Source: an uncultured Collinsella sp. (GTDB lineage Bacteria > Actinomycetota > Coriobacteriia > Coriobacteriales > Coriobacteriaceae). Taken from it: a DNA stretch of 64,000 bases. The stretch is taken from positions 1 through 64,000 of the forward strand of contig CAKTWK010000002.1 in NCBI GenBank assembly GCA_934630735.1, read 5' to 3'. Every line of letters begins with the position of its first letter. The stretch's first letter is position 1. A program made the translations under genes and the position numbers. The notes beneath the pieces were generated by a model. The model had not been told where the DNA came from. It was given only the letters and a program-made list of their open reading frames with translations, and made no database searches. Below, in pieces: positions 1 through 64,000 of this stretch.

Positions 1-395
1 GTTCTCATCAGGGCGATATCCTCGTTGCACTGATGTGTTGCGCCGTCTTCTCCTACGGAAATTCCGGCATGGGTAGCACCGATTTTTACGTTCAGATGCG
101 GGTATCCGATGGAGTTGCGCACCTGCTCAAACGCACGGCCTGCGGCAAACATCGCGAAGGTGCTTGCGAACGGAACGATGCCTGTGGTGGAAAGACCGGC
201 AGCGATTCCCATCATATTACATTCTGCGATACCACAGTCGATGTGGCGGTCCGGATATGCTTTTTTGAACACACCGGTCTTGGTTGCTGCTGCAAGGTCA
301 GCGTCGAGTACGATCAGATTGTCATGCTCTGCGCCAAGTTCAACCAGTGCATTACCGTAACTTTCTCTTGTTGCGATTTTCTTTACTTCTGACAT
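1..395 (-). CDS. Transketolase C-terminal subunit (partial)
   Basis: This is the C-terminal half of a split transketolase (pyrimidine-binding and transketolase-C domains). It would pair with the adjacent N-terminal subunit for pentose phosphate interconversion. The ATG is at 395 and opens MSEVKKIATRESYGNALVEL; 131 codons are visible before the window edge. Motifs include GIAECNMMGIAAGLS and GATHAGISVGEDGATHQ, typical of this subunit. It overlaps the end of the upstream gene by 13 bases, so translation is probably coupled. Base use is unlike the rest of the window: hand-counted 60-base lines here are about 40-53% GC against about 65% a few hundred bases further in. Confidence 0.9.
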   Translation of the reverse strand, partial: MSEVKKIATRESYGNALVELGAEHDNLIVLDADLAAATKTGVFKKAYPDRHIDCGIAECNMMGIAAGLSTTGIVPFASTFAMFAAGRAFEQVRNSIGYPHLNVKIGATHAGISVGEDGATHQCNEDIALMR

Positions 396-1222
396 AACGC
401 TTCACCTGCCTTTTCCAGTTCTGCCATAGCAATTGCGTACTCTTCATCGTTCGGAGCTTTTCCGTGCCAGCCTACCTGGTTCTCCATGAAGGAAACGCCT
501 TTTCCTTTTACGGTCTTTGTGATGATGGCGGTCGGCATGCCTGTTACGGTGCGCGCCTCATCAAATGCAGCTTTCAGCTGATCGAAATCGTTGCCGTCGG
601 CGAGCTCCACCACGTGGAACTTGAAGGCGCGGAACTTGTCGGCGAGCGGCATGGGGTCGTTGACCTCCTCGACGGGGCCGTCGATCTGCAGGCCGTTGTG
701 GTCGACGATCACGCAGAGGTTGTCAAGCTGCTGGTTGCCGGCAAACATGGCGGCCTCCCAGACCTGGCCCTCCTCGCTCTCGCCGTCGCCCAGCAGGGCG
801 TAGGTGCGATAGTCGTCGCCCCAGTGCTTGGCGGCAACGGCCATGCCCACGGCGGCGGAGATGCCCTGGCCGAGCGAACCGGTGGACATATCGACGCCCG
901 GGGTGTCGTTCATGTTGGGGTGACCCTGCAGGTGGCTGCCGATGTGGCGCAGCGTCTCGAGATCCTCCTTGGGGAAGAACCCGCGCTCGGCAAGCACGGC
1001 GTACAGGCCAGGTGCACAGTGACCCTTGGAAAGCACGAAGCGATCGCGGTCGGCCTTGCGGGGGTCGGCCGGGTCGACGTTCATTTCCTCAAAGTACAGA
1101 TAGGTCATGATGTCGGCAGCGCCGAGCGAACCGCCCGGATGGCCGGACTTGGCAGCGTGCACGCCGGTGACGATGCCCTTCCTTACCTCGTTGGCAACCT
1201 TTTTGAGCTCTTCGTCGCTCAT
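383..1222 (-). CDS. Transketolase N-terminal subunit
   Basis: This 279-residue protein is the thiamine diphosphate-binding half of a split transketolase. It shows the early HPGGSLG motif, the ThDP motif GDGESEEGQVWEA and DHNGLQIDG about 25 residues later. AAGGAAGG lies just upstream of the ATG at 1222, supporting this start. The C-terminal partner follows with a short overlap, so the two form one operon. The last ~70 codons (below about position 590) are markedly more AT-rich in codon choice than the first 210, as if the gene were a mosaic or the contig end were a misjoin. The family assignment itself is secure. Confidence 0.93.
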   Translation of the reverse strand: MSDEELKKVANEVRKGIVTGVHAAKSGHPGGSLGAADIMTYLYFEEMNVDPADPRKADRDRFVLSKGHCAPGLYAVLAERGFFPKEDLETLRHIGSHLQGHPNMNDTPGVDMSTGSLGQGISAAVGMAVAAKHWGDDYRTYALLGDGESEEGQVWEAAMFAGNQQLDNLCVIVDHNGLQIDGPVEEVNDPMPLADKFRAFKFHVVELADGNDFDQLKAAFDEARTVTGMPTAIITKTVKGKGVSFMENQVGWHGKAPNDEEYAIAMAELEKAGEALCQK

Positions 1223-1430
1223 TGTGCCTTCCTTTCATCCTCTTAAGACAAGATGCGCACGGCACGGAAAGGTAGTCCCAACACAGCCGCGATGCACGTA
1301 CGTCATTCATTATGCTGGAAACTGGAAGCTTTACCAGAGTATTTATCATTATTTGAACAATTGAGCAGGCAGAACCGCTGATGAAACGGTTTATCAATGT
1401 GAACGTCTTTTGGATGGAACGCAGTCGGCC

Positions 1431-2321
1431 CTACGCGTTAATGTCCTTGAATCCCTCACCGAAGGTTTCCGTAACGTCGGCGACCGTCACAATGGCGTGA
1501 GGATCGCGCTCGCGCACGATCGTTTTGAGGGTGTTGAGCTCGCGGCGGCTCACAATGACCATGATCACCGGCTTCTCGGCACCCGAGTACATGCCGGTCG
1601 CCCTAAACTTGGTGCAGCCGCGGCCCAGGCCATACATGATGTCGGCCGCGATATCGGGAAACTTGTCCGAGATGATGAGCACCATACGGCGCCTGTTGCC
1701 ACCGTCGACCACGGCATCGATCACGTAGCCGCTAATGACCATCGAAAGGCCCGCATACAGCGCGTTTTCGACCGAAAAGACCGGGGCCGACAGCGCGCAC
1801 ACGGCAACATCGATCGCCATGACGGTCGAGCCAACCGGCAGCGATGTGTTGCGCGAGATGATCTGGCCGATCGTGTCAGAGCCGCCAGTGTTGGCACCGG
1901 CGCGCAACACCATGCCATACCCGATGCCCGTGATAATGCCGCCCCACATAGCGGGCAGCATCAGGTCGGCATGTGCCAGCGGCGCCACAAACGGAGCGAA
2001 CAGGTCGGTGAAAAAACCCAGCAGCACAAAACCGGTCGCCGTCTGCACCACGTAGAACATGCCACCCTCGCGCATAACAACCAGCAGCAGCAAGGCATTC
2101 ATCACGATGGTCTGGATACCGACGGGAAGCGATATGCCATGCGAGGCGCCGACCGCCTGAATAATGGTGGCAAGGCCTGTGACGCCGCCGGCGGCAAGGC
2201 CGTTGGGGATCAAAAACAAGTCCGTCGCGATAGCTGCCAGGGCGCAGCCAAACATAATCTTGGGCAAGTCATGAAAGAAGTTCATCGAAAGAATGCGCTT
2301 GATGTCCAGACGATATGCCAT
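1431..2321 (-). CDS. YitT family membrane protein (DUF161/DUF2179)
   Basis: This 296-residue protein has about five hydrophobic segments in its first 200 residues. A soluble C-terminal domain follows, from about residue 210 (RRRMVLIISDKFPDIAADIM onward), and matches the DUF2179 domain of YitT-type proteins. The conserved glycine-rich segment NGLAAGGVTGLA and the RAGANTGGSDTIGQII stretch are diagnostic. GGGAGG sits directly before the ATG at 2321, so this start is preferred over one 8 codons upstream. The biochemical function of the family is not established. It appears monocistronic. Confidence 0.85.
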   Translation of the reverse strand: MAYRLDIKRILSMNFFHDLPKIMFGCALAAIATDLFLIPNGLAAGGVTGLATIIQAVGASHGISLPVGIQTIVMNALLLLVVMREGGMFYVVQTATGFVLLGFFTDLFAPFVAPLAHADLMLPAMWGGIITGIGYGMVLRAGANTGGSDTIGQIISRNTSLPVGSTVMAIDVAVCALSAPVFSVENALYAGLSMVISGYVIDAVVDGGNRRRMVLIISDKFPDIAADIMYGLGRGCTKFRATGMYSGAEKPVIMVIVSRRELNTLKTIVRERDPHAIVTVADVTETFGEGFKDINA

Positions 2322-2451
2322 GCTGCCTCCCTCAAAAAAGCGCACCCAAACGAGTGCGCTTTGAACTTCTTGCTGTATTCGATTCTACCGATTCACCGGG
2401 CAAATACCACCCCTGCGAAGTGTTTGCATCGACCCGGAGCCAATCATGTGC

Positions 2452-3599
2452 CTAGGCAGACGATGCTTCCGCATCGGCGTTGCCGGTTGCCCAGCGATGG
2501 TAGCCGATCACAAACGGATCCAGATCGCCATCGTCGAGAACGGCCTCGACGTTGCTGGTCTCCACACCCGTGCGCAGGTCCTTGACCATCTGATACGGGT
2601 AGAGCACGTAGCTGCGAATCTGGTTACCAAAACCGATCGTGGTCTTGGGTCCACGAATCTCGTCGAGCGCCTCGGCGCGCTTCTCGAGCTCGATCTCGTA
2701 CAGACGGGCCTTGAGAATCTGCATGCACGCGGCCTTGTTTTGAATCTGGCTGCGCTCGTTTTGGCAAGTGACAACGATGCCGCTGGGAAAATGCGTCACG
2801 CGTACGGCGGAGTCGGTGGTGTTGACGCCCTGGCCGCCCGGGCCGCTCGCGTGATACACGTCCACACGGATATCGTCGGGACTGATCTCGATGTCGATAT
2901 CGTCAGGCAGCACGGGAATGACCTCGACGCCGGCAAACGTGGTCTGGCGACGCTTCTTGTCGTCGGTGGGGCTAATGCGCACCAGACGGTGGACGCCGGC
3001 CTCGGCGCGCAGCATGCCAAACGCGTCCTTGCCCTCGACGGTAAAGGTCGCACGGTCGATGCCGATGACCTCAGCCGCGGGACAGTCGTTAATGGTGACC
3101 TTCCAGCCGCGACGCTGGCAGTACTTCATGTACATCTTAAAGAGCATGAAGGTCCAGTCCTGCGCCTCCAGGCCACCCTGTCCGGGCTTGATGGTCACAA
3201 TCGCGTCGCCGTGATCGAACTCACCGGTAAACCAGCTCGAAAGCTCGAGCTCGTCGATAGCGCGGGCCAGGCGTTCTGCCGTAGCGGCAGCCTCCTCGCG
3301 CAATGCGGCGGCATCGGGGTCGTCGCCCATCTCCTCGGCAAGCTCCAGCGCCGCGCGGGCGTCAGATAGCTCGCCGCGCGCGGTATCCACGGCAGCGATA
3401 TCTTCCTTGGCGCGAGCGATCTCCTCCATGGTTGCGCGAGCGGCGTCGGCGTCATCCCAAAAGCCGGGGGCCACGCTTTTTGCCTCGAGCTCGGTCACGC
3501 GCGTGCGCTTCTCGTCCAAATGAAGATACGACTCGACCTCGCCGAGCCGGTCCGCAAACGCGTCCAGCTCGGCGGGCGTTACCTCTAAAGCCTCGGCCA

Positions 3600-3600
<1 letters not shown>
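2452..3600 (-). CDS. prfB: Peptide chain release factor 2
   Basis: RF2 recognises UGA and UAA stop codons and triggers peptide release on the ribosome. The 382-residue protein has the catalytic GGQ loop in SGPGGQGVNTTDSAVR and the usual C-terminal GFGNQIRSYVLYPYQMVKD. No programmed frameshift is needed: the reading frame is continuous from the ATG at 3600, which overlaps the secA stop codon as TAATG, so the genes are translationally coupled. The residue following GGQ is Gly rather than the His of E. coli. The usual stop-codon recognition tripeptide SPF reads SPT here (RISPTDDKKRRQTTF), which is unusual and confirmed in the DNA. Confidence 0.96.
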
Positions 3601-6407
<2,807 letters not shown>

Positions 6408-6542
6408 GTGGTTTTCCTTTTTGGCCATCGCCCACGCCATGCAGCCTCGGGCGAGTTAAACACAGATAAATGTACTTTAGCCAAACAGGACGCGGCCTAT
6501 ACGGTCGACCTCGACCGCCACGTAATAACTACGACCCGACCG

Positions 6543-6577
6543 ACCTGCCAAAAAGGGACTGGTTTATTTTGGCAGGT
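6543..6577. repeat. 11-bp inverted repeat upstream of secA
   Basis: Arms ACCTGCCAAAA (6543-6553) and TTTTGGCAGGT (6567-6577) are perfect complements around a 13-base loop containing GGGACTGG. It lies in the 6408-6753 gap between rpmE and secA, which has no gene. It may be a terminator or an interspersed palindrome. Confidence 0.6.
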
Positions 6578-6610
6578 TTTATCTGGGAAAACGCCGTCAC
6601 TCTGCCATTT

Positions 6611-6673
6611 GGTGCAAACCAACCCGTCCCCTTCGCGCCAATCTGGTGCAATGGGAACGGGTTAGCCTGCACC
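6611..6673. repeat. Imperfect 20-bp inverted repeat
   Basis: GGTGCAAACCAACCCGTCCC (6611-6630) pairs with the reverse complement of the stretch ending GCCTGCACC (6652-6673) with about four mismatches. Together with the element at 6543-6577 it fills the gene-free stretch between rpmE and secA. No coding signal was seen here. Confidence 0.5.
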
Positions 6674-6680
6674 AATAAAA

Positions 6681-6716
6681 AGAAAAGGGCCGCGCACCCA
6701 AACGGATGCGCGGCCC
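6681..6716 (-). terminator. rho-independent terminator of rpmE
   Basis: A 10-bp stem GGGCCGCGCA/TGCGCGGCCC (6687-6696 and 6707-6716) is followed on the minus strand by TTTTCTTTTTATT. It sits 38 bases past the rpmE stop. Confidence 0.9.
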
Positions 6717-6753
6717 TTATGCCATGAATGCGAGCGATTCCGCGGCGAGCTAT

Positions 6754-7179
6754 TTACTCAGCAGCCTCGGTGGTCTCGGCCTCGGCAGCGGCCTCCTCGA
6801 CGGGAGCCTCTGCGGGAGCCTCGGCAGCCTGCTTGGCAGCCTCCTCGGCGAACTTAGCGGCACGCTTAGCCTTCTCGGCAGCCTTAGCCTCAGCGGCGGC
6901 CTTGCGAGCGGCCTCGGCCTCAGCAGCCTTGGCGGCCTTGGCAGCCTTGGCCTCCTCAGCCTTCTTGAGCTGGGCGGCAGCGGCGCCACCGAACTTGTCG
7001 GCGAAGCGCTGGACGCGTCCACCGGTGTCGACGAACTTCTGCTGGCCGGTGTAGAACGGGTGGCACTCGTTGCAAAGCTCAACCTTCATCTCGGACACGG
7101 TAGCGTGCGTCTTGAAGGTGTTGCCGCAGGAGCACGTCACCGTGCACTCGACATACTGGGGATGGATACCCTGCTTCAT
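6754..7179 (-). CDS. rpmE: 50S ribosomal protein L31 with long acidic/alanine tail
   Basis: The first ~75 residues are a zinc-binding L31: [20 protein letters not shown], a second Cys pair in [13 protein letters not shown], then [14 protein letters not shown]. The remaining ~65 residues are a low-complexity Ala/Glu/Lys tail, making it 141 residues instead of the usual ~70. Such tails are plausible in high-GC actinobacteria, but their role is unknown. It has its own promoter, a structured leader and a terminator, so it is a single-gene unit. Confidence 0.93.
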
Positions 7180-7199
7180 GGTAGGACTCCTTATTGGTC

Positions 7200-7250
7200 A
7201 GGCGCTGGTTACCGATCAGCGCATAAGGCGTCTTGGTTTCCGACCAAGAC
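7200..7250 (-). promoter_or_regulatory. rpmE 5' leader with two hairpins
   Basis: Between promoter and start codon lie two perfect stems: GTCTTGGT/ACCAAGAC (7230-7237 with 7243-7250) and GCGCTG/CAGCGC (7202-7207 with 7217-7222). Leaders upstream of rpmE that bind L31 are a known class of ribosomal autoregulation; that this is one is inference. Confidence 0.55.
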
Positions 7251-7263
7251 AACAAACTCGGCT

Positions 7264-7292
7264 ATGGTACCACGGCGCCGCGTGTCCCACAA
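7264..7292 (-). promoter_or_regulatory. Candidate sigma-70 promoter for rpmE
   Basis: On the minus strand TTGTGG is followed 17 bases later by TACCAT, about 85 bases before the rpmE start. Spacing is ideal, and each hexamer is an imperfect match. Confidence 0.5.
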
Positions 7293-7365
7293 AAGGTTCA
7301 CGGTCTTTTCGGCACAACACGAGCTGGACCTTAAATATCAACTTCATCCGAACACTCCCCCACAT

Positions 7366-9174
7366 TCATCTCTCGTATGTATCGAGGTATTCCTGCTTGA
7401 GCGTCTGCGAGGACGACTTGATCTTTTCCACGAGCGTGCCGGCTTCGATGAAGTAGAACGAGTTGGTAAGGTCTGCCAGGTCGTCGAGTAGATGGCTTGA
7501 AATGAGCACGCTGCGTCCCCGCGCCACTTCGCTGCGCATCGCGTCGCAGGAGGTTTTCCGTTTTCCCGGATCGAGGCCGTTCAGCGGTTCATCGAGGATG
7601 AGGTACGGGCAATCGGTCGCTATCGCCATGGCAAGCTTTACCTGCTGCTTCATTCCTGTCGAGAGTTTACGGGTCGGCTTGTCGAGATATGGGGAGATTC
7701 CGAGGGAGTCGCAGAGCGAGTCGATGTCGGCGGCCGATTTCCACGCCTCCCTAACGAAAGCAAGGTGCTCGATGGCCGATAGCGTGGGATAGAGATCCGC
7801 GCTGCCCGAAGAGCTCAGGTAGACGAGTTCTGCAAATTCGGCTGATCGACGTTGGCAGATTCCGTCTGCCGCCAGGCTTCCCGAGCGGATGCGGGTGGGA
7901 AATTGGCCCGACAGCGCTTCAAGAAGGGTGGTTTTCCCCGAGCCGTTGGGAGCAACGAGGCCCGCCGCCGTTCCCGGGCTCAGGAAAAGCGACCCGATTG
8001 AAAGTATCGTCGTGCTTCCGTATCCCACGCTCGCGTCTAGAAGCTCGAGCCCATGGTGCTTTTTCGCGGGTCCAGGCTGTTTGGGGGAACGTGTCGCAAC
8101 GGCGCCGACCGTAAAAAAGACCGCGACGTATGCCAGGGCCACGGCAAGCATCGATGCGCTGCCTGAACCGGAGCCAATGAATTCTGTCGGGAAGCATCCT
8201 ACGTAACCCGTTGCCTCGATAGGCGAGAATACGGGCAGTGGCAGGAGCCCGAGCACGGCATTATGCCCTAGTGCCGAATCGGACAATAACGGGAATGCCG
8301 GGGCCGCGACAAGCAGCGCGGAGGTAAGGGGGCCCGCGAGGACGCGCCTCGTTGCGGTCGATAGGACGGCGGAGCAAACGGATATCAAGGTTCCGCCCGC
8401 AAGCAGCGCGAGAAGCAGGGCTGTGAAGACGTTTCCCGCGGTCGTGGTGGCAAGCGCGCCGTCATGGAAGAAGGCGATCGGGTACCCAATTTGCCCGAAG
8501 CCGTTTAGGACCAAGGCGTAAATGCCCCCGGGTGCGAGGCCGGCGAGGAGCATCGCGGTCCCCGCGACGATTATCGAAAACACGATCTGGATAAGGCGCC
8601 GGAATTTGGGCACGGGCGCCTTCGCCGCCAGGGTCCCGGGCCTTGTGGCGCCGAGCACGAGTATCGACGAGAGAAGGAAGGGGATGAAGGGAAGGAAAGA
8701 CGGCGCCGCGGCAATGGCGTAAGGCAGGAAGGAAAGGAATGGCAGGTCGTTTGCGGAGGCCGGGATATCCGTGATGCCGGAGCTGCTCAGGGCGCGGCAA
8801 TATGCGAGCGCTGCGTCATTGGTCTCTCGGTCTCCCACGATGGACCCGGATTGGAAGCCCTCGTCCATGAGCGCGTAGTAGCTCTCGGCAGAATCGAGAA
8901 AGGCGGCGTCGGTTTGAGCGGCAAGGGCGGCGTTCGCGTATCTTGCAAGCTCCGCGTCATCTTGCTGCTCTGGAGATAGGTCTGTGCCGCTGGCCTGGGG
9001 CGCGCGCGTATTGAATGCGTCGACAAAGCCCTGCATGCCCTGTTTCATAAAGAAGGGCCCGTAGATGGGTGAATTGAACGCAATGGGGACGGAAAAGGCT
9101 GCAGCGAGAACGAGCGTACAAATCCATACGGCCTTGTCTCTTAGGATTAGTTTGAGAAGAAGTCGACAGTACAT
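7366..9174 (-). CDS. ABC transporter: permease fused to ATPase
   Basis: This 602-residue fusion has an N-terminal ABC-2-like membrane module: a hydrophobic segment at ~15-30, an extracytoplasmic stretch to ~140, then about five membrane segments to ~360. A C-terminal ATPase follows. The ATPase shows Walker A APNGSGKTT, signature LSTGMKQQ and Walker B LILDEPLNGLD. The permease contains the stretch LAPGGIYALVLNGFGQIGYP, closely resembling segments in the neighbouring permease. It is last in a three-gene leftward operon with a separate ATPase and a double permease. Export is likely; the substrate cannot be told from sequence. Confidence 0.82.
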   Translation of the reverse strand: MYCRLLLKLILRDKAVWICTLVLAAAFSVPIAFNSPIYGPFFMKQGMQGFVDAFNTRAPQASGTDLSPEQQDDAELARYANAALAAQTDAAFLDSAESYYALMDEGFQSGSIVGDRETNDAALAYCRALSSSGITDIPASANDLPFLSFLPYAIAAAPSFLPFIPFLLSSILVLGATRPGTLAAKAPVPKFRRLIQIVFSIIVAGTAMLLAGLAPGGIYALVLNGFGQIGYPIAFFHDGALATTTAGNVFTALLLALLAGGTLISVCSAVLSTATRRVLAGPLTSALLVAAPAFPLLSDSALGHNAVLGLLPLPVFSPIEATGYVGCFPTEFIGSGSGSASMLAVALAYVAVFFTVGAVATRSPKQPGPAKKHHGLELLDASVGYGSTTILSIGSLFLSPGTAAGLVAPNGSGKTTLLEALSGQFPTRIRSGSLAADGICQRRSAEFAELVYLSSSGSADLYPTLSAIEHLAFVREAWKSAADIDSLCDSLGISPYLDKPTRKLSTGMKQQVKLAMAIATDCPYLILDEPLNGLDPGKRKTSCDAMRSEVARGRSVLISSHLLDDLADLTNSFYFIEAGTLVEKIKSSSQTLKQEYLDTYER

Positions 9175-9327
9175 TTAGAAGCACCTACGTTCCTCAAAGA
9201 ATTGTTAGATTAAAAGTAACAGACCGGATGAAGATACGTGCGACGGGGGCGAGGCGAATGGCTGAGCGGTATCGATATGCGGGTTCAACGGTATCACATT
9301 GGCCACATAGATTTTTAACTTGCATTT

Positions 9328-10068
9328 CTACCCGCCCTTTTCGCAGAGTCGCCGATACGTGCTTAGCGCACCCTCGGCGCGTCCGGCAGGCTTTGCGAAA
9401 TGGGATCCAGGAGACTTCGGCGCAGCATCATCTTGCGGAATGCTTCTAATGAGCCTCCCATCCTTCAAAAACAGAATCTCATCGCACAGCCTATCGACCG
9501 AATCCAAGATGTGGGATGACATGATGATGCACGTACCAGAATCGGCCAGCTTCCTGAGAATCTCGGAATGCAAGTCCACCCTGCTGGGGTCGAGCGCGTT
9601 CATGGGCTCATCTAATAGAAGGTACCGCGCGCCCGTCGCATACGCAATCGCCAGGGTAAGCTGCTGCTTCATGCCCTGGCTCAGAGTGCGGATCCTCATC
9701 TTCGCGAACTCGCCTATCTGCGTTTGTTCCACTATCTCTTCGATATCGCGAGCATGCGGCCACATATCGCAAACCATCTTGAGGTGATCTTCCGCACGCA
9801 ATCCGGGATACAGCAGCGTCCCCTCACCAGGTGCATAGAAGATCATAGAACGGACCTCTCTCGCACCCGTACCCTGCACCTCATCCAGAACGATGCTCCC
9901 GTCCACGCGAGGACCCGGCAAACCTGCCATCGCACGCAGCAACGTCGTCTTTCCATGCCCGTTCGGAGCGACGAGACCGTAGACCGTACCCGGGGCAAAC
10001 TCAGCGTTCACCGAATCTACGAGCACCTTCTTTCCATAAGAGATCGTCAGCGTTTGAAGGTCAATCAT
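9328..10068 (-). CDS. ABC transporter ATP-binding protein
   Basis: This 246-residue stand-alone ATPase has Walker A APNGHGKTT, signature LSQGMKQQ and Walker B LLLDEPMNALD. It is close to the ATPase domain of the downstream fusion protein, so the two may form a heterodimer under the permeases. The start at 10068 (MIDLQTLTISYG) is preferred because AAAGGGG lies about 10 bases upstream; the ATG at 10077 abuts that site with no spacing. A gap of about 150 bases (9175-9327) separates it from the fusion gene; no gene or clear signal was seen there. Confidence 0.85.
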   Translation of the reverse strand: MIDLQTLTISYGKKVLVDSVNAEFAPGTVYGLVAPNGHGKTTLLRAMAGLPGPRVDGSIVLDEVQGTGAREVRSMIFYAPGEGTLLYPGLRAEDHLKMVCDMWPHARDIEEIVEQTQIGEFAKMRIRTLSQGMKQQLTLAIAYATGARYLLLDEPMNALDPSRVDLHSEILRKLADSGTCIIMSSHILDSVDRLCDEILFLKDGRLIRSIPQDDAAPKSPGSHFAKPAGRAEGALSTYRRLCEKGG

Positions 10069-10073
10069 CGAGA

Positions 10074-12296
10074 TCATCCCCTTTCGATCTTTGGAACACT
10101 CAGGCGCACCATCAACGGAGATACGGCGCCCAAGACCACCAGCAGAGCGCCCGATGCGCCGACGACCTCTCCAAAAGGCATCGCGTTCGTCCCTCGCCCA
10201 AGGAACCCAATCGTCCCCACCTGGGAAGCGGGATCAAACGAGGCGAATGGAGCCAGCAGCGCGACGCCCATGCCCACGCTTTCAACATGAGCGCTCAACG
10301 AACCCAACACCAAGAGAACCGCGCAAACCATTCCGGTGACAACGGGGTTGCGGCTAATCGCTGCTGTCAACGCAGCGACGACGGAAATCACGCCGTATGC
10401 CATGACCAGCAACGGAATACTGCACAACACCGCCTCCCCCACCATGGACGTTGTCGAAGCTCCCGCCCGAATGAGAGCGACGGGATACTCCGATCCACCC
10501 GCACCGTTCTTAATCACGGACACAACGGCAGCGGGAACCATCGACACCAAAAGCAGCACCAAGCCAAGCAGGAGAGCCAGCGCAACAGCCGTCAGAAAAC
10601 GCACATGCGCTGTTGCGGGGATCTGGAGAACCAGAAGGGAACGACACTGCAGGTGGGTGCACGCGAGCGATGTGACAACCACGGGCAACAGCAAAAATAA
10701 GGAGGGAAGCGCTGCCTGGAGATACGAAAGGAGGATTAATGGGGGCATCTTCGTACTTAACTCGTAAACCTTGGGGTCCGGCAAGCTCGCGATCGACTCA
10801 AGCAGAAGGGCGCGCGCCTCCGCACGAGAAGGAGTCTCCGGCTCGATTCCGATCGATTGCAGGAGAGTCGCATCTGCCGCGCCCAGCTCACCTCGAGCGC
10901 GCTCGTACGTCGCAAGGCTTCGAAACCCCTCCGCAGGCATAGGCGCGTACACGAAACCCGAAAGAGCATCCCGCATGTCTTCCAGGGCCGCTTTGCCCTC
11001 GACGTCCATATTCGCAGCGTTCTGCTCTAGATACCGATCTATTGAACGGAGCTCCCCATCCCTATACCGAACAGCGGAAACGTTATCAGCGTCAGGAAAC
11101 ATCTCGACCAGAGCCGGGGCCAGCATCGTCGTCGACATTGCAATCGCGCATACGGCGAGGGTAGGAGAACGCAGGAGCAGTTTCCCCATCGTTCTTACGT
11201 ATGCAACGGCGGAGGCACAAGCGCTCGAACGAGTTGCCGTTCTCGATGCAGTGAAGGAACCTCTCTCAAGACAAATCGGGGATATCGGGCACGCGCAGCC
11301 GCTCTTTCCAGCAACGCAAAGCAGGCTAATTGCCAGCACCTCGATCCCGATTGCGCATACGAGGGCAATCGCGCCACGCTCGAAGCAAAGTCCAGGCAGA
11401 TTCACTATCTGCGTTGTCGGGTACGGGCTATAGGCGCCGACGGTCAACTCAGTGTTCGCATACGTAAGGGGATTCAACAGGGCGAACTCACGTAAAGCGA
11501 TGGATCTTCCGTAATACCCGGGAACCATCGTCACCCCCATCAGGGCACATACGAACACGATTCCAAGCGTAGGGTTATTGGCAATCTTCACGGCAAGGTG
11601 AACGACAAGCGAGATGAACGCTGCCACCAAGAATTGCAAGATGGCCGTCTGCGCGAACACCAGCCAAGCCGGTTTGATAACCGGAGTCGCATATTGAATG
11701 TAGCCTATCGGATAGAACGGCGAGCCCGGGCCATTCTTCACAAGCGCGGCGATTATCCCTGGAAGATTGATGGCGAGGACGGCAAGCATTGCAAAAACAC
11801 TCGCCCATACGCTCGATGCAACAAGTCTACCCAGCTCGCCCATCGGTGCCTGGATGATGAGCTTTTCACGTTTGTTAAGACGCGCGGCAAGGAACGAGAC
11901 GGCAACGGCCGTTGCGACCCATAGCAAGTACTCCTTCGATCCGTCATAATAGGTGTACTCTCCATCCGATATCTGCAGAAACGGAAGTAGGGGAGAGAGC
12001 GGTGCCAAGATAAGACGTCCCGCGGCAAGAGGGTACAGAAGCGCGGGCATGCTTGATGAAGAGGTATAGACACCGTCCTCCCCCGCATTCACAAGCGCAT
12101 CCGCATAGGATGCTGACAATTCCTGCTCAACACGGGTTATTCCCGACTCGAGATATTCGACCCGTCCGTCGATGCCAGCCGCGCTCCTGAAGACGGGCAG
12201 AGCACAAAGAACCATCAACGCAACAACGACAACACAGAGCGACCTGGAGGAGAGAAGCGACCTAAAGATCGCCTTCGAGATTTTGAGCATATTCAT
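10074..12296 (-). CDS. ABC-2 type permease, two fused six-helix halves
   Basis: This 740-residue membrane protein is built of two similar halves of six predicted membrane segments each, with an extracytoplasmic loop after the first helix of each half. LPGIIAALVKNGPGSPFYPI in the first half and VPAAVVSVIKNGAGGSEYPV in the second align without gaps, evidence for internal duplication. The start at 12296 (MNMLKISK) follows AAGG at good spacing; an upstream ATG at 12314 is possible. It abuts the ATPase gene. It probably forms the channel of an exporter of unknown substrate. Confidence 0.8.
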   Translation of the reverse strand: MNMLKISKAIFRSLLSSRSLCVVVVALMVLCALPVFRSAAGIDGRVEYLESGITRVEQELSASYADALVNAGEDGVYTSSSSMPALLYPLAAGRLILAPLSPLLPFLQISDGEYTYYDGSKEYLLWVATAVAVSFLAARLNKREKLIIQAPMGELGRLVASSVWASVFAMLAVLAINLPGIIAALVKNGPGSPFYPIGYIQYATPVIKPAWLVFAQTAILQFLVAAFISLVVHLAVKIANNPTLGIVFVCALMGVTMVPGYYGRSIALREFALLNPLTYANTELTVGAYSPYPTTQIVNLPGLCFERGAIALVCAIGIEVLAISLLCVAGKSGCACPISPICLERGSFTASRTATRSSACASAVAYVRTMGKLLLRSPTLAVCAIAMSTTMLAPALVEMFPDADNVSAVRYRDGELRSIDRYLEQNAANMDVEGKAALEDMRDALSGFVYAPMPAEGFRSLATYERARGELGAADATLLQSIGIEPETPSRAEARALLLESIASLPDPKVYELSTKMPPLILLSYLQAALPSLFLLLPVVVTSLACTHLQCRSLLVLQIPATAHVRFLTAVALALLLGLVLLLVSMVPAAVVSVIKNGAGGSEYPVALIRAGASTTSMVGEAVLCSIPLLVMAYGVISVVAALTAAISRNPVVTGMVCAVLLVLGSLSAHVESVGMGVALLAPFASFDPASQVGTIGFLGRGTNAMPFGEVVGASGALLVVLGAVSPLMVRLSVPKIERG

Positions 12297-12329
12297 CGCC
12301 AACCTTAACCTCATCCAGTCGGAACAGAG

Positions 12330-12352
12330 GGGCCGAACAAAATGCTCGGCCC
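12330..12352. repeat. 7-bp stem hairpin in divergent intergenic region
   Basis: GGGCCGA (12330-12336) pairs with TCGGCCC (12346-12352). It lies between the leftward ABC operon and the rightward DUF2975 gene. Confidence 0.5.
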
Positions 12353-12375
12353 TTATTACTTGCCGGCAAAGTCAA

Positions 12376-12394
12376 TTTAACATAAACTGTTAAA
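12376..12394. promoter_or_regulatory. Palindrome TTTAACA-N5-TGTTAAA, candidate operator
   Basis: This perfect 7-bp dyad with a 5-base spacer lies 38 bases before the DUF2975 start and 80 bases before the ABC operon start. It is a suitable site for the XRE protein encoded just downstream, controlling one or both divergent units. This is inference from position and symmetry. Confidence 0.45.
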
Positions 12395-12431
12395 AAGTAA
12401 CCTGAGTTTTTTAAATTCTTCGGAGGTTATT

Positions 12432-12944
12432 ATGAGTTCCGACAATCGCACTCCCCGGCTTCATTCCTTCCGCATCGCATGTGCGATAGCCTCTGCGACC
12501 CTTTGCGCCACCGCCATCGCACAAGTGGCGTTCTCCTTAAAGCCAGCAATCGAAGTGCTCGACAACCCTGTAATTGCAGACTCCCCCGCGTATCCAGCCC
12601 TTGCGATCTCGACATTGGTCCCTGCCGTCATCGGTATCGCTACGACCATCCTCAGCGCCGTTCTCGTGTGGACGATCAAGAGCGGAGACCCCTTCAAGAA
12701 AGGGTCTGCGACATGCTTGAAGGTGCTCGGCATTCTCTTCGTTGTTCAAGCTGCCACCAGCCTCTACGCCGGCTCACTCAAAACCTCCGTTTCGATGTTT
12801 GGCGGCGAGGGGGCCGTCGGCGCCCAAGAGATCGCTTCATCATTCGATTGGACCTCTCTGGTTCTCGGCATCGTCCTGTTCATGCTTTCCCAGCTCTTCT
12901 TGTACGCCCGAGAGCTGTACCTCGACTCCGACGAGATTGCGTAA
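12432..12944 (+). CDS. DUF2975-like four-helix membrane protein
   Basis: This 170-residue protein has four hydrophobic segments (about 12-35, 55-80, 95-115 and 140-160) and little else. Its size and coupling to a small XRE regulator match DUF2975 membrane proteins. GGAGG stands 5 bases before the ATG. It is divergent from the ABC exporter and separated from the regulator by 9 bases. Function is unknown; it may be a membrane sensor for the regulator. Confidence 0.65.
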   Translation: MSSDNRTPRLHSFRIACAIASATLCATAIAQVAFSLKPAIEVLDNPVIADSPAYPALAISTLVPAVIGIATTILSAVLVWTIKSGDPFKKGSATCLKVLGILFVVQAATSLYAGSLKTSVSMFGGEGAVGAQEIASSFDWTSLVLGIVLFMLSQLFLYARELYLDSDEIA

Positions 12945-12953
12945 GGAAACGCC

Positions 12954-13205
12954 ATGCCCGTAATTGTTCGCCTCGACAAGATCATGGCCGAGCGAAAGAT
13001 TTCCTCGAACGAACTTGCCGAAAGGATTGGAACCACGCCCGTGAACCTGTCCCGTATTAAAAAAGGGCATATTCGCGGCATTCGCTTCAACACACTCGAG
13101 CAGCTATGCCTCGCCCTTCGTTGCCAACCCGGAGACCTTCTCGAAGTCATGAGCGAAGAGGATGCCCGAAAGGAGTTCGGACTCGATTGGTCCGCCGAGG
13201 ATTAG
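12954..13205 (+). CDS. Small XRE/Cro-type HTH regulator
   Basis: This 83-residue DNA-binding protein is almost all helix-turn-helix: LDKIMAERKISSNELAERIG, then TPVNLSRIKKGHIRGIRFNT and LEQLCLALRCQPGDLLEV. It resembles YozG-type regulators that sit beside DUF2975 genes. AAGGAAA precedes the ATG at 12954. It likely regulates its own operon or the divergent ABC exporter through the nearby palindrome. Its stop codon is followed immediately, in the same frame, by a truncated integrase. Confidence 0.85.
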   Translation: MPVIVRLDKIMAERKISSNELAERIGTTPVNLSRIKKGHIRGIRFNTLEQLCLALRCQPGDLLEVMSEEDARKEFGLDWSAED

Positions 13206-13931
13206 AGGACGGTCGTACTCGCCCTGCACACGGGGATGCGAATCGGCGAGGTCTGCGGCCTTCGGTGGTGCGATGTGGATTTCGAGACGGGCCTGATCTC
13301 GATCAGACACTCGGTGGCGTACGCGAAGGGAATGGGTTCGTTCATCAAGGACACCAAGACCCATGACGCCAGGGGTATCCCCATCGACCCGGTCGGCCTA
13401 CTCCCCTTCCTGAAGGAGACCCACGAGATCGACTGCGGAAAGCTGCGCTTGCGCGGCCTTACCGGGGCGGTCGAGATCGGGGACTGCTACATCCTGTCGG
13501 AGCCGGGCGCGACCTTCGCGACGACAAGCTATATCCGCAGGGCGTTCAAGACGTTCTCGGAGACCAACGGCCTCATGGGCACCAACGACGAGCTGATCAC
13601 GTTCCACGGCCTTCGCCACACGTTCGCAACGCAGTGGATCCGCCAAGGCGGCGATATCAAGGCGCTCCAATCGATCCTCGGCCACAAGGACACCATGGCG
13701 ACGCTCAACGTCTACGCCGACATCGAGCCCATCTCCAAAATCCATAACATGCTGCGCGCCACGCCGTGCCTTTGGCGCGGGCACCTCGGGCCGAGGGTCG
13801 ATCCGGGTCCCATGTTCCAACAGAGGATCCAGGAGTCCATCGAGACGCTCCAGGCGTTCGGCTCCGGCATCACCGAGCCGGACGACCGAAATATCGCCAT
13901 ACGCGACGTGAAGACGAACAGTTGGCTCTAG
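13206..13931 (+). pseudogene. Decapitated tyrosine recombinase (integrase C-terminal domain)
   Basis: The open frame begins directly after the XRE stop codon, with RTVVLALHTGMRIGEVCGLR, and has no N-terminal arm-binding or core-binding domain. The catalytic domain is otherwise recognisable: Arg in TGMRIGEV, Lys in KDTKTHDARG, HGLRHTFAT, LGHKD and Tyr in LNVYADIEP. The first ATG is at 13236 and lacks an evident ribosome site. It is a remnant of a mobile element whose 5' half was lost. Its catalytic residues are intact, so a residual in-trans activity is not excluded. Confidence 0.8.
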
Positions 13932-14257
13932 CTCACCGAGTACGCGGCAGTGCTGGGCCCATCCCAACTGAGGTCACGGTGGTCCGATAGGGGCGCCGCC
14001 CGCGGCATGCGCCGCGGAGCGGTATCCCCTACCGAAGGGCGGGGATGCCCTCCGCTTCCAGTTCGGAATCAGCCGTCGGAGGCGTTCGGCTGACTGCGGG
14101 AACGGCCTGTTCGCTCAATGTGTTCGGCTGAGATCGGAAATCAACCCAACACGAGCCGGACACGCGCCAGACGGCTCTTCCCCGTGCGGCCTTCCCCCTT
14201 ACGCTCATGTTGCAGGCATGTAACGCCGCAGCGAGCGCGCCTTTTTTGCGCCAGACA
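13932..14257. other. Gene-free stretch after the integrase remnant
   Basis: No credible gene was found. It contains a CCGCGGC/GCCGCGG hairpin near 14000 with a 4-base loop and a GC-rich stretch that may be leftover mobile-element DNA. No attachment-site repeat could be identified. Confidence 0.5.
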
Positions 14258-14280
14258 GGTACAATGATGAACACTGTACC
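14258..14280 (+). promoter_or_regulatory. Dyad overlapping a -10-like TACAAT
   Basis: GGTACA (14258-14263) and TGTACC (14275-14280) form a perfect 6-bp dyad, and TACAAT inside it is a good -10. It lies about 50 bases before the ACT-domain gene. A repressor site over the promoter is a reasonable guess. Confidence 0.4.
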
Positions 14281-14327
14281 GTAGCGGAGCGCCCCGCGCG
14301 CGCCGCAATCACGCGAAAGGGTTTCCC

Positions 14328-14615
14328 ATGGCCGAGATCTCGTCCTCCCGTATCGTCATCACCGTCCTTGGCAAGAACCGCCCCGGCATCGTCGCCGGCG
14401 TCACCCGTGTCCTAGGCGAGGCCAACGTCGACATCCGCGACATCACGCAGTCCATTATCGAGGACATCTTCACCATGACCATGCTGGCCGACACCGCCGA
14501 GTCCAAGCTCGACTTCGCCGAGCTGCAGAAGGCGCTGGCCGAGGCCGGCGAGCTTTCGGGCGTCAACGTGTCCATCCAGCGCGAGGACGTCTTTAACTTT
14601 ATGTACCGCCTGTAG
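14328..14615 (+). CDS. ACT domain protein (UPF0237 family)
   Basis: This 95-residue protein is a single ACT-type regulatory fold with a second half: SRIVITVLGKNRPGIVAGVT then VLGEANVDIRDITQSIIED. These match the UPF0237 family, thought to bind a small ligand such as an amino acid. AAAGGG precedes the ATG. In many genomes its neighbour is a DUF711-type protein; here citrate synthase follows 77 bases later, so a link to glutamate or citrate metabolism is possible but unproven. Confidence 0.85.
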   Translation: MAEISSSRIVITVLGKNRPGIVAGVTRVLGEANVDIRDITQSIIEDIFTMTMLADTAESKLDFAELQKALAEAGELSGVNVSIQREDVFNFMYRL

Positions 14616-14692
14616 CGAACAAGCCGCTCGGGGCAGCTTGACGTCATATCGTCCAAGCGCGCGGCCCCAAAGCGGACCGGAGAGGAGCGCGC

Positions 14693-16111
14693 ATGGCCTA
14701 CGACGCCAAGAAAATCTACTACCGCTTCGACGATCACCTGAGCCGCCTGGTTCTGGATTACGAGGCGAGCCGTCAGATTTCGCCCGAAAGCGAAAACCTC
14801 TACCACGGCCTGCCGACCGCCCCGTACGACGAGGGCTTGTTCGTAGAGCACAACGTCAAGCGCGGCCTGCGCAATGCCGATGGCTCGGGCGTGGTCGCGG
14901 GCCTTACCCGCATCTCGGATGTGCATGGCTACAACAAGGTCGACGGAAAGGTCGTGCCCGATCAGGGCAAACTCACGCTTCGTGGCTACAGCATCGAGGA
15001 CCTGGTCAACAACGCCCAGGCCGAGGATCGCTATGGCTACGAAGAGGTCGCCTACCTGCTCATCACTGGCTCGCTGCCCACCAAAGAGGAGCTCGACGGT
15101 TTTTGCGGACGTCTGGGCGCTTTTAGGCACCTGAGCGACGAGTACGTCAAAGAGTTCCCCATGACCACGGTGTCGTCGAGCATCATGAATGTGCTTCAGC
15201 GCGCCGTACTGCTGCTCTACGCCTTCGACGCCGAGCCCGACGCCATTACACCCGAGCACGAAATCGACGTGGCCATCTCCATGCTCGCCCGTCTCCCCCG
15301 CATCGCCGCCTTCGCGCATATGGCCTCGGTCGCCAAGCGCCGCGGCTCCGAGGTTCATGTACCGCACCCCACACCCGGCCTCTCCACCGCCGAGACCATC
15401 CTGCAGGTGTTGCGCGGCGGCATGGAATTCACCCGCGACGAAGCCATGCTGCTCGACGTGATGCTCATGCTGCATGCCGAGCACGGCGGCGGCAACAACT
15501 CCACGTTTGCCTGCCGCGTGCTGTCCTCCTCGGCCACCGACCCGTATTCCGCCTATGCCGCGGCCATCGGCTCGCTCAAGGGTCCGCGCCACGGCGGCGC
15601 CAACGCCAAGGTCGTGTCCATGCACGAGGACATCCGTGCGCACGTCTCCAATTGGGAGGACGAGGACGAGGTCGCAGCCTACCTGGGCAAGATTCTCGAC
15701 AAGCAAGCCTTCGACGGCACGGGCCTCATCTACGGTATGGGCCACGCCGTCTACACGCTGAGCGATCCGCGCGCCGAGGTGTGCCGCCGTTACGCGCGCA
15801 CGCTTGCCGCCAAGAAGGACCTGGGCGATGAGTTCGCGCTCATCGAGCGCATCGAGCGCCTGGCACCGCAGGTGATGCGCGACCACGGCATGACCAAGCC
15901 CATCTGCGCCAACATAGACCTGTACACGGGCTTTATCTACAAGATGCTCGGCGTGCCCGAGACGCTCTTTACACCGCTGTTCGCCGTCGCCCGCATGGCC
16001 GGCTGGTCGGCGCACCGCATGGAAGAGCTCTTCTGCGCGCACCGCATCATCCGTCCCGCGTATCGCCCGGTTATCGAGCCGCTGGAGTACAAGCCGCTCG
16101 CCGACCGCTAG
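14693..16111 (+). CDS. gltA: Citrate synthase family protein
   Basis: This 472-residue enzyme condenses acetyl-CoA (or propionyl-CoA) with oxaloacetate. Active-site regions are visible: LHAEHGGGNNSTFACRV, then GLIYGMGHAVYTLSDPRA, with a conserved aspartate region near ICANIDLYTGFIYK. It is longer than typical bacterial enzymes because of an N-terminal extension of about 70 residues. GGAG stands before the ATG at 14693. A strong terminator follows. The choice between citrate and 2-methylcitrate synthase cannot be settled from sequence alone. Confidence 0.88.
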   Translation: MAYDAKKIYYRFDDHLSRLVLDYEASRQISPESENLYHGLPTAPYDEGLFVEHNVKRGLRNADGSGVVAGLTRISDVHGYNKVDGKVVPDQGKLTLRGYSIEDLVNNAQAEDRYGYEEVAYLLITGSLPTKEELDGFCGRLGAFRHLSDEYVKEFPMTTVSSSIMNVLQRAVLLLYAFDAEPDAITPEHEIDVAISMLARLPRIAAFAHMASVAKRRGSEVHVPHPTPGLSTAETILQVLRGGMEFTRDEAMLLDVMLMLHAEHGGGNNSTFACRVLSSSATDPYSAYAAAIGSLKGPRHGGANAKVVSMHEDIRAHVSNWEDEDEVAAYLGKILDKQAFDGTGLIYGMGHAVYTLSDPRAEVCRRYARTLAAKKDLGDEFALIERIERLAPQVMRDHGMTKPICANIDLYTGFIYKMLGVPETLFTPLFAVARMAGWSAHRMEELFCAHRIIRPAYRPVIEPLEYKPLADR

Positions 16112-16134
16112 GACGCGGACCGTTATAGAACCCG

Positions 16135-16173
16135 AGCGTGGCCAGGGCATCACCGCCCTCGGCCACGCTTTTT
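16135..16173 (+). terminator. Terminator after citrate synthase
   Basis: AGCGTGGCC and GGCCACGCT form the main stem, extended by GGGC/GCCC near the loop, and TTTTTA follows. Confidence 0.9.
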
Positions 16174-16198
16174 ATGCCAGTAGGAAGGGCTGCATCGA

Positions 16199-17041
16199 AT
16201 GATTGTGTTTTCCGATATGGATGGAACGCTGCTGACGAGCGATAAGCAGATGAGCGACGCCACCTGGACGATGCTCGACGAGCTTGCGCGCCGCGGTGTT
16301 GAGTTTGTGCCCTGCACGGGGCGCCCGCTGTCGGGCATCTTTGAGCCCATCCTCGCCCACCCCGCCGTACACTACGCGGTCTGCGCCAACGGTGCCAGCG
16401 TCTGGCAGCTCGACGACGGTACGCCCACCGATGCCTCACGTGCTACGCGCATTTTGAGCCGACCGCTCGACCGCGCCATCGCCCACCGCGTCCATAGCAT
16501 TGCCGCCGGCCACGATGTGACCTTCGATATCTTCGCGGACGGGCAGTGCTTCCTCCCCCGCTCGCTCTACGAGCGCCTGGACGAATTCTGCGGCGGCGAC
16601 CCCCACATCGCAGCTTCGCTCAAGCGCACGCGAACGCCGATCGACATGGATATCGACAGCAAGATCGACGGAGTCGAGACACTCGAACGCATCGCCATGT
16701 ACTGGCACGACCCAGCCGATCGCGACGCCATCGCGGCAGCGCTCGACACGCTCGAAGGCATCGAGGTCACGCGTTCGTACGCCATGAATATCGAGGTCAT
16801 GGGCGAGGGAGCCACCAAGGGAACGGCCCTCACGTGGCTATGTGAGCACCTGGGCGAGCGTCTCGCCGACGCCTGGTCGTTCGGCGACAACATCAACGAC
16901 ATCCCCATGCTGCAGGCAGCGGGCCACGGCATGGCCATGATCAACGCCGAGCCCGAGGACCGCGAGGCCGCCGACGCCATCACCGAATACGACAACGACC
17001 ACGACGGCGTCGCCCGCACCATCATGGCCGCCCTCGCCTAG
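16199..17041 (+). CDS. HAD-superfamily (Cof-type) phosphatase
   Basis: This 280-residue Cof-type hydrolase opens with the catalytic motif FSDMDGTLL (the first Asp is the nucleophile). It has CTGRPLSG as motif II, a Lys in GATKGTALTWL and FGDNINDIPML as motif IV. The cap domain lies between about residues 85 and 190. The family removes phosphate from sugar phosphates, nucleotides or cofactors; the substrate is not readable. It is convergent with a second HAD gene only 42 bases away. Confidence 0.88.
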   Translation: MIVFSDMDGTLLTSDKQMSDATWTMLDELARRGVEFVPCTGRPLSGIFEPILAHPAVHYAVCANGASVWQLDDGTPTDASRATRILSRPLDRAIAHRVHSIAAGHDVTFDIFADGQCFLPRSLYERLDEFCGGDPHIAASLKRTRTPIDMDIDSKIDGVETLERIAMYWHDPADRDAIAAALDTLEGIEVTRSYAMNIEVMGEGATKGTALTWLCEHLGERLADAWSFGDNINDIPMLQAAGHGMAMINAEPEDREAADAITEYDNDHDGVARTIMAALA

Positions 17042-17051
17042 CAGCAGCAAC

Positions 17052-17082
17052 CCGGCAGAAAAGGAACGTCCCCATCTGCCGG
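17052..17082. terminator. Inverted repeat between convergent HAD genes
   Basis: CCGGCAGA and TCTGCCGG (8 bp) enclose a 15-base loop containing GGAACGTCCCC. It could end transcription in both directions, but neither side has a clear T-run. Confidence 0.45.
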
Positions 17083-17083
17083 A

Positions 17084-17878
17084 TTAAGCGAGACTCTCCA
17101 GCACGCGACGGAGCTCCTGCTGAACGGCGTGGTCGCGGTTACGACCCACCACGCAATCGGCCACCGCCTTGAGCGCGGGGCGCGCGTTTTCCATCGCGCA
17201 ACCCGTGCCGACAAAGCGAATGATCTCGTAGTCGTTCATAGAGTCGCCAAACGCCATAACCTCATCGCGCCCAATGCCGTAATGCTCCGCGAGCTGTGCG
17301 ATGCCCGAAGCCTTCGACACACCGGGCTGCATGGCATCGATCCACGCGTTGCCTGAAGGCGCAAAGGTAAAGAGCTGACCGAGTTCGCGCTGTAGCACGT
17401 ACGCACTGTCCATAACGGCACCGTCGTCGCAAAAGATACTCGCTTTGATGATATTTACGCTGGGATCGGGCAGCTCCCAAATGCGCTCGGCATTGGGGAG
17501 GTCCTTATCGACCTCGCGCACGAACTTGCACTCGTCATCGAGCAAAAAGGACTTGGTTCGGTCAAAGAGTGCAAGATGCAGATTGGGAAACGTCGCGACG
17601 GCCTGGGCGAGCTTTCGAATCGCCAGGTGCGAATACACCTCGCGGTCTACCAATTTGCCGTCGGCGTAGACCTGGGCACCGTTAGCTGCGACAAAGTCCA
17701 TCTTGTCGCGAACGGGCGCAAAGAACTCGCACAGGCGATCGTAGCGGCGGCCTGACGATGCAGCAAAATGTACACCATGCTCGCGTAGCGCCAGGATCAA
17801 TTCGTAGGTCTCAGGCGGCACCTGGCCATTTTCGTCAAGCAGTGTGCCGTCCATATCGGATGCAATCAGTTTAAACAT
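17084..17878 (-). CDS. HAD-superfamily (Cof-type) phosphatase
   Basis: This 264-residue protein is a second Cof-type phosphatase, with ASDMDGTLLDENGQ as motif I, ASSGRRYDRL as motif II, Lys in GVSKASGIAQLAEHYG and FGDSMNDYEII as motif IV. It is only distantly similar to its convergent neighbour, so this is not a recent tandem copy. Its Shine-Dalgarno GAAGGGAG lies inside the arm of a long nested hairpin immediately upstream, so its translation may be structure-controlled. The substrate is unknown. Confidence 0.87.
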   Translation of the reverse strand: MFKLIASDMDGTLLDENGQVPPETYELILALREHGVHFAASSGRRYDRLCEFFAPVRDKMDFVAANGAQVYADGKLVDREVYSHLAIRKLAQAVATFPNLHLALFDRTKSFLLDDECKFVREVDKDLPNAERIWELPDPSVNIIKASIFCDDGAVMDSAYVLQRELGQLFTFAPSGNAWIDAMQPGVSKASGIAQLAEHYGIGRDEVMAFGDSMNDYEIIRFVGTGCAMENARPALKAVADCVVGRNRDHAVQQELRRVLESLA

Positions 17879-17884
17879 AGAAAA

Positions 17885-17944
17885 GCTCCCTTCGGGCTTG
17901 ATGGAATCGGACGTGTATCCGATTCCAACGTACCCAAAGGGAGC
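17885..17944 (-). promoter_or_regulatory. Nested hairpin sequestering a ribosome site
   Basis: Inner perfect stem GGAATCGGA/TCCGATTCC (17903-17911 with 17918-17926) and outer stem GCTCCCTT/AAGGGAGC (17885-17892 with 17937-17944) are joined by partly pairing 10-base segments. On the minus strand the outer arm contains GAAGGGAG, the ribosome site of the HAD gene, and is followed by TTTTC and the ATG. It may be a translational switch or a terminator for adenine deaminase. Confidence 0.65.
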
Positions 17945-18084
17945 CCAAATAAGACCCCGCAGTCATAAACGTTACAAGGACCTAGCAAATAGCTCACGCG
18001 CGCCAGAGGTCCCACGGTCGTGGCGTCAGGCGACACGCCAAAGAGTGTCCCCGACGGCCAGTCGTTTAAGAACGTCCCCAATGA

Positions 18085-19905
18085 CTAGTCGGCGTAGGTG
18101 AAGGTAGTGACGTCGAACATGCCCTCGGGGCGAATGCGGAGCGTCGGGATCACCGGCAGGGGCAGGAAGATGATGCCCATAATGGGGTCGAGTGGCGGCT
18201 CAATACCCATCGCGCGCGCCTTGACCATAAAGTCGTCGTGTTGCGCGGCGACATCCTCGGCCGTGCCCTCGCTCATCAGGCCACCGAGCGCCAGCGGAAT
18301 GCGCGCTACGACCTCACCATCGCGTACCAGCACGTGACCGCCCTGGCCAACAGCCTCGACGGCAGCCATCATATCGGCTGCGTTGTCGCCCACCACGCAC
18401 ACGTTGTGCGAGTCGTGACCGATCGTGGAGGCGATGGCACCACCGGTGATGGTGAAACCGCGCACCCAGCCGCGACCGATGTGCTTGCCAACAAGACCCA
18501 GGCCCGCAGGACCATCACCGTCGGCACCCTCTGCCTGCAGCGATACGCCGCGGCCGTGACGCTCGATCAGCATGATGCGGCGCAGGCCCTCGGCATTCTC
18601 GGGACGAGCCATGCCCGTGATGGCCTTGCCCGGCACCACGTCAATCACGGCCTCGCCCGGCTTAAAGGCATAGTCGAATACGTCGAGCGAAAGCTTCGGC
18701 AGCTTAACGGAAGCACGCAGCTCATCGGCAAGGGCCGCAACCTCGGCCATCTCGGGCGCAACCTCGCCCACAAAAGTGCCGTCCTGTGCCACGAGCGCGC
18801 CGGCGGCATACACGCGATGCGGAGCTGTAGCAAACGTCAGGTCGTTGAGTACCAGCAGGTCGGCACGCTTGCCCGGGGCGATGGCGCCACGCAGCTCGTG
18901 CGGGTCGCGGCAACCGTGGTCCAGGCCAAACGCTTCGGCCGTGGACAGGGACGCCATAGAGATGGCGACCACGGGGTCAATACCGGCCTCGATGGCCACG
19001 CGGCAGGCATTGTCGATCATACCGGTCGAAAGCGCGTCGGAGGGAGCGCGGTCATCGGTCGCAAAACAGCAGCGGCGGGCACGGGCGGGGTTTTCCAGCA
19101 ACATCGGAGACAGGTTAGCCAAGTCATGGCTGCACGTACCTTCGCGCAGCATGACATACATGCCGCAAGATAGCTTGTCGAGCGCCTCCTCGGGAATCGT
19201 CGACTCGTGGTCGGCGATAATGCCCGCCGCGGCATAGGCATTGAGATCCTTGCCGGCAACGAGCGGCGCATGGCCGTCGACCTGTTTGGACGGCGTCTGG
19301 TTGGCAGCGTCGATTCGAGCGCAGGTCTCGGGATCGGCCATAAAGACGCCCGGCAGGTTCATCATCTCGCCCAGACCAAAGACATCGCCCGGATGCTCGG
19401 CAAAAAACGCCTGCATATCGGCGGCGGTGATAACGGCACCGGCCTGCTCATCGGGCAGTGCGGGCACGCACGAGGGCATCATGTATTTGATGGAAATGGG
19501 CGCGCGACGGCCGTCCTCGATCATAAAGCGCAGGCCGTTCAGGCCGGAAACGTTGGCGATCTCGTGGCTGTCGGCGATGGCAGTGGTGGTGCCGCGCGTC
19601 GCCGCCATGCGCGCATACTCGGCGGGACGGATGTTCGAGGACTCAATGTGCAGATGTCCGTCGATAAAGCCGGGGGCGATATAGCGACCCTGGCAGTCAA
19701 TGACCTCAGCCGCCTCGTAGGTGCCGGCGGCATCGTCGCGACCGTCGTAGAGCACGCCGACGATTACGCCATCCTTGACGGCAACGCTACCGGGTGCCAC
19801 GCGCTGGCCATATACGTCGACAATCTGCGCATTGGTAAACAGCGTGTCGACGGGCACGCGACCCTCGGCGGCCTCGATCACAGACCTCATGACCTCAACG
19901 GACAT
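18085..19905 (-). CDS. ade: Adenine deaminase
   Basis: This 606-residue amidohydrolase hydrolyses adenine to hypoxanthine and ammonia in purine salvage or catabolism. Metal ligands lie in FIDGHLHIESS and TTAIADSHEIANVSG, with later ATDDRAPSDAL and the C-terminal domain VVGDNAADMMAAVE. Length and three-domain order fit the family. AAAGGAG precedes the ATG at 19905. It stands alone; further purine-related genes lie about 20-30 kb away in the window. Confidence 0.95.
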   Translation of the reverse strand: MSVEVMRSVIEAAEGRVPVDTLFTNAQIVDVYGQRVAPGSVAVKDGVIVGVLYDGRDDAAGTYEAAEVIDCQGRYIAPGFIDGHLHIESSNIRPAEYARMAATRGTTTAIADSHEIANVSGLNGLRFMIEDGRRAPISIKYMMPSCVPALPDEQAGAVITAADMQAFFAEHPGDVFGLGEMMNLPGVFMADPETCARIDAANQTPSKQVDGHAPLVAGKDLNAYAAAGIIADHESTIPEEALDKLSCGMYVMLREGTCSHDLANLSPMLLENPARARRCCFATDDRAPSDALSTGMIDNACRVAIEAGIDPVVAISMASLSTAEAFGLDHGCRDPHELRGAIAPGKRADLLVLNDLTFATAPHRVYAAGALVAQDGTFVGEVAPEMAEVAALADELRASVKLPKLSLDVFDYAFKPGEAVIDVVPGKAITGMARPENAEGLRRIMLIERHGRGVSLQAEGADGDGPAGLGLVGKHIGRGWVRGFTITGGAIASTIGHDSHNVCVVGDNAADMMAAVEAVGQGGHVLVRDGEVVARIPLALGGLMSEGTAEDVAAQHDDFMVKARAMGIEPPLDPIMGIIFLPLPVIPTLRIRPEGMFDVTTFTYAD

Positions 19906-19972
19906 ACATACTCCTTTAACTGTAGAAATAGCTGCGGAGCGGACAAACCTTCACCGCAGTAAGCCAATAGCA

Positions 19973-20000
19973 ATTGTATGCCCAAACGATGGGTCAACAA
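19973..20000 (-). promoter_or_regulatory. Candidate promoter for adenine deaminase
   Basis: On the minus strand TTGTTG and TACAAT are separated by 16 bases, about 70 bases before the ade start. The -10 is a five-of-six match. Confidence 0.55.
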
Positions 20001-20063
20001 TACGCCTCTCCGCTTAACGGCACCGCCAAATGATCCCTCCGTCCCCAAGGGATCATCGTAACC

Positions 20064-20100
20064 AAAAAAGGCCGCAGTCGGGAATCCCGGCTGCGGCCTT
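20064..20100 (-). terminator. Terminator of tyrS
   Basis: AAGGCCGCAG/CTGCGGCCTT is a 10-bp perfect stem followed on the minus strand by TTTTTT, 28 bases beyond the tyrS stop. Confidence 0.92.
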
Positions 20101-20127
20101 GTTGCACTTGTGAGGTCAACTTGCTCG

Positions 20128-21339
20128 TTAGACCAATTTAAAGCCCTTGCGCTTGCCTACGGAGAGGGTGTCGCCCAGCTTGAGGGCGCTCGGGTCGATG
20201 TTGTAGCTCTTGGGAGCAACGGCCTTGCCGTTGATCTTGACGCCGCCGCCGTCAATGTCGCGACGGGCCTGGCCGGCGCTCGCCGAAAGGCCCAGGTCCT
20301 TAAGCAGGCCTGCGAGGTAGATCTGGCCCTCGTCGTTGACGGTCAGCTCGACATGCTTCTCGGGGAAGTCGGCAAGCTGGCCCTCCTTGAACACGCGGTC
20401 GAACTCGGCCTGAGCCTCGTCACCGGCACCGGCGCCGTGATAGGTGTCGCACAGGTCGCGGCCCAGCGCGCGCTTGAGCTCATAGGGGTCGGCGGAACCG
20501 TCGGCCAGAGCAGCGTCAATCTTGTCGACCTCGGCCGGAGTGAGCGAGCTGGCCAGACGATAGTACTTGCCGATCATCTCGTCGGGGATGGACATGGTCT
20601 TGCCGAACATATCCTTGGGAGCATCGGTCAGGCCGATGTAGTTGCCGTATGACTTGGACATCTTGCGTACGCCATCGGTGCCCTCGAGCAGCGGCATGGT
20701 AAGCGCGATCTGCGGCTCCATGCCCATCTTCTCCATGAGCTCGCGACCAGCGAGCAGGTTGAAGAGCTGGTCGGTACCGCCCATCTCCACGTCGGCCTTG
20801 ATCTGAACGGAGTCGAAGGCCTGCATCACGGGGTACAGGAACTCGTGCAGGGCGATCGGCGTCTGGGACTGGTAGCGCTTGGTAAAGTCGTCGCGCTCGA
20901 GGATGCGGGCGACGGTGAACTTGGAGCACACCTGCAGCAGGCCGGCCAGATCCATCGACAGGATCCAGTCGCCGTTGTGCACGATGGTGGTCTTCTCGGG
21001 ATCCAGGATCTTCATGGCCTGGCTCACATAGGTCTCGGCGTTGGCCTCGATCTGCTCCTGCGAAAGCTGCGGGCGGGTGGAATTCTTGCCCGAAGGATCG
21101 CCAATAAGTGCGGTGCCGTTACCGATGATGAGGGTGACCTTGTGGCCCAGGTCCTGGAACTGACGCATCTTGCGCAGGGGCACGGCATGACCCAGGTGCA
21201 GGTCGGGGCTGGTGGGATCGACGCCGAGCTTGATGTTGAGGGGCTCGCCCTTCTCAAGCTTCTTGCGAAGGTCGGCCTCGGGGACGATCTGTGCTGCGCC
21301 CGAGGTGATGATACGCATTTGCTCGTCAACAGACAGCAT
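20128..21339 (-). CDS. tyrS: Tyrosine--tRNA ligase
   Basis: This 403-residue class I synthetase charges tRNA-Tyr. The HIGH motif appears as HLGH in DPTSPDLHLGHAVPLRKM, and KMSKS is intact in GVRKMSKSYGNYIG. A C-terminal S4 RNA-binding domain begins near residue 335 (LSASAGQARRDIDGGGVKIN). The variant HIGH context and length suit the TyrZ-type subfamily. No T-box leader is visible in the ~100 bases upstream. It has a strong terminator downstream. Confidence 0.96.
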   Translation of the reverse strand: MLSVDEQMRIITSGAAQIVPEADLRKKLEKGEPLNIKLGVDPTSPDLHLGHAVPLRKMRQFQDLGHKVTLIIGNGTALIGDPSGKNSTRPQLSQEQIEANAETYVSQAMKILDPEKTTIVHNGDWILSMDLAGLLQVCSKFTVARILERDDFTKRYQSQTPIALHEFLYPVMQAFDSVQIKADVEMGGTDQLFNLLAGRELMEKMGMEPQIALTMPLLEGTDGVRKMSKSYGNYIGLTDAPKDMFGKTMSIPDEMIGKYYRLASSLTPAEVDKIDAALADGSADPYELKRALGRDLCDTYHGAGAGDEAQAEFDRVFKEGQLADFPEKHVELTVNDEGQIYLAGLLKDLGLSASAGQARRDIDGGGVKINGKAVAPKSYNIDPSALKLGDTLSVGKRKGFKLV

Positions 21340-21436
21340 TGGGTATCCTCCTTTTGCTATAGCACCCTCACCGGATACGGCGGTGCTCGAAGTTCATAAA
21401 CCCACTAATAATAACCAAAACGGCGCGGCCGAACAC

Positions 21437-23407
21437 CTACGACAGGAAAATCCTCGTCCTGCCGCACGCGTCGATAACGACCGGCAAACGCGTGCCGTCA
21501 CGTTCGACCAAAAAGCGCGTCTGCTGACGGCGCGAGCAGTCACGGCAACGGACCTGCCCCGTCGCATCCGTGGCGCAGGCGCCCTCGACAGTCAGCAAGC
21601 AGTGCTCGCACACCATGAGCTCGGGACGGTCGGTGTCGACAGGCCCCAAGACACCGGGGCAAGCGGCAAGCTCGGCAACACGCTCCGCGTCGTCGGCGAC
21701 AAGCTCGGCCGGCAAATACACACGGCCCGCGCCGAGCCCGCGTAGCCAGGCAAGCGTAACCCGGTTCGCGCAAAACACCGGTGCCGCAACGTCAAACGCC
21801 ACGCCCAGCTCACGCGCCATCGCCACCTGTCCCAGATTACGGCAGACGACGCGCCCGGCACGCCACATAAGCGAGCGGGTACGCGAGGCATCGGCTGCGC
21901 GGCAGACCTCGTCGAGCACCACGGTCGCATGGGACAGATCGCGCTCGCCGCACGGGTCGGCATCCATCAGCTGCCAGGCAAAGACCATGCGAACGGAAGC
22001 CCCCTTTTCCGTCAGCTCCGCCAACACCGCCTCGGGCACGTCGCCAACAGCCACGGCGCCCTCATGGGGCAGTATCTCAACGGCTCGTGCAACGGGTACG
22101 ACCGCGTCCGCCTCGACCCGCATGTGCTCCAGCGCCGTCGCCGTCTGCTCCAACACGCCGGCGCTGCGAATCAGGTACACCTCGCAGCCCGCATCGACCT
22201 TGCGCTTGCAGTGCACGACAACGCGCTCCCCCGCTGCGGCATCCACCGGGCAGGGCACCTGGGGCCAGCGCTTGGGCACATCGGGGCGTGCATCGGCACC
22301 CGGATAGAACCGGATCTCGAGTGTGTCACCCGCGGCCACGGCGGCATCGAGCTCGACGGTCACCTCTTCGTGACCCACCGTCACCAAGTGGCCCACGCGT
22401 ACGCCCTGGTTAATCGCACGCTCAAAGCTCATGAGCTCAGCACCCGATCGCCCCCGCAGATACGCATCGGTAAACCCGCGGTTGAACGACCTGCCAAGCT
22501 CGCGCTCGAGCGCCGACACGGCAGCGGCATCCCACGCGCCATCGCGCAGCATATCGAGTGCACGACGCCACACCCGCACCACGTTGAACACGTAGTCGGG
22601 ATTTTTCATGCGTCCCTCGATCTTGAGCGACGCCACCCCGGCCCCAACAAGCTCGGGCAGGTGCGCAATGCCCAGATAGTCGCGCGGGCACAGCAGACGA
22701 TCGCCCTCCACGGAAACGACGCTCTCTCCCGCCTCGTCCACCAGGTCGTACGCCAAGCGACACGGCTGCGTACAGTCGCCGCGCATCGCCGATCGTCCAC
22801 GCCGCAGGGCCGAAAACTCGCAGGCACCCGAATATCCAATGCAAATCGCGCCGTGGCAGAATACCTCGATAGGCACGCCGGTAGCACACAGGGCGGCGAT
22901 CTCGTCGACCGCCAGCTCGCGCGCGGTCGTCACACGCTCGACGCCCAGCTCGTCGGCAGCCAGGCGCACGGCGCCTTCGCTATGGACGCCCGCCTGCGTG
23001 GACAGGTGAATCTCGACCGCGGGAATCGCCGCGCGCAACGCGCAGGCCAGACCGGCATCCGCCACGATCAAGGCATCGGCACCCAACTCATGCGCGTGCG
23101 CCCCCAGCGCCACCGCGTCGGCCAACTCGTCATCGAACACAAACACGTTGAGCGTCACGTATACACGCACGCCGTGCGCATGCGCCACGACGCAGCCGCG
23201 CAAAAACTCGTCGTCGGTAAAGCCGTGTGCGCTCACGCGGGCGTTAAACCCGCCCAGGCCCGCATAGACGGCATCGGCGCCCGCCGCGATGGCAGCGAGC
23301 ATCTGATCGAGCCCGCCCGCAGGCGCCAACAGCTCGGGCAGCGCCATCCCAGCAGCCCCCGGCTTCCTCCCATATTGTCCACTCGACCCCATCGCCCGAA
23401 TCGCCAT
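21437..23407 (-). CDS. Peptidase U32 family protein
   Basis: This 656-residue protein carries the U32 signature IEVFCHGAICIGYSGACEFS and the cysteine-containing GDCTQPCRLAYDL, possible metal or cluster ligands. A GGLDQMLAAIAAGADAVYAG opening marks the TIM-barrel start, and a C-terminal region has four further cysteines in CEHCLLTVEG and CRDCSRR. Relatives act in tRNA or rRNA hydroxylation (TrhP/RlhA) rather than proteolysis, so 'peptidase' may mislead. The start at 23407 follows AAGGAG by 7 bases; an ATG at 23347 is an alternative. Confidence 0.82.
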   Translation of the reverse strand: MAIRAMGSSGQYGRKPGAAGMALPELLAPAGGLDQMLAAIAAGADAVYAGLGGFNARVSAHGFTDDEFLRGCVVAHAHGVRVYVTLNVFVFDDELADAVALGAHAHELGADALIVADAGLACALRAAIPAVEIHLSTQAGVHSEGAVRLAADELGVERVTTARELAVDEIAALCATGVPIEVFCHGAICIGYSGACEFSALRRGRSAMRGDCTQPCRLAYDLVDEAGESVVSVEGDRLLCPRDYLGIAHLPELVGAGVASLKIEGRMKNPDYVFNVVRVWRRALDMLRDGAWDAAAVSALERELGRSFNRGFTDAYLRGRSGAELMSFERAINQGVRVGHLVTVGHEEVTVELDAAVAAGDTLEIRFYPGADARPDVPKRWPQVPCPVDAAAGERVVVHCKRKVDAGCEVYLIRSAGVLEQTATALEHMRVEADAVVPVARAVEILPHEGAVAVGDVPEAVLAELTEKGASVRMVFAWQLMDADPCGERDLSHATVVLDEVCRAADASRTRSLMWRAGRVVCRNLGQVAMARELGVAFDVAAPVFCANRVTLAWLRGLGAGRVYLPAELVADDAERVAELAACPGVLGPVDTDRPELMVCEHCLLTVEGACATDATGQVRCRDCSRRQQTRFLVERDGTRLPVVIDACGRTRIFLS

Positions 23408-23572
23408 CGGCAAACTCCTTACCAACAAGGTATGCATTCACTCTGAAAAATGCCGTCATCCAGCATACACGAGGCCTCGCGCGCCTCGTTTGGTTTATCG
23501 TGTAATAACTTATGTCCATCCTGCCCCAGCGGCGCACCCGCCGCCCGGCACGACATACCTGGAGGTCAATAT

Positions 23573-25762
23573 ATGGGTCCTCGCCAACGACAGGGACGCA
23601 GTCGTTCCAAGACGCATGCCCTGCCCATGATCCTGCTCTCGTTCTTGGGCTTTTTGCTCATCGCGGGCGTAGCGTTTGGCATCGGCATGATCGGCAACGT
23701 CAATCGCTGGCTGTCCGATCTGCCCGACTATACCGACGCCAACGCCTATCTGGTGAGCGAACCCACCGAGATCGTCGATTGCAACGGCAACAAGATCGCG
23801 AGCTTCTACACGCAAAACCGCAAGTCCGTCACCAAAGATCAGGTCTCTCCGTACGTGTTGCAGGGCACCGTCGACGTTGAGGACGAGCGCTTCTACGAGC
23901 ACGGCGGTATCGACCTGTGGGGTATCGCGCGTGCTGCCGTGGCAACCGTCTCCGGTGGCCACGAGGGTGCATCGACCATCACCCAGCAGCTGGTACGCAA
24001 CACCATCCTGCAGGAGGAGCAGTTCGATTCGACCATCGAGCGTAAGGTGCGCGAGGCCTACATCGCCATCAAGATGGAGGAGATGTACTCCAAGGACGAG
24101 ATCCTCATGATGTACCTCAACACCATCTATTACGGCCACGGTGCCTACGGCATCGAGGCCGCAGCCGAGACCTACCTGTCCAAAAGCGCCGCCGACCTCA
24201 CCCTGAGCGAGGCCGCGCTGCTCATCGGCCTTCCCAACTCGCCTTCGCAGTACGACCCCACGGTCAATCCCGATCTGGCACTGTCTCGCCGCAACAAGGT
24301 TCTCGACAACATGCTGCGCCTGGGCCACATCACCCAGGAGGAGCACGACGCCGCGCAGGCAGAGCCCATCACCCTCAACGTAACCGAGATTTCGGGCAGC
24401 GGCGTCGACGTGTATTCGCAGCCCTACTTTGTCGCCTATGTTAAGCAGCTGCTGGAGCAGGAGTTCTCCACCGACGTGCTGTTTAAGGGCGGCCTAACCG
24501 TCAAGACCACCATCGACCCCACGATGCAGCAGACTGCCGAGGAGGCCGTGCGCGCCCAGCTCGACACGCTTTCGCTCGACGGCCTGGACATGGGCATGGT
24601 CGTCGTCGACCCCAAGACCGGCTACATCAAGTGTATGGTGGGCGGCTACGACTATAACGCCGACGAGAACCACGTGAACCACGCCACGGCCAAGCGTCCC
24701 GTGGGCTCCACGTTTAAGGCCTTTACGCTGGCCACTGCCATCCAAAACGGCATGAACCCCAACGTCACCCTCAACTGCAACTCGCCGCTCAAAGCCAAGG
24801 GCACCACGACCGAGGTGCAAAACTACGCCAACCAAAGCTACGGCACCATTACGCTCAAGCAGGCTACGGCATACTCCTCCAACACCGGCTATATCCAGGT
24901 TGCAGAGGCCATCGGCAATAACAAGATCATGTCGCTCGTCAAAAAGCTCGGCATCGATCCTTCTAAGGACAATATCGAGGACGTTCCCGTCATGACGCTC
25001 GGCACCGGCTCCATCTCGCCGCTCGAGATGGCCGCGGCCTATGCCACGTTTGCCAACGGCGGTTACTATCGCCAGCCGATCGCCATCACCGAGATTGATT
25101 CGCGCACTGGCTCGGTACTGTACCAGCACACCGATAACCCCTCGCAGGTGCTCTCCGCCGGCGAGGCCGCGGCAGTGACCGACGTCCTGACCGGAGTCAT
25201 GCAGGGCAGCGGCACGGGTGCCGCCGGCGCTCTGAGCGTGAACCAGCCCTATGCCGGCAAGACGGGTACCACCGACAACACCACCAACCTGTGGTTCTGC
25301 GGCTATACCCCGCAACTGGCATGCGCCCTGTGGACCGGCTACTCCGCAGGTGAGATTCCCATCCAAAAGTACGGCACGGACCTGCTGGGCGACAGCACCA
25401 ACCTGCCCGTCTTTAAGAAGTTCATGAACACCGTCCTTGCCGGCACCGACCGCGAGGAGTTCCCGACGGGCACTGCCCCAACGTATAAGAACAACAACGT
25501 CTGGAAGTTCTACGGCACCAACAACGCCAAGAAGGAAGAGTCCAAGGACGAGAACGAAGAGGACGAGAAAGAGACCACTACGACCACGACGACGACCACC
25601 ACGACCACCGAGACCACGGGCGGCGAAACCGCCGGTGACACCGGCACGACCGGCGGCTCGACGGGCGGCGACGGTAGCGGTGGCGAAGGCGGCGGCGAGG
25701 GTGGCTCCCCCACTCCAACGCCTACGCCTACGCCCACGCCCGATCCCTCTACGGGTCAGTAG
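23573..25762 (+). CDS. Class A penicillin-binding protein (bifunctional)
   Basis: This 729-residue enzyme both polymerises glycan strands and cross-links peptidoglycan at the outer membrane face of the cytoplasmic membrane. One N-terminal helix (about 20-45) anchors it. The glycosyltransferase domain shows EDERFYEHGGIDLWG and GASTITQQLVRN. The transpeptidase shows STFK in RPVGSTFKAFTL, SSN in SSNTGYIQ and KTG in AGKTGTTDNT. The tail is charged, then a Thr run, Gly-rich and Pro-Thr repeats, a likely extracellular spacer. GGAGGT precedes the ATG at 23573, which is favoured over a start 41 codons upstream. Confidence 0.93.
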   Translation: MGPRQRQGRSRSKTHALPMILLSFLGFLLIAGVAFGIGMIGNVNRWLSDLPDYTDANAYLVSEPTEIVDCNGNKIASFYTQNRKSVTKDQVSPYVLQGTVDVEDERFYEHGGIDLWGIARAAVATVSGGHEGASTITQQLVRNTILQEEQFDSTIERKVREAYIAIKMEEMYSKDEILMMYLNTIYYGHGAYGIEAAAETYLSKSAADLTLSEAALLIGLPNSPSQYDPTVNPDLALSRRNKVLDNMLRLGHITQEEHDAAQAEPITLNVTEISGSGVDVYSQPYFVAYVKQLLEQEFSTDVLFKGGLTVKTTIDPTMQQTAEEAVRAQLDTLSLDGLDMGMVVVDPKTGYIKCMVGGYDYNADENHVNHATAKRPVGSTFKAFTLATAIQNGMNPNVTLNCNSPLKAKGTTTEVQNYANQSYGTITLKQATAYSSNTGYIQVAEAIGNNKIMSLVKKLGIDPSKDNIEDVPVMTLGTGSISPLEMAAAYATFANGGYYRQPIAITEIDSRTGSVLYQHTDNPSQVLSAGEAAAVTDVLTGVMQGSGTGAAGALSVNQPYAGKTGTTDNTTNLWFCGYTPQLACALWTGYSAGEIPIQKYGTDLLGDSTNLPVFKKFMNTVLAGTDREEFPTGTAPTYKNNNVWKFYGTNNAKKEESKDENEEDEKETTTTTTTTTTTTETTGGETAGDTGTTGGSTGGDGSGGEGGGEGGSPTPTPTPTPTPDPSTGQ

Positions 25763-25784
25763 GCACCCAGCCATAGCCAATCAA

Positions 25785-25825
25785 AGGCGCCCGAGCAGTT
25801 CAAATGCTGCTCGGGCGCCTTTTTG
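25785..25825 (+). terminator. Terminator of the penicillin-binding protein gene
   Basis: A 14-bp stem AGGCGCCCGAGCAG/CTGCTCGGGCGCCT is followed by TTTTT. Confidence 0.93.
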
Positions 25826-25865
25826 TCACGAGGAACCTCGCATGCGCCCCAACACGATGCGACAA

Positions 25866-25896
25866 TAAAAAAGGGCGCCGACCATCGTCGACGCCC
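25866..25896 (-). terminator. Terminator of argR
   Basis: The stem GGGCGCCGAC/GTCGACGCCC has one internal mismatch and a 4-base loop; TTTTTTATT follows on the minus strand. Confidence 0.85.
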
Positions 25897-25949
25897 CATA
25901 AAAGTCGCTATATGCGCTCGTACGGCGCTATCCTCACGCGCCGCCTTGC

Positions 25950-26387
25950 CTACTTACGAGAGTTGCTCAGCTTGTTGATGAGGGCCTCCAGGCGCTCGCC
26001 GTCCTCGGCGGTCTGGGCGATAACCAAGATGGTGTCGTTACCGGCGAGCGAACCGAGCACGTCGGGCAGCTCGGCGGCATCGACCGCAGCGGCAATGCCC
26101 GAAGCGGTACCGGGCTGAGCCTTGATCATAACCAAGTTGTCGGTGCGCAGAACGCCCGTTACCAGTTCGGAAACCATACGCTGCAGATGCAAGTCCTCGG
26201 CCAGGACATAGATACCCTCGGGGAGCTTGCGCAGCCCCATATCGGCAATGTCGCGCGAAACGGTCGCCTGCGTGCAATCAAACCCCATGGCACGAAGCTC
26301 GTCCACCAGCACGCGCTGCGTGCGAACATCCTTGTTGCGCACGATATCTCTGATGGCATCCTGGCGCCCATTGCGTTTTTTAGCCAT
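25950..26387 (-). CDS. argR: Arginine repressor
   Basis: This 145-residue arginine-responsive repressor (ArgR/AhrC) has an N-terminal winged helix (ARG-box binding; RDIVRNKDVRTQRVLVDELR and CTQATVSRDIADMGLRKL). Its C-terminal oligomerisation and arginine-binding domain includes the GTASGIAAAVDAAELPDVLG stretch. The start at 26387 follows GAGG; 12 upstream codons are in frame but unlikely to be used. It is monocistronic, with its own terminator. No arginine biosynthesis genes are in the window, although ygeW and arcC (carbamoyl chemistry) are. Confidence 0.93.
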   Translation of the reverse strand: MAKKRNGRQDAIRDIVRNKDVRTQRVLVDELRAMGFDCTQATVSRDIADMGLRKLPEGIYVLAEDLHLQRMVSELVTGVLRTDNLVMIKAQPGTASGIAAAVDAAELPDVLGSLAGNDTILVIAQTAEDGERLEALINKLSNSRK

Positions 26388-26476
26388 ACTAAACCTCACT
26401 CCATAGATGGCGGAGACAATCAATCAGTAATTGAATAGTTTAGCGCTATTTGAGGGTATTTGTGAATAAGAACGCA

Positions 26477-26510
26477 TTTCGAAACAATTCCATGCAAGAT
26501 TGTTTCGAAA
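26477..26510. repeat. 12-bp perfect inverted repeat
   Basis: TTTCGAAACAAT (26477-26488) and ATTGTTTCGAAA (26499-26510) surround a 10-base loop. It lies 10 bases after the glycosyltransferase stop and about 90 bases before argR. It could be a terminator without a T-run or an operator for argR. Confidence 0.65.
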
Positions 26511-26519
26511 ATAGCCGTC

Positions 26520-27569
26520 TTAAGCAGTTTTGACGCCCGTCCGGTTAAAAAAAGCGGCCAGATGCGTATACATCACGCAACGCGTAGGTTTGGCACTGGC
26601 AATCGGTCCGAACAACAAGCCGAGTCCACGATGGTTGCCCTTGAGTGCCGCAGCCATCTGACGAGTTCGAGATGCCTCGAGCATATCACGCATGCGGGCG
26701 GAACGCTCAATTGAAGAAACCCCATGCGGGCTCAAGCACAAATTTTCGATGCAGGCGACCAGCCCGGCGAAGTAAAACATATGGCTCGCCACCTTTAGCT
26801 GCGCGTCACCGTTCGCCTCTGCCAGCGAATCAATAAGCTCGTCGAGCGCCCGGGCGTCATCGGTAAGCTTGGCAAACAATGTGGGGTCAAAAGCATCTGT
26901 AAGCCGTGGCGCCACCGCATGGAAACAGGCATCACCGCACCCGGATATGCATTGCGCCTGCGAAAGAGCGCATGTCATAAACCCAATCGAGCGAAACGCA
27001 CGGTCGCGCGACAAACACGTCTCGAACAGCGTGCGGCTGTACATCACACCGGGAGTCTGGGCAATCAGGCCGCCGGAAATCATTTGAGACAGACCGGCCG
27101 CCAATGAAGCACGGTCATCGATCGCAAGAGAGGTGGCATCCAGTACACGCGAATGGCGCTCACGATGAGCATCGTAGCGGTCGAGCGATGCCGTGGGAAT
27201 CACCATGTCTGCCGCAGCATCACACGCAACATCGACCATCTTGGAAAGGGACTGTGGGGCAAACCACTCGTCGGCGTTCATGGCAACAATCTGCAATCCA
27301 CGCGAGGCGGCAAAACCGGCCTTGAGACATGCTCCGCGCGCCGAATCCTCGACGTCAATCAAATCGATGTGAATATCTCTGCCGGCGGCAACCTCGAGCG
27401 AATGGCGCACACCCGGTGCAACATCGCGGCATACGATGACAATCTGCAAATCATAGAGGTCTTGGTTCTGGACGCTCTCGAGCGCACGCATCGCATAGCT
27501 GGGCGAACCCTCAACAATAAGGATCACCGAAAGTCGCGGATGCGAACCACGTCGAACCAAGTTTTCCAT
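26520..27569 (-). CDS. Glycosyltransferase family 2-like protein
   Basis: This 349-residue protein begins with a GT-A-like fold: LSVILIVEGSPSYAMRALES, VQNQDLYDLQIVIV and VAMNADEWFAPQSL, where the usual DxD-type acidic motif is replaced by NADEW. The C-terminal half is helical with no recognisable domain. GT2 members move a sugar from a nucleotide donor to a glycan or lipid; the acceptor is unknown. No other cell-surface gene adjoins it. The weak acidic motif leaves open that it is a degenerate or non-catalytic relative. Confidence 0.6.
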   Translation of the reverse strand: MENLVRRGSHPRLSVILIVEGSPSYAMRALESVQNQDLYDLQIVIVCRDVAPGVRHSLEVAAGRDIHIDLIDVEDSARGACLKAGFAASRGLQIVAMNADEWFAPQSLSKMVDVACDAAADMVIPTASLDRYDAHRERHSRVLDATSLAIDDRASLAAGLSQMISGGLIAQTPGVMYSRTLFETCLSRDRAFRSIGFMTCALSQAQCISGCGDACFHAVAPRLTDAFDPTLFAKLTDDARALDELIDSLAEANGDAQLKVASHMFYFAGLVACIENLCLSPHGVSSIERSARMRDMLEASRTRQMAAALKGNHRGLGLLFGPIASAKPTRCVMYTHLAAFFNRTGVKTA

Positions 27570-27721
27570 CCTCTCGATAGCGCCAAATCAAACTGTCGTT
27601 CATGGTACACCCGAGCTATAAAAGCAACGAGCCGCCTAACATGTTGCACGCCAAGAACAGATGTTGCACACGCGCAGCTCACACATAGTATGTGTCAGGT
27701 ACGGACGCGCCGAGCACTCCC

Positions 27722-28546
27722 CTAGTCGAGTACGACAAGCTCGTCGGGGCCGTAATCCACACCCATAAACGTAAGGCCGCAGGCAGGCGCCGTGGGACCC
27801 GCGGCGGTACGGTCGCAGGCATCAATGACCTCGCGCATCCACTCGGGATCGCGACGATGCATGCCAATCTCCACGAGCGTTCCTACAATGGTACGCACCA
27901 TCGAGTGCAAAAACGCATTGCCCTCGATGGTGAAGGTCAGGATATCCTCGCCAAAAGCGACCTCGTGGCCAAACTCGGCACGCATCACGCAGCGATGCGT
28001 GGGCTTGCCCACGGCAGATGCCACCTTGCAAAAGCTCTTAAAGTCCTGCTCGCCCAAAAGCGCAGGGCAGGCGGCCGCCATCGCATCGACGTCGAGGGGA
28101 TAGCGATGCCACCACACAGCGCCGCGCGAGAGCACGGGGCGCGCATCGCGATCGGCAATACGGTACGTATACGTACGGGACCGTGCGTCAAAGCGAGCAG
28201 AAAAGCCTTTACGGGCCCTGTAGACCTCGTTTATGGCGATATCTTTGGGCAACAGGGCATCCATAGCCCTCAGCCACCTACGGCGCGTCAGAGCAAGCTC
28301 AGCGTCCGTTACGGGCACGCTAATGTACTGAGCCACCGCATGCACGCCGGCATCGGTACGCCCCGCACACGTCAGATCGATCGGGCGGCGCAGCAGCGTC
28401 TCGATAGCGCGGCGCAACTCGCCCGCAACGGTCGTCTGACCCGGCTGCTCTGCAAATCCGCTATAGGACGAGCCATCATAGGCAACACGGAATACGAGCG
28501 TGGCATCGAGCTCTGGAATCGAATTGAAATCAGACGGCGCGGTCAT
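27722..28546 (-). CDS. truA: tRNA pseudouridine(38-40) synthase
   Basis: This 274-residue enzyme isomerises uridines 38-40 in the anticodon stem of tRNAs. The catalytic Asp lies in CAGRTDAGVHAVAQ; FRVAYDGSSYSGFAEQPGQT opens the fold, and NAFLHSMVRTIVGTLVEIG is the conserved C-terminal motif. GGGAG precedes the ATG at 28546. It follows the ribosomal protein cluster, a common arrangement, but a strong terminator sits between rplQ and truA, so expression would need readthrough or a local promoter. Confidence 0.95.
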   Translation of the reverse strand: MTAPSDFNSIPELDATLVFRVAYDGSSYSGFAEQPGQTTVAGELRRAIETLLRRPIDLTCAGRTDAGVHAVAQYISVPVTDAELALTRRRWLRAMDALLPKDIAINEVYRARKGFSARFDARSRTYTYRIADRDARPVLSRGAVWWHRYPLDVDAMAAACPALLGEQDFKSFCKVASAVGKPTHRCVMRAEFGHEVAFGEDILTFTIEGNAFLHSMVRTIVGTLVEIGMHRRDPEWMREVIDACDRTAAGPTAPACGLTFMGVDYGPDELVVLD

Positions 28547-28580
28547 GGACGCTCCCAACAAACAATCAACGGTATCGCGA

Positions 28581-28612
28581 CAAAAAAAGAGGGGTACGCG
28601 AACGTACCCCTC
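28581..28612 (-). terminator. Terminator of the ribosomal protein operon
   Basis: GAGGGGTACG/CGTACCCCTC with a 4-base loop is followed on the minus strand by TTTTTTT. It lies 27 bases after the rplQ stop. Confidence 0.95.
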
Positions 28613-28638
28613 GAATATAGCCTATGCAGACGAATTGT

Positions 28639-29106
28639 CTACTCAGCGGTCTCCTCAGCAGGAGCCTCCTCGACGGCCTCGACCTTCTTGGGAGCAGCGG
28701 CCTTCTTGGGGGCCGGAGCAGCCTTCTTGGCCTTAGGCGTGCAAGGCTCGGTGACGAGCTCCATGATAACGATGGGAGCGTTGTCGCCCTTGCGGTTACC
28801 GAGCTTCATGATGCGGGTGTAACCGCCGTTGCGGTCCTGCCACATGCCCTGAGCAGCCTTGTCGAAGATCTCGGCAACGAGCTGCTTATCGCCGAGCTTG
28901 GCGATGGCCAGACGACGAGAGTGCAGGTCGCCCTTCTTGGCCCAGGTGATGATCGGATCGACGACCGAACGCAGCGCCTTAGCGCGGGTCTCGGTGGTCT
29001 TGATGCGGTCGTTCTCGAAGAGGGCCTTAGCAAGGCTCTTCTTCATGGCCTTGGTGTGGCTCGCATCGGTGCCGAGCTTCAGGCCCTTCTTAACGTTGTG
29101 ACGCAT
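28639..29106 (-). CDS. rplQ: 50S ribosomal protein L17
   Basis: This 155-residue L17 sits near the peptide exit tunnel. The N-terminal LKLGTDASHTKAMKKSLAKA and the RLAIAKLGDKQLVAEIFDK region identify it. The last ~40 residues are an Ala/Lys/Glu tail like that on L31 in this genome, longer than in E. coli. It is the last gene of the cluster. Confidence 0.96.
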   Translation of the reverse strand: MRHNVKKGLKLGTDASHTKAMKKSLAKALFENDRIKTTETRAKALRSVVDPIITWAKKGDLHSRRLAIAKLGDKQLVAEIFDKAAQGMWQDRNGGYTRIMKLGNRKGDNAPIVIMELVTEPCTPKAKKAAPAPKKAAAPKKVEAVEEAPAEETAE

Positions 29107-29136
29107 GGTCTAGTTTCTCCTCAAATATGCGAAGCA

Positions 29137-30078
29137 TTAAGCCTTCAGGCTCAGGCCCATGGACTCTAGCTTGTCCTTCACTTCCTCGATCGACTTAACA
29201 CCGAAGTTACGGATGTTGAGCAGATCGTTCTCCGAGAACTCAACGAGCTGACGGACCGAGTGAATGCTGGCGCGCTTAAGGCAGTTGTAGGAACGGACGG
29301 AAAGGTCCAGATCCTCGATCTGCTTGTCCAGCTCGGCGTTGTCGTTGGTGACCTCGGGAGCGAAGATCGAAGCCTCCTCCTCGACCTCGGGGGTCTCGGC
29401 AAGGTTCATAAAGGCAGCCATATGCTGGTTGATGATATTGGCAGCCTGGACCACGGCGTCGCGCGGAGCGATGGAGCCGTTGGTCTCGATCTCGAGGACA
29501 AGGCGGTCGTAGTCGGTGTGCTGACCGACACGGCAAGCCTCAACGAGCTTGGCGCAACGGGACACCGGCGAGTACAGCGAGTCGACGTGGATCACACCGA
29601 TGGGATCGTTGTCGCGCTTGTTAGCCTCGCCAGAGACATAGCCGCGGCCATAGCCGATGCGCATGCTCATGGTGAGATGGCCACCCTCGGTGAGCGTAGC
29701 GATGTGCTGCTCGGGGTTGACCAGCTCAAACTCGGACGGAATAAAGAAGTCCGCACCGGTGACCTCGCAGGGGCCGTCAACCGAAATGGTGGCGGTCGCC
29801 TCGTCGGTCGTGCCGAGAGCCCTGAAGACAAGACCCTTGACATTCAGGACGATGTCGGTGACATCCTCGACCATGTTAGGGATGGTCATGAACTCGTGCT
29901 GCGCGCCATCGATCTGAATAGCCTCGACGGCGGCACCCTCGAGCGAGGACAGAAGAACGCGACGAAGGGAGTTACCCAGCGTATCGCCGTAGCCACGCTC
30001 GAGCGGCTCAACGGAGACACGAGCAGACGTCTCGTTAATCTCTTCGACCTGAACCTGAGGCCTAATGAATTCTGACAT
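29137..30078 (-). CDS. rpoA: RNA polymerase alpha subunit
   Basis: The 313-residue alpha subunit nucleates polymerase assembly through its N-terminal domain (ERGYGDTLGNSLRRVLLSSL) and contacts promoter UP elements and activators through its C-terminal domain (VRSYNCLKRASIHSVRQLVE, then LLNIRNFGVKSIEEVKDKLE). The acidic linker lies around residues 225-245. Position between rpsD and rplQ is canonical. Confidence 0.97.
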   Translation of the reverse strand: MSEFIRPQVQVEEINETSARVSVEPLERGYGDTLGNSLRRVLLSSLEGAAVEAIQIDGAQHEFMTIPNMVEDVTDIVLNVKGLVFRALGTTDEATATISVDGPCEVTGADFFIPSEFELVNPEQHIATLTEGGHLTMSMRIGYGRGYVSGEANKRDNDPIGVIHVDSLYSPVSRCAKLVEACRVGQHTDYDRLVLEIETNGSIAPRDAVVQAANIINQHMAAFMNLAETPEVEEEASIFAPEVTNDNAELDKQIEDLDLSVRSYNCLKRASIHSVRQLVEFSENDLLNIRNFGVKSIEEVKDKLESMGLSLKA

Positions 30079-30110
30079 GTATTACCTCCAGCCTCAGCAG
30101 CCCGGATGGA

Positions 30111-30707
30111 CTACTTAGAGTAGAGCTCGACGATGAGCTGCTCGTTGATATCACCGCTGATCTGCTCACGCGTCGGCAGAGCGAGCACGTTACCAGACAG
30201 CTTCTCGATATCGACCTCGAGCCAGCCAGGGACCTCGAAACGCTCGGAGGAAATCAGGGCCTCCTTGATGGGGAGGAGGTCACGGAACTTCTCGCCGACA
30301 GCGACGACGTCGCCGGCCTTGACGCGGTAGGACGGGATGTCCACGCGCTTGCCGTTCACGGTGAAGTGACCGTGACGGACGGACTGACGAGCCTCTTTGC
30401 GGGTGCGGGCGAAGCCAAGACGGAAGACGACGTTGTCGAGGCGAGACTCAAGGATGATCATGAGGTTCTCACCGGTGACGCCGTTCATCTTACGGGCCTT
30501 GTTGAAGTAGCCGTGGAACTGCTTCTCCAGAACGCCATAGATGAACTTGACCTTCTGCTTCTCGCGCAGCTGCATGCCGTACTCAGATTCCTTGCGACGG
30601 CGCTTGGGCTGACGGATAGATTCCTTCTTGCTGCTGTAACCGAGCTCAGCGGGATCGATCCCGAGCTGACGGCAGCGCTTAAGAACAGGAGTCCTGTCGA
30701 TTGCCAT
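30111..30707 (-). CDS. rpsD: 30S ribosomal protein S4
   Basis: This 198-residue primary 16S rRNA-binding protein has its S4 domain around residues 90-155 (ESRLDNVVFRLGFARTRKEA, RQSVRHGHFTVNGKRVDIPS). It lacks the N-terminal zinc cysteines of some homologues. In E. coli S4 autoregulates this operon; a structured leader upstream of rpmJ here is a candidate target. Confidence 0.97.
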   Translation of the reverse strand: MAIDRTPVLKRCRQLGIDPAELGYSSKKESIRQPKRRRKESEYGMQLREKQKVKFIYGVLEKQFHGYFNKARKMNGVTGENLMIILESRLDNVVFRLGFARTRKEARQSVRHGHFTVNGKRVDIPSYRVKAGDVVAVGEKFRDLLPIKEALISSERFEVPGWLEVDIEKLSGNVLALPTREQISGDINEQLIVELYSK

Positions 30708-30726
30708 ATTGATACGATCCTTTCAG

Positions 30727-31131
30727 TTACACGCGGCGACGCTTCTTGGGGCGGCAGCCGTTGTGCGGGATGGGGGTCTTGTCCTGGATGCTCGAGACCT
30801 CGAGGCCAGCAGCCTGGAGGGAGCGGATGGCGGTCTCACGACCGGAGCCGGGGCCCTTGACGAAGACGGAAACCTTCTTCATACCGTGCTCCATGGCCTG
30901 CTTGGCAGCAGCCTCGGCAGCCATCTGGGCAGCGAACGGCGTGGACTTACGGGAGCCCTTGAAGCCCACCTGGCCAGCCGACTTCCAGGAAATGACGTTG
31001 CCCTGGGGATCGGTGATCGAAACGATCGTGTTGTTGAACGTAGAACGAATGTGAGCCTGGCCCACGGAAATGTTCTTACGGTCCGCGCGCTTCAGACGGG
31101 CAGCGCGAACGTTCTTCTTAGCAGTAGCCAT
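30727..31131 (-). CDS. rpsK: 30S ribosomal protein S11
   Basis: This 134-residue protein of the small subunit platform has the diagnostic [20 protein letters not shown] and the C-terminal [18 protein letters not shown]. It lies in the usual rpsM-rpsK-rpsD order. Confidence 0.97.
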
Positions 31132-31145
31132 CTATCTAGCGCTCC

Positions 31146-31520
31146 TTATTTCTTCTTCTTAGCACCGATCTGACGCTTCGGGCCCTTGCGGGTACGAGCG
31201 TTAGTGTGGGTGCGCTGGCCGCGGACCGGGAGGCCCTTGCGGTGACGAAGGCCGCGGTTGCAGCCGATGTCCATAAGGCGCTTGACGTTCTGGTTGCGCT
31301 CACGGCGGAGGTCGCCCTCAACCATGATCTGGTTCTTGTCGATATAATCGCGGATGGCGTTAACCTCATCCTCGGTGAGGTCCTTAACGCGCGTATCCAC
31401 GTTAACGTTGCACTCGACGCAAATCTTCGTCGCAGTGGTGCGGCCGATGCCGTAAATGTAGGTCAGACCGATCTCAACGCGCTTCTCACGCGGGAGGTCG
31501 ACACCATTAATACGGGCCAA
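31146..31520 (-). CDS. rpsM: 30S ribosomal protein S13
   Basis: This 124-residue S13 contacts the P-site tRNA and the inter-subunit bridge. It begins [20 protein letters not shown] and ends in the basic [18 protein letters not shown] tail. It follows rpmJ by 14 bases. Confidence 0.97.
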
Positions 31521-31534
31521 CGTAGTCTCCTCTC

Positions 31535-31648
31535 TTAACCCTGACGCTGCTTATGACGGGGGTTCTCGCAAATGACGAGGACCTTGCCATGGCGCCTAAT
31601 GATTTTGCACTTATCGCACATCTTCTTGACCGAAGGACGTACCTTCAT
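31535..31648 (-). CDS. rpmJ: 50S ribosomal protein L36
   Basis: This 37-residue zinc-ribbon protein was read directly from the sequence: [20 protein letters not shown] followed by [17 protein letters not shown]. The zinc ligands are Cys11, Cys14, Cys27 and His32. AAAGGAAG stands 6 bases before the ATG at 31648. It is the first gene of the rpmJ-rpsM-rpsK-rpsD-rpoA-rplQ run. Confidence 0.96.
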
Positions 31649-31667
31649 CGTTCTTCCTTTCGGTAGC

Positions 31668-31758
31668 GCTCAAACTACTTCCCTACTATCTACTCGCCCA
31701 GCCGCAGGCGTTTAAAACTATGGCTGGTCTTCACACGCAAACCGACCGTAGTTTGAGC
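31668..31758 (-). promoter_or_regulatory. Structured leader before rpmJ
   Basis: Distant arms GCTCAAACTAC (31668-31678) and GTAGTTTGAGC (31748-31758) are perfect 11-bp complements. Between them CCAGCC (31698-31703) pairs with GGCTGG (31722-31727). On the minus strand the closing arm ends 9 bases before AAAGGAAG, the rpmJ ribosome site. This resembles a ribosomal-protein autoregulatory leader. Confidence 0.6.
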
Positions 31759-31795
31759 TAAGCCTGCAGTCGGAAAAGAGCGTGTATGCGTGTCG

Positions 31796-32020
31796 CTATT
31801 TATAGCGATAGGTGATGCGACCGCGGGTCAGGTCGTACGGGGAAAGCTCCACGACAACCCTGTCACCGGGGAGAATGCGGATGTAATTCATTCGGATCTT
31901 GCCAGAAATGTTGCACAGAACCGAATGACCGTTCTCGAGCTCAACCTTAAACATGGCGTTGGGCAGCGGCTCCTTTACCGTACCCTCGAGCTCAATTGCG
32001 TCTTCCTTCTTCACAAGCAA
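31796..32020 (-). CDS. infA: Translation initiation factor IF-1
   Basis: This ~74-residue OB-fold protein occupies the ribosomal A site during initiation. [20 protein letters not shown] and the ending [15 protein letters not shown] are diagnostic. No ATG fits: the frame starts at TTG (32020) or GTG two codons later (32014), with only a weak AGAAAG upstream. A rare start codon on infA may keep expression low. Confidence 0.94.
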
Positions 32021-32159
32021 TCATCTTTCTCTAGAAAACGACAGCGATTGAGTATTCTACAATACGCGTGCACGTATCGTAATATCTTCGTAATGGCTCC
32101 ACAACTAAGTGAAACTAGTTACTTTGAAATGTAAATGCCGGAGAATTTGAACGCGGCCT

Positions 32160-32948
32160 CTACATCTCGCCTCCTTGCAAGGAACACCAGGCGCCTTGCG
32201 CGTCGGTAGTAAGAATCACCGGGCCGTCATCGGTGATGGCGACGGTGTTCTCATAGTGCGCGGCGGGCAGGTGGTCGTTGGTCGTGACGATCCAACCGTC
32301 GGAGCCCGTGCTCACATGATTGGATCCCATCGTGACCATCGGCTCGATAGCAATGACCATACCAGCCTGGAGACGAACGCCCCTCCCCTTCTTTCCGTAA
32401 TTCGGAACGTTGGGGTCCTCGTGCATCACATGGCCAATACCGTGCCCCACATAATCGCGAAGCACGCCATAGCCGTGAGACTCGGCGAGGGACTGGACGG
32501 CATAACCAACATCCCCGATATGGTTACCGGGAACAGCCTGCTCGATGGCAGCCTTAAGGCAATCGCGCGTAACCTCGCACAGGGCCTTGGCCTCGGGCGT
32601 GGGGGTACCGACGAAAAACGTCCAAGCATTATCGCCGACCCAACCGTCGACAACGGCACCCGTATCGATGGAGATGATATCGCCATCGCGCAGGATCATG
32701 TCGGGATTGGGAATACCGTGCACCACGGCATCGTTAATCGATGCGCAAATGGTACCGGGAAACCCGCCGTAGCCCTTAAAGGCCGGGGTGCCACCATGCA
32801 TGCGGATAATCTGCTCCGCAAGCTGATCAAGCTCAAAGGTCGAAACACCAGGGCGAACCATGGCTCCAACGTGGCGGAGCGCCATCTTAGATAGCGCTCC
32901 TGCCTTCTTCATCTGCTCGATTTGCGTTGCAGACTTAATCTTGATCAT
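32160..32948 (-). CDS. map: Methionine aminopeptidase
   Basis: This 262-residue type I enzyme removes the N-terminal Met from nascent proteins. Metal ligands are visible as D in ISIDTGAVVDGWVGDNAW, H in GHGIGHVMHEDPNVPNYG and E in IAIEPMVTMGS. It starts within the adk stop (ATGA overlap), so the two are coupled. The 139-base gap to infA carries no gene. Confidence 0.97.
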   Translation of the reverse strand: MIKIKSATQIEQMKKAGALSKMALRHVGAMVRPGVSTFELDQLAEQIIRMHGGTPAFKGYGGFPGTICASINDAVVHGIPNPDMILRDGDIISIDTGAVVDGWVGDNAWTFFVGTPTPEAKALCEVTRDCLKAAIEQAVPGNHIGDVGYAVQSLAESHGYGVLRDYVGHGIGHVMHEDPNVPNYGKKGRGVRLQAGMVIAIEPMVTMGSNHVSTGSDGWIVTTNDHLPAAHYENTVAITDDGPVILTTDAQGAWCSLQGGEM

Positions 32949-33577
32949 AGACCGAGAGCCTCTTTGACATCCCCGTACACGGTCTCGCGAGCCTGGTCAC
33001 CGTTGACCGACTTGAGCAGACCCTGGCCACGATAGTAGTCGACGAGCGGGCTCGTGGACTTCTCGTAGACGTCGAGACGGTTCTTGATGGTCTCGGGCTT
33101 GTCGTCGTCGCGCTGATACATCTCGCCGGCGCACTTGGGGCAGGTGGCATCGGCAGCAGTGCCGGTGTAACCGCAGGCGCGACAGGTGCGACGCGAAGAC
33201 AGACGGTCGATGATGACCTCGGGGGCCACGTCGACCAGAAGGGCGCAATCGATCTCGCGACCCATGGCGGAGAGCTCGGAATCGAGCGTCACAGCCTGGG
33301 CGGTGTTGCGCGGGAAGCCGTCGAGGATGAAGCCCTGCTGGGCGTCATCGGCGGCAAGGCGCTCCTTGACAAGGTCGATCACGAGCTGGTCGGGAACGAG
33401 CTCGCCAGCGTCCATGTACTTCTTAGCCTGAATACCAAGCTCGGTGCCACCCTTGACGGCAGCACGCAGCAGGTCGCCCGTAGAAATGTGAGCGACGCCA
33501 AACTCGGCGACGAGCTCCTGTGCGACGGTGCCCTTACCGGCACCCGGAGCTCCGAGCAATACGAGGTTCATGAGCAA
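32945..33577 (-). CDS. adk: Adenylate kinase
   Basis: This 210-residue enzyme interconverts ATP + AMP and 2 ADP. The P-loop is GAPGAGKGT near the start, AMP-binding HISTGDLLRAAV follows, and the LID carries four zinc cysteines in CRACGYTGTAADATCPKC. It lies between secY and map as in many bacteria. Confidence 0.97.
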   Translation of the reverse strand: MLMNLVLLGAPGAGKGTVAQELVAEFGVAHISTGDLLRAAVKGGTELGIQAKKYMDAGELVPDQLVIDLVKERLAADDAQQGFILDGFPRNTAQAVTLDSELSAMGREIDCALLVDVAPEVIIDRLSSRRTCRACGYTGTAADATCPKCAGEMYQRDDDKPETIKNRLDVYEKSTSPLVDYYRGQGLLKSVNGDQARETVYGDVKEALGL

Positions 33578-33589
33578 TCCTCCTCTAGC

Positions 33590-34876
33590 CTATTTAAAGA
33601 ATCCATCGTAATCATACATCTTGATCTGGCCTTCGAGCTTATCGACCGTGTCGAGCACGACGCCGACCATGATGAGGATGGACGTGCCGCCAAATGCCTG
33701 GATCAGATGGTTACCCGTAAAGGAGAAGATAATCGAAGGCACGATGGCGATGAGCGCCAAAAAAACAGCGCTGGGAAGCGTGATCTTGTTGAGCGCGTTC
33801 TTGATGTAGGCCGCGGTAGCCCTACCCGGACGCACGCCCGGAATAAAGCCGCCCTGTTTCTTAAGGTTGTCGGCCGTGTCATCGGGGTTGAACACCATGG
33901 AGGTGTAGAAGTACGCGAAGAACACGATGAGGACAACGTTAAGCACCCAGTTGAGCCAACCGGTCGAAAGCGCGGAGGCAACTGCCTGAATCCAGCCGAT
34001 GCCGGGGAAGAACACGGCAATCTGGGCCGGGAAGTACAGCAGCGCCGAAGCGAAGATAATCGGCACGACGCCCGCGGTGTTGACCTTGATGGGCAGGTAG
34101 GTGGTCTGGCCACCCATCATGCGACGGCCCACGACGCGCTTGGCGTAGGAGACCGGGATGCGGCGCTGGCCGCGCTCAAGGAAAACGATCAGCGGGATGA
34201 CCAGCAGGATGATGGCGCAGATGATCACCATGGTGATGATGCCACCGGCGTTACCCTCGGTGCTGGAGAAGATCGCCTGCGGAAGACCGGCCATGATGTT
34301 CGCGAAGATGATAAGCGACATGCCATTGCCGATACCGCGCTGGGTGATGAGCTCACCAATCCACATGATCAGCATGGCGCCCGCAGTGAGCGTACCGACG
34401 ATCATGAGGTCAAAGATGATCTCGGGAGCGCCGGCGCCGTTGAAGCTAATGCCGAAGCTCTTAAAGAGGAAGAGGTAACCCACGGAGTTGAGGATAGCCA
34501 GAGCCAAGGTAAGGTAACGCGAATACTGCGTAATCTTGGTCTGACCGACCTCGCCCTCGCGGGCAAGCTCATGCAGGGAAGGCACGACGGCCTGGAGCAT
34601 CTGGAGGATAATCGAGCTCGTGATGTACGGCATGATGCCCAAAGAGAACACCGAGACATAGCTCAACGCGCCACCAGAGAAAAGATTCAGGAGGGCCATA
34701 GCACCTGCGGCGACCGAGTTGCTCCCGGTCGAGAAAAGGCCCAGCATCCCCTGGAAGGGAATGCCGGGCACAGGAACGTGCGCACCAATGCGGTACACGA
34801 CGAGCATAGCTATGGTAAAAAGAATCTTTTCGCGCAGTTCTTTGATGCGGAAAGCATTCTTAAGACCATTTAGCAC
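33590..34876 (-). CDS. secY: Protein translocase subunit SecY
   Basis: This 428-residue, ten-helix channel protein of SecYEG is the partner of the SecA encoded 27 kb away. It has the plug-region segment [20 protein letters not shown] and the cytosolic loop [20 protein letters not shown]. The start is a GTG at 34876 inside the last codons of rplO (7-base overlap), indicating coupled translation. Confidence 0.97.
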
Positions 34877-35319
34877 GGCAGCTCGACCTTTCCGCCGGCG
34901 GCCTCGATCTTGGCCTGCGCAGAAGCGCTGACCTTGTCGACCTTGACCGTGAACTTCTTGGTGAGCTCACCATTGCCGAGCACCTTGACGGGCTCGAACT
35001 CGCTCTTGGTGATGCGAGCAGCCTTAAGAGCGGCACCGTCGATTACAGCGCCGTCTTCGAACTTACGCTCGAGACGCTCAACGTTGACAGCGGTGTACTC
35101 GATACGACGGGGGTTGCGGAAGCCCGGAAGCTTGGGCAGACGCATAGCCAGCGGAGTCTGGCCACCCTCGAAGCCGGCACCCTTGGTGCCGCCAGAGCGG
35201 GAACCCTGGCCCTTCTGGCCGCGGCCAGAAGTGGTGCCGTGACCCGAAGAATTGCCACGGCCGACGCGCTTGCGGTTCTTGGTGGAACCGGGCGCGGGAG
35301 TAAGATCGTGAAGCTGCAT
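34870..35319 (-). CDS. rplO: 50S ribosomal protein L15
   Basis: This 149-residue protein begins [20 protein letters not shown] and has the glycine-rich [20 protein letters not shown] extension typical of L15. It overlaps secY. Confidence 0.97.
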
Positions 35320-35322
35320 TTG

Positions 35323-35505
35323 CTACTCCTCTACAATCTCGACAAGGTGCTTGACCTTGAAGATCATGCCGCGGACGGACTCGTTGTCAGCAATCTCGCG
35401 AACCTCGCGGATCCTGTGGAGACCGAGGGCACGGACAGTACGGACCTGGTCCTGCTTGCAACCGTTGGTGCTGCGGACCTGCTTGATCTTGATGGTGTCA
35501 GCCAT
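35323..35505 (-). CDS. rpmD: 50S ribosomal protein L30
   Basis: This 60-residue protein, with KIKQVRSTNGCKQDQVRTVR and LGLHRIREVREIADNESVRG, matches L30. It is tightly packed between rpsE and rplO (2- and 3-base gaps). Confidence 0.95.
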   Translation of the reverse strand: MADTIKIKQVRSTNGCKQDQVRTVRALGLHRIREVREIADNESVRGMIFKVKHLVEIVEE

Positions 35506-35507
35506 GC

Positions 35508-36032
35508 TTAGTTCTCCTTACCGACGAACATCTCGGAGACCGTCAGGCCACGGCGAGCCGCGACGTCCTCAGGGCTGGAGAGAGCCTTGAGGCCCTCGGC
35601 AGCAGCCTTGATGCTGTTGAGAGCGTTGTCCGTGCCCATGGACTTGGACAGGACGTTCTTGATGCCAGCAAGCTCGAAGAGGGGACGCACAGCGCCGCCG
35701 GCGATAACGCCGGTACCCTCGACAGCGGGCTTGATGATGATGCGGCCGGCACCAAAGTGACCGAGAACCTCGTGCGGGATGGTGCCCTCTTCGGTCACCG
35801 GCACGTGGAACATGTTCTTCTTGGCATCGAGAGACGCCTTGGAGATGGCCAGGGGCACCTCAGCGGACTTGCCCATGCCAACGCCGACGTTGCCCTTGCC
35901 GTCGCCAACGACGACGAGAGCGACGAGGCTCATGCGACGACCACCCTTGACGGTCTTCGACACGCGGTTGATGTAAACGACGCGCTCCTCGAACTCGGAG
36001 GCCTCGCGCTGCTGCTTCTGATTACGAGCCAT
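35508..36032 (-). CDS. rpsE: 30S ribosomal protein S5
   Basis: This 174-residue S5 acts in decoding fidelity. [20 protein letters not shown] is the RNA-binding entry, and [20 protein letters not shown] is the conserved core. Position after rplR is canonical. Confidence 0.97.
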
Positions 36033-36046
36033 GTGCTACATACCTC

Positions 36047-36415
36047 CTAGAACTCGAGACCGGCGGCACGAGCACCGTCGGCGAGGGCCTTTACGCGGCC
36101 ATGGTAGATACGGCCACCGCGATCGAAGGCGACCTTGGTGATGCCGGCCTCGATGGCGCGCTTGCCAACGAGCTGACCGACCTTCTCCGCAGCCTCCTTG
36201 TTCGAGGTGTGGGTGCCCTTGAACTCGGCCTCGAGGGTCGAGGCGGAGACGAGCGTCAGGCTGGAGCCCTTGCTGTCGTCGATGATCTGGGCATAGATGT
36301 TGGCGTTAGTACGGGTCACGCGAAGACGCGGACGCTCGGCGGTACCCGAGATCTTGCCGCGAACACGACGCTGACGACGCTTGAGGCCTTCCAGCTTCGC
36401 CTTATGCTTGTTCAT
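36047..36415 (-). CDS. rplR: 50S ribosomal protein L18
   Basis: This 122-residue 5S rRNA-binding protein shows [20 protein letters not shown] and the C-terminal [20 protein letters not shown]. Confidence 0.97.
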
Positions 36416-36443
36416 ACGTAAACTCCTAAAAAGGTTGATCTTG

Positions 36444-36465
36444 CCAGCACCTGACGGGGTGCTGG
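36444..36465. repeat. 8-bp hairpin between rplF and rplR
   Basis: CCAGCACC/GGTGCTGG with a 6-base loop lies in the only sizeable gap of this part of the operon. No T-run follows, so it is more likely an mRNA processing or stability element than a terminator. Confidence 0.5.
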
Positions 36466-36490
36466 TCTTATGCGAGTGAGTCGGTTACGA

Positions 36491-37027
36491 CTACTTGGCG
36501 GCCTTACCCAGCTTGCGGCGGATGTGCTCGCCAACGTAGTGGATACCCTTGCCCTTGTAAGGCTCGGGAGGACGATGGCCGCGGATCTCAGCGGCGATCT
36601 GACCGACCTGCTGCTTGTTGATACCCTTGACGTTCACGTGGGTGTTGTCGGGAACCTCGAAGGTGATGCCCTCGGGAGCCTCGACGATCACGGGGTGCGA
36701 GAAGCCCAGGGAGAACTCGAGGTTCTTGCCCTTCTGCTGCACGCGGTAACCGACGCCGGCGAGCTCGAGCTTCTTCTCGAAGCCCTCGGAAACGCCAACA
36801 ACCATATTGTGGATGAGGGCGCGGGTGAGGCCGTGGCGGGCACGGGTCTCACGCTCGTCGTCGGGACGGGAAACGGTGAGGACGTTGTCCTCGACGTTGA
36901 TAGCGAGCTTCTCATAGACATCGAGCTCGAGCTGGCCCTTGGGGCCCTTGACGACAACGTTGTTGCCGTTGACTGCCACTTCGACTCCGGCGGGAATCTG
37001 GACAGGCTTATTACCGATACGAGACAC
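36491..37027 (-). CDS. rplF: 50S ribosomal protein L6
   Basis: This 178-residue protein with two related domains begins [20 protein letters not shown] and has the signature [20 protein letters not shown] near the C-terminus. Confidence 0.97.
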
Positions 37028-37060
37028 GGTGATCTCCTTTCCTTCTACCTACCGAGCGAA

Positions 37061-37459
37061 TTACCAGACGTAAGCGATGATCTCGCCGCCGACGTTGTGC
37101 TTGCGAGCATCGCGGTCGGTCATGACGCCATGGCTGGTGGAAATAATGGCGGTACCAAGGCCACCGCGGACGCGGGGCATGTCGGCAACGCCGGTGTACT
37201 TACGCAGGCCCGGCTTGGAAATGCGGCGGATGCCGTTGATGACCTTAGCCTTCTTGGGACCATACTTAAGCGTGATGTGCAGAGTCTTCTGGGGAACGGT
37301 GTCCTCGACATCGTAGCCCTCGATGTAGCCCTCCTCGTGCAGAACACGAGCGATCTCGACGAGCTTCTTGCTGCTCGGCATGGAGACCGTGGCCTTGTTC
37401 ACAGAGTTAGCGTTACGGATGCGCGTAAGCATATCTGCGATCGGGTCTGTAAGGTTCAT
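37061..37459 (-). CDS. rpsH: 30S ribosomal protein S8
   Basis: This 132-residue S8 shows [20 protein letters not shown] at the start and [20 protein letters not shown] at the end. In E. coli S8 represses the spc operon by binding near rplE; no such leader was identified here. Confidence 0.97.
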
Positions 37460-37578
37460 GCAGATTCTCCTTCGTTCTTGATGAACACGTGCTCTTGGTT
37501 CTTCGCCGCCCTTAACGGCAAAGCCTAACTAGCGCGTTTTCCCTGTTCCAAACGGATGCTTGAAACGCTGGTAGTGAC

Positions 37579-37764
37579 TTACCAGCTGGCCTTCTTAACG
37601 CCGGGAAGCTCGCCCTTGAGTGCAAGCTCGCGGAAGCAGACACGGCACAGGCCGAACTTGCGGTACACAGAGTGCGGACGGCCGCAGCGCTGGCAGCGCG
37701 TGTACTCACGAGTAGAGAACTTCTGCTTGCGATTGCACTTGACGATCATCGATGTCTTAGCCAC
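37579..37764 (-). CDS. rpsN: 30S ribosomal protein S14 type Z
   Basis: This 61-residue, zinc-binding short form has paired cysteines in [11 protein letters not shown] and [10 protein letters not shown]. It is the C+ form typical of Gram-positive bacteria. A gap of about 120 bases separates it from rpsH, without a visible gene. Confidence 0.96.
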
Positions 37765-37843
37765 TTATATCCTCCTCACATAGAGTATTGTTCGCCCCAA
37801 GCGCCGCCCCCTTGTGGGAACGGCGCTTATAGGGCAGGTGAAC

Positions 37844-38401
37844 CTATTTCTTGAACGGGAAACCGAAGGCGTCCAGAAGGGCCTTGGCCTCCTCATCGGT
37901 GTTGGCGGTGGTCACGAAAGTGATGTCCATACCACGCTGGTGATCGACGGAGTCGAAGTCGATCTCGGGGAAGATGAGCTGCTCGGTGACGCCCATGGAG
38001 AAGTTACCACGGCCGTCGAAGCTCTTGGCGGAGATGCCGCGGAAGTCGCGGATACGGGGGATCGCGACGGAGGTCAGACGATCGAAGAACTCCCACATAC
38101 GGTCGCCACGCAGGGTAACCTTGCAGCCGATCGGCATACCAGCGCGCAGGCGGAAGGTAGCGATGGACTTGCGGGCACGGGTGATCATCGGCTGCTGGCC
38201 GGTGATGGCGCGCAGATCGCGCACGGCACCGTCGATGGCCTTGGAATCGGTAGCGGCCTCGCCGACACCCATGTTCACGACGATCTTCTCAAACTTGGGG
38301 ATCATCATGACGTTCTCGTACTGGAACTTGTCCTGAAGCTGCTGCTTGACCTCGTTGTTGTACTTGGTCTTCAGACGCGGCACATACTTCTCTTCTGCCA
38401 T
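37844..38401 (-). CDS. rplE: 50S ribosomal protein L5
   Basis: This 185-residue 5S rRNA-binding protein contains [39 protein letters not shown] and the ending [17 protein letters not shown]. It is the first ribosomal gene of the cluster here; rplX and rplN, normally just upstream, are absent. A candidate promoter lies about 140 bases upstream. Confidence 0.97.
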
Positions 38402-38538
38402 TGTTCACTCCTTCTTGGGGTTTTAAGCACGGGGCGTGGCCACGATGGGTTGTCCTCGTGCCTCCTGGCTGCATCCGCGCCGCTCATGGCATTTCGCGGT
38501 TTGGACTCGACGCAGCAGGAGCCGACAAAACAATCGGT

Positions 38539-38567
38539 ACTATACGCGCATTGGGTGTGTATTTCCA
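38539..38567 (-). promoter_or_regulatory. Candidate promoter for the rplE cluster
   Basis: On the minus strand TGGAAA and TATAGT are separated by exactly 17 bases. It would drive rplE and the genes downstream, consistent with an operon that truly begins at rplE. The rest of the 38402-38642 stretch shows no gene. Confidence 0.5.
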
Positions 38568-38642
38568 GAAAAACCTCGTCTGCCTGCACAACTCCACAAC
38601 TCCCCCGCACAAATTGACCCCTAGGGGACGGAGGAAAATGAC

Positions 38643-38709
38643 AGTTGCGGTGAAATAGGGACTGTTTGACGGCTTAACAGGCATAAACAGTCCGTATTTC
38701 ACCGCAACT
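38643..38709. repeat. 25-bp inverted repeat, family element A
   Basis: Arms 38643-38667 and 38685-38709 are complementary at 24 of 25 positions, with a 17-base loop. The outer part reads AGTTGCGGTGAAATA. A related element lies at 41437-41503. It falls between the divergently used ends of rplE (promoter side) and xdhC (stop side). Confidence 0.85.
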
Positions 38710-38726
38710 CATATATGGGGATGCGA

Positions 38727-39770
38727 TTAGCGCTTGCGGGGGACGAGTTTGGTACGGCGCAGGTGAATCATCTCGGCGGCGATGGAGATGGCAATCTCCT
38801 CGGGGTCCTCGGCCTGAATGGCAACGCCGATCGGCAGGTGCAGCTCGTCAATCTGGTCCTGCGTAAAGCCCTCCTGCTCCAGGCGGGCGCGCACAAAGGC
38901 CGTCTTGCGGCGCGAACCCAGACAGCCCAGGTAGGCAGGCTTGGCGTGCATCGCCTGAATCACCACGTCGATATCGGACTTGTGGCCTGCTGTGGCCACG
39001 ACCACCAAGTCGCGCGGGCCGATGGGACACAGCTCGCTCAGGTTCTTGTAATCGACCAGGCGACGATCGTAGACGCCGGGCACCCATTCGGGGGTCAGCG
39101 TGCCGGGGCGGTCGTCGCAAGCCACGACGGCAAAACCCGCCGCCGTGAGTACCCGCGCCGTCGCAGCGCCCACGTGGCCGCAGCCAAAGATATAGGTCAG
39201 GCCCTCGGGGCAGAGCGTCTCGATGTGCGCCGCGGGAATCTCGGAGGCCGCGTTGGTGTAGGTGACCTTACTCCCCTCCTCCACCAGCGAAAGCCCGGGG
39301 CAGCCTGCAATGGTGCGGCGCGATTCCTCGCCATGGTACTCGGCCGCATCGCCCTCGAGCGCGCTCGCGATAAACGGCTCAAAGTCGATGACGAAGTCGC
39401 CGATGCGTCGATATGCCAAGACGTCGGCAACCGACTGGAACAACGGCACCTGCGATATATCCAGGTGCAGATAGCACAGGCAGATGGCTCCGCCGCAGAT
39501 CATGCCGGTATCGGAGTTTTCGCCGCCCATGGTGTAGCGGACCAGACGCGATTGCCCTGCGGCCAGCAGCTCGCGCGCCTCGTCCAGCGCAAAGAGCTCG
39601 ATCTTGCCGCCGCCAATGGTGCCCGCTTGGCTGCCATCGGCAAAGACGGCCATCCAGGCGCCCACGCCGCGCGGCGATGACCCTGCCGTGCCGGCCACTA
39701 CCACGAGCTCGCACGTCTCGCCAGCACGCAGGGCGGCAAGCGCCGCATTCACAACATCGAGCTTTTCCAT
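38727..39770 (-). CDS. xdhC: XdhC-family molybdenum hydroxylase maturation protein
   Basis: This 347-residue protein has an N-terminal XdhC domain (AGTAGSSPRGVGAWMAVFAD, IGGGKIE) and a C-terminal Rossmann domain starting at TYIFGCGHVGAATARVLTAA. XdhC binds sulfurated molybdenum cofactor and helps insert it into xanthine dehydrogenase-type enzymes. It lies 9 bases after yqeB in one leftward unit. The conserved Cys in MICGGAICLCYL may matter for cofactor handling. Confidence 0.88.
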   Translation of the reverse strand: MEKLDVVNAALAALRAGETCELVVVAGTAGSSPRGVGAWMAVFADGSQAGTIGGGKIELFALDEARELLAAGQSRLVRYTMGGENSDTGMICGGAICLCYLHLDISQVPLFQSVADVLAYRRIGDFVIDFEPFIASALEGDAAEYHGEESRRTIAGCPGLSLVEEGSKVTYTNAASEIPAAHIETLCPEGLTYIFGCGHVGAATARVLTAAGFAVVACDDRPGTLTPEWVPGVYDRRLVDYKNLSELCPIGPRDLVVVATAGHKSDIDVVIQAMHAKPAYLGCLGSRRKTAFVRARLEQEGFTQDQIDELHLPIGVAIQAEDPEEIAISIAAEMIHLRRTKLVPRKR

Positions 39771-39779
39771 TGCCGCCTT

Positions 39780-40574
39780 CTATCCTCTAAAGACATCGGT
39801 GAGCATAGCGAGTGCTTCGAGCACGCCGCCGCCGACCGACGTCGCCTTGTCCGAAATGTAGTTGATATAGCTGGCATCGCCGCGCGGATCGACATCGGCG
39901 CATTTAAAGCCCTCAGTCACCTGCACGCCGTTCGCCAAAAGCCCGCGCAGACAGCCATCAATCTGCGCGCACATGGGCGTATCGCCCGCGTAGCCAATCA
40001 CGTCTCCGGCGCTCACGATGTCGCCGATCGCATGGTCGGACCTAAACACACCGGCAGCGGGGCTGTGGATAACGCGCTCCTTGCCATAGCCGGCGATGAC
40101 ACCTGGCACGCCCGTATTGGGCTGGGGCGAGCCCTGGGTGATGACGCGGCCGAGAAAATGACCGCGCATGGTCTCGACCACGGCGTCGCAATCGACTGGC
40201 GCGGTAAAGCCCGGCCCCACGGCGATGACGACAGGCGCCATATCGCGCGTGGTGCCCAAGTTGCGCTTGGCCAGAATCGCGTCGACCACGGCAGCGGGCT
40301 TTAGTTCGTCGAGCATCTTGGCCTGGGGGTCCACCACAACGGCAACATCCCCCGCTTGGGCAATCTCGAGCGCCTCAGCCGGCGTCTGTGCCAAGCGAGC
40401 GCAAATGCCTTCGACCTGGACCTCGCCCAGGCGAATGGCCTCGCAAAAACTGATTGTGCGACGGATGCACGTGGGAACCGCGATATCGGCCATAACGACC
40501 GACACGCCGGCGCGTACCAAACGGGCAGCGACGCCCGTGGCGATATCGCCGGCGCCGCGAACATAAACGAGCAT
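39780..40574 (-). CDS. yqeB: YqeB-like selenium-dependent molybdenum hydroxylase accessory protein
   Basis: This 264-residue protein has a Rossmann start VYVRGAGDIATGVAARLVRA and the conserved GPGFTAPVDCDAVVETMRGH and ITQGSPQPNTGVPGVIAGYG. These match the EF2563/YqeB family, found only with selenium-dependent molybdenum hydroxylases. GGGAGGTG precedes the ATG. It is divergent from yqeC and followed by xdhC. The reaction it catalyses is not established. Confidence 0.87.
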   Translation of the reverse strand: MLVYVRGAGDIATGVAARLVRAGVSVVMADIAVPTCIRRTISFCEAIRLGEVQVEGICARLAQTPAEALEIAQAGDVAVVVDPQAKMLDELKPAAVVDAILAKRNLGTTRDMAPVVIAVGPGFTAPVDCDAVVETMRGHFLGRVITQGSPQPNTGVPGVIAGYGKERVIHSPAAGVFRSDHAIGDIVSAGDVIGYAGDTPMCAQIDGCLRGLLANGVQVTEGFKCADVDPRGDASYINYISDKATSVGGGVLEALAMLTDVFRG

Positions 40575-40676
40575 TCCCGGGGCACCTCCCTGTGCTACGG
40601 TTTGAGCAGAGCAAAAGCGGTTCGACCGCTACTCTGATGATTATTTATTATCACAGTATTATACGGCGGTGAACAG

Positions 40677-41411
40677 ATGGAAACGGTTAGCGGCAATCTT
40701 GCCTCGGCGCTCAAGATCGAGCCGGGCATTACCGCGATTATCGGCAGCGGAGGCAAGTCGACCTTGCTCAAGACGCTGGGTCTTGAGCTCATGCGCGCTG
40801 GCGGCCGCGTGCTCCTCTGCACCACCACGCATATGTTTCCCGTCGCCGGCGTGCCATGGGACGGGTCGAACCGCCGTTTGGACGCCGCGCCTTGGAAGCC
40901 GGGCGCCGCGCATGTCCCCGGTTGCACCTGCGAGGCCTGCACGGGCCTTGTGCACGGAAGCATCTGCCAGGCGGGTGTTTTGGACCCGGAGACAGGCAAG
41001 CTCTCCGCCCCCGCCGAGCCGCTCGGCGAGCTGGCACAGCGCTTTACCTACGTCTTGGCCGAGGCGGACGGCAGCAAGCGACTCCCGCTCAAGGCGCATG
41101 CCGCCTGGGAGCCGGCAATTCCCGCCGCCACGGCAAACGTTGTCTGGATCGTCGGCGCCTCGGGGCTGGGCAAGCCCGTCGCCAAGGTTGTCCACCGCCC
41201 CGAGCTCTTTTGCGAGCGTTGCGGCTGCGAGCTCACCGACATCGCCACGCCCGAGCGCGTCGCCCAGGTGCTCAATGCCGAGATGCAGGCGCTGAAACTC
41301 AGCACCGCACGCGTCATGCTCAACCAAGTCGACACGTTCAACGACCCCACGATGGCCGATCGCTTTGAGGCAGCTCTCGACCGCCTCATCGTCGCCACCA
41401 GCCTCAAATAG
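40677..41411 (+). CDS. yqeC: YqeC-like selenium cofactor biosynthesis protein
   Basis: This 244-residue protein has a P-loop IIGSGGKSTLLKTLGLEL and the conserved LLCTTTHMFP and EADGSKRLPLKAHAAWEPAI. This is the YqeC family tied to selenium-dependent hydroxylases. It is transcribed away from yqeB/xdhC; the ~100 bases between them must hold both promoters. A long hairpin lies just after its stop. Confidence 0.86.
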   Translation: METVSGNLASALKIEPGITAIIGSGGKSTLLKTLGLELMRAGGRVLLCTTTHMFPVAGVPWDGSNRRLDAAPWKPGAAHVPGCTCEACTGLVHGSICQAGVLDPETGKLSAPAEPLGELAQRFTYVLAEADGSKRLPLKAHAAWEPAIPAATANVVWIVGASGLGKPVAKVVHRPELFCERCGCELTDIATPERVAQVLNAEMQALKLSTARVMLNQVDTFNDPTMADRFEAALDRLIVATSLK

Positions 41412-41436
41412 CTGGCGCTGCCCCAGCAGGCCTATA

Positions 41437-41503
41437 AGTTGCGGTGGAATAGTTCCTGAAACGGCCTATTTGGCGGCTAAACAGGAACTATTCCACCGCA
41501 CCT
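41437..41503. repeat. 22-bp inverted repeat, family element B
   Basis: Arms 41437-41458 and 41482-41503 match at 21 of 22 positions around a 23-base loop. The outer part reads AGTTGCGGTGGAATA, differing from element A by a compensated G-C for A-T pair. It lies between the convergent yqeC and hydantoinase genes. Confidence 0.85.
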
Positions 41504-41529
41504 GCGAAGGGAATCCGGCGACCTTCCTG

Positions 41530-42897
41530 TTAGCGGGGCACGTAGCGGCCGGGTTGGGCTCCGGTGGGCTCGCCGTCGCGCGCGGCCAGCACGCCGTTCA
41601 CAAACACAGCCTTGGCGCGGCCGTGCGCCTCAAAGCCCTCGAGCGGTGTGTAGTCCACAGCCTGGTGCTGCGTCGCCGTGCGAATGGTCCAGCGCGCCTG
41701 GGGATCCCACACGCACACGTCGGCATCGGCGCCCTCGACAAGACAACCCTTGCGCGGATACATGCCAAAGACGCGCGCCGGGTTCTCGCTCATCAAGCGG
41801 CACAGATCCTCGGGACCCAGCTGTCCCTCAAAGCTCGTAGCGATCGCGACGGGGCGATGCTCCACGCCGGGTCCGCCGTTGGGAATCGCGCGGAAGTCGT
41901 CGCGCCCGCGGTCCTTTTGCCCGTGCAGGTTAAAGCTGCAGTGGTCGGTCGCAATCGTATCGATCTCGCCGGCCACAAGCGCCTCGCGCAGTGCCGCACG
42001 GTCGCCGGCGTGGCGCAGCGGCGGACTCATCACATACTTGGCACCCGCAAAGCCGTCCTCGCCCTGCTCCAAGTAGCACGTATCGTCGAGCATCAGATAC
42101 TGAGGGCAGGTCTCGACATAGATATTCTTCTGCCCACGCGCCTTGGCAGCGCGAATGGCCTCGAGCCCCAGCCTGGTCGAAAGGTGCACCACGTTGACCG
42201 GTGCGTCGCCGGCCAGGTGCGCCAGATATAGCAGCCGGCTCACCGCCTCGGCCTCGCACACATCCGGACGGCTGAGCGCATGGCCCTCGGGCCCGTGGAC
42301 ACCCTGCTCAAACACGCGCTTCTGCAGCTCATTTACCAGCGTGCCGTTCTCGCAATGCACGCACAGTATGCCGCCAATACGCTTGAGTTCCTCCAGCACC
42401 TCGAGCGTCTCGGCATCGTCCAGGCGTAGATGATCGTAGGCAAAGTAGGTCTTAAACGACGACACGCCCGCCTCGCGAATGGCCGAAAGATCGGCGCGAT
42501 TGCGCTCGTTCCACTCGGCGAGTGCCATATGAAAAGCGTAGTTAGCCGTGCAGGTTCCATCGGCACGCCGGTGCCACTCGGCAAGGGCATCGGGCATGGT
42601 CACGCCGCGATCGGCCGTCGCGTAGTCCACGATGGTCGTCGTACCGCCGCAGGCAGCCGCACGCGTACCGGTCTCAAAGCTATCGGCCGTCCAATCCATG
42701 CCGGTCCAGCACTGCATGTGCGTGTGGCCGTCGATAAAGCCGGGGAACACCCAACAGTCGGTGGCGTCCTGGACGGTATCGCCCTCGCCCGGCTCGATTG
42801 CCGCGGCAATCCGCACAATCTTGTCGCCCTCCATGGCAAGGTCGGCGCGACGAAGCCCCTGTGGCGTCACGAGCGCGCCGTTTTTGATGATGATCAT
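41530..42897 (-). CDS. Dihydropyrimidinase/hydantoinase-type amidohydrolase
   Basis: This 455-residue cyclic amidohydrolase has metal ligands in FPGFIDGHTHMQ, the carboxylated Lys in SFKTYFAYDHLRL, HCENG, VNVVHLSTRLG and IATDHCSF. It is the counterpart of the E. coli hyuA (ygeZ) gene of the ygeW-ygfJ region, where ring-opening of a purine breakdown product is expected. GGAG precedes the ATG. It is 9 bases downstream of the mocA-like gene. The exact substrate (hydantoin, dihydropyrimidine or other) is not readable. Confidence 0.87.
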   Translation of the reverse strand: MIIIKNGALVTPQGLRRADLAMEGDKIVRIAAAIEPGEGDTVQDATDCWVFPGFIDGHTHMQCWTGMDWTADSFETGTRAAACGGTTTIVDYATADRGVTMPDALAEWHRRADGTCTANYAFHMALAEWNERNRADLSAIREAGVSSFKTYFAYDHLRLDDAETLEVLEELKRIGGILCVHCENGTLVNELQKRVFEQGVHGPEGHALSRPDVCEAEAVSRLLYLAHLAGDAPVNVVHLSTRLGLEAIRAAKARGQKNIYVETCPQYLMLDDTCYLEQGEDGFAGAKYVMSPPLRHAGDRAALREALVAGEIDTIATDHCSFNLHGQKDRGRDDFRAIPNGGPGVEHRPVAIATSFEGQLGPEDLCRLMSENPARVFGMYPRKGCLVEGADADVCVWDPQARWTIRTATQHQAVDYTPLEGFEAHGRAKAVFVNGVLAARDGEPTGAQPGRYVPR

Positions 42898-42906
42898 TAT
42901 TGCTCC

Positions 42907-43521
42907 TTATTGATTGATGCAGTTGGCCACGCGATCAAAATACGAGCAGGCCGCGATATGCTCCGAGACGCGGCGCTGGCCCTTGGCGGTGTCGACGTCC
43001 CACAGCTCGTAGGCACGCGCCTCGACCAGCACCACGTCGATACGGTCCTTGAGAATCGAACCGCCACCGTCCTTGCCCTCAAGACACATAAGTGCATCGA
43101 ACAGTTCCGCCGGAAAGAGCACCGGGCTCGAAGGCTCACCGTTGCACGCAAGACGCACCGGATGCTTGCGGCCACGCTCATCAAATGCACGAACCATAGC
43201 CTCAAAAGAATCCGCGCTCACAAGCGGCTGGTCGCCCGGCAAAAAGAGGCAACCCTTCCAGCCGCGACTCGCCCCCCACGAAAGGCCCGCACGGACGCTT
43301 TCGCTGCGCAGTTTGCCATCGTGCAGCACGCACGGGCAATGCTTGTCCTCGCAAATCCGGGCGACCTCGGGCCAACGCGTCGAAACCACGACGTCAAAGC
43401 CCCGGGGAACCGAATCGATGGTCCGGGCAATCAGCGGCTTGCCATAGATATCGGCAAGCATCTTGTTGGAGCCAAACCGCTTGCCCTCGCCCGAGGCCAT
43501 AATGACGCAACCGAGTTTCAT
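42907..43521 (-). CDS. mocA: MocA/MobA-like molybdenum cofactor nucleotidyltransferase
   Basis: This 204-residue protein, of which MKLGCVIMASGEGKRFGSNK is the nucleotide-binding loop and LFLPGDQPLVSADSFEAMV the metal-binding aspartate region, fits the family that adds a nucleotide (CMP in MocA) to molybdopterin cofactor. It is related to E. coli ygfJ of the same locus. The start at 43521 has GGGAGG 9 bases upstream; a much longer in-frame extension lacks support. Confidence 0.85.
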   Translation of the reverse strand: MKLGCVIMASGEGKRFGSNKMLADIYGKPLIARTIDSVPRGFDVVVSTRWPEVARICEDKHCPCVLHDGKLRSESVRAGLSWGASRGWKGCLFLPGDQPLVSADSFEAMVRAFDERGRKHPVRLACNGEPSSPVLFPAELFDALMCLEGKDGGGSILKDRIDVVLVEARAYELWDVDTAKGQRRVSEHIAACSYFDRVANCINQ

Positions 43522-43640
43522 CTCCGCAAACCTCCCCTGGCCGCCTTGGACACCATAGTTGCTATACCCACCATAGCAAGCTCGCACTCCGTCGGAACAG
43601 GCACGCGCTCGTTTTTCCAGCGAACGAACCTTGGCTCTCC

Positions 43641-43681
43641 ATAGAACAAAGGAGGGCACCCCGCGACGCAGGGCACCCTCC
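43641..43681 (-). terminator. Terminator of arcC
   Basis: GGAGGG/CCCTCC plus an inner CCC/GGG pair form the stem (43651-43681); the minus strand continues TTTGTT. It separates arcC from the mocA-hydantoinase pair. Confidence 0.75.
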
Positions 43682-43699
43682 TCAATGGTGCAGATATGC

Positions 43700-44650
43700 C
43701 TACTCAGCGTCGCCGGTAAACGTGGTACCGGTCTTGCCGGCAAGACCGTCACGCGCCTTCTCGAGCAGCGTGATGAGCGCCGTGCGGCCCGGCTTGCTCT
43801 CGGCAAACGTCGAGGCGGCCTGGACCTTGGGCAGCATGGAGCCGCGACCGAACTCGTTGGCCTCGGACAGACGCTTTACGTCAGCCGCGGTCAGCGTGTC
43901 GAGCCACTGCTCGTGGTCGGTGCCAAAACCAATGGCAACCTTCTCCACAGCCGTCAGAATAATCAGGGCATCGGCGTCGAGCTGCTCGGCGAGCTTCTCG
44001 GCCGCAAAGTCCTTATCGATGACGGCGGCAGCGCCCTTAAGGTGGTTGCCCTGGGCTTTGGTGACGGGAATACCGCCACCGCCGCAGGAGATCACCACGT
44101 GGTTGGACTCGACGAGCGACTTGATGGTGTCGAGCTCGACGATGTTCACGGGCTTGGGCGAGGCCACCACGCGACGGAAGCCCTGCTTCTCGTCGTGGAT
44201 AAACTGGTAACCGCGGTCGGCTTCCAGCTCCTTGGCCTCGGCCTCGCTCATCCACGGACCGATCGGCTTGACCGGGTCGGCAAAGGCCGGGTCGTCTGCC
44301 GCAACCTCGACCTGGGTGAGCACGGTGGCGACACCCTTGTCGATGTTGCGGTCGAGCATTTCCTCGCGCAGCGCATTTTGCAGGTCATAGCCAATGTAGC
44401 CCTGGCTCATGGCACCGCAAACGGACAGCGGGCAGGGGATGTACTTCTGAGGGTTAGAGCGCGTGAGCTCCGCCATCGCGTTGGCGATCATACCCACCTG
44501 GGGACCGTTGCCGTGCACGACGACGACCTCGTTGCCCTCCTCGATCAGGTCGACGATAGCCTTGGAAGTCGTCTTGACGGCCTCCATCTGCTCGGGAAGG
44601 TTGGCGCCAAGGGCGTTTCCGCCCAGGGCGACAACAATACGCTTAGCCAT
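43700..44650 (-). CDS. arcC: Carbamate kinase
   Basis: This 316-residue enzyme makes ATP from carbamoyl phosphate and ADP. Motifs are IVVALGGNALG, VVVHGNGPQVGMIANAMAEL and CGGGGIPVTKAQG. It is 14 bases after ygeW, matching the E. coli ygeW-ygeX-ygeY-ygeZ-yqeA set in which yqeA is a carbamate kinase-like gene. It would recover energy from the carbamoyl group released by the YgeW reaction. Confidence 0.94.
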   Translation of the reverse strand: MAKRIVVALGGNALGANLPEQMEAVKTTSKAIVDLIEEGNEVVVVHGNGPQVGMIANAMAELTRSNPQKYIPCPLSVCGAMSQGYIGYDLQNALREEMLDRNIDKGVATVLTQVEVAADDPAFADPVKPIGPWMSEAEAKELEADRGYQFIHDEKQGFRRVVASPKPVNIVELDTIKSLVESNHVVISCGGGGIPVTKAQGNHLKGAAAVIDKDFAAEKLAEQLDADALIILTAVEKVAIGFGTDHEQWLDTLTAADVKRLSEANEFGRGSMLPKVQAASTFAESKPGRTALITLLEKARDGLAGKTGTTFTGDAE

Positions 44651-44664
44651 TTCTCAACCCAGCT

Positions 44665-45867
44665 TTAGGCCTGGAACCAACGGGCGGTGTTGCGCTCGTC
44701 GAGGGCCTTGAGGGTAGCGGCGGGATCGGCAACCTTCTGCAGGAACATCATGGCTGCGATGGCGTACGGCTTGTAGCTGGCCTCCTTGTACATGCCCACA
44801 CGGTGCATGTCGAAGACGTCGGCGTTGACCTCGCCGTGCTCGCAGGAGACACCGGAGATGTCGGCGGGCAGCGGATGCATAAAGATGGTGTCCTGGCCGT
44901 TGGCGGTCTTCTCCATGAGCTCGGTCGTGGAGCACCAATCCTGATGCGTAGCGTTCTGGGCAAGCAGCTCCTTCTCGAGCGCAGCGATGCCGGCGTCGTC
45001 GCCCTCGGCGTACAGGTTGGTGCGCTTCTCCATGGCAGCAAACGGAGCCCAGCTCTTGGGGATCACGATGTCGGCGCCCTCGAAGGCCTCGGCCATGGTG
45101 TTGACCTGCTTAAAGGTGGTGCCGGACTCGGCGGCGTAGCCCTTAGCGCGCTCGACGACCTCGGGCATGAGGTCGTAGCCCTCGGGGTGGGCCAGGGTGA
45201 CGTCCATGCCAAAACGAGGCAGCAGGCTGATCAGCGACTGCGGGCAGGACAGCGGCTTGCCGTAAGAGGGCGAGTAGGCCCAGGTAACGGCAACCTTCTT
45301 GCCCTTGAGGTTCTCGAGGCCGCCAAACTCGTTGATGAGGTAGAGCATGTCGGCAGAGGACTGCGTGGGGTGATCGGAGTCGGACTGCAGGGAGATGAGC
45401 GTGGGACGGTGATCAAGAACACCGTCCTCGTAGGCCTGCTGCACGGACTCGGAGACCTCGGCCATGTAGGCGTCGCCCTTGCCGATGTACATGTCATCGC
45501 GGATGCCGATGACGTCGGCCATGAAGGAGATCATGGTAGCGGTCTCGCGGACGGTCTCGCCGTGAGCGATCTGGGACTTCTTCTCGTCCAGGTCCTGCAG
45601 CTCAAGGCCGAGCAGGTTGGCGGCCTTGGAGAAGGAGAAGCGCGTACGAGTGGAGTTGTCGCGGAACAGCGAGACAGCCAGGCCCGAGTCGAAGATCTTG
45701 GACGAGACGTTGTTCTCACGCAGCTCGCGCAGGGCGTCGGCGACGATGTAGAGAGCCTTGAGCTCGTCGGTGGTCTTATCCCAGGTGTGCAGGAAGTCGC
45801 TGCCGTACATACCCTTAAAATCGAGACCGTTCAGCTGCTCGACGAGCTCGGTAAACTTGGCGTCCAT
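44665..45867 (-). CDS. ygeW: YgeW-type (knotted) carbamoyltransferase
   Basis: This 400-residue transcarbamylase has the carbamoyl-phosphate motif STRTRFS in FRDNSTRTRFSFSKAANLL and HPLPADISGVSCEHGEV. These and the length match the YgeW family, distinct from ornithine and aspartate carbamoyltransferases. The start at 45867 has AAAGGA 7 bases upstream. It is in a leftward run ygeX-ygeY-ygeW-arcC. The physiological substrate of YgeW is not fully settled. Confidence 0.93.
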   Translation of the reverse strand: MDAKFTELVEQLNGLDFKGMYGSDFLHTWDKTTDELKALYIVADALRELRENNVSSKIFDSGLAVSLFRDNSTRTRFSFSKAANLLGLELQDLDEKKSQIAHGETVRETATMISFMADVIGIRDDMYIGKGDAYMAEVSESVQQAYEDGVLDHRPTLISLQSDSDHPTQSSADMLYLINEFGGLENLKGKKVAVTWAYSPSYGKPLSCPQSLISLLPRFGMDVTLAHPEGYDLMPEVVERAKGYAAESGTTFKQVNTMAEAFEGADIVIPKSWAPFAAMEKRTNLYAEGDDAGIAALEKELLAQNATHQDWCSTTELMEKTANGQDTIFMHPLPADISGVSCEHGEVNADVFDMHRVGMYKEASYKPYAIAAMMFLQKVADPAATLKALDERNTARWFQA

Positions 45868-46021
45868 GTAAATATCCTTTCCAAAGATGAAACGATCGCA
45901 ATGAGTAGATGTGCTCCGGCATGCGCGTGTGGCTAGAACATGCAGAGCGCTATGACGAGGACCCGCTACCGTTGAGGAAGCATGGGAGATAACGACCGCG
46001 GGCCCCAAGTCAACAGGGGGT

Positions 46022-46046
46022 GCCGGGGACACGAGCTGTCCCCGGC
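46022..46046. repeat. 10-bp perfect hairpin between ygeY and ygeW
   Basis: GCCGGGGACA/TGTCCCCGGC with a 5-base loop. No T-run follows, so it may be an mRNA stability element or an attenuator within the operon. Confidence 0.7.
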
Positions 46047-46068
46047 TCAACAAGATCGAGGAATGGGA

Positions 46069-47454
46069 CTAATCGATCTTGTTGTTGGTCAGACCGGCGC
46101 GGAACACGGTGGCGTCGCCATCGGCCTGGCTCGGATCGTAGAGATTCAGGGCAGCCACATACATGGCGGCAGCGGTGACCAGGTCGTCCTTGTAGGTGAC
46201 CTCGTTGGGAGCGTGAGCCTGAGACTCGGCACCCGGGCCAAAGCCGACGCAGGGGATACCATAGCGGCCCTGGATGGAAACGCAGTTCGTGGAGAAGGTC
46301 CACTTGTCGCACAGCGGACGACCGGTGCGCTTGTCCATGCTGGGCTCGCAGCCGATGCGCTCGTCACCGAACATGGCCTTGTGGGCGTCGACGAGGGCCT
46401 TGACGTGCGGAGCGGTCTCCTTGTTGATCCACGTGGGGAAGTAAGCCTCGGTCTCGTAAACCTCGCCGGTCCAGGACGGACGGTCGTACATGTACATGGA
46501 GACCTTCACGTCGTCGCCGTACTTCTTGGCGGCCGGCAGGTTGCGGATCTCGTCCAGGCAGGACTCCCAGGTCTCGCCGGCGGTCATGCGACGGTCGATG
46601 GAGATGGCGCAGGAGTCAGCGACAGCGCAGCGGCTGGGGCTGGTGTAGAAGATCTGGCTGACGGTGCAGGTGCCGCGGCCCAGGAAGCGGGCGTCCTCGA
46701 AGTGCTCGGGGTTGTACTTGGGGTCGAGCATCTTGACGAGGCCCTTGATGTCGGTCGACTCGTCGCAGCCGTTGTTGTTGAGGGCGCGGACGTCGGCGAT
46801 GATGTCGGCCATCTTGTAGATGGCGTTGTCGCCGCGGTCGGGAGCGGAGCCGTGGCAGGAGGTGCCGTGAACGTCGACGCGGATCTCCATGCGGCCGCGG
46901 TGACCGCGATAGATGCCGCCGTCGGTGGGCTCGGTGGAAATAACGAACTCGGGCTTAATGCCGTCCTTGTTGTAGATGTACTGCCAGCACATGCCGTCGC
47001 AGTCCTCTTCCTGGACGGTGCCGACGACCATGATCTTGTAGCCCTCGGGGATGAGGCCCATGTCCTTCATCATCTTGGCAGCGTAGGTAGCGGAAGCCAT
47101 GCCGCCCTCCTGGTCGGAGCCGCCGCGGCCGTAGATGATCTCGTCGGTCTCGTAGCCCTCATAGGGATCGGCGTCCCAGTTCTCGATGTTGCCGATGCCG
47201 ACGGTGTCGATGTGGGAGTCGATGGCGATGATCTTGTCGCCCTCGCCCATAAAGCCCATAACGTTGCCCAGGCCGTCGACCTTGACCTCGTCATAGCCAA
47301 GGCTCTCCATCTCGGCCTTGATGCAAGCGACAACCTCACCCTCCTCGCAAGACTCAGAGGGGTGGGAGATCATAGCGCGCAGGAAGCGAGTCATATCAGC
47401 ACGATGGGACTCAGCAGCAGCCTTGATAGCGTCGAAATCGAGTTCTTTAGTCAT
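46069..47454 (-). CDS. ygeY: YgeY family selenium-metabolism-linked hydrolase
   Basis: This 461-residue M20-type metallohydrolase has metal-site motifs [25 protein letters not shown] and [35 protein letters not shown] is the lid/dimerisation region. The family co-occurs with selenium-dependent hydroxylases. ATG at 47454 follows AAAGG; an in-frame TTG three codons earlier is less likely. It probably removes an acyl or amide group in the purine breakdown route, but the substrate is unproven. Confidence 0.92.
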
Positions 47455-47558
47455 AACAGTCAACCTTTCTACAAGGGTTTACCTACAGGTAGATATTTCA
47501 GATAGATCACTTGTGCCAAGCAGCGTGAGGTCGAGCACCCGGCAAGCAAGTAAACGTA

Positions 47559-47677
47559 GGGCGGCGGAGCATATGTTTGCTCCGTCGCGAGTTCCGCACG
47601 CAAAGGAAAGCACTTAATGTGCTTTCCGTCTTGCGCAGGACTGTTCGAGCAGGGAGCAAACATATGCTCCGCCGCCC
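47559..47677. repeat. 119-bp nested palindrome between ygeX and ygeY
   Basis: Outer arms 47559-47583 and 47653-47677 are perfect 25-bp complements (core GCGGCGGAGCATATG). A centre hairpin GGAAAGCAC/GTGCTTTCC lies inside, and partly pairing segments join them. It fills most of the 238-base gap between the two genes; no gene was seen in the gap. Confidence 0.9.
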
Positions 47678-47692
47678 GGACAGGTCAGTCTG

Positions 47693-48907
47693 CTAGCAGG
47701 TGGGGTACTCGCCCTCCCAGACGATGCGACGGTACTGATCCGGATCGGTGTCGCCCTCGGTGGAGAAGCAGAGCACGGAGCTCGTCTTGTCCAGGCCGAT
47801 GAGATCCTTGAGCTCGGCGTACTCGGGATCGAGCATGAGGGTCTCGACCAGGCCGGTGGTCACTGCGCCGGACTCGCCGGAGATGACGCGCGGGTCGCCC
47901 TTCTCGGGAGCGCCCAGGGTGCGCATGCCGCGAGCGGTGACCCAGTCGGGGCAGGACACGAAGGCGGTGGTGTGGTTGCGCAGGATATCCCAGCCCAAGA
48001 TGTTGGGCTCGCCGCAGCACAGGCCGGCCATGATGGAGGGCATGTCGCCGTCCACGATGCGCGGGTCGCCGTCGCCGGCGGCAGCGCCCTTGTACAGGCA
48101 GGCGGCAGGCGCGCACTCGACCACAACGAAGGTGGGCGGGTTATCGGGATACAGGTTGGTGAAGTAGCCCACCACGGCGCCGGCGAGCGAGCCTACGCCA
48201 GCCTGGACAAAGACGTGCGTCGGGCGGTTGATGGCCATCTCGCGCAGCTGCTCGGCAGCCTCGGAAGCCATGGTGCCGTAGCCCTCCATGATCCAGGACG
48301 GAATCTTCTCGTAGCCCTCCCAGGCGGTGTCCTGAACGATGACGCCGCGCTCGCAGGCATCGGCCTCGGCGGCGGCCATGCGCACGCACTCGTCGTAGTT
48401 GACCTCTTCGATGGTCACCGTGGCGCCCTCGGCGGCGATGTTATCGAAGCGGGGCTTGGTGGAACCCTTGGGCATGTGCACGACGGCCTTCTGGCCCAGC
48501 TTGTTGGCAGCCCATGCCACGCCGCGGCCATGGTTGCCGTCGGTGGCGGTAAAGAAGGTAGCCTGGCCAAAGTCCTTGGCAAGCTGATCGGAGGTCAGGT
48601 AATCGAAGGTGCACTCGGCAACGTCCTTGCCGGTCTCGTCGGCAATGTAGTTGGCCATGGCAAACGAACCGCCCAGAACCTTAAAGGCATTGAGGCCAAA
48701 GCGATAGCTCTCGTCCTTAACGCACAGGTTGGACAGGCCCAGGCGTGCGGCCTGGCCGTCCAGGCGGGCAAGCGGAGTGACGGTGTACTGGGGGAACGAC
48801 TGGTGGAAGGCGCGGGCCTTCTTCACGTGGTCGAGGCTCATGATTCCCAAGTGCTTGTCATCGCTCTTGGGCATCGTGTTGCCCGCCCACTGGATCTTAT
48901 CGGCCAT
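47693..48907 (-). CDS. ygeX: Diaminopropionate ammonia-lyase
   Basis: This 404-residue PLP enzyme (fold II) splits 2,3-diaminopropionate to pyruvate and two ammonia. The PLP lysine lies in SYRFGLNAFKVLGGSF; TDGNHGRGVAWAANKLG and AGVGSLAGAVVGYF are phosphate and cofactor loops. It is first in the leftward run to ygeY, ygeW and arcC. Two identical palindromes lie upstream, between it and a divergent PAS/HTH regulator, so regulated expression is likely. Confidence 0.95.
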   Translation of the reverse strand: MADKIQWAGNTMPKSDDKHLGIMSLDHVKKARAFHQSFPQYTVTPLARLDGQAARLGLSNLCVKDESYRFGLNAFKVLGGSFAMANYIADETGKDVAECTFDYLTSDQLAKDFGQATFFTATDGNHGRGVAWAANKLGQKAVVHMPKGSTKPRFDNIAAEGATVTIEEVNYDECVRMAAAEADACERGVIVQDTAWEGYEKIPSWIMEGYGTMASEAAEQLREMAINRPTHVFVQAGVGSLAGAVVGYFTNLYPDNPPTFVVVECAPAACLYKGAAAGDGDPRIVDGDMPSIMAGLCCGEPNILGWDILRNHTTAFVSCPDWVTARGMRTLGAPEKGDPRVISGESGAVTTGLVETLMLDPEYAELKDLIGLDKTSSVLCFSTEGDTDPDQYRRIVWEGEYPTC

Positions 48908-48999
48908 ACGGTGAACTCCTTAAGTTCTCTCTTGCCGGCCCCCGCATACGCGTTTCAGCCCATTCCCATTCATGCGGCTGAACTTTTATGTGGATGCCA

Positions 49000-49014
49000 A
49001 ACAAAAAGTTTGTT
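49000..49014. promoter_or_regulatory. Palindromic operator AACAAA-N3-TTTGTT (proximal)
   Basis: The sequence is AACAAAAAGTTTGTT, a perfect 6-3-6 dyad. It lies 93 bases before the ygeX start and 170 bases before the regulator. An identical-arm copy lies 51 bases away. Confidence 0.7.
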
Positions 49015-49050
49015 AGCACTGTTCTATCACACTTTTTGATTGGAAAACCT

Positions 49051-49065
49051 AACAAATTGTTTGTT
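49051..49065. promoter_or_regulatory. Palindromic operator AACAAA-N3-TTTGTT (distal)
   Basis: The sequence is AACAAATTGTTTGTT, with the same dyad and spacing as the copy at 49000-49014. The two centres are 51 bases apart, close to five helical turns, which suits cooperative binding by the divergently encoded regulator. Confidence 0.7.
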
Positions 49066-49184
49066 GCCGTAATCGGTACCTTTTCGCCGCCGAACGGTCG
49101 CATAACGCAGCGATGTTTTCGTTATTTGCGAACAGGTGTGGTTTATGGCACAGTGAGCCCAAACTAATTTTTAGGAAGGCACCT

Positions 49185-49838
49185 ATGACCCCCGCACAGA
49201 TTGAGTTTTACAAGCGTCTTGCGCGCAGCCTGGCGCTACAGTTTGGCCCCAACTGCGAAATCGTCGTCCACGATCTGGAGACCGAGGACATGGACCACTC
49301 TATCGTGGTGATTGAAAACGGCCACATCAGCGGACGTAAACTGGGCGACGGCCCCAGCCATATTGTGCTCGAGTCCATGCACGAGGATGCCGCCGAGGTC
49401 CACGACCGCGCGCCGTACCTCACCAAGACCGCTGATGGCAAGCTGCTCAAATCGTCGACCATCTTCATTCGCGACGACGCCGGCAACCCCGTTGGCATTA
49501 TGGGCATCAACTTTGACATCACGCTCATGAAGGCGTTTGAGCGTTCGCTCGACGCGCTCACCGGCACGGGCGACAAGGGATACACCGAGCCCGAGCCCAT
49601 CACCAAAAACATCGGCGACCTGCTCGAGGATCTGCTGCGCGAGTGCGAGCAGTACGTGGGCAAGCCCGCCGCCCTCATGACCAAGGACGAGCGCATTCGC
49701 GCTATCGGATACCTCGACCGCCGCGGCGCCTTCCTTATCTCCAAATCGAGCGAGCGCGCCTGCGAGTTCTTTGGCATCTCCAAGTACAGCTTCTACAGCT
49801 ACCTCAACGAGGCCAAGGCAGAGGCCGACGACAAATAG
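49185..49838 (+). CDS. YheO/DauR-like PAS and HTH transcriptional regulator
   Basis: This 217-residue regulator has a PAS-like YheO sensor domain at about 5-120 (LALQFGPNCEIVVHDLETED, GNPVGIMGINFDI). A C-terminal DauR-type HTH follows (RIRAIGYLDRRGAFLISKSS, then CEFFGISKYSFYSYLNEAKA). AGGAAGG precedes the ATG at 49185. It is divergent from ygeX and most likely controls the ygeX-arcC run through the AACAAA-N3-TTTGTT pair. DauR relatives respond to amino acids, so a breakdown intermediate may be the signal. Confidence 0.85.
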   Translation: MTPAQIEFYKRLARSLALQFGPNCEIVVHDLETEDMDHSIVVIENGHISGRKLGDGPSHIVLESMHEDAAEVHDRAPYLTKTADGKLLKSSTIFIRDDAGNPVGIMGINFDITLMKAFERSLDALTGTGDKGYTEPEPITKNIGDLLEDLLRECEQYVGKPAALMTKDERIRAIGYLDRRGAFLISKSSERACEFFGISKYSFYSYLNEAKAEADDK

Positions 49839-49960
49839 TCAGCGCGCCCGCATCCCTCCCCTTTTGGGCGCGAGTTCTGGAATGCGCGAATCCGAGAGTC
49901 GGCCGCAAGGCAAGTTCCATATAATCGATGAATGTGAGCATTTCGAAAGGATGGGACAAG

Positions 49961-50962
49961 ATGGGGTCGAGCAACGCATCACGCAACGGCCGCGGAGGCA
50001 CCGCTTCTGGCGCCAGGCATGCGAAACACGCGTTTGACGAGGGCGAAGAGGGCCTTTTTGCGCTGAGCCTCGACGACGTGATGAGCGACCGCCCCTGGAC
50101 CGCCGAGGAGCTCATGGGCGGCGGGGTTCGCCCAACAAGTGCAAAGCACGCACCTTCCGCCACGCCCGCGCCGGCATCTGTGCCCGCGGACGACTTTGCC
50201 ACCCGTCCCATCGTGCAGGCGACGCGTAAAGCCGCCCCTGCACCCCGTCCTGCTAGCGATCCGTCCGAGACGGCGGCGTTTCTCGCTGCAGCGGCACAGC
50301 GCCCCACGGCAGACAACACGATTCACTACGCTGCCCCGCAGCAGTCGGCATACACGGCTCCCGAGCCCGAGCTCGAGCCGCCTGTCATGGATCTGGATGA
50401 TCTTTCCAACCGCCAGTTTGCCTTTGATTCCTGGGCGGCGGCAGATCTGGACGAGACCTCGGGCGGCATGCCAGCGCTCAACATTCCGGTAAACCCCCTG
50501 TTTACGGCTGCCGAGGAACGCGACTCCGCATACGACAACGCCGCTGCATATACCAGCCGTCCGAGCGAACAGCCTCGCGCCAGCCGCATCGAAACCGAGG
50601 ATTACGGCCAAACGTCAAGCGGCTATTCTCGCGACCCGTTTGCCGCAGCGCCCGCTCCCGATTACAACCAAGCGAGCGTAAAGGCAGCCTCGGCATCGTC
50701 GTATACCCATGGCGCCGACGATAAGCGCGCTGCCGATTACCACACCGAAGAAGAACCGCCGCGCTTTTCGGGGTTTTCGCAGGCGGCAAAGGTTGTCTTT
50801 ATCGCCATCATCATCGCTCTGCTCGGCGTGATCGCGTTTGAGGGATTCCAGCTATTCCGCGGCCCCACCGCGTCCGAATCGGCAACGCAGCAAAAAGAGG
50901 ACGACAACCAGCACCTGGACATCAACACCCTCAAAGGCGACCCCAACGACGGAGACGAGTAG
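49961..50962 (+). CDS. Uncharacterised single-pass membrane protein
   Basis: This 333-residue protein is not recognised as any family. The first ~270 residues are low-complexity, rich in Ala, Pro, Ser, Thr and Asp, and probably disordered. One membrane helix follows (VVFIAIIIALLGVIAFEGFQ), then an acidic ~35-residue tail. Topology would place the long N-terminus in the cytoplasm. GAAAGGA lies 9 bases before the ATG at 49961. It follows the regulator by ~120 bases and is convergent with the ATPase gene beyond. A short hairpin GCCGG/CCGGC lies between them. Confidence 0.65.
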   Translation: MGSSNASRNGRGGTASGARHAKHAFDEGEEGLFALSLDDVMSDRPWTAEELMGGGVRPTSAKHAPSATPAPASVPADDFATRPIVQATRKAAPAPRPASDPSETAAFLAAAAQRPTADNTIHYAAPQQSAYTAPEPELEPPVMDLDDLSNRQFAFDSWAAADLDETSGGMPALNIPVNPLFTAAEERDSAYDNAAAYTSRPSEQPRASRIETEDYGQTSSGYSRDPFAAAPAPDYNQASVKAASASSYTHGADDKRAADYHTEEEPPRFSGFSQAAKVVFIAIIIALLGVIAFEGFQLFRGPTASESATQQKEDDNQHLDINTLKGDPNDGDE

Positions 50963-50999
50963 CGAGGGTTAAGGGAGGGCCGGAAGAGCCGGCGGCATG

Positions 51000-52322
51000 T
51001 TACGGCTCCAAAAGCCCTGACATAAAGATGGGCAGATGCAGCACGTCACCATCGCGGTGAAGATTACATTCCGCAAGTACCAGGGCGCAATCGATTCCGT
51101 AGCCCTTCGTTGCCAGTGCGTTATCGAGCGCCGCGTGGGACTTAAAGCTCTTGCCCGATTTGACCTCGATGGCAAACACTTCCCCATCGAATGTCTCTTC
51201 CACAAAATCGAGCTCACCGACCTTTTTGGACGTAAAGTAGCGCAATCTAAATCCATGGGCTTTGAGCTCTTGGGCAACGAAGCCCTCAAACGCCGCCCCC
51301 ATGTTCATGCCAAAGGGGCCTTCTGCCTCCCCATCAAAAACGCCTTGGGCGACCCTTTTGGAATACGACGACATGAGCATTCCGGTGTCCAAGTAAAACA
51401 GCTTAAAGAGATTTCGCTGCTCACCCAATAAAAGGGGTGCCACGGGCGCCGTTACGTTATACACGGGAAGTGCGACACCCGCCTCCGATAACCAGAGAAA
51501 ATGATCTGTCACCTGCGAAAAACGTTTGACACCTTTAATCGATGACAGTTTGAATCGCCTGTTTTTGGAGCCGGCCTCGTTGGGAATCAGATCATAGATA
51601 TCACGTATAACCAAGCGTAGCTCAGGCGGAGCGTACTTTGCGATGTCATCGCGATACAGGGCGTGAAGATCGCGATGGATGTTTCGAACCTCGTCGACAT
51701 TGCGCGTCGCCAAGAAGGAATTGACCGCGTCGGGCATGCCCCCCACCACCACATACTGATGGAACAGATTGAGCAAGCGGTCATACAGATAGCCGGGGAG
51801 CTCCTTTTCGTCCTTTAGACAACCCCTGAGCATGTCAAACGCTCCGGCAGCAACGCCGCTTGCCCAGCAGAACTCCTCAAAGTCGAGTGGGTACATCTGG
51901 ACCTGCTCGACATACCCCACCGGCAGGGAATCGATGCCCTCGAGCTCAACGCCAAGGAGCGATCCGGTAAGGATGTATCGAAAGTCGCCGCGCTGGACCA
52001 GGTATTTGATAAACGTCACTACGTTGGGGCATCGCTGCACCTCGTCGATAACCACAACGGTCTTGTTCGCAACCATCGGCTGCGTTGCAGCAATAGACAT
52101 GCGCATAAGCAGGTCATCCGCGCTTTTTGCCGCCAAAAACGAATCGCGCACGGACGCGTCGGCGATAAGGTCGAACGTCACGACATTTTCGAACGATTCG
52201 CTTGCAAAGACGTTGACCAAATATGACTTTCCTACCTGTCGGGCGCCCTTGACCAAAAGAGCCTTGTTAGGCGACGAGGCAAGCCAAGATTCAAACTGTG
52301 CTTTCGCTTTTCTCTGTAGCAT
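51000..52322 (-). CDS. AAA ATPase with DUF4143 domain
   Basis: This 440-residue P-loop ATPase has Walker A VKGARQVGKSYLVNVFASE, Walker B VVVIDEVQRCPNVV and a sensor stretch RYILTGSLLG. A C-terminal DUF4143 nuclease-like region follows, with a possible PD-(D/E)xK core, ELDFVEETFDGEVFAIEVKSG. Such proteins are common, often in several copies, and their function is unclear. AAGGGG precedes the ATG at 52322. Three 33-bp-phased repeats lie just upstream and may be its operators. Confidence 0.85.
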   Translation of the reverse strand: MLQRKAKAQFESWLASSPNKALLVKGARQVGKSYLVNVFASESFENVVTFDLIADASVRDSFLAAKSADDLLMRMSIAATQPMVANKTVVVIDEVQRCPNVVTFIKYLVQRGDFRYILTGSLLGVELEGIDSLPVGYVEQVQMYPLDFEEFCWASGVAAGAFDMLRGCLKDEKELPGYLYDRLLNLFHQYVVVGGMPDAVNSFLATRNVDEVRNIHRDLHALYRDDIAKYAPPELRLVIRDIYDLIPNEAGSKNRRFKLSSIKGVKRFSQVTDHFLWLSEAGVALPVYNVTAPVAPLLLGEQRNLFKLFYLDTGMLMSSYSKRVAQGVFDGEAEGPFGMNMGAAFEGFVAQELKAHGFRLRYFTSKKVGELDFVEETFDGEVFAIEVKSGKSFKSHAALDNALATKGYGIDCALVLAECNLHRDGDVLHLPIFMSGLLEP

Positions 52323-52359
52323 AAGCGTACCCCTTATTACGTGCTGTTTTAGCATTAGG

Positions 52360-52443
52360 ATACACTTTTCCGTGGTTGTTAGGTGCTCATTTCGACACTT
52401 TTTCTGGATTTTGAAGTGTGTATTACGACACTTTTTCGGATTT
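52360..52443. repeat. Three direct repeats phased at 33 bp
   Basis: Copies with the core ACACTTTTTC (one degenerate, ACACTTTTCC) begin at 52362, 52395 and 52428. The two right-hand copies share CGACACTTTTTC followed by GGATTT. They lie 40-120 bases upstream of the DUF4143 ATPase start. Confidence 0.75.
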
Positions 52444-52495
52444 AAGCCTAACAGCAACCGGCGAAATCAAGCGCCGCCCGCACGTCATTTCGCAA

Positions 52496-52520
52496 GCGGC
52501 GTGCAGCCGTTGCACGCCGC
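52496..52520. repeat. 10-bp perfect hairpin
   Basis: GCGGCGTGCA/TGCACGCCGC with a 5-base loop, in the gap between two leftward accessory genes and next to the interleaved repeats at 52536-52587. Confidence 0.7.
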
Positions 52521-52535
52521 CGCTCAAGCCGCACG

Positions 52536-52587
52536 ATGTCAAAAGGCTGGCACTTGCGCATGCCTTTTGACATGCACAAGTGCCAGC
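52536..52587. repeat. Two interleaved inverted repeats (A-B-A'-B')
   Basis: Pair A: ATGTCAAAAGGC (52536-52547) with GCCTTTTGACAT (52562-52573). Pair B: GCTGGCACTTGCGC (52546-52559) with GCACAAGTGCCAGC (52574-52587), one mismatch that is a G-U wobble in RNA. The arms alternate, so only one full stem or a pseudoknot can form. They begin 10 bases after the stop of the small membrane protein gene. Confidence 0.8.
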
Positions 52588-52596
52588 TGGGTCTAT

Positions 52597-53232
52597 CTAT
52601 GCCGCTCTCAAGAAAATTTCACGCTGAGTGTTAAGGCATTCCCTAAGGCCTTCAACGTCATTCGGTTTCTTTTCGAACAGCTTAAGAACGGCATTGGAGG
52701 CCTTCTCGCCATTCGCCTTGGACAGACGATCGGTGTAGTCGCGCACAGACCTAACAATGTCCTCAAACTGCTCGCCCTTAATTTCGACCGTGAAGCCTTC
52801 CTTACCGCCACTAAGGGCAGTTATGGCGCCTTCCAACCTGTCAATCATCTCGATCGTAAGTTCGCCATCCCCCAAAGCCTTAAGGTATTCCGAGAATGCG
52901 GAGTTAAAGTCTGCCATCCGCTTCTTTCGCAACGCGTCTTCTTTGCTGTGGCGCACGCAAGTCACCCCCGCATAGACGCCTCCGCCGACCGCAGCTACGC
53001 CCGCAACCGCAAGCGCAGCTATAGCAACTTTCTTGTTCTGCTTCGCAAGCTGAACCGCCTGGTCGGCTATACGCAGCGCTTTGTTGGCCCCATTTTGAAC
53101 ATCTGCAGGCTTAAGATGCCGAACAATATGACCTGCGCCGTCGCGCACAACACCTCCCCATTGGACATACTTACCAGTAGCTAGGCCCACCGCTATTTCT
53201 GCGGGAACTTCAAAAGCAACCTGTTGAATCAT
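52597..53232 (-). CDS. Uncharacterised small membrane protein beside an Mrr-like nuclease
   Basis: This 211-residue protein has one hydrophobic segment (VAIAALAVAGVAAVGGGVYA, about 80-100), then a charged, helical domain from 105 to the end with no recognised family. AAGGAGA precedes the ATG at 53232, so this start is preferred over one 9 codons upstream. The start lies 14 bases after the stop of the Mrr-like gene, so the two form an operon. Nuclease plus membrane protein is a common layout for anti-phage systems, but no function can be assigned from its sequence alone. Confidence 0.6.
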   Translation of the reverse strand: MIQQVAFEVPAEIAVGLATGKYVQWGGVVRDGAGHIVRHLKPADVQNGANKALRIADQAVQLAKQNKKVAIAALAVAGVAAVGGGVYAGVTCVRHSKEDALRKKRMADFNSAFSEYLKALGDGELTIEMIDRLEGAITALSGGKEGFTVEIKGEQFEDIVRSVRDYTDRLSKANGEKASNAVLKLFEKKPNDVEGLRECLNTQREIFLRAA

Positions 53233-53246
53233 GGCAATGTCTCCTT

Positions 53247-54242
53247 TTATGCTGGCCACCAGATACGGGTGAGCGGAAGAATGGAACGGGTGTCGTCATC
53301 TGTCTTGTCATAGATTTCGACATAGTGCCGCACGAAGGCATCCAGATCGAGTAGGCGCACGGGAATGTTTGCACGATCCGCCTCGTAGCGCGCCTCTTTC
53401 GTAAAGCCCCCAGTTGACACATACAGGCCACGGTCGCCCGCGCGAAGGCCACCGATAAAAGCACGGACTGCCGGAGCGCCCATGGCGCCCTTACGGTGTT
53501 TGACCTCAGCGACAATGCGGGGAGATTCCAGCCCGAGAGCATCCGGGGACGCTACCACATCGCGACCGCCATCAGGGCCCTTGGGCATAACGCGAGCGCA
53601 GTAGCCCATGGCCTTGAGCAAGCCCGCTACCAAGCGCTCCATATCCTCCCAATCGAGCTGGTTAACGCGATCCTTAATGAGCTCAATACCATTGTCATAG
53701 GTCGCTGCGAGGGTTTCTTCGTCATTTGTCGCGTTGTTATCATCGATGGCGGAATCATTTGAAGCCACCACCGACTTGTCCCTTGCAGCATTCGTGAGAT
53801 CGGCCATGACCTCATTGGAGACAGCGAAGATGGTTTGGATGCCGCCGAGCGAATTTTTAGAGGACGGCGAAAGCACATCACGTGGAGCGGTTTCACCCCA
53901 CTTGACGTCTCGCGTGTAGGTCACTCCGTCCATATCGCAGACGGCAACGCAGGGGCCAGTGATAACGCCAAGGTGATAAAAGCGGCTCTCCGGATCGTAC
54001 ATGACAACGGTCGAACCCGTCGTCATATCGTGTGCAAAACGGTAAACCTGCCCAACGCCTGCCGCGACCTTGCCCTTGCTGTCGCCGGGATGTGCCAGGC
54101 CGTATGCTGCCCTAATCTGCTCGCGATTCATAGCGGCAATATCGGCACCATTGAAATCCCAGCCAATACCTATGACGCCATGCTCGAGCCAGTCGGACGC
54201 ATATACGCCGCCACGACCGGCACGAATCATCCAAGCACCCAC
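53247..54242 (-). CDS. Mrr-like PD-(D/E)xK restriction endonuclease
   Basis: This 331-residue protein has a C-terminal Mrr_cat domain from about residue 205: QLDWEDMERLVAGLLKAMGY, the catalytic Asp in GPDGGRDVVA and ExK in IVAEVKHRKG, then GLYVSTGGFTKEA. The N-terminal half (GVYASDWLEHGVIGIGWDF; VVMYDPESRFYHLGVITG) looks like an EVE/PUA-type module that might read modified bases, a weak guess. Mrr nucleases cut methylated DNA. The start is probably GTG at 54242; a GTG at 54269 and an ATG at 54230 are alternatives. It is the first gene of a two-gene unit. Confidence 0.72.
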   Translation of the reverse strand: MGAWMIRAGRGGVYASDWLEHGVIGIGWDFNGADIAAMNREQIRAAYGLAHPGDSKGKVAAGVGQVYRFAHDMTTGSTVVMYDPESRFYHLGVITGPCVAVCDMDGVTYTRDVKWGETAPRDVLSPSSKNSLGGIQTIFAVSNEVMADLTNAARDKSVVASNDSAIDDNNATNDEETLAATYDNGIELIKDRVNQLDWEDMERLVAGLLKAMGYCARVMPKGPDGGRDVVASPDALGLESPRIVAEVKHRKGAMGAPAVRAFIGGLRAGDRGLYVSTGGFTKEARYEADRANIPVRLLDLDAFVRHYVEIYDKTDDDTRSILPLTRIWWPA

Positions 54243-54572
54243 GCGAAACCTGCCTTTCTGCCATAGCACGACCGTGTTGTGGCACTATGACTTATCTCAA
54301 ATGCCCCAGGCATTGCACCGACAACTTGCCACAGTGCTGGCAAACGGCCAACGATAGCCCCACTTTTACCCGCTTTCATGTAGGTAAGTCTTCGCCACAC
54401 TCATAAGGTGGGGCAGATTCGCCTCGGTTGCCTTCATTTTGTATTTGCCCCCCCCCATTTGTTCTTGTCGCCTGGAATTAAATGTTCACCAATCAACGAA
54501 TTTTACATAGAGGACGCAACGCTATAATGCTGTAAACGCATTTGTATTGCATTTCGAGTGACGGGAGCACAG
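54243..54572. other. Intergenic region with a 9-base poly-C tract
   Basis: No gene was seen. A run of nine C lies at 54449-54457 and a candidate promoter at 54502-54528. The base composition is more AT-rich than the flanks. It separates the leftward Mrr pair from the rightward type I locus. Confidence 0.6.
54502..54528 (+). promoter_or_regulatory. Candidate promoter of the type I R-M operon
   Basis: TTTACA and TATAAT (five- and six-of-six matches) are separated by 15 bases, slightly short, 45 bases before the small RHH gene. Confidence 0.55.
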
Positions 54573-54785
54573 ATGCCTGATAACTACAAGGAACTCATTA
54601 AGAGCAACCCTGACGAAACCGAGATCAGGAGCTTCCTGGTGAACGGTAATCAAGTCTCCGTGACTCTACGCATCCCCGACACCTTGCGCGACGCAGCGAA
54701 GGAGGAAGCGGCGCTGCGAGGCATGAGTTTCTCCGCCTTCGTGCGCACCTGCATGATCGAAGAGCTCGCGAAGAAAGGGGCATGA
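54573..54785 (+). CDS. Small ribbon-helix-helix-like protein
   Basis: This 70-residue protein contains QVSVTLRIPDTLRDAAKEEA, then LRGMSFSAFVRTCMIEELAK, a beta-strand plus two-helix pattern typical of CopG/Arc DNA-binding proteins. GGGAG lies 5 bases before the ATG at 54573. It overlaps the next reading frame by ATGA and heads the hsdM operon, so it may be an autoregulator of the restriction locus. It could instead be an orphan antitoxin; no toxin is adjacent. Confidence 0.65.
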   Translation: MPDNYKELIKSNPDETEIRSFLVNGNQVSVTLRIPDTLRDAAKEEAALRGMSFSAFVRTCMIEELAKKGA

Positions 54786-55182
54786 GCATGATCCGGGTCA
54801 AGACTCTCACTGTCCAGCTCATAGACGCGCAGCCGGACCGTATCCGCATCTGCCGCATCGACGGCGAGTCGCTCGTGACCGTCGTCATTCCGAGGGAGGA
54901 CCTCGCCGAGGCGAAGTCGCTACCGAACATCCCGTAGCGCGGCGTCTACTACCTGCTCGACGAGGACCACGGCAACTGCTGAAAAACGCGAGCGTCGCGG
55001 CCGTGCGCAGGGAAATCTTCGGCGATTCGGGCGGCATCGCAGAACTCGCCGAGGACCTCGAGTTCCCGACGCCCAGCGCCGCGGCGGTGTTCGTGCTCGG
55101 CGGCAGCCAGAACGGCTGGACCGAATGGGTAAGCGACGACGGAGAAACACTCAACCAAGTCTATAGAAGTGAGGAAAACTAG
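54782..55182 (+). pseudogene. Remnant of a GIY-YIG/DUF4357 protein
   Basis: The first 51 codons (MSMIRVKTLTVQLIDAQPDR onward) end at a TAG at 54935-54937, and the frame then continues RGVYYLLDEDHGN, resembling the start of a GIY-YIG domain. After a second stop and a frame change, a different frame encodes SAAAVFVLGGSQNGWTEWVS, resembling DUF4357, and runs to a stop just before hsdM. The nuclease core that should lie between is missing. This is a decayed gene with at least one nonsense change and an internal deletion. Confidence 0.65.
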
Positions 55183-57744
55183 ATGAACAAGCAGCAGCTG
55201 GCCTCCAAGATATGGGAGTCCGCCAACAAGATGCGTTCCAAAATCGAAGCTAACGAGTACAAGGACTACATTCTGGGATTCATCTTCTACAAGTTCCTAT
55301 CCGAGACCGAGGTTGCCCGCCTGAAGGCGCGCGACTTCGTCGAGGAGGACCTGCCCAGCCTGGTGGAAGACGACGAGGAGACGGTCGAGTTCGTCAAGGG
55401 CGAGTGCGGCTACTTCATCGCCTACGAGAACCTCTTCTCCACCTGGGTCGCCAAGGGCGGCGACTTCGAGATATCGAATGTGCGCGACGCGCTTTCCGCC
55501 TTCAGCCGCAATATCGATCCTGCACGCAAACGCGTCTTCGACGGCATCTTCGACACGCTGCAGACTGGCCTTTCCAAACTCGGCACCGACGCACGAAGCC
55601 AGTCCAAGGCTGCTCGCGACCTCATCTACCTCATCAAGGACATCCCGATGGACGGTCGCCAGGACTACGACGTGCTCGGCTTCATCTACGAGTACCTCAT
55701 CAGCAACTTCGCCGCCAACGCCGGTAAGAAAGCCGGCGAGTTCTACACGCCGCACGAAGTGTCCATGCTCATGAGCGAGATAGTCTCGTGGCACCTAGCT
55801 GGACGCGAAAACATCACCATCTACGACCCCACGAGTGGATCTGGCTCGCTGCTTATCAATATTGGCAAGGCAGTGGCGCGACGCAACGGCGACCCCGACT
55901 CCATCAAGTATTATGCGCAGGAACTTAAGGAGAACACGTACAACCTCACACGCATGAATCTGGTCATGCGCGGAATACTCCCCGACAACATCGTGGCGCG
56001 CAATGGCGACACGCTCGAAGACGATTGGCCCTGGTTCGATACGGTCGAGAACAAGGATGAGACCTACAATCCACTGTTCGTCGATGCCGTGGTGTCGAAT
56101 CCGCCCTACTCCCAAAACTGGGATCCGGAAGACAAGGAACTCGATCCGCGCTTCAAGTTTGGCGTTGCCCCTAAATCCAAGGCCGATTACGCTTTCCTTT
56201 TGCATGATTTGTACCACTTGCGCCCCGACGGCATCATGTGCATCGTTCTGCCCCATGGCGTGCTGTTCCGCGGCGGCGAGGAGGGCGCTATTCGCAAGAA
56301 CCTGGTGGAGAATCGTCATATCCAGGCCATCATCGGACTCCCTGCCAACATCTTCTTCGGTACGGGCATCCCGACCATCGTCATGGTGCTTCGCAAGCAG
56401 CGCGAGAGCAGCGACGTGCTGGTCGTGGATGCGTCGAAGCACTTTGTGAAGGAAGGCAAGAACAACAAGCTGCGCGCGAGCGATATACGCCGCATCGTGG
56501 ACGCGGTGACGACCGGGGCGACCGTTGAAAAGTTCAGCCGTCTGGTGACTATCGACGAGATACGCGCCAACGATTACAACCTCAATATTCCGCGCTATGT
56601 GGATTCGTCCGAAGCCGCTGAGAGCTGGGACGTGTACGCCACCATGTTCGGTGGGGTTCCGAAGTCCGAGGTCGACGCTCTCGACCGCTACTGGAAGGTG
56701 TGGCCGAACCTGAAGGGTCAGCTTTACGGCGATGGCGGCGGGTCGTGCTTTGCGGTCGTGGCAGACGACGTGGCGGCAACGATAAAGACCAACGCCAACG
56801 TCGTCTCATTTCTGGGCGGCTATCGGGATGCACTGTCGCATCTGCCTGCTGAGCTGCAGAAGAGGTTGGTGGACGGTGCGTCGCAGGTCGACGCCGTGGC
56901 CGAAGAAGAACATATTGCGGCGCAACTTCACGATGCCCTTTCCGATATCGCGCTTGTTGACGAATATGATGCCTATCAGGCTCTTGATGATGCATGGACG
57001 GGCATTTCCGGTGACCTCGAGGTTATTCAAGCCGAGGGCAGGGAAGCCGTGCGTAAAGTCGATCCAAATATGGTGATTAAGAAGAAGAGCGGCAAAGACG
57101 TTGAGGTGCAGGATGGCTGGACGGGCCGCATTTTGCCGTTTGCGCTTGTCCAAGAGCAGCTGCTCGCTGATGATGTCGAGGAAATTACCGCGTACGAATC
57201 CCGTTTGAATGAAATATCTCAAGAGCTTGACGAGATTCTTGAGAATCTTGATGAGGAGGAGAAAGGCTCGAGCGATGTTTTTGACGATGACGGCGTGCTT
57301 GTGGCGGCATCCCTCAAGAAAGCCGTGAAGAGCATCGGCAAGCATCCGAATGGCGGCTTTGAGATGGCGCTTGTTCGTGCTCAGACTCTGCTCGATGAGG
57401 AGAAAGACCTCAAAAAGGCAAGCAAAAAGGCGCTTGTTGCGCTCGAAGAGACGACAAAAAAGGTTATTGAGGGCTTGACTGATGTCCAGTGTGACGAATT
57501 GCTGGCTGCGAAATGGATTGAGCCGCTGCAGTCTGATTTGCTCGAACTGCCCAATGCCGTTATAGGCGACTTCATTGCGAAGATTGTGGCGTTGAATGCA
57601 AAGTACGCGACAACCTATTCGGACGTGTGCAATCAGATTAATGAGGCGGAAAACGAACTGGCAGCGATGTTGGGCCAGCTCACGGGCAATGAATACGATA
57701 TGGCGGGCATTGCTGAGCTGCGGAAACTGTTGGGAGGTGAATAG
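55183..57744 (+). CDS. hsdM: Type I restriction-modification methyltransferase subunit
   Basis: This 853-residue M subunit methylates adenine at the site chosen by HsdS. HsdM_N spans about 1-150 (ASKIWESANKMRSKIEANEY). The N6-methyltransferase core follows, with EFYTPHEVSMLMSEIV, the SAM-binding DPTSGSGSLLINIGKAV and catalytic NPPY in VVSNPPYSQNW. A C-terminal extension of ~370 residues, charged and coiled-coil-like, makes it longer than the common ~520. GAGGAAAA precedes the ATG at 55183. HsdS follows one base after the stop. Confidence 0.95.
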   Translation: MNKQQLASKIWESANKMRSKIEANEYKDYILGFIFYKFLSETEVARLKARDFVEEDLPSLVEDDEETVEFVKGECGYFIAYENLFSTWVAKGGDFEISNVRDALSAFSRNIDPARKRVFDGIFDTLQTGLSKLGTDARSQSKAARDLIYLIKDIPMDGRQDYDVLGFIYEYLISNFAANAGKKAGEFYTPHEVSMLMSEIVSWHLAGRENITIYDPTSGSGSLLINIGKAVARRNGDPDSIKYYAQELKENTYNLTRMNLVMRGILPDNIVARNGDTLEDDWPWFDTVENKDETYNPLFVDAVVSNPPYSQNWDPEDKELDPRFKFGVAPKSKADYAFLLHDLYHLRPDGIMCIVLPHGVLFRGGEEGAIRKNLVENRHIQAIIGLPANIFFGTGIPTIVMVLRKQRESSDVLVVDASKHFVKEGKNNKLRASDIRRIVDAVTTGATVEKFSRLVTIDEIRANDYNLNIPRYVDSSEAAESWDVYATMFGGVPKSEVDALDRYWKVWPNLKGQLYGDGGGSCFAVVADDVAATIKTNANVVSFLGGYRDALSHLPAELQKRLVDGASQVDAVAEEEHIAAQLHDALSDIALVDEYDAYQALDDAWTGISGDLEVIQAEGREAVRKVDPNMVIKKKSGKDVEVQDGWTGRILPFALVQEQLLADDVEEITAYESRLNEISQELDEILENLDEEEKGSSDVFDDDGVLVAASLKKAVKSIGKHPNGGFEMALVRAQTLLDEEKDLKKASKKALVALEETTKKVIEGLTDVQCDELLAAKWIEPLQSDLLELPNAVIGDFIAKIVALNAKYATTYSDVCNQINEAENELAAMLGQLTGNEYDMAGIAELRKLLGGE

Positions 57745-57745
57745 C

Positions 57746-58993
57746 GTGACGGAAAAGACTAATGTACCCGAAATTCGTTTTGCCGGTTTTACGGACCCTT
57801 GGGAACAGCGTAAGTTGGGGGAATTGCTTCTTTTCCAAAATGGTTTTAATGGCTCAAGCGAGTCATTTGGAAGCGGGATTCCGCTTATCAGTGTCATGGA
57901 TGTTCTTGATGATGAATTCATTACGCACGAGACAGTAAGGGGCAAAGCTCGCCTGAATTGCGAAGAAGCTAGCCGCTATTGTGTTGAGTACGGTGATGTA
58001 CTGTTTCAGCGCAGCTCGGAAAATCAGGAGGATGCCGGAACGTCGAACGTGTATCTTGACCAGCATGTTTCATCCGCTTTCGGAGGATTCGTGATAAGAG
58101 GTAAAAAAGTCGATGAGTATAACCCTATTTTCATTAAATATCTTCTTGGTTCCTCTTTTATTCGCGAGCAAATTACTCACAGAGCTCAGGGTGCTCAACA
58201 TATCAACGTGTCGCAGGATACCCTAGCCGATGTTGTTCTCTTGATGCCCTCCATGCGCGAACAGGAGGCTGTCGGATTGGTTTTCCTCCATCTCGATAAC
58301 CTCATCACCCTTCATCAGCGTAAGCATGACAAGCTCGTTCAGCTGAAGAAATCGATGCTTGATAAGATGTTCCCCAAGCCGGGTGAAACTGAGCCCGAAA
58401 TTCGCTTCGCCGGTTTTACGGACCCTTGGGAACAGCGTAAGTTGGGCGAGCTTTGCACTATTTCTAAGGGGTATGGCTACAGCAAAGCCGACATTAAGGA
58501 TGCTGGCACTCCACTGATCTTGTATGGGCGCCTATATACCCAATATGAATCACGTATTGACGACGTGGATACTTTTGCCGTTGAGCAAGAGGGATCGCTT
58601 CTTTCAAAGGGTAACGAAGTAATCGTTCCCGCATCCGGGGAAACCGCAGAAGATATTGCTGTTGCATCATCCGTGCGCAGGTCAGGAGTCATTTTTGGCG
58701 GCGATTTGAACGTCGTGACTCCAGTAAGCAAGCTTGATCCAGACTACATCGCGCTTGCTATAACGTATAGCAAAGCCCATGACGATTTAGCAAAGCGAGC
58801 ACAAGGAAAATCAGTCGTACATGTCCATGGCAACGACATCGCTGAGGTTGAGGTCTCTTACCCGTCGGAAAGCGAGCAGAAGCGCATATCTTCGGTTGTT
58901 CTCAATCTCGATTCCCTCATCACCCTTCATCAGCGTAAGCTTGAACTGCTGAGGAATACTAAGAAATCGCTGTTGGAAAGGATGTTCGTCTAA
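57746..58993 (+). CDS. hsdS: Type I specificity subunit, expressed copy
   Basis: This 415-residue HsdS has two target-recognition domains, each opened by EIRFAGFTDPWEQRKLGE and closed by LITLHQRK. The first module spans about 57820-58300 and the second about 58447-58915. GTG at 57746 follows GGAGGT by 7 bases and is one base past the hsdM stop, so the pair is co-translated. The repeats around each module also occur in inverted copies downstream, making this the expression site of a shufflon. A terminator follows at 59031-59066. Confidence 0.94.
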   Translation: MTEKTNVPEIRFAGFTDPWEQRKLGELLLFQNGFNGSSESFGSGIPLISVMDVLDDEFITHETVRGKARLNCEEASRYCVEYGDVLFQRSSENQEDAGTSNVYLDQHVSSAFGGFVIRGKKVDEYNPIFIKYLLGSSFIREQITHRAQGAQHINVSQDTLADVVLLMPSMREQEAVGLVFLHLDNLITLHQRKHDKLVQLKKSMLDKMFPKPGETEPEIRFAGFTDPWEQRKLGELCTISKGYGYSKADIKDAGTPLILYGRLYTQYESRIDDVDTFAVEQEGSLLSKGNEVIVPASGETAEDIAVASSVRRSGVIFGGDLNVVTPVSKLDPDYIALAITYSKAHDDLAKRAQGKSVVHVHGNDIAEVEVSYPSESEQKRISSVVLNLDSLITLHQRKLELLRNTKKSLLERMFV

Positions 58994-59030
58994 TAACTAT
59001 CGCGAGTTGCTTCTTGTTTCGAGCTCCAGA

Positions 59031-59066
59031 ACCGCCGATTTCGCCATGTCGAGTCGGCGGTTTTTC
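59031..59066 (+). terminator. Terminator after the expressed hsdS
   Basis: ACCGCCGA/TCGGCGGT (59031-59038 with 59054-59061) is followed by TTTTC, 38 bases after the hsdS stop. Confidence 0.8.
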
Positions 59067-59113
59067 GCTCCAGCGAGGAAAATATTGTCGTGCGACTTAC
59101 TGTTGGGCTGTCA

Positions 59114-60120
59114 CTGATGAAGGGTGATGAGGGAGTCAACCTTAGACAAGCAATCGCCAATCGTCTCACACTCCAACTCGCTGCGAGGACAATCGACCAG
59201 CGTATTTCCTGAGTTCATCCCCATTGATAGAATCAAAAGTCGAACCAGCGGAAACGGTCGACCAATATCCCTCAGCTTCTTTCTTAGATAGGGTCTGAAA
59301 CAGAAACTCATTGCCGGCAATTCCAGCGACACCGCGGCCAAGGACCACGTCATAAGTGGTTTTTCCCATTGCGCCGACGGGAGCGCGAACGCTCATGATT
59401 AGATCTCCAGATTTGGCTGTCCTTGTGATCTCCGTTGTCCAAACGCGAGGAGAAACCCAGCCATCTTTTAAATCGGCGTTCCCCTGAACGAGAACTGCAT
59501 CGTTTGGATTGTCCGTGTAGCAAGCTCCATTTGGGGATTGTCCCATTGTTACAGGCGCAATCTCACCCAGCTTACGCTGTTCCCAGACGAGAAGATGCGT
59601 GAACAGCCGCTTACGGCGCTTACGCTGATGAAGGGTGATGAGGGAGTCGAGTCGGTCGAATTGTTCACCAATGAGCTTCTGTTCAGCTACCGAAGGCATA
59701 CTAATTTCGCTCTTCAACAATTTATCGAAGAAGAAATAGAGCCTGACGCCGCCCTCTTGTAACATTTCGATTTGCTGCGTAAACAACCGCGTTTTGAACC
59801 AATGCCACAGAAAGCGATCGTCGCAGGTTTTGTCAGTCTGGAAGACTTCGTATAGGGAACTAACAATTACATTTCCGCTGGTAGATTGATAGCCAATTGA
59901 ACCAACATTGATTCTGGCGGGGTTGTACGCAAAGTTTTTCGGTTCGACAATCCAATAGCTTGTTTTATCAGCCTCGTGCATCGTTCCACCGTTTTCGAAC
60001 TGTTCGTCCTGAGGGACGAAGCCACGATCGTTAGTCACGGAATAGCTAGGTAGTTCAAGATTCTCCGAGTTCCTGATTCCGGATGCGGTGACAAAATCAA
60101 CAAACTTACGCTGTTCCCAA
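59114..60120 (-). pseudogene. Silent inverted hsdS cassette with two recognition modules
   Basis: Read leftward, this copy begins at WEQRKFVDFVTASGIRN with no start codon: an in-frame TGA lies four codons before. The first module ends at LITLHQRKRRKRLFTHLLV, where a second WEQRKLGEIAPVTMGQSP module follows. Near 59205 an extra A shifts the frame; in the shifted frame it continues NTLVDCPRSELECETIGDCL and ends LITLHQ-stop. Lack of a start and promoter fits a storage cassette brought into expression by inversion, not simple decay. The frameshift may reflect silence or sequencing error. Confidence 0.85.
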
Positions 60121-60148
60121 GTGGTTATTCAAATTGGACGACTCCATC

Positions 60149-60737
60149 TTGGGAACAGCGTAAGTTGGGCGAGGCCGCCACTATTGTGGGCGGCGGCACG
60201 CCGAGCACAAATAACGATGCGTACTGGGATGGCGATATAGACTGGTATTCGCCCGCCGAATTGGGCGAGCAGGTGTACGCCGACAGAAGTGTTCGAAGGA
60301 TAACCCAGGCTGGTTACGATAGCTGCTCGGCAACATTGCTTCCAGCTGGTAAAACAATTCTCTTTACAAGTCGTGCGGGCATTGGCAATACAGCGATCCT
60401 TCGCAGGTCAGCATGTACAAACCAAGGCTTCCAGTCTTTAGTCGTGAACGATGATACCGATGTGTATTTCGTCTACTCCATGACCGATCGAATCAAGAAG
60501 TTCGCTGAACAGAAAGCTTCTGGATCAACCTTCCTAGAGATATCTGGAAAGGGTCTGGCGGCCGGAGAATTCGCCTTTCCTTCAAAGGATGAGCAGACTG
60601 CAATAGGGTCCATGTTCAAGCAACTTGACCATCTCATCACCCTTCATCAGCGTGAGCCGCAATTTACTGATATGGGTTATATGAGAGTAGAAAGGGCTCT
60701 CATGACAATGTCGATGTCCTTGTTTTCAAGCTCTTGA
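60149..60737 (+). pseudogene. Silent fifth hsdS recognition module
   Basis: This promoterless half-HsdS begins at the repeat encoding SWEQRKLGEAATIVGGGTPS and ends LITLHQREPQFTDMGY. Its single recognition domain includes WYSPAELGEQVYADRSVRRI. The first ATG-like start is not preceded by a ribosome site. Its 3' end overlaps the recombinase 3' end by 61 bases in antisense. It runs in the same direction as the expressed hsdS, so it reaches the expression site only through two inversions or a direct-repeat exchange. Confidence 0.8.
60636..60660. repeat. Left 25-bp inverted repeat flanking the recombinase gene
   Basis: This matches the reverse complement of 61631-61655 at 24 of 25 positions (core CTTCATCAGCGTGAGCCGC). 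It includes the LITLHQR repeat plus the GAGCCGC extension found only in this pair. Confidence 0.85.
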
Positions 60738-61606
60738 ATGACGTGAAGATAAGTTTCCTGGGTAGTAGTCATGCTTGCATGGCCGAGCCTTCTCGATACG
60801 CTCGCTATGGATACGCCAGCAAACAAGAGAAGTGATGCATGTGTGTGGCGCAAGCCATGGACGGATATAACTGGTACCCCGACGTTTTTGCAGTGACGCG
60901 CTAGAACACTGTTTGCTGTTGAGTTATATACCTTGCCCTTAACGAATATTGGCTCAGACGGGGGGAGATTCCTCAATAGACCGGAGAGTTGCATGATTAG
61001 TTGCCAATCGAGCTGAACTTTCCGCACTGACGAGGCGTTTTTCGTGGGGACAAAGCCGCCGTCATTCTTGTAGTCCCAGGTTTTGTTTACGGAAAGCGTT
61101 TGATGGGCGAAATCGAAGTCCTCGGGGGTGAGGCCTAGCGCCTCGGAGAAGCGCAGGCCTGTTTTGGCGACGATAAGGATGAGCCAGTCCCAACTTGGCT
61201 CGCTTGTTGACAAGTCAAGATCGCCGAGCATGGCATGGAGTTCGAACTGGTTGAGGTATTTTATCTTCTTTGCCCGCGGTTGCTTACCCTTGATGATTGC
61301 CTTTCGCGTAGGATCGCGCGGAATGAGTCCCTCGTCGACAGCGTCTAGGATCGCTCCTTTCAGCTGATGGTGAAAATCCATGGTCGTTTGCCGCTCGTGA
61401 TGCTCAGCATAGCCATTTATGAGCCGCTGGTACGAGGTTCGGTCCAAATCCTTGATCCTGAGGTTAGGAACAAGCTTGGCTAGCCAAGATTGGGTGAGCC
61501 GATATTTCCCCATCGTGACTTCGCGGATGGCCCCTTCTTTATAGACGCTAACCCATTGCGAGTAGTAATCGCAAAAGAGAGAGTCTTCGGTGATGGCAAT
61601 GAGCAT
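60677..61606 (-). CDS. Tyrosine recombinase of the hsdS shufflon
   Basis: This 309-residue phage-integrase-family enzyme has an N-terminal SAM-like core-binding domain (MGKYRLTQSWLAKLVPNLRI) and a C-terminal catalytic domain: Arg in KTGLRFSEALGL, Lys in PTKNASSVRKVQ, HGLRHTHASLL, RRLGHAS and Tyr in TQETYLHV. GGAGG precedes the ATG at 61606. It lies inside the type I locus between silent hsdS DNA and hsdR, and the whole gene is bounded by inverted repeats, so it is the likely agent of hsdS inversion. Confidence 0.9.
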   Translation of the reverse strand: MLIAITEDSLFCDYYSQWVSVYKEGAIREVTMGKYRLTQSWLAKLVPNLRIKDLDRTSYQRLINGYAEHHERQTTMDFHHQLKGAILDAVDEGLIPRDPTRKAIIKGKQPRAKKIKYLNQFELHAMLGDLDLSTSEPSWDWLILIVAKTGLRFSEALGLTPEDFDFAHQTLSVNKTWDYKNDGGFVPTKNASSVRKVQLDWQLIMQLSGLLRNLPPSEPIFVKGKVYNSTANSVLARHCKNVGVPVISVHGLRHTHASLLLFAGVSIASVSRRLGHASMTTTQETYLHVIQELENKDIDIVMRALSTLI

Positions 61607-61630
61607 TATTTGCCTCCTTCATCATGTGTG

Positions 61631-61655
61631 GCGGCTCACGCTGATGAAGGATGAT
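61631..61655. repeat. Right 25-bp inverted repeat flanking the recombinase gene
   Basis: The partner of 60636-60660. In the leftward frame it encodes ILHQREPP, an hsdS 3'-end remnant lying 8 bases beyond the hsdR stop, so a specificity gene once ended here. Confidence 0.85.
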
Positions 61656-61663
61656 GATGCCGC

Positions 61664-64000
61664 TCACTCGTCGATGTCGAAGCCGCCTTTCAGGATAAAT
61701 CTCTTGAGAAGCGCCGCAGCCCGGGTGTTCACCTTGAATGGCGGCAGGCTCTTGCCTTCCTTCTGCTCGAAGAAAGCTTTGGCGCGGACTTTGTCAACCG
61801 AGTCTTTCAGGTCGTCGAAGCGTCCGAATTCGTTTATGTTCGATTCAGTCAAGTCAAGTGCCACCATGGCGGTGAGAAGGTCGCCATCTATGCCGAGGGC
61901 TTCGACAACGCGCTGTACCTGAGCATTTTTGGCCTTGCAGGCATATGACGTAATGTAGTCCCTCAGCGTCATGCCCTCCTCAAGGGTTGCATCGCCGCGC
62001 TCCACGTCGTGCAGAAACAGCTCCGCGAAGCGCTGGTCATCTTGGCTCAAAGACGCAAAAGAACGGTGAAGCTCCTCGCGCGCCGCCGCGAGGCCCTCGT
62101 CATCCTGTTCTAGGCACTTTAGCCATTTCTCAAAGTTCGAGTTCATGTAATCGCTGTCAATGAGGCCTGTGTCGATTTCCGTAATGTGCCCGTCCAACTC
62201 GTAGGGTGCATCGGGAGCATCGCCCGGGGTACCGCCAGAGAAGAGCTCTTTGTAGCGCTGCACGAGGACAAGATAGGTTCGCTCGTCGATGACGGGTTGG
62301 ACGAGAACGGACTCGCTGAGTTGCGAGCCCTCTTTCGGTTCTTCCCTGAACTCGTAGGTATCCTGTTCCCATGTGAAGCCCTGTACCTTCGCGGCCTCAA
62401 GGAACTCGTTAAGCTCGACGAATTCCTTCGCGAACTTGCGCCTGGCCTCCTGCGATGCGGGAAGCTTCGAGAGGTCTCCCACGCCAGCGGCCTCGAAAAC
62501 CATGAGTATTTCCTGGAGGCGCGTATCCATCAACGCAATATTCTCCGGTAGCTTCTGGACGAACATATCGAGCGGGCGGTCTCCCGAATACAGCTTCACC
62601 GCCGCTTCGATATAGCCCTTCATAGTATGGGGTCGACGGTAATAGCGAATCGTGCCGAAAGGCTTGTCGGGCCCAAACAGGCGGTTCGTGCGGCTGAACG
62701 CTTGGATGATGCTCTCGTAGTCGATTACCTTGTCGAGATAGAGCGTGTTAAGCCATTTGGAGTCGAAGCCCGTGAGCATCTGATCAACCACGATGAGCAG
62801 GTCGATGCGGGAATCACGGTTGGTGTCGACGTTGACGTAGGGTTTCTTGTGGGACAGACGAGCCGAGATATCCTTCTTCATGGCGGGCCATGTGGGGATA
62901 GTGAATTCCTGGCCGTATGCCTTGTTATAGTCTTCTATGAGCTCGACCAGAGCGTCTTCCTTTACCGTGGAGCCGGCGTTGTTGTCGATGCTCGGGTCGA
63001 AAAGGGCAGTCACCCTCATCTGCGGGGCGCGCTCCTTGAAGGCTCGGTAGTAGTCGATCGCCTCTGGGATGGAGCTCGTCGCCAGGATTGCATGGAACTT
63101 GTTGCCGTGGGAGAGCACCGGAAAGCGGCGCAGGATGTCCTCGACAACCTTTCCGTGATGCGGGGTATCGGGCCAGTATTGGGCGCGAGTAAGGAAATCT
63201 TCGATTCCCTTGATATGGTTACCAGCGCCGTCGACCATCGGCCCCACGGGAACCTTTGCCGAGTCCTTATAGTAGTAGAAAACTTTGCTCTTTCGGTCGT
63301 CGGAAATGGCTTCGGCGACGGTTGCGGCTTTCGCCTGCTCTAGGGCAACCGCTTCGCGCACGTCATAGTCATCGAACGTCGTCACCATGTAGGGGTCGAA
63401 GCCCAGCACATTGCCGTCGCGGATGCCGTCGGCGATGCTGTATCGGTGCAAGCATTCGCCGAACACCATGGCCGTGGTCGATCCCTTCTTCTGATTCTCG
63501 TCGAGGATTGGCGTTCCCGTGAAACCGAAGAAGAGGGCATTGGGGAAGGCACGACGTATGTCCTGGAGCATATCGCCGAAGGTAGATCGGTGGCACTCGT
63601 CAATGATAAATACGATACGTTTGCCAGCCAGGCGGTCGAGCTCGGCTTGGGTGATCCCCGTCTCGCCGACCTTCAAGTTGCTCATCTTTTGGATAGAGGT
63701 GACGATAAGGCGATTCTTGGGGTCGTCACTAGCGAGCTTGGACCTGAGGACCTGCGTATTCTCAGTGCCCTGCACGTCGTCGGCGTCGTCAGCGAAGGAG
63801 CGGTACTCCGAGAGCGACTGCGTGCCCAACTCGATGCGGTCCATTAGGAACACGACCTTGTCGGCATCATGGGAATCAGCGACAAGTTGGGCCGATTTAA
63901 AGCTGGTCATGGTTTTACCGGAGCCGGTGGTGTGCCAGATATAGCCGCCGGGACGACCGGGCGTGCTGCTGTGCCGCGGCTCGTCCCATTTGCATCTGCG
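61664..64000 (-). CDS. hsdR: Type I restriction endonuclease subunit (partial)
   Basis: The motor/nuclease subunit translocates DNA and cuts it. The 5' part is beyond the window; the visible frame begins upstream of an in-frame ATG at 63910 and includes Walker A in IWHTTGSGKTMTSFKSA. Other motifs are FIIDECHRSTFGDM, FGFTGTPILDENQ, LLIVVDQMLTGFDSKWLNTL and IIQAFSRTNR. The helicase C domain is followed by the HsdR C-terminal helical region, ending at residue GGFDIDE. It is convergent with hsdM-hsdS, an unusual orientation. Confidence 0.95.
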   Translation of the reverse strand, partial: RRCKWDEPRHSSTPGRPGGYIWHTTGSGKTMTSFKSAQLVADSHDADKVVFLMDRIELGTQSLSEYRSFADDADDVQGTENTQVLRSKLASDDPKNRLIVTSIQKMSNLKVGETGITQAELDRLAGKRIVFIIDECHRSTFGDMLQDIRRAFPNALFFGFTGTPILDENQKKGSTTAMVFGECLHRYSIADGIRDGNVLGFDPYMVTTFDDYDVREAVALEQAKAATVAEAISDDRKSKVFYYYKDSAKVPVGPMVDGAGNHIKGIEDFLTRAQYWPDTPHHGKVVEDILRRFPVLSHGNKFHAILATSSIPEAIDYYRAFKERAPQMRVTALFDPSIDNNAGSTVKEDALVELIEDYNKAYGQEFTIPTWPAMKKDISARLSHKKPYVNVDTNRDSRIDLLIVVDQMLTGFDSKWLNTLYLDKVIDYESIIQAFSRTNRLFGPDKPFGTIRYYRRPHTMKGYIEAAVKLYSGDRPLDMFVQKLPENIALMDTRLQEILMVFEAAGVGDLSKLPASQEARRKFAKEFVELNEFLEAAKVQGFTWEQDTYEFREEPKEGSQLSESVLVQPVIDERTYLVLVQRYKELFSGGTPGDAPDAPYELDGHITEIDTGLIDSDYMNSNFEKWLKCLEQDDEGLAAAREELHRSFASLSQDDQRFAELFLHDVERGDATLEEGMTLRDYITSYACKAKNAQVQRVVEALGIDGDLLTAMVALDLTESNINEFGRFDDLKDSVDKVRAKAFFEQKEGKSLPPFKVNTRAAALLKRFILKGGFDIDE

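Follow-up and report, generated by a model that had tools for sequence, protein, structure and literature searches.

A probable type I restriction-modification shufflon in Collinsella, with its recombinase gene lying between inverted copies of a putative target site

Genes, modules and repeats of the locus

The DNA analysed here (the window) is a 64,000-nucleotide stretch from an uncultured Collinsella sp., and the locus at its end has the gene order hsdM-hsdS, three silent target-recognition (TRD) modules, the tyrosine recombinase gene int, and hsdR (Table 1). Pfam domains of HsdM, Methylase_S, Phage_integrase and HsdR type were identified across it. The locus possesses hsdM, hsdR (cut by the window end) and a single expressed hsdS adjoining hsdM, and two further marks of an inverton, namely extra silent hsdS material with inverted repeats of the expressed gene, and a site-specific recombinase of its own. 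A locus-encoded recombinase is frequent, but not obligatory, in epigenetic invertons.

The expressed hsdS consists of modules M1 and M2, a 36-aa central linker and the C-terminal tail RKLELLRNTKKSLLERMFV. An earlier, sequence-only reading had described one expressed hsdS with three silent modules, two inverted and one direct, next to a tyrosine recombinase; this agrees with the five modules found here, of which two are expressed, M3 and M4 lie on the minus strand and M5 on the plus strand, and with the Phage_integrase match of int. The same reading had placed hsdR as convergent, which is correct towards hsdM-hsdS but not relative to int, since hsdR ends just before int (hsdR stop at 61664, int start at 61606) and both genes run in the same direction. 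Open frames are kept in four modules. In M4, the frame changes ahead of its RepB (59114-59124) and a TGA directly follows the CAG of that repeat; this frameshift implies that not every module is usable.

Table 1. Coordinates of the features in the window, with the evidence for each.
Feature	Position	Strand	Evidence
hsdM, type I methyltransferase, 853 aa	55183..57744	+	Pfam N6_Mtase 1.7e-101, HsdM_N; NCBIfam hsdM above cut-off
Expressed hsdS, 415 aa	57746..58993	+	Pfam Methylase_S; directly after hsdM stop
M1, N-terminal TRD, RepA to RepB	57800..58325	+	Sequence, repeat pairs, frame analysis
RepA1	57800..57814	+	Repeat search
RepB1 (CCCTTCATCAGCGTAAG)	58308..58324	+	Repeat search
M2, C-terminal TRD	58427..58940	+	Sequence, repeat pairs, frame analysis
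RepA2	58427..58441	+	Repeat search
RepB2	58923..58939	+	Repeat search
M4, silent, frameshifted	59107..59585	-	ORF list; frame-intact relatives P0040, P0046
RepA4	59571..59585	-	Repeat search
Short in-frame M3/M4 linker	59586..59618	-	57 nt, CAG of RepB to RepA end; expressed gene 126 nt
M3, silent, open frame	59618..60119	-	ORF list, frame analysis
RepB3	59619..59635	-	Repeat search
Head-to-head RepA pair	60103..60166		Inverted pair I15: 19-nt perfect arms, 26-nt spacer
RepA3	60105..60119	-	Repeat search
M5, silent, open frame	60150..60657	+	Pfam Methylase_S; frame analysis
RepA5	60150..60164	+	Repeat search
Recombinase cassette between inverted RepB copies	60634..61657		Inverted pair I7: 27 nt, 96%; also in relatives
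RepB5, inner boundary of recombinase cassette	60640..60656	+	Repeat search, inverted-pair search
int, tyrosine recombinase, 309 aa	60677..61606	-	Pfam Phage_integrase 8e-18; alignment to solved integrases
RepB-int, noncoding, between hsdR stop and int start	61635..61651	-	One mismatch in 11-mer
hsdR	61664..64000	-	Pfam T1R_D3-like, SWI2_SNF2, EcoR124_C; 5' end outside window

Two families of short repeats accompany the modules. RepA (TGGGAACAGCGTAAG) is present in five exact copies, at the positions listed in Table 1. RepB (CCCTTCATCAG) is exact at 58308, 58923 and 60640 (plus strand) and at 59114 and 59625 (minus strand), and has one mismatch in a sixth copy, at 61641 (minus strand). When read by eye, CAGCGTAAG is common to both families. 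The mean RepA count in shuffled sequence, with up to 2 mismatches allowed, is 0.03, and that of RepB is 1.04; 0 of 100 shuffles reach five copies of the former or six of the latter. The counts of five and six reported by the sequence-only reading were thus confirmed, far above chance. Its further statement that the repeats bound the modules applies to RepA and to five RepB copies, while the sixth (61641) bounds no TRD and brackets int. The head-to-head RepA pair is a potential small inverton.

Conservation of the sites and rearrangement of the modules

The locus is very probably a type I restriction-modification shufflon (epigenetic inverton), which is a known kind of system. Its int most likely acts on sites that contain CAGCGTRAG as their core, RepA at the start of a module and RepB at its end. 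Inversion between opposed RepA or RepB copies would place a silent TRD in the N- or C-terminal half of the expressed hsdS; HsdM would then methylate, and HsdR restrict, a different DNA sequence. Both site classes are common to N- and C-terminal TRDs, so any module would fit either half. RepB inversions may also change what lies at the 3' end of hsdS, which could become a helix tail, a third TRD or int, and one such inversion would produce a three-TRD HsdS without the C-terminal helix. With int as the presumed catalyst, switching would occur in living cells and alter methylation, and one population could hold many methylation specificities.

A rival explanation is that the repeats are mere conserved coding motifs (WEQRK, LITLHQRK), the TRDs move by homologous recombination or gene conversion, and the integrase takes no part. 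It is true that these repeats code for conserved motifs of HsdS, and domain movement within specificity genes has been reported in Helicobacter pylori (PMC3077401). However, in 81 loci (the window and 80 others), 152 of the 156 WEQRK motifs are encoded by the identical 15-mer TGGGAACAGCGTAAG, indicating that the DNA itself is conserved, and CTTCATCAGCGTAAG encodes 113 of the 133 LHQRK motifs. This near-invariant synonymous choice extends to loci of 28–42% GC: the motif occurs in 19 loci of less than 42% GC, and there 33 of its 36 copies use TGGGAACAGCGTAAG. The same core is present in the noncoding sites flanking int, in relatives too, and in 60 of the 81 loci the inverted pair around int exceeds the pooled 99% null. 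I therefore regard the coding-motif explanation as quite improbable. Five Collinsella hsdS loci from genomes where no int was found (L129, L130, L133, L134, L137) were taken as a codon control; none contains a WEQRK-like or HQ[RK]K motif, which leaves this control empty.

Module order, which the sequence-only reading expected to differ among relatives, does differ in strain TF06-26 (L005), in C. stercoris (L008) and among HsdS proteins, and the breakpoints lie at the repeats. Over 52421-57818, TF06-26 and the window are collinear (95.3% identity); at RepA1 TF06-26 departs, with a TRD 29% identical to M1. On the int-hsdR side it is 98.6% identical, and it carries M5 at 98%, inverted relative to the window. 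RepB is the starting point of two of its contigs. In C. stercoris, M5 (97.6%) and M2 (88.9%) occupy positions other than those in the window. Short repeats do break assemblies, and the TF06-26 contigs end at them, so modules might have been misjoined at such repeats; against such an artefact, which is barely credible, relatives have arrays of the same kind, L007 within a 63-kb contig and L008 in a complete genome.

Among 349 database HsdS-related proteins, with modules called at 90% identity or more each, 10 of the 20 ordered hetero-pairs of M1–M5 occur, including the M1-M2 of the window. Pairs found in both orders are M1-M2/M2-M1, M1-M5/M5-M1, M1-M3/M3-M1 and M3-M5/M5-M3, and those found in one order are M1-M4 and M5-M2. 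An inversion-only model starting from the window arrangement reaches all 20 ordered two-TRD pairs with the long linker and the tail. The homo-pairs M1-M1, M2-M2, M3-M3 and M5-M5 also occur, and cannot arise by inversion alone. A single-TRD hsdS adjoining int (G001) indicates that module loss also happens. B. adolescentis has M5 at 98%, and since modules are thus common to different genera, some mosaics may reflect transfer. The database also includes proteins built as a three-TRD HsdS without the C-terminal helix, and one protein, P0292, in which the recombinase continues in frame from a two-TRD HsdS. The strain comparison, the HsdS pairs in both orders and the conservation of the repeat DNA all support the earlier proposal that two repeat classes allow either or both halves of HsdS to be exchanged, and at the level of sequence comparison the evidence for shuffling is strong.

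A genuine shufflon may nonetheless be frozen or decaying in this strain, with no current switching, as the M4 frameshift and TGA, the RepB-int mismatch and the single-TRD locus G001 would suggest. I consider this unlikely, as int is full length and aligned through its catalytic region to a solved integrase, four modules have open frames, and the close strain TF06-26 is arranged differently. If the shufflon is active, the cells of one clonal gut commensal could between them carry as many as 20 ordered two-TRD specificities, or 12 if M4 is unusable. Such switching would matter for phage defence, for gene transfer and for expression that depends on methylation, in Collinsella and also, via the shared modules, in Bifidobacterium.

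A recombinase gene between inverted sites

The RepB copies at 60640 and 61641 form an inverted pair around int, neither of them more than about 40 nt from the gene. Lying between what appear to be its own target sites, int could be flipped. In the remaining 21 of the 81 loci, the int-flanking inverted pair is within the pooled 99% null, and for five of the other 60 (L017, L020, L022, L048, L067) the copy matched upstream lies 76–93 nt from int and so is probably the RepB of a module. Strict core copies are present in both int flanks in 48 of the 81 loci, and hsdM or hsdR was found beside int in 56, several of the others being short contigs. These two counts argue against int being part of a mobile element inserted beside the locus without action on hsdS, a very improbable reading even though its nearest solved relatives are integrases, one from a prophage, and more distant ones are on phages and plasmids. 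Eight plasmid regions of Ligilactobacillus salivarius carry a relative of int whose neighbours are not hsdS: in seven regions they are genes of adhesin type, and the remaining region has a similar set of genes. No inverted site pair around the recombinase was seen by eye in the printed flanks of these regions, and bracketing therefore seems not to be a trait of the wider recombinase family.

When Bifidobacterium species are compared, int occurs in both orientations. No flipped int was found in the window or L005–L009, where int is co-directional with hsdR throughout. Across loci mixing many species and layouts, int is on the same strand as hsdR in 37 and the opposite strand in 12 (49 loci with a detected hsdR), and on the same strand as hsdM in 21 and the opposite strand in 20 (41 loci).

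I tentatively suggest, as a possibility that I hold with some doubt, that int is a promoterless, self-invertible cassette. Its flips, together with RepB inversions that join hsdS to the helix tail, a third TRD or the recombinase, would then let the locus set the pace of its own shuffling and alternate among HsdS forms with two TRDs, with three, or without the tail. Layouts of this kind are found in records of several phyla. The int sites appear to end just outside the ribosome-binding site, so each flip would change who transcribes int. In the window orientation it would be transcribed by hsdR read-through or from a promoter just outside the site; joined to hsdS, by read-through from hsdM-hsdS; or it would not be transcribed at all. 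That the cassette itself holds no promoter is suggested by the short distance, not by a promoter scan. Such a scan of 57600-64000 gave six terminator-like sites (shuffle mean 6.9) and one promoter-like site (shuffle mean 4.9). The latter (61680-61651, minus strand, 9/12 matches) is directly upstream of int and just outside RepB-int; it is weak, and could be a chance match. If real, it would stay behind when int flips, and hsdR read-through would then be unneeded. Where OFF switching is weighed against promoter exchange, P0292 shows the other junction, an HsdS-recombinase fusion. With a bracketed recombinase, it becomes testable whether a shufflon controls how fast it switches through inversion of the gene for its recombinase.

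Relation to known systems

The epigenetic invertons described by Huang in 2020 reportedly occur across numerous species, with inverted repeats within hsdS and frequently a recombinase as well. The hsd loci of Mycoplasma pulmonis have two site classes, with sites and a gene order other than those of Collinsella. They are similar in undergoing hsdS inversions by a tyrosine recombinase, HvsR, some of which abolish activity (PMC4948785). The Atack 2020 survey of duplicated hsdS genes describes inverted repeats in hsdS in many species, often with a recombinase, and its main text does not mention Collinsella or Bifidobacterium (PMC7394358).

Like the present locus, SpnIII (the cod locus) of S. pneumoniae has an expressed hsdS beside silent partial hsdS, inverted repeats and a locus-encoded tyrosine recombinase (PMC6620402, PMC7096588), CreX (PsrA), with a 10-bp core ATTATGGGAA common to three repeats (PMC6620402). 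There, creX changes orientation, its expression being 2.6-fold higher in one orientation, and shuffling of SpnIII remains possible when its recombinase is missing, by way of the longer repeats (PMC6620402). In contrast, the core here is CAGCGTRAG, the Collinsella repeats having, by eye, CAGCGTAAG and not ATTATGGGAA; each of the five modules has the same two classes of short site, which would let TRDs exchange N- and C-terminal positions as well; and int is bracketed by its own pair and runs with hsdR.

SsuCC20p of S. suis is similar in that its TRDs lie between left and right repeats, two classes of 14 bp each, and switch places; this switching depends on the locus recombinase (PMC10790761). 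It differs in possessing four TRDs, and in its repeats, TAAATCATCATTTA and TAAATGATGATTTA, which by eye are not matched by those of Collinsella. In five S. agalactiae strains xerD is inverted, and the SsuCC20p-type repeats are lost there (PMC10790761). The passages of that paper on SsuCC20p describe neither a bracketed recombinase nor a three-TRD form.

Two repeat classes, a shared short core and recombinase flipping are thus already published, and the earlier proposal of a distinct variant stands only in part. The bracketed recombinase and the predicted three-TRD and tail-swap outcomes were additions to the sequence-only reading.

Organisation of the locus and its repeat sites

The sequence-only reading described one expressed hsdS, silent modules of which two are inverted and one direct, and an adjoining recombinase gene, and this layout is borne out. 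Its listing of RepA and RepB, the repeats at the start and end of each target-recognition domain (TRD) module, also stands, with both sets beyond chance. Each module extends from RepA, which encodes the conserved HsdS motif WEQRK, to RepB, which encodes the likewise conserved LITLHQRK; CAGCGTAAG is common to both. The sixth RepB occupies the short stretch of noncoding DNA that separates hsdR from int, the recombinase gene, and forms with the RepB of M5 an inverted pair around int (27 nt, 96%). The reading frame of the silent module M4 is lost ahead of its RepB, by a frameshift relative to the in-frame copies in database proteins P0040 and P0046, which may be a sequencing error or real decay.

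Features of the hsdS locus and its neighbourhood in the window
Feature	Position	Strand or orientation
PDC-S01-like protein	51000-52457	-
Mrr-like restriction endonuclease	53247-54269	-
Small protein upstream of hsdM	54558-54785	+
hsdM	55183-57744	+
hsdS, expressed (M1 + M2)	57746-58993	+
Silent TRD modules (three)	between hsdS and int	M4 and M3 inverted, M5 direct
M4	59107-59585	inverted
int, tyrosine recombinase (309 aa)	60677-61606	-
hsdR	stop at 61664, 5' end past window edge	-

Judged from their codons, RepA and RepB are DNA sites. Across the window and the best 80 of 336 loci, one 15-mer out of 48 synonymous spellings is used in 152 of 156 WEQRK motifs, and a single spelling in 113 of 133 LHQRK motifs. 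WEQRK occurs in 19 of the 28 loci below 42% GC, and 33 of its 36 copies there are the same 15-mer. Recent transfer could be helping to preserve the sites, but the recombinases are down to ∼70% identical; the codon control, hsdS loci without int, was empty.

Rearrangement between strains and patchy distribution

Module order, which the earlier reading had put forward for comparison among relatives, does differ, both in Collinsella strain TF06-26 (L005), with M5 inverted and a different TRD at RepA1, and in C. stercoris (L008). The hsdM side of TF06-26 is collinear at 95.3% identity up to window base 57818, four bases past RepA1, and the TRD behind it shows 29% protein identity to M1. The int-hsdR side is 98.6% identical, and M5 is 98% identical in the opposite orientation; since the module adjoining int is absent from the window, TF06-26 and the window have different sets of modules, not only a different order. 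Two TF06-26 contigs begin at RepB, one carrying the hsdM side and the other the int side. In C. stercoris, relatives of M5 and M2 are found in other positions and orientations.

Three protein searches, the first with M1-M2 (biased to M1) and the later two with M5 and M3, gave 7395, 2243 and 2763 matches; the best 120 of each yielded 349 distinct proteins, which I sorted by module at ≥90% identity. Among these 349, at least 10 of the 20 ordered hetero-pairs of M1-M5 occur, counting the window's own, with at least four hetero-pairs in both orders and at least four homo-pairs. Some of the named sources are Bifidobacterium, so these mosaics bear on differences among strains and genera rather than inside a single clone. 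P0123 and P0197, HsdS proteins labelled Bifidobacterium adolescentis and B. bifidum, carry M5 at 97–98% identity, so TRD modules seem to be exchanged among genera.

The locus distribution is patchy, as the recombinase is present in 4 of the 43 Collinsella genomes examined, whereas pieces of a 5-kb stretch outside the locus match at 96–98% in 20, three of the four (G001, G004, G019) among them. This is what horizontally moving defence genes would give. With the adjoining Mrr-like endonuclease (Mrr_cat; PADLOC PDC-S02 and type IV models), the locus is probably a defence island. Nearby, one protein matches the PADLOC candidate defence family PDC-S01 (5.1e-163), and the small protein upstream of hsdM has a sub-threshold DUF6290 match.

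Site copies on both sides of the recombinase gene

In 60 of 81 loci, the best inverted pair across the 110-nt int flanks scores above the 99% level of a null pooled from mononucleotide shuffles, 20 for each locus. A strict core, CAGCGTRAG with no more than one mismatch and located up to 60 nt from int, lies in both flanks in 48 of the 81 and in at least one in 72, against 0 of 1620 shuffles with both. Some divergent loci (L068, L078, L084) have a different sequence around int, yet it is still paired.

In the 48 loci, the upstream site ends a median of 28 nt (minimum 19) from the int start codon, a gap with room for a ribosome-binding site but scarcely for a promoter. As int lies downstream of hsdR in the same direction, its transcript in the window likely comes from hsdR read-through or from a weak promoter-like match overlapping the hsdR end, just outside the int-flanking site; both would be left behind when int flips. 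With orientation anchored by chromosomal flank and hsdR, both available in six of 14 loci examined, int points one way in Bifidobacterium L017, L018, L021 and L022 and the opposite way in L015 and L016; among the window and L005-L009 there is a single orientation, with none flipped. Among the six, hsdM is inverted between fixed flanks in L022 only, compared with L017, L018 and L021, which suggests that the methyltransferase gene can flip too.

Plasmid regions of Ligilactobacillus salivarius S35 and S91 (L119, L121) are identical over 16.9 kb bar one 2115-bp inversion (5781-7895) covering GbpC/Spa-domain and neighbouring genes; it has an inverted repeat of ∼29 bp and adjoins a recombinase ∼55% identical to the window's.

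Among surveys of hsdS shuffling, Huang 2020 is probably the most relevant. Inversion shuffling of hsdS with a locus recombinase is reported from S. pneumoniae (PMC6620402, PMC7096588), S. suis (PMC10790761) and M. pulmonis (PMC4948785), and has been surveyed (PMC7394358). For SpnIII, the shuffled S. pneumoniae system, published work describes both a short core that several repeats share and recombinase expression that depends on orientation (PMC6620402). A gut-inverton study (PMC11892184) reports one inverton group overlapping hsdS, near which tyrosine recombinase genes stand in 'regulatable' as well as 'non-regulatable' orientation; of published work, this may come closest to hinting at the bracketed recombinase. 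Searches of open-licence papers turned up neither a Collinsella hsdS shufflon nor, in any such shufflon, a recombinase cassette bracketed by sites.

Predicted arrangements and HsdS forms

In a model treating sites as symbols and permitting only within-class inversion, 38,400 arrangements are reachable from the window, including all 20 ordered two-TRD genes with long linker and tail, or 12 usable pairs if M4 is unusable. The model assumes equal sites and no recombination between direct repeats; the single-TRD locus of G001 suggests that deletions do occur.

Linkers between TRDs, taken as the span between the CAG of RepB and the RepA end in the window and 80 loci, are 126 nt in 37 cases, 57 nt in three (M3-M4 of the window, L006, L008), 56 nt in one and 75–93 nt in seven. 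Inversion between RepB2 and RepB3 would place M1, M2, a short linker and M4 in one product ending LITLHQ and stop, interrupted in the window by the M4 frameshift. Such proteins do occur: three WEQRK-type motifs are present in 23 of the 349 proteins listed, and five of the 23 end exactly LITLHQ (P0004, P0049, P0074, P0210, P0216). P0292 moreover joins an HsdS with two TRDs in frame to the recombinase, and G001 has a single-TRD hsdS reading frame adjoining int, so RepB events alter the HsdS 3' end as well.
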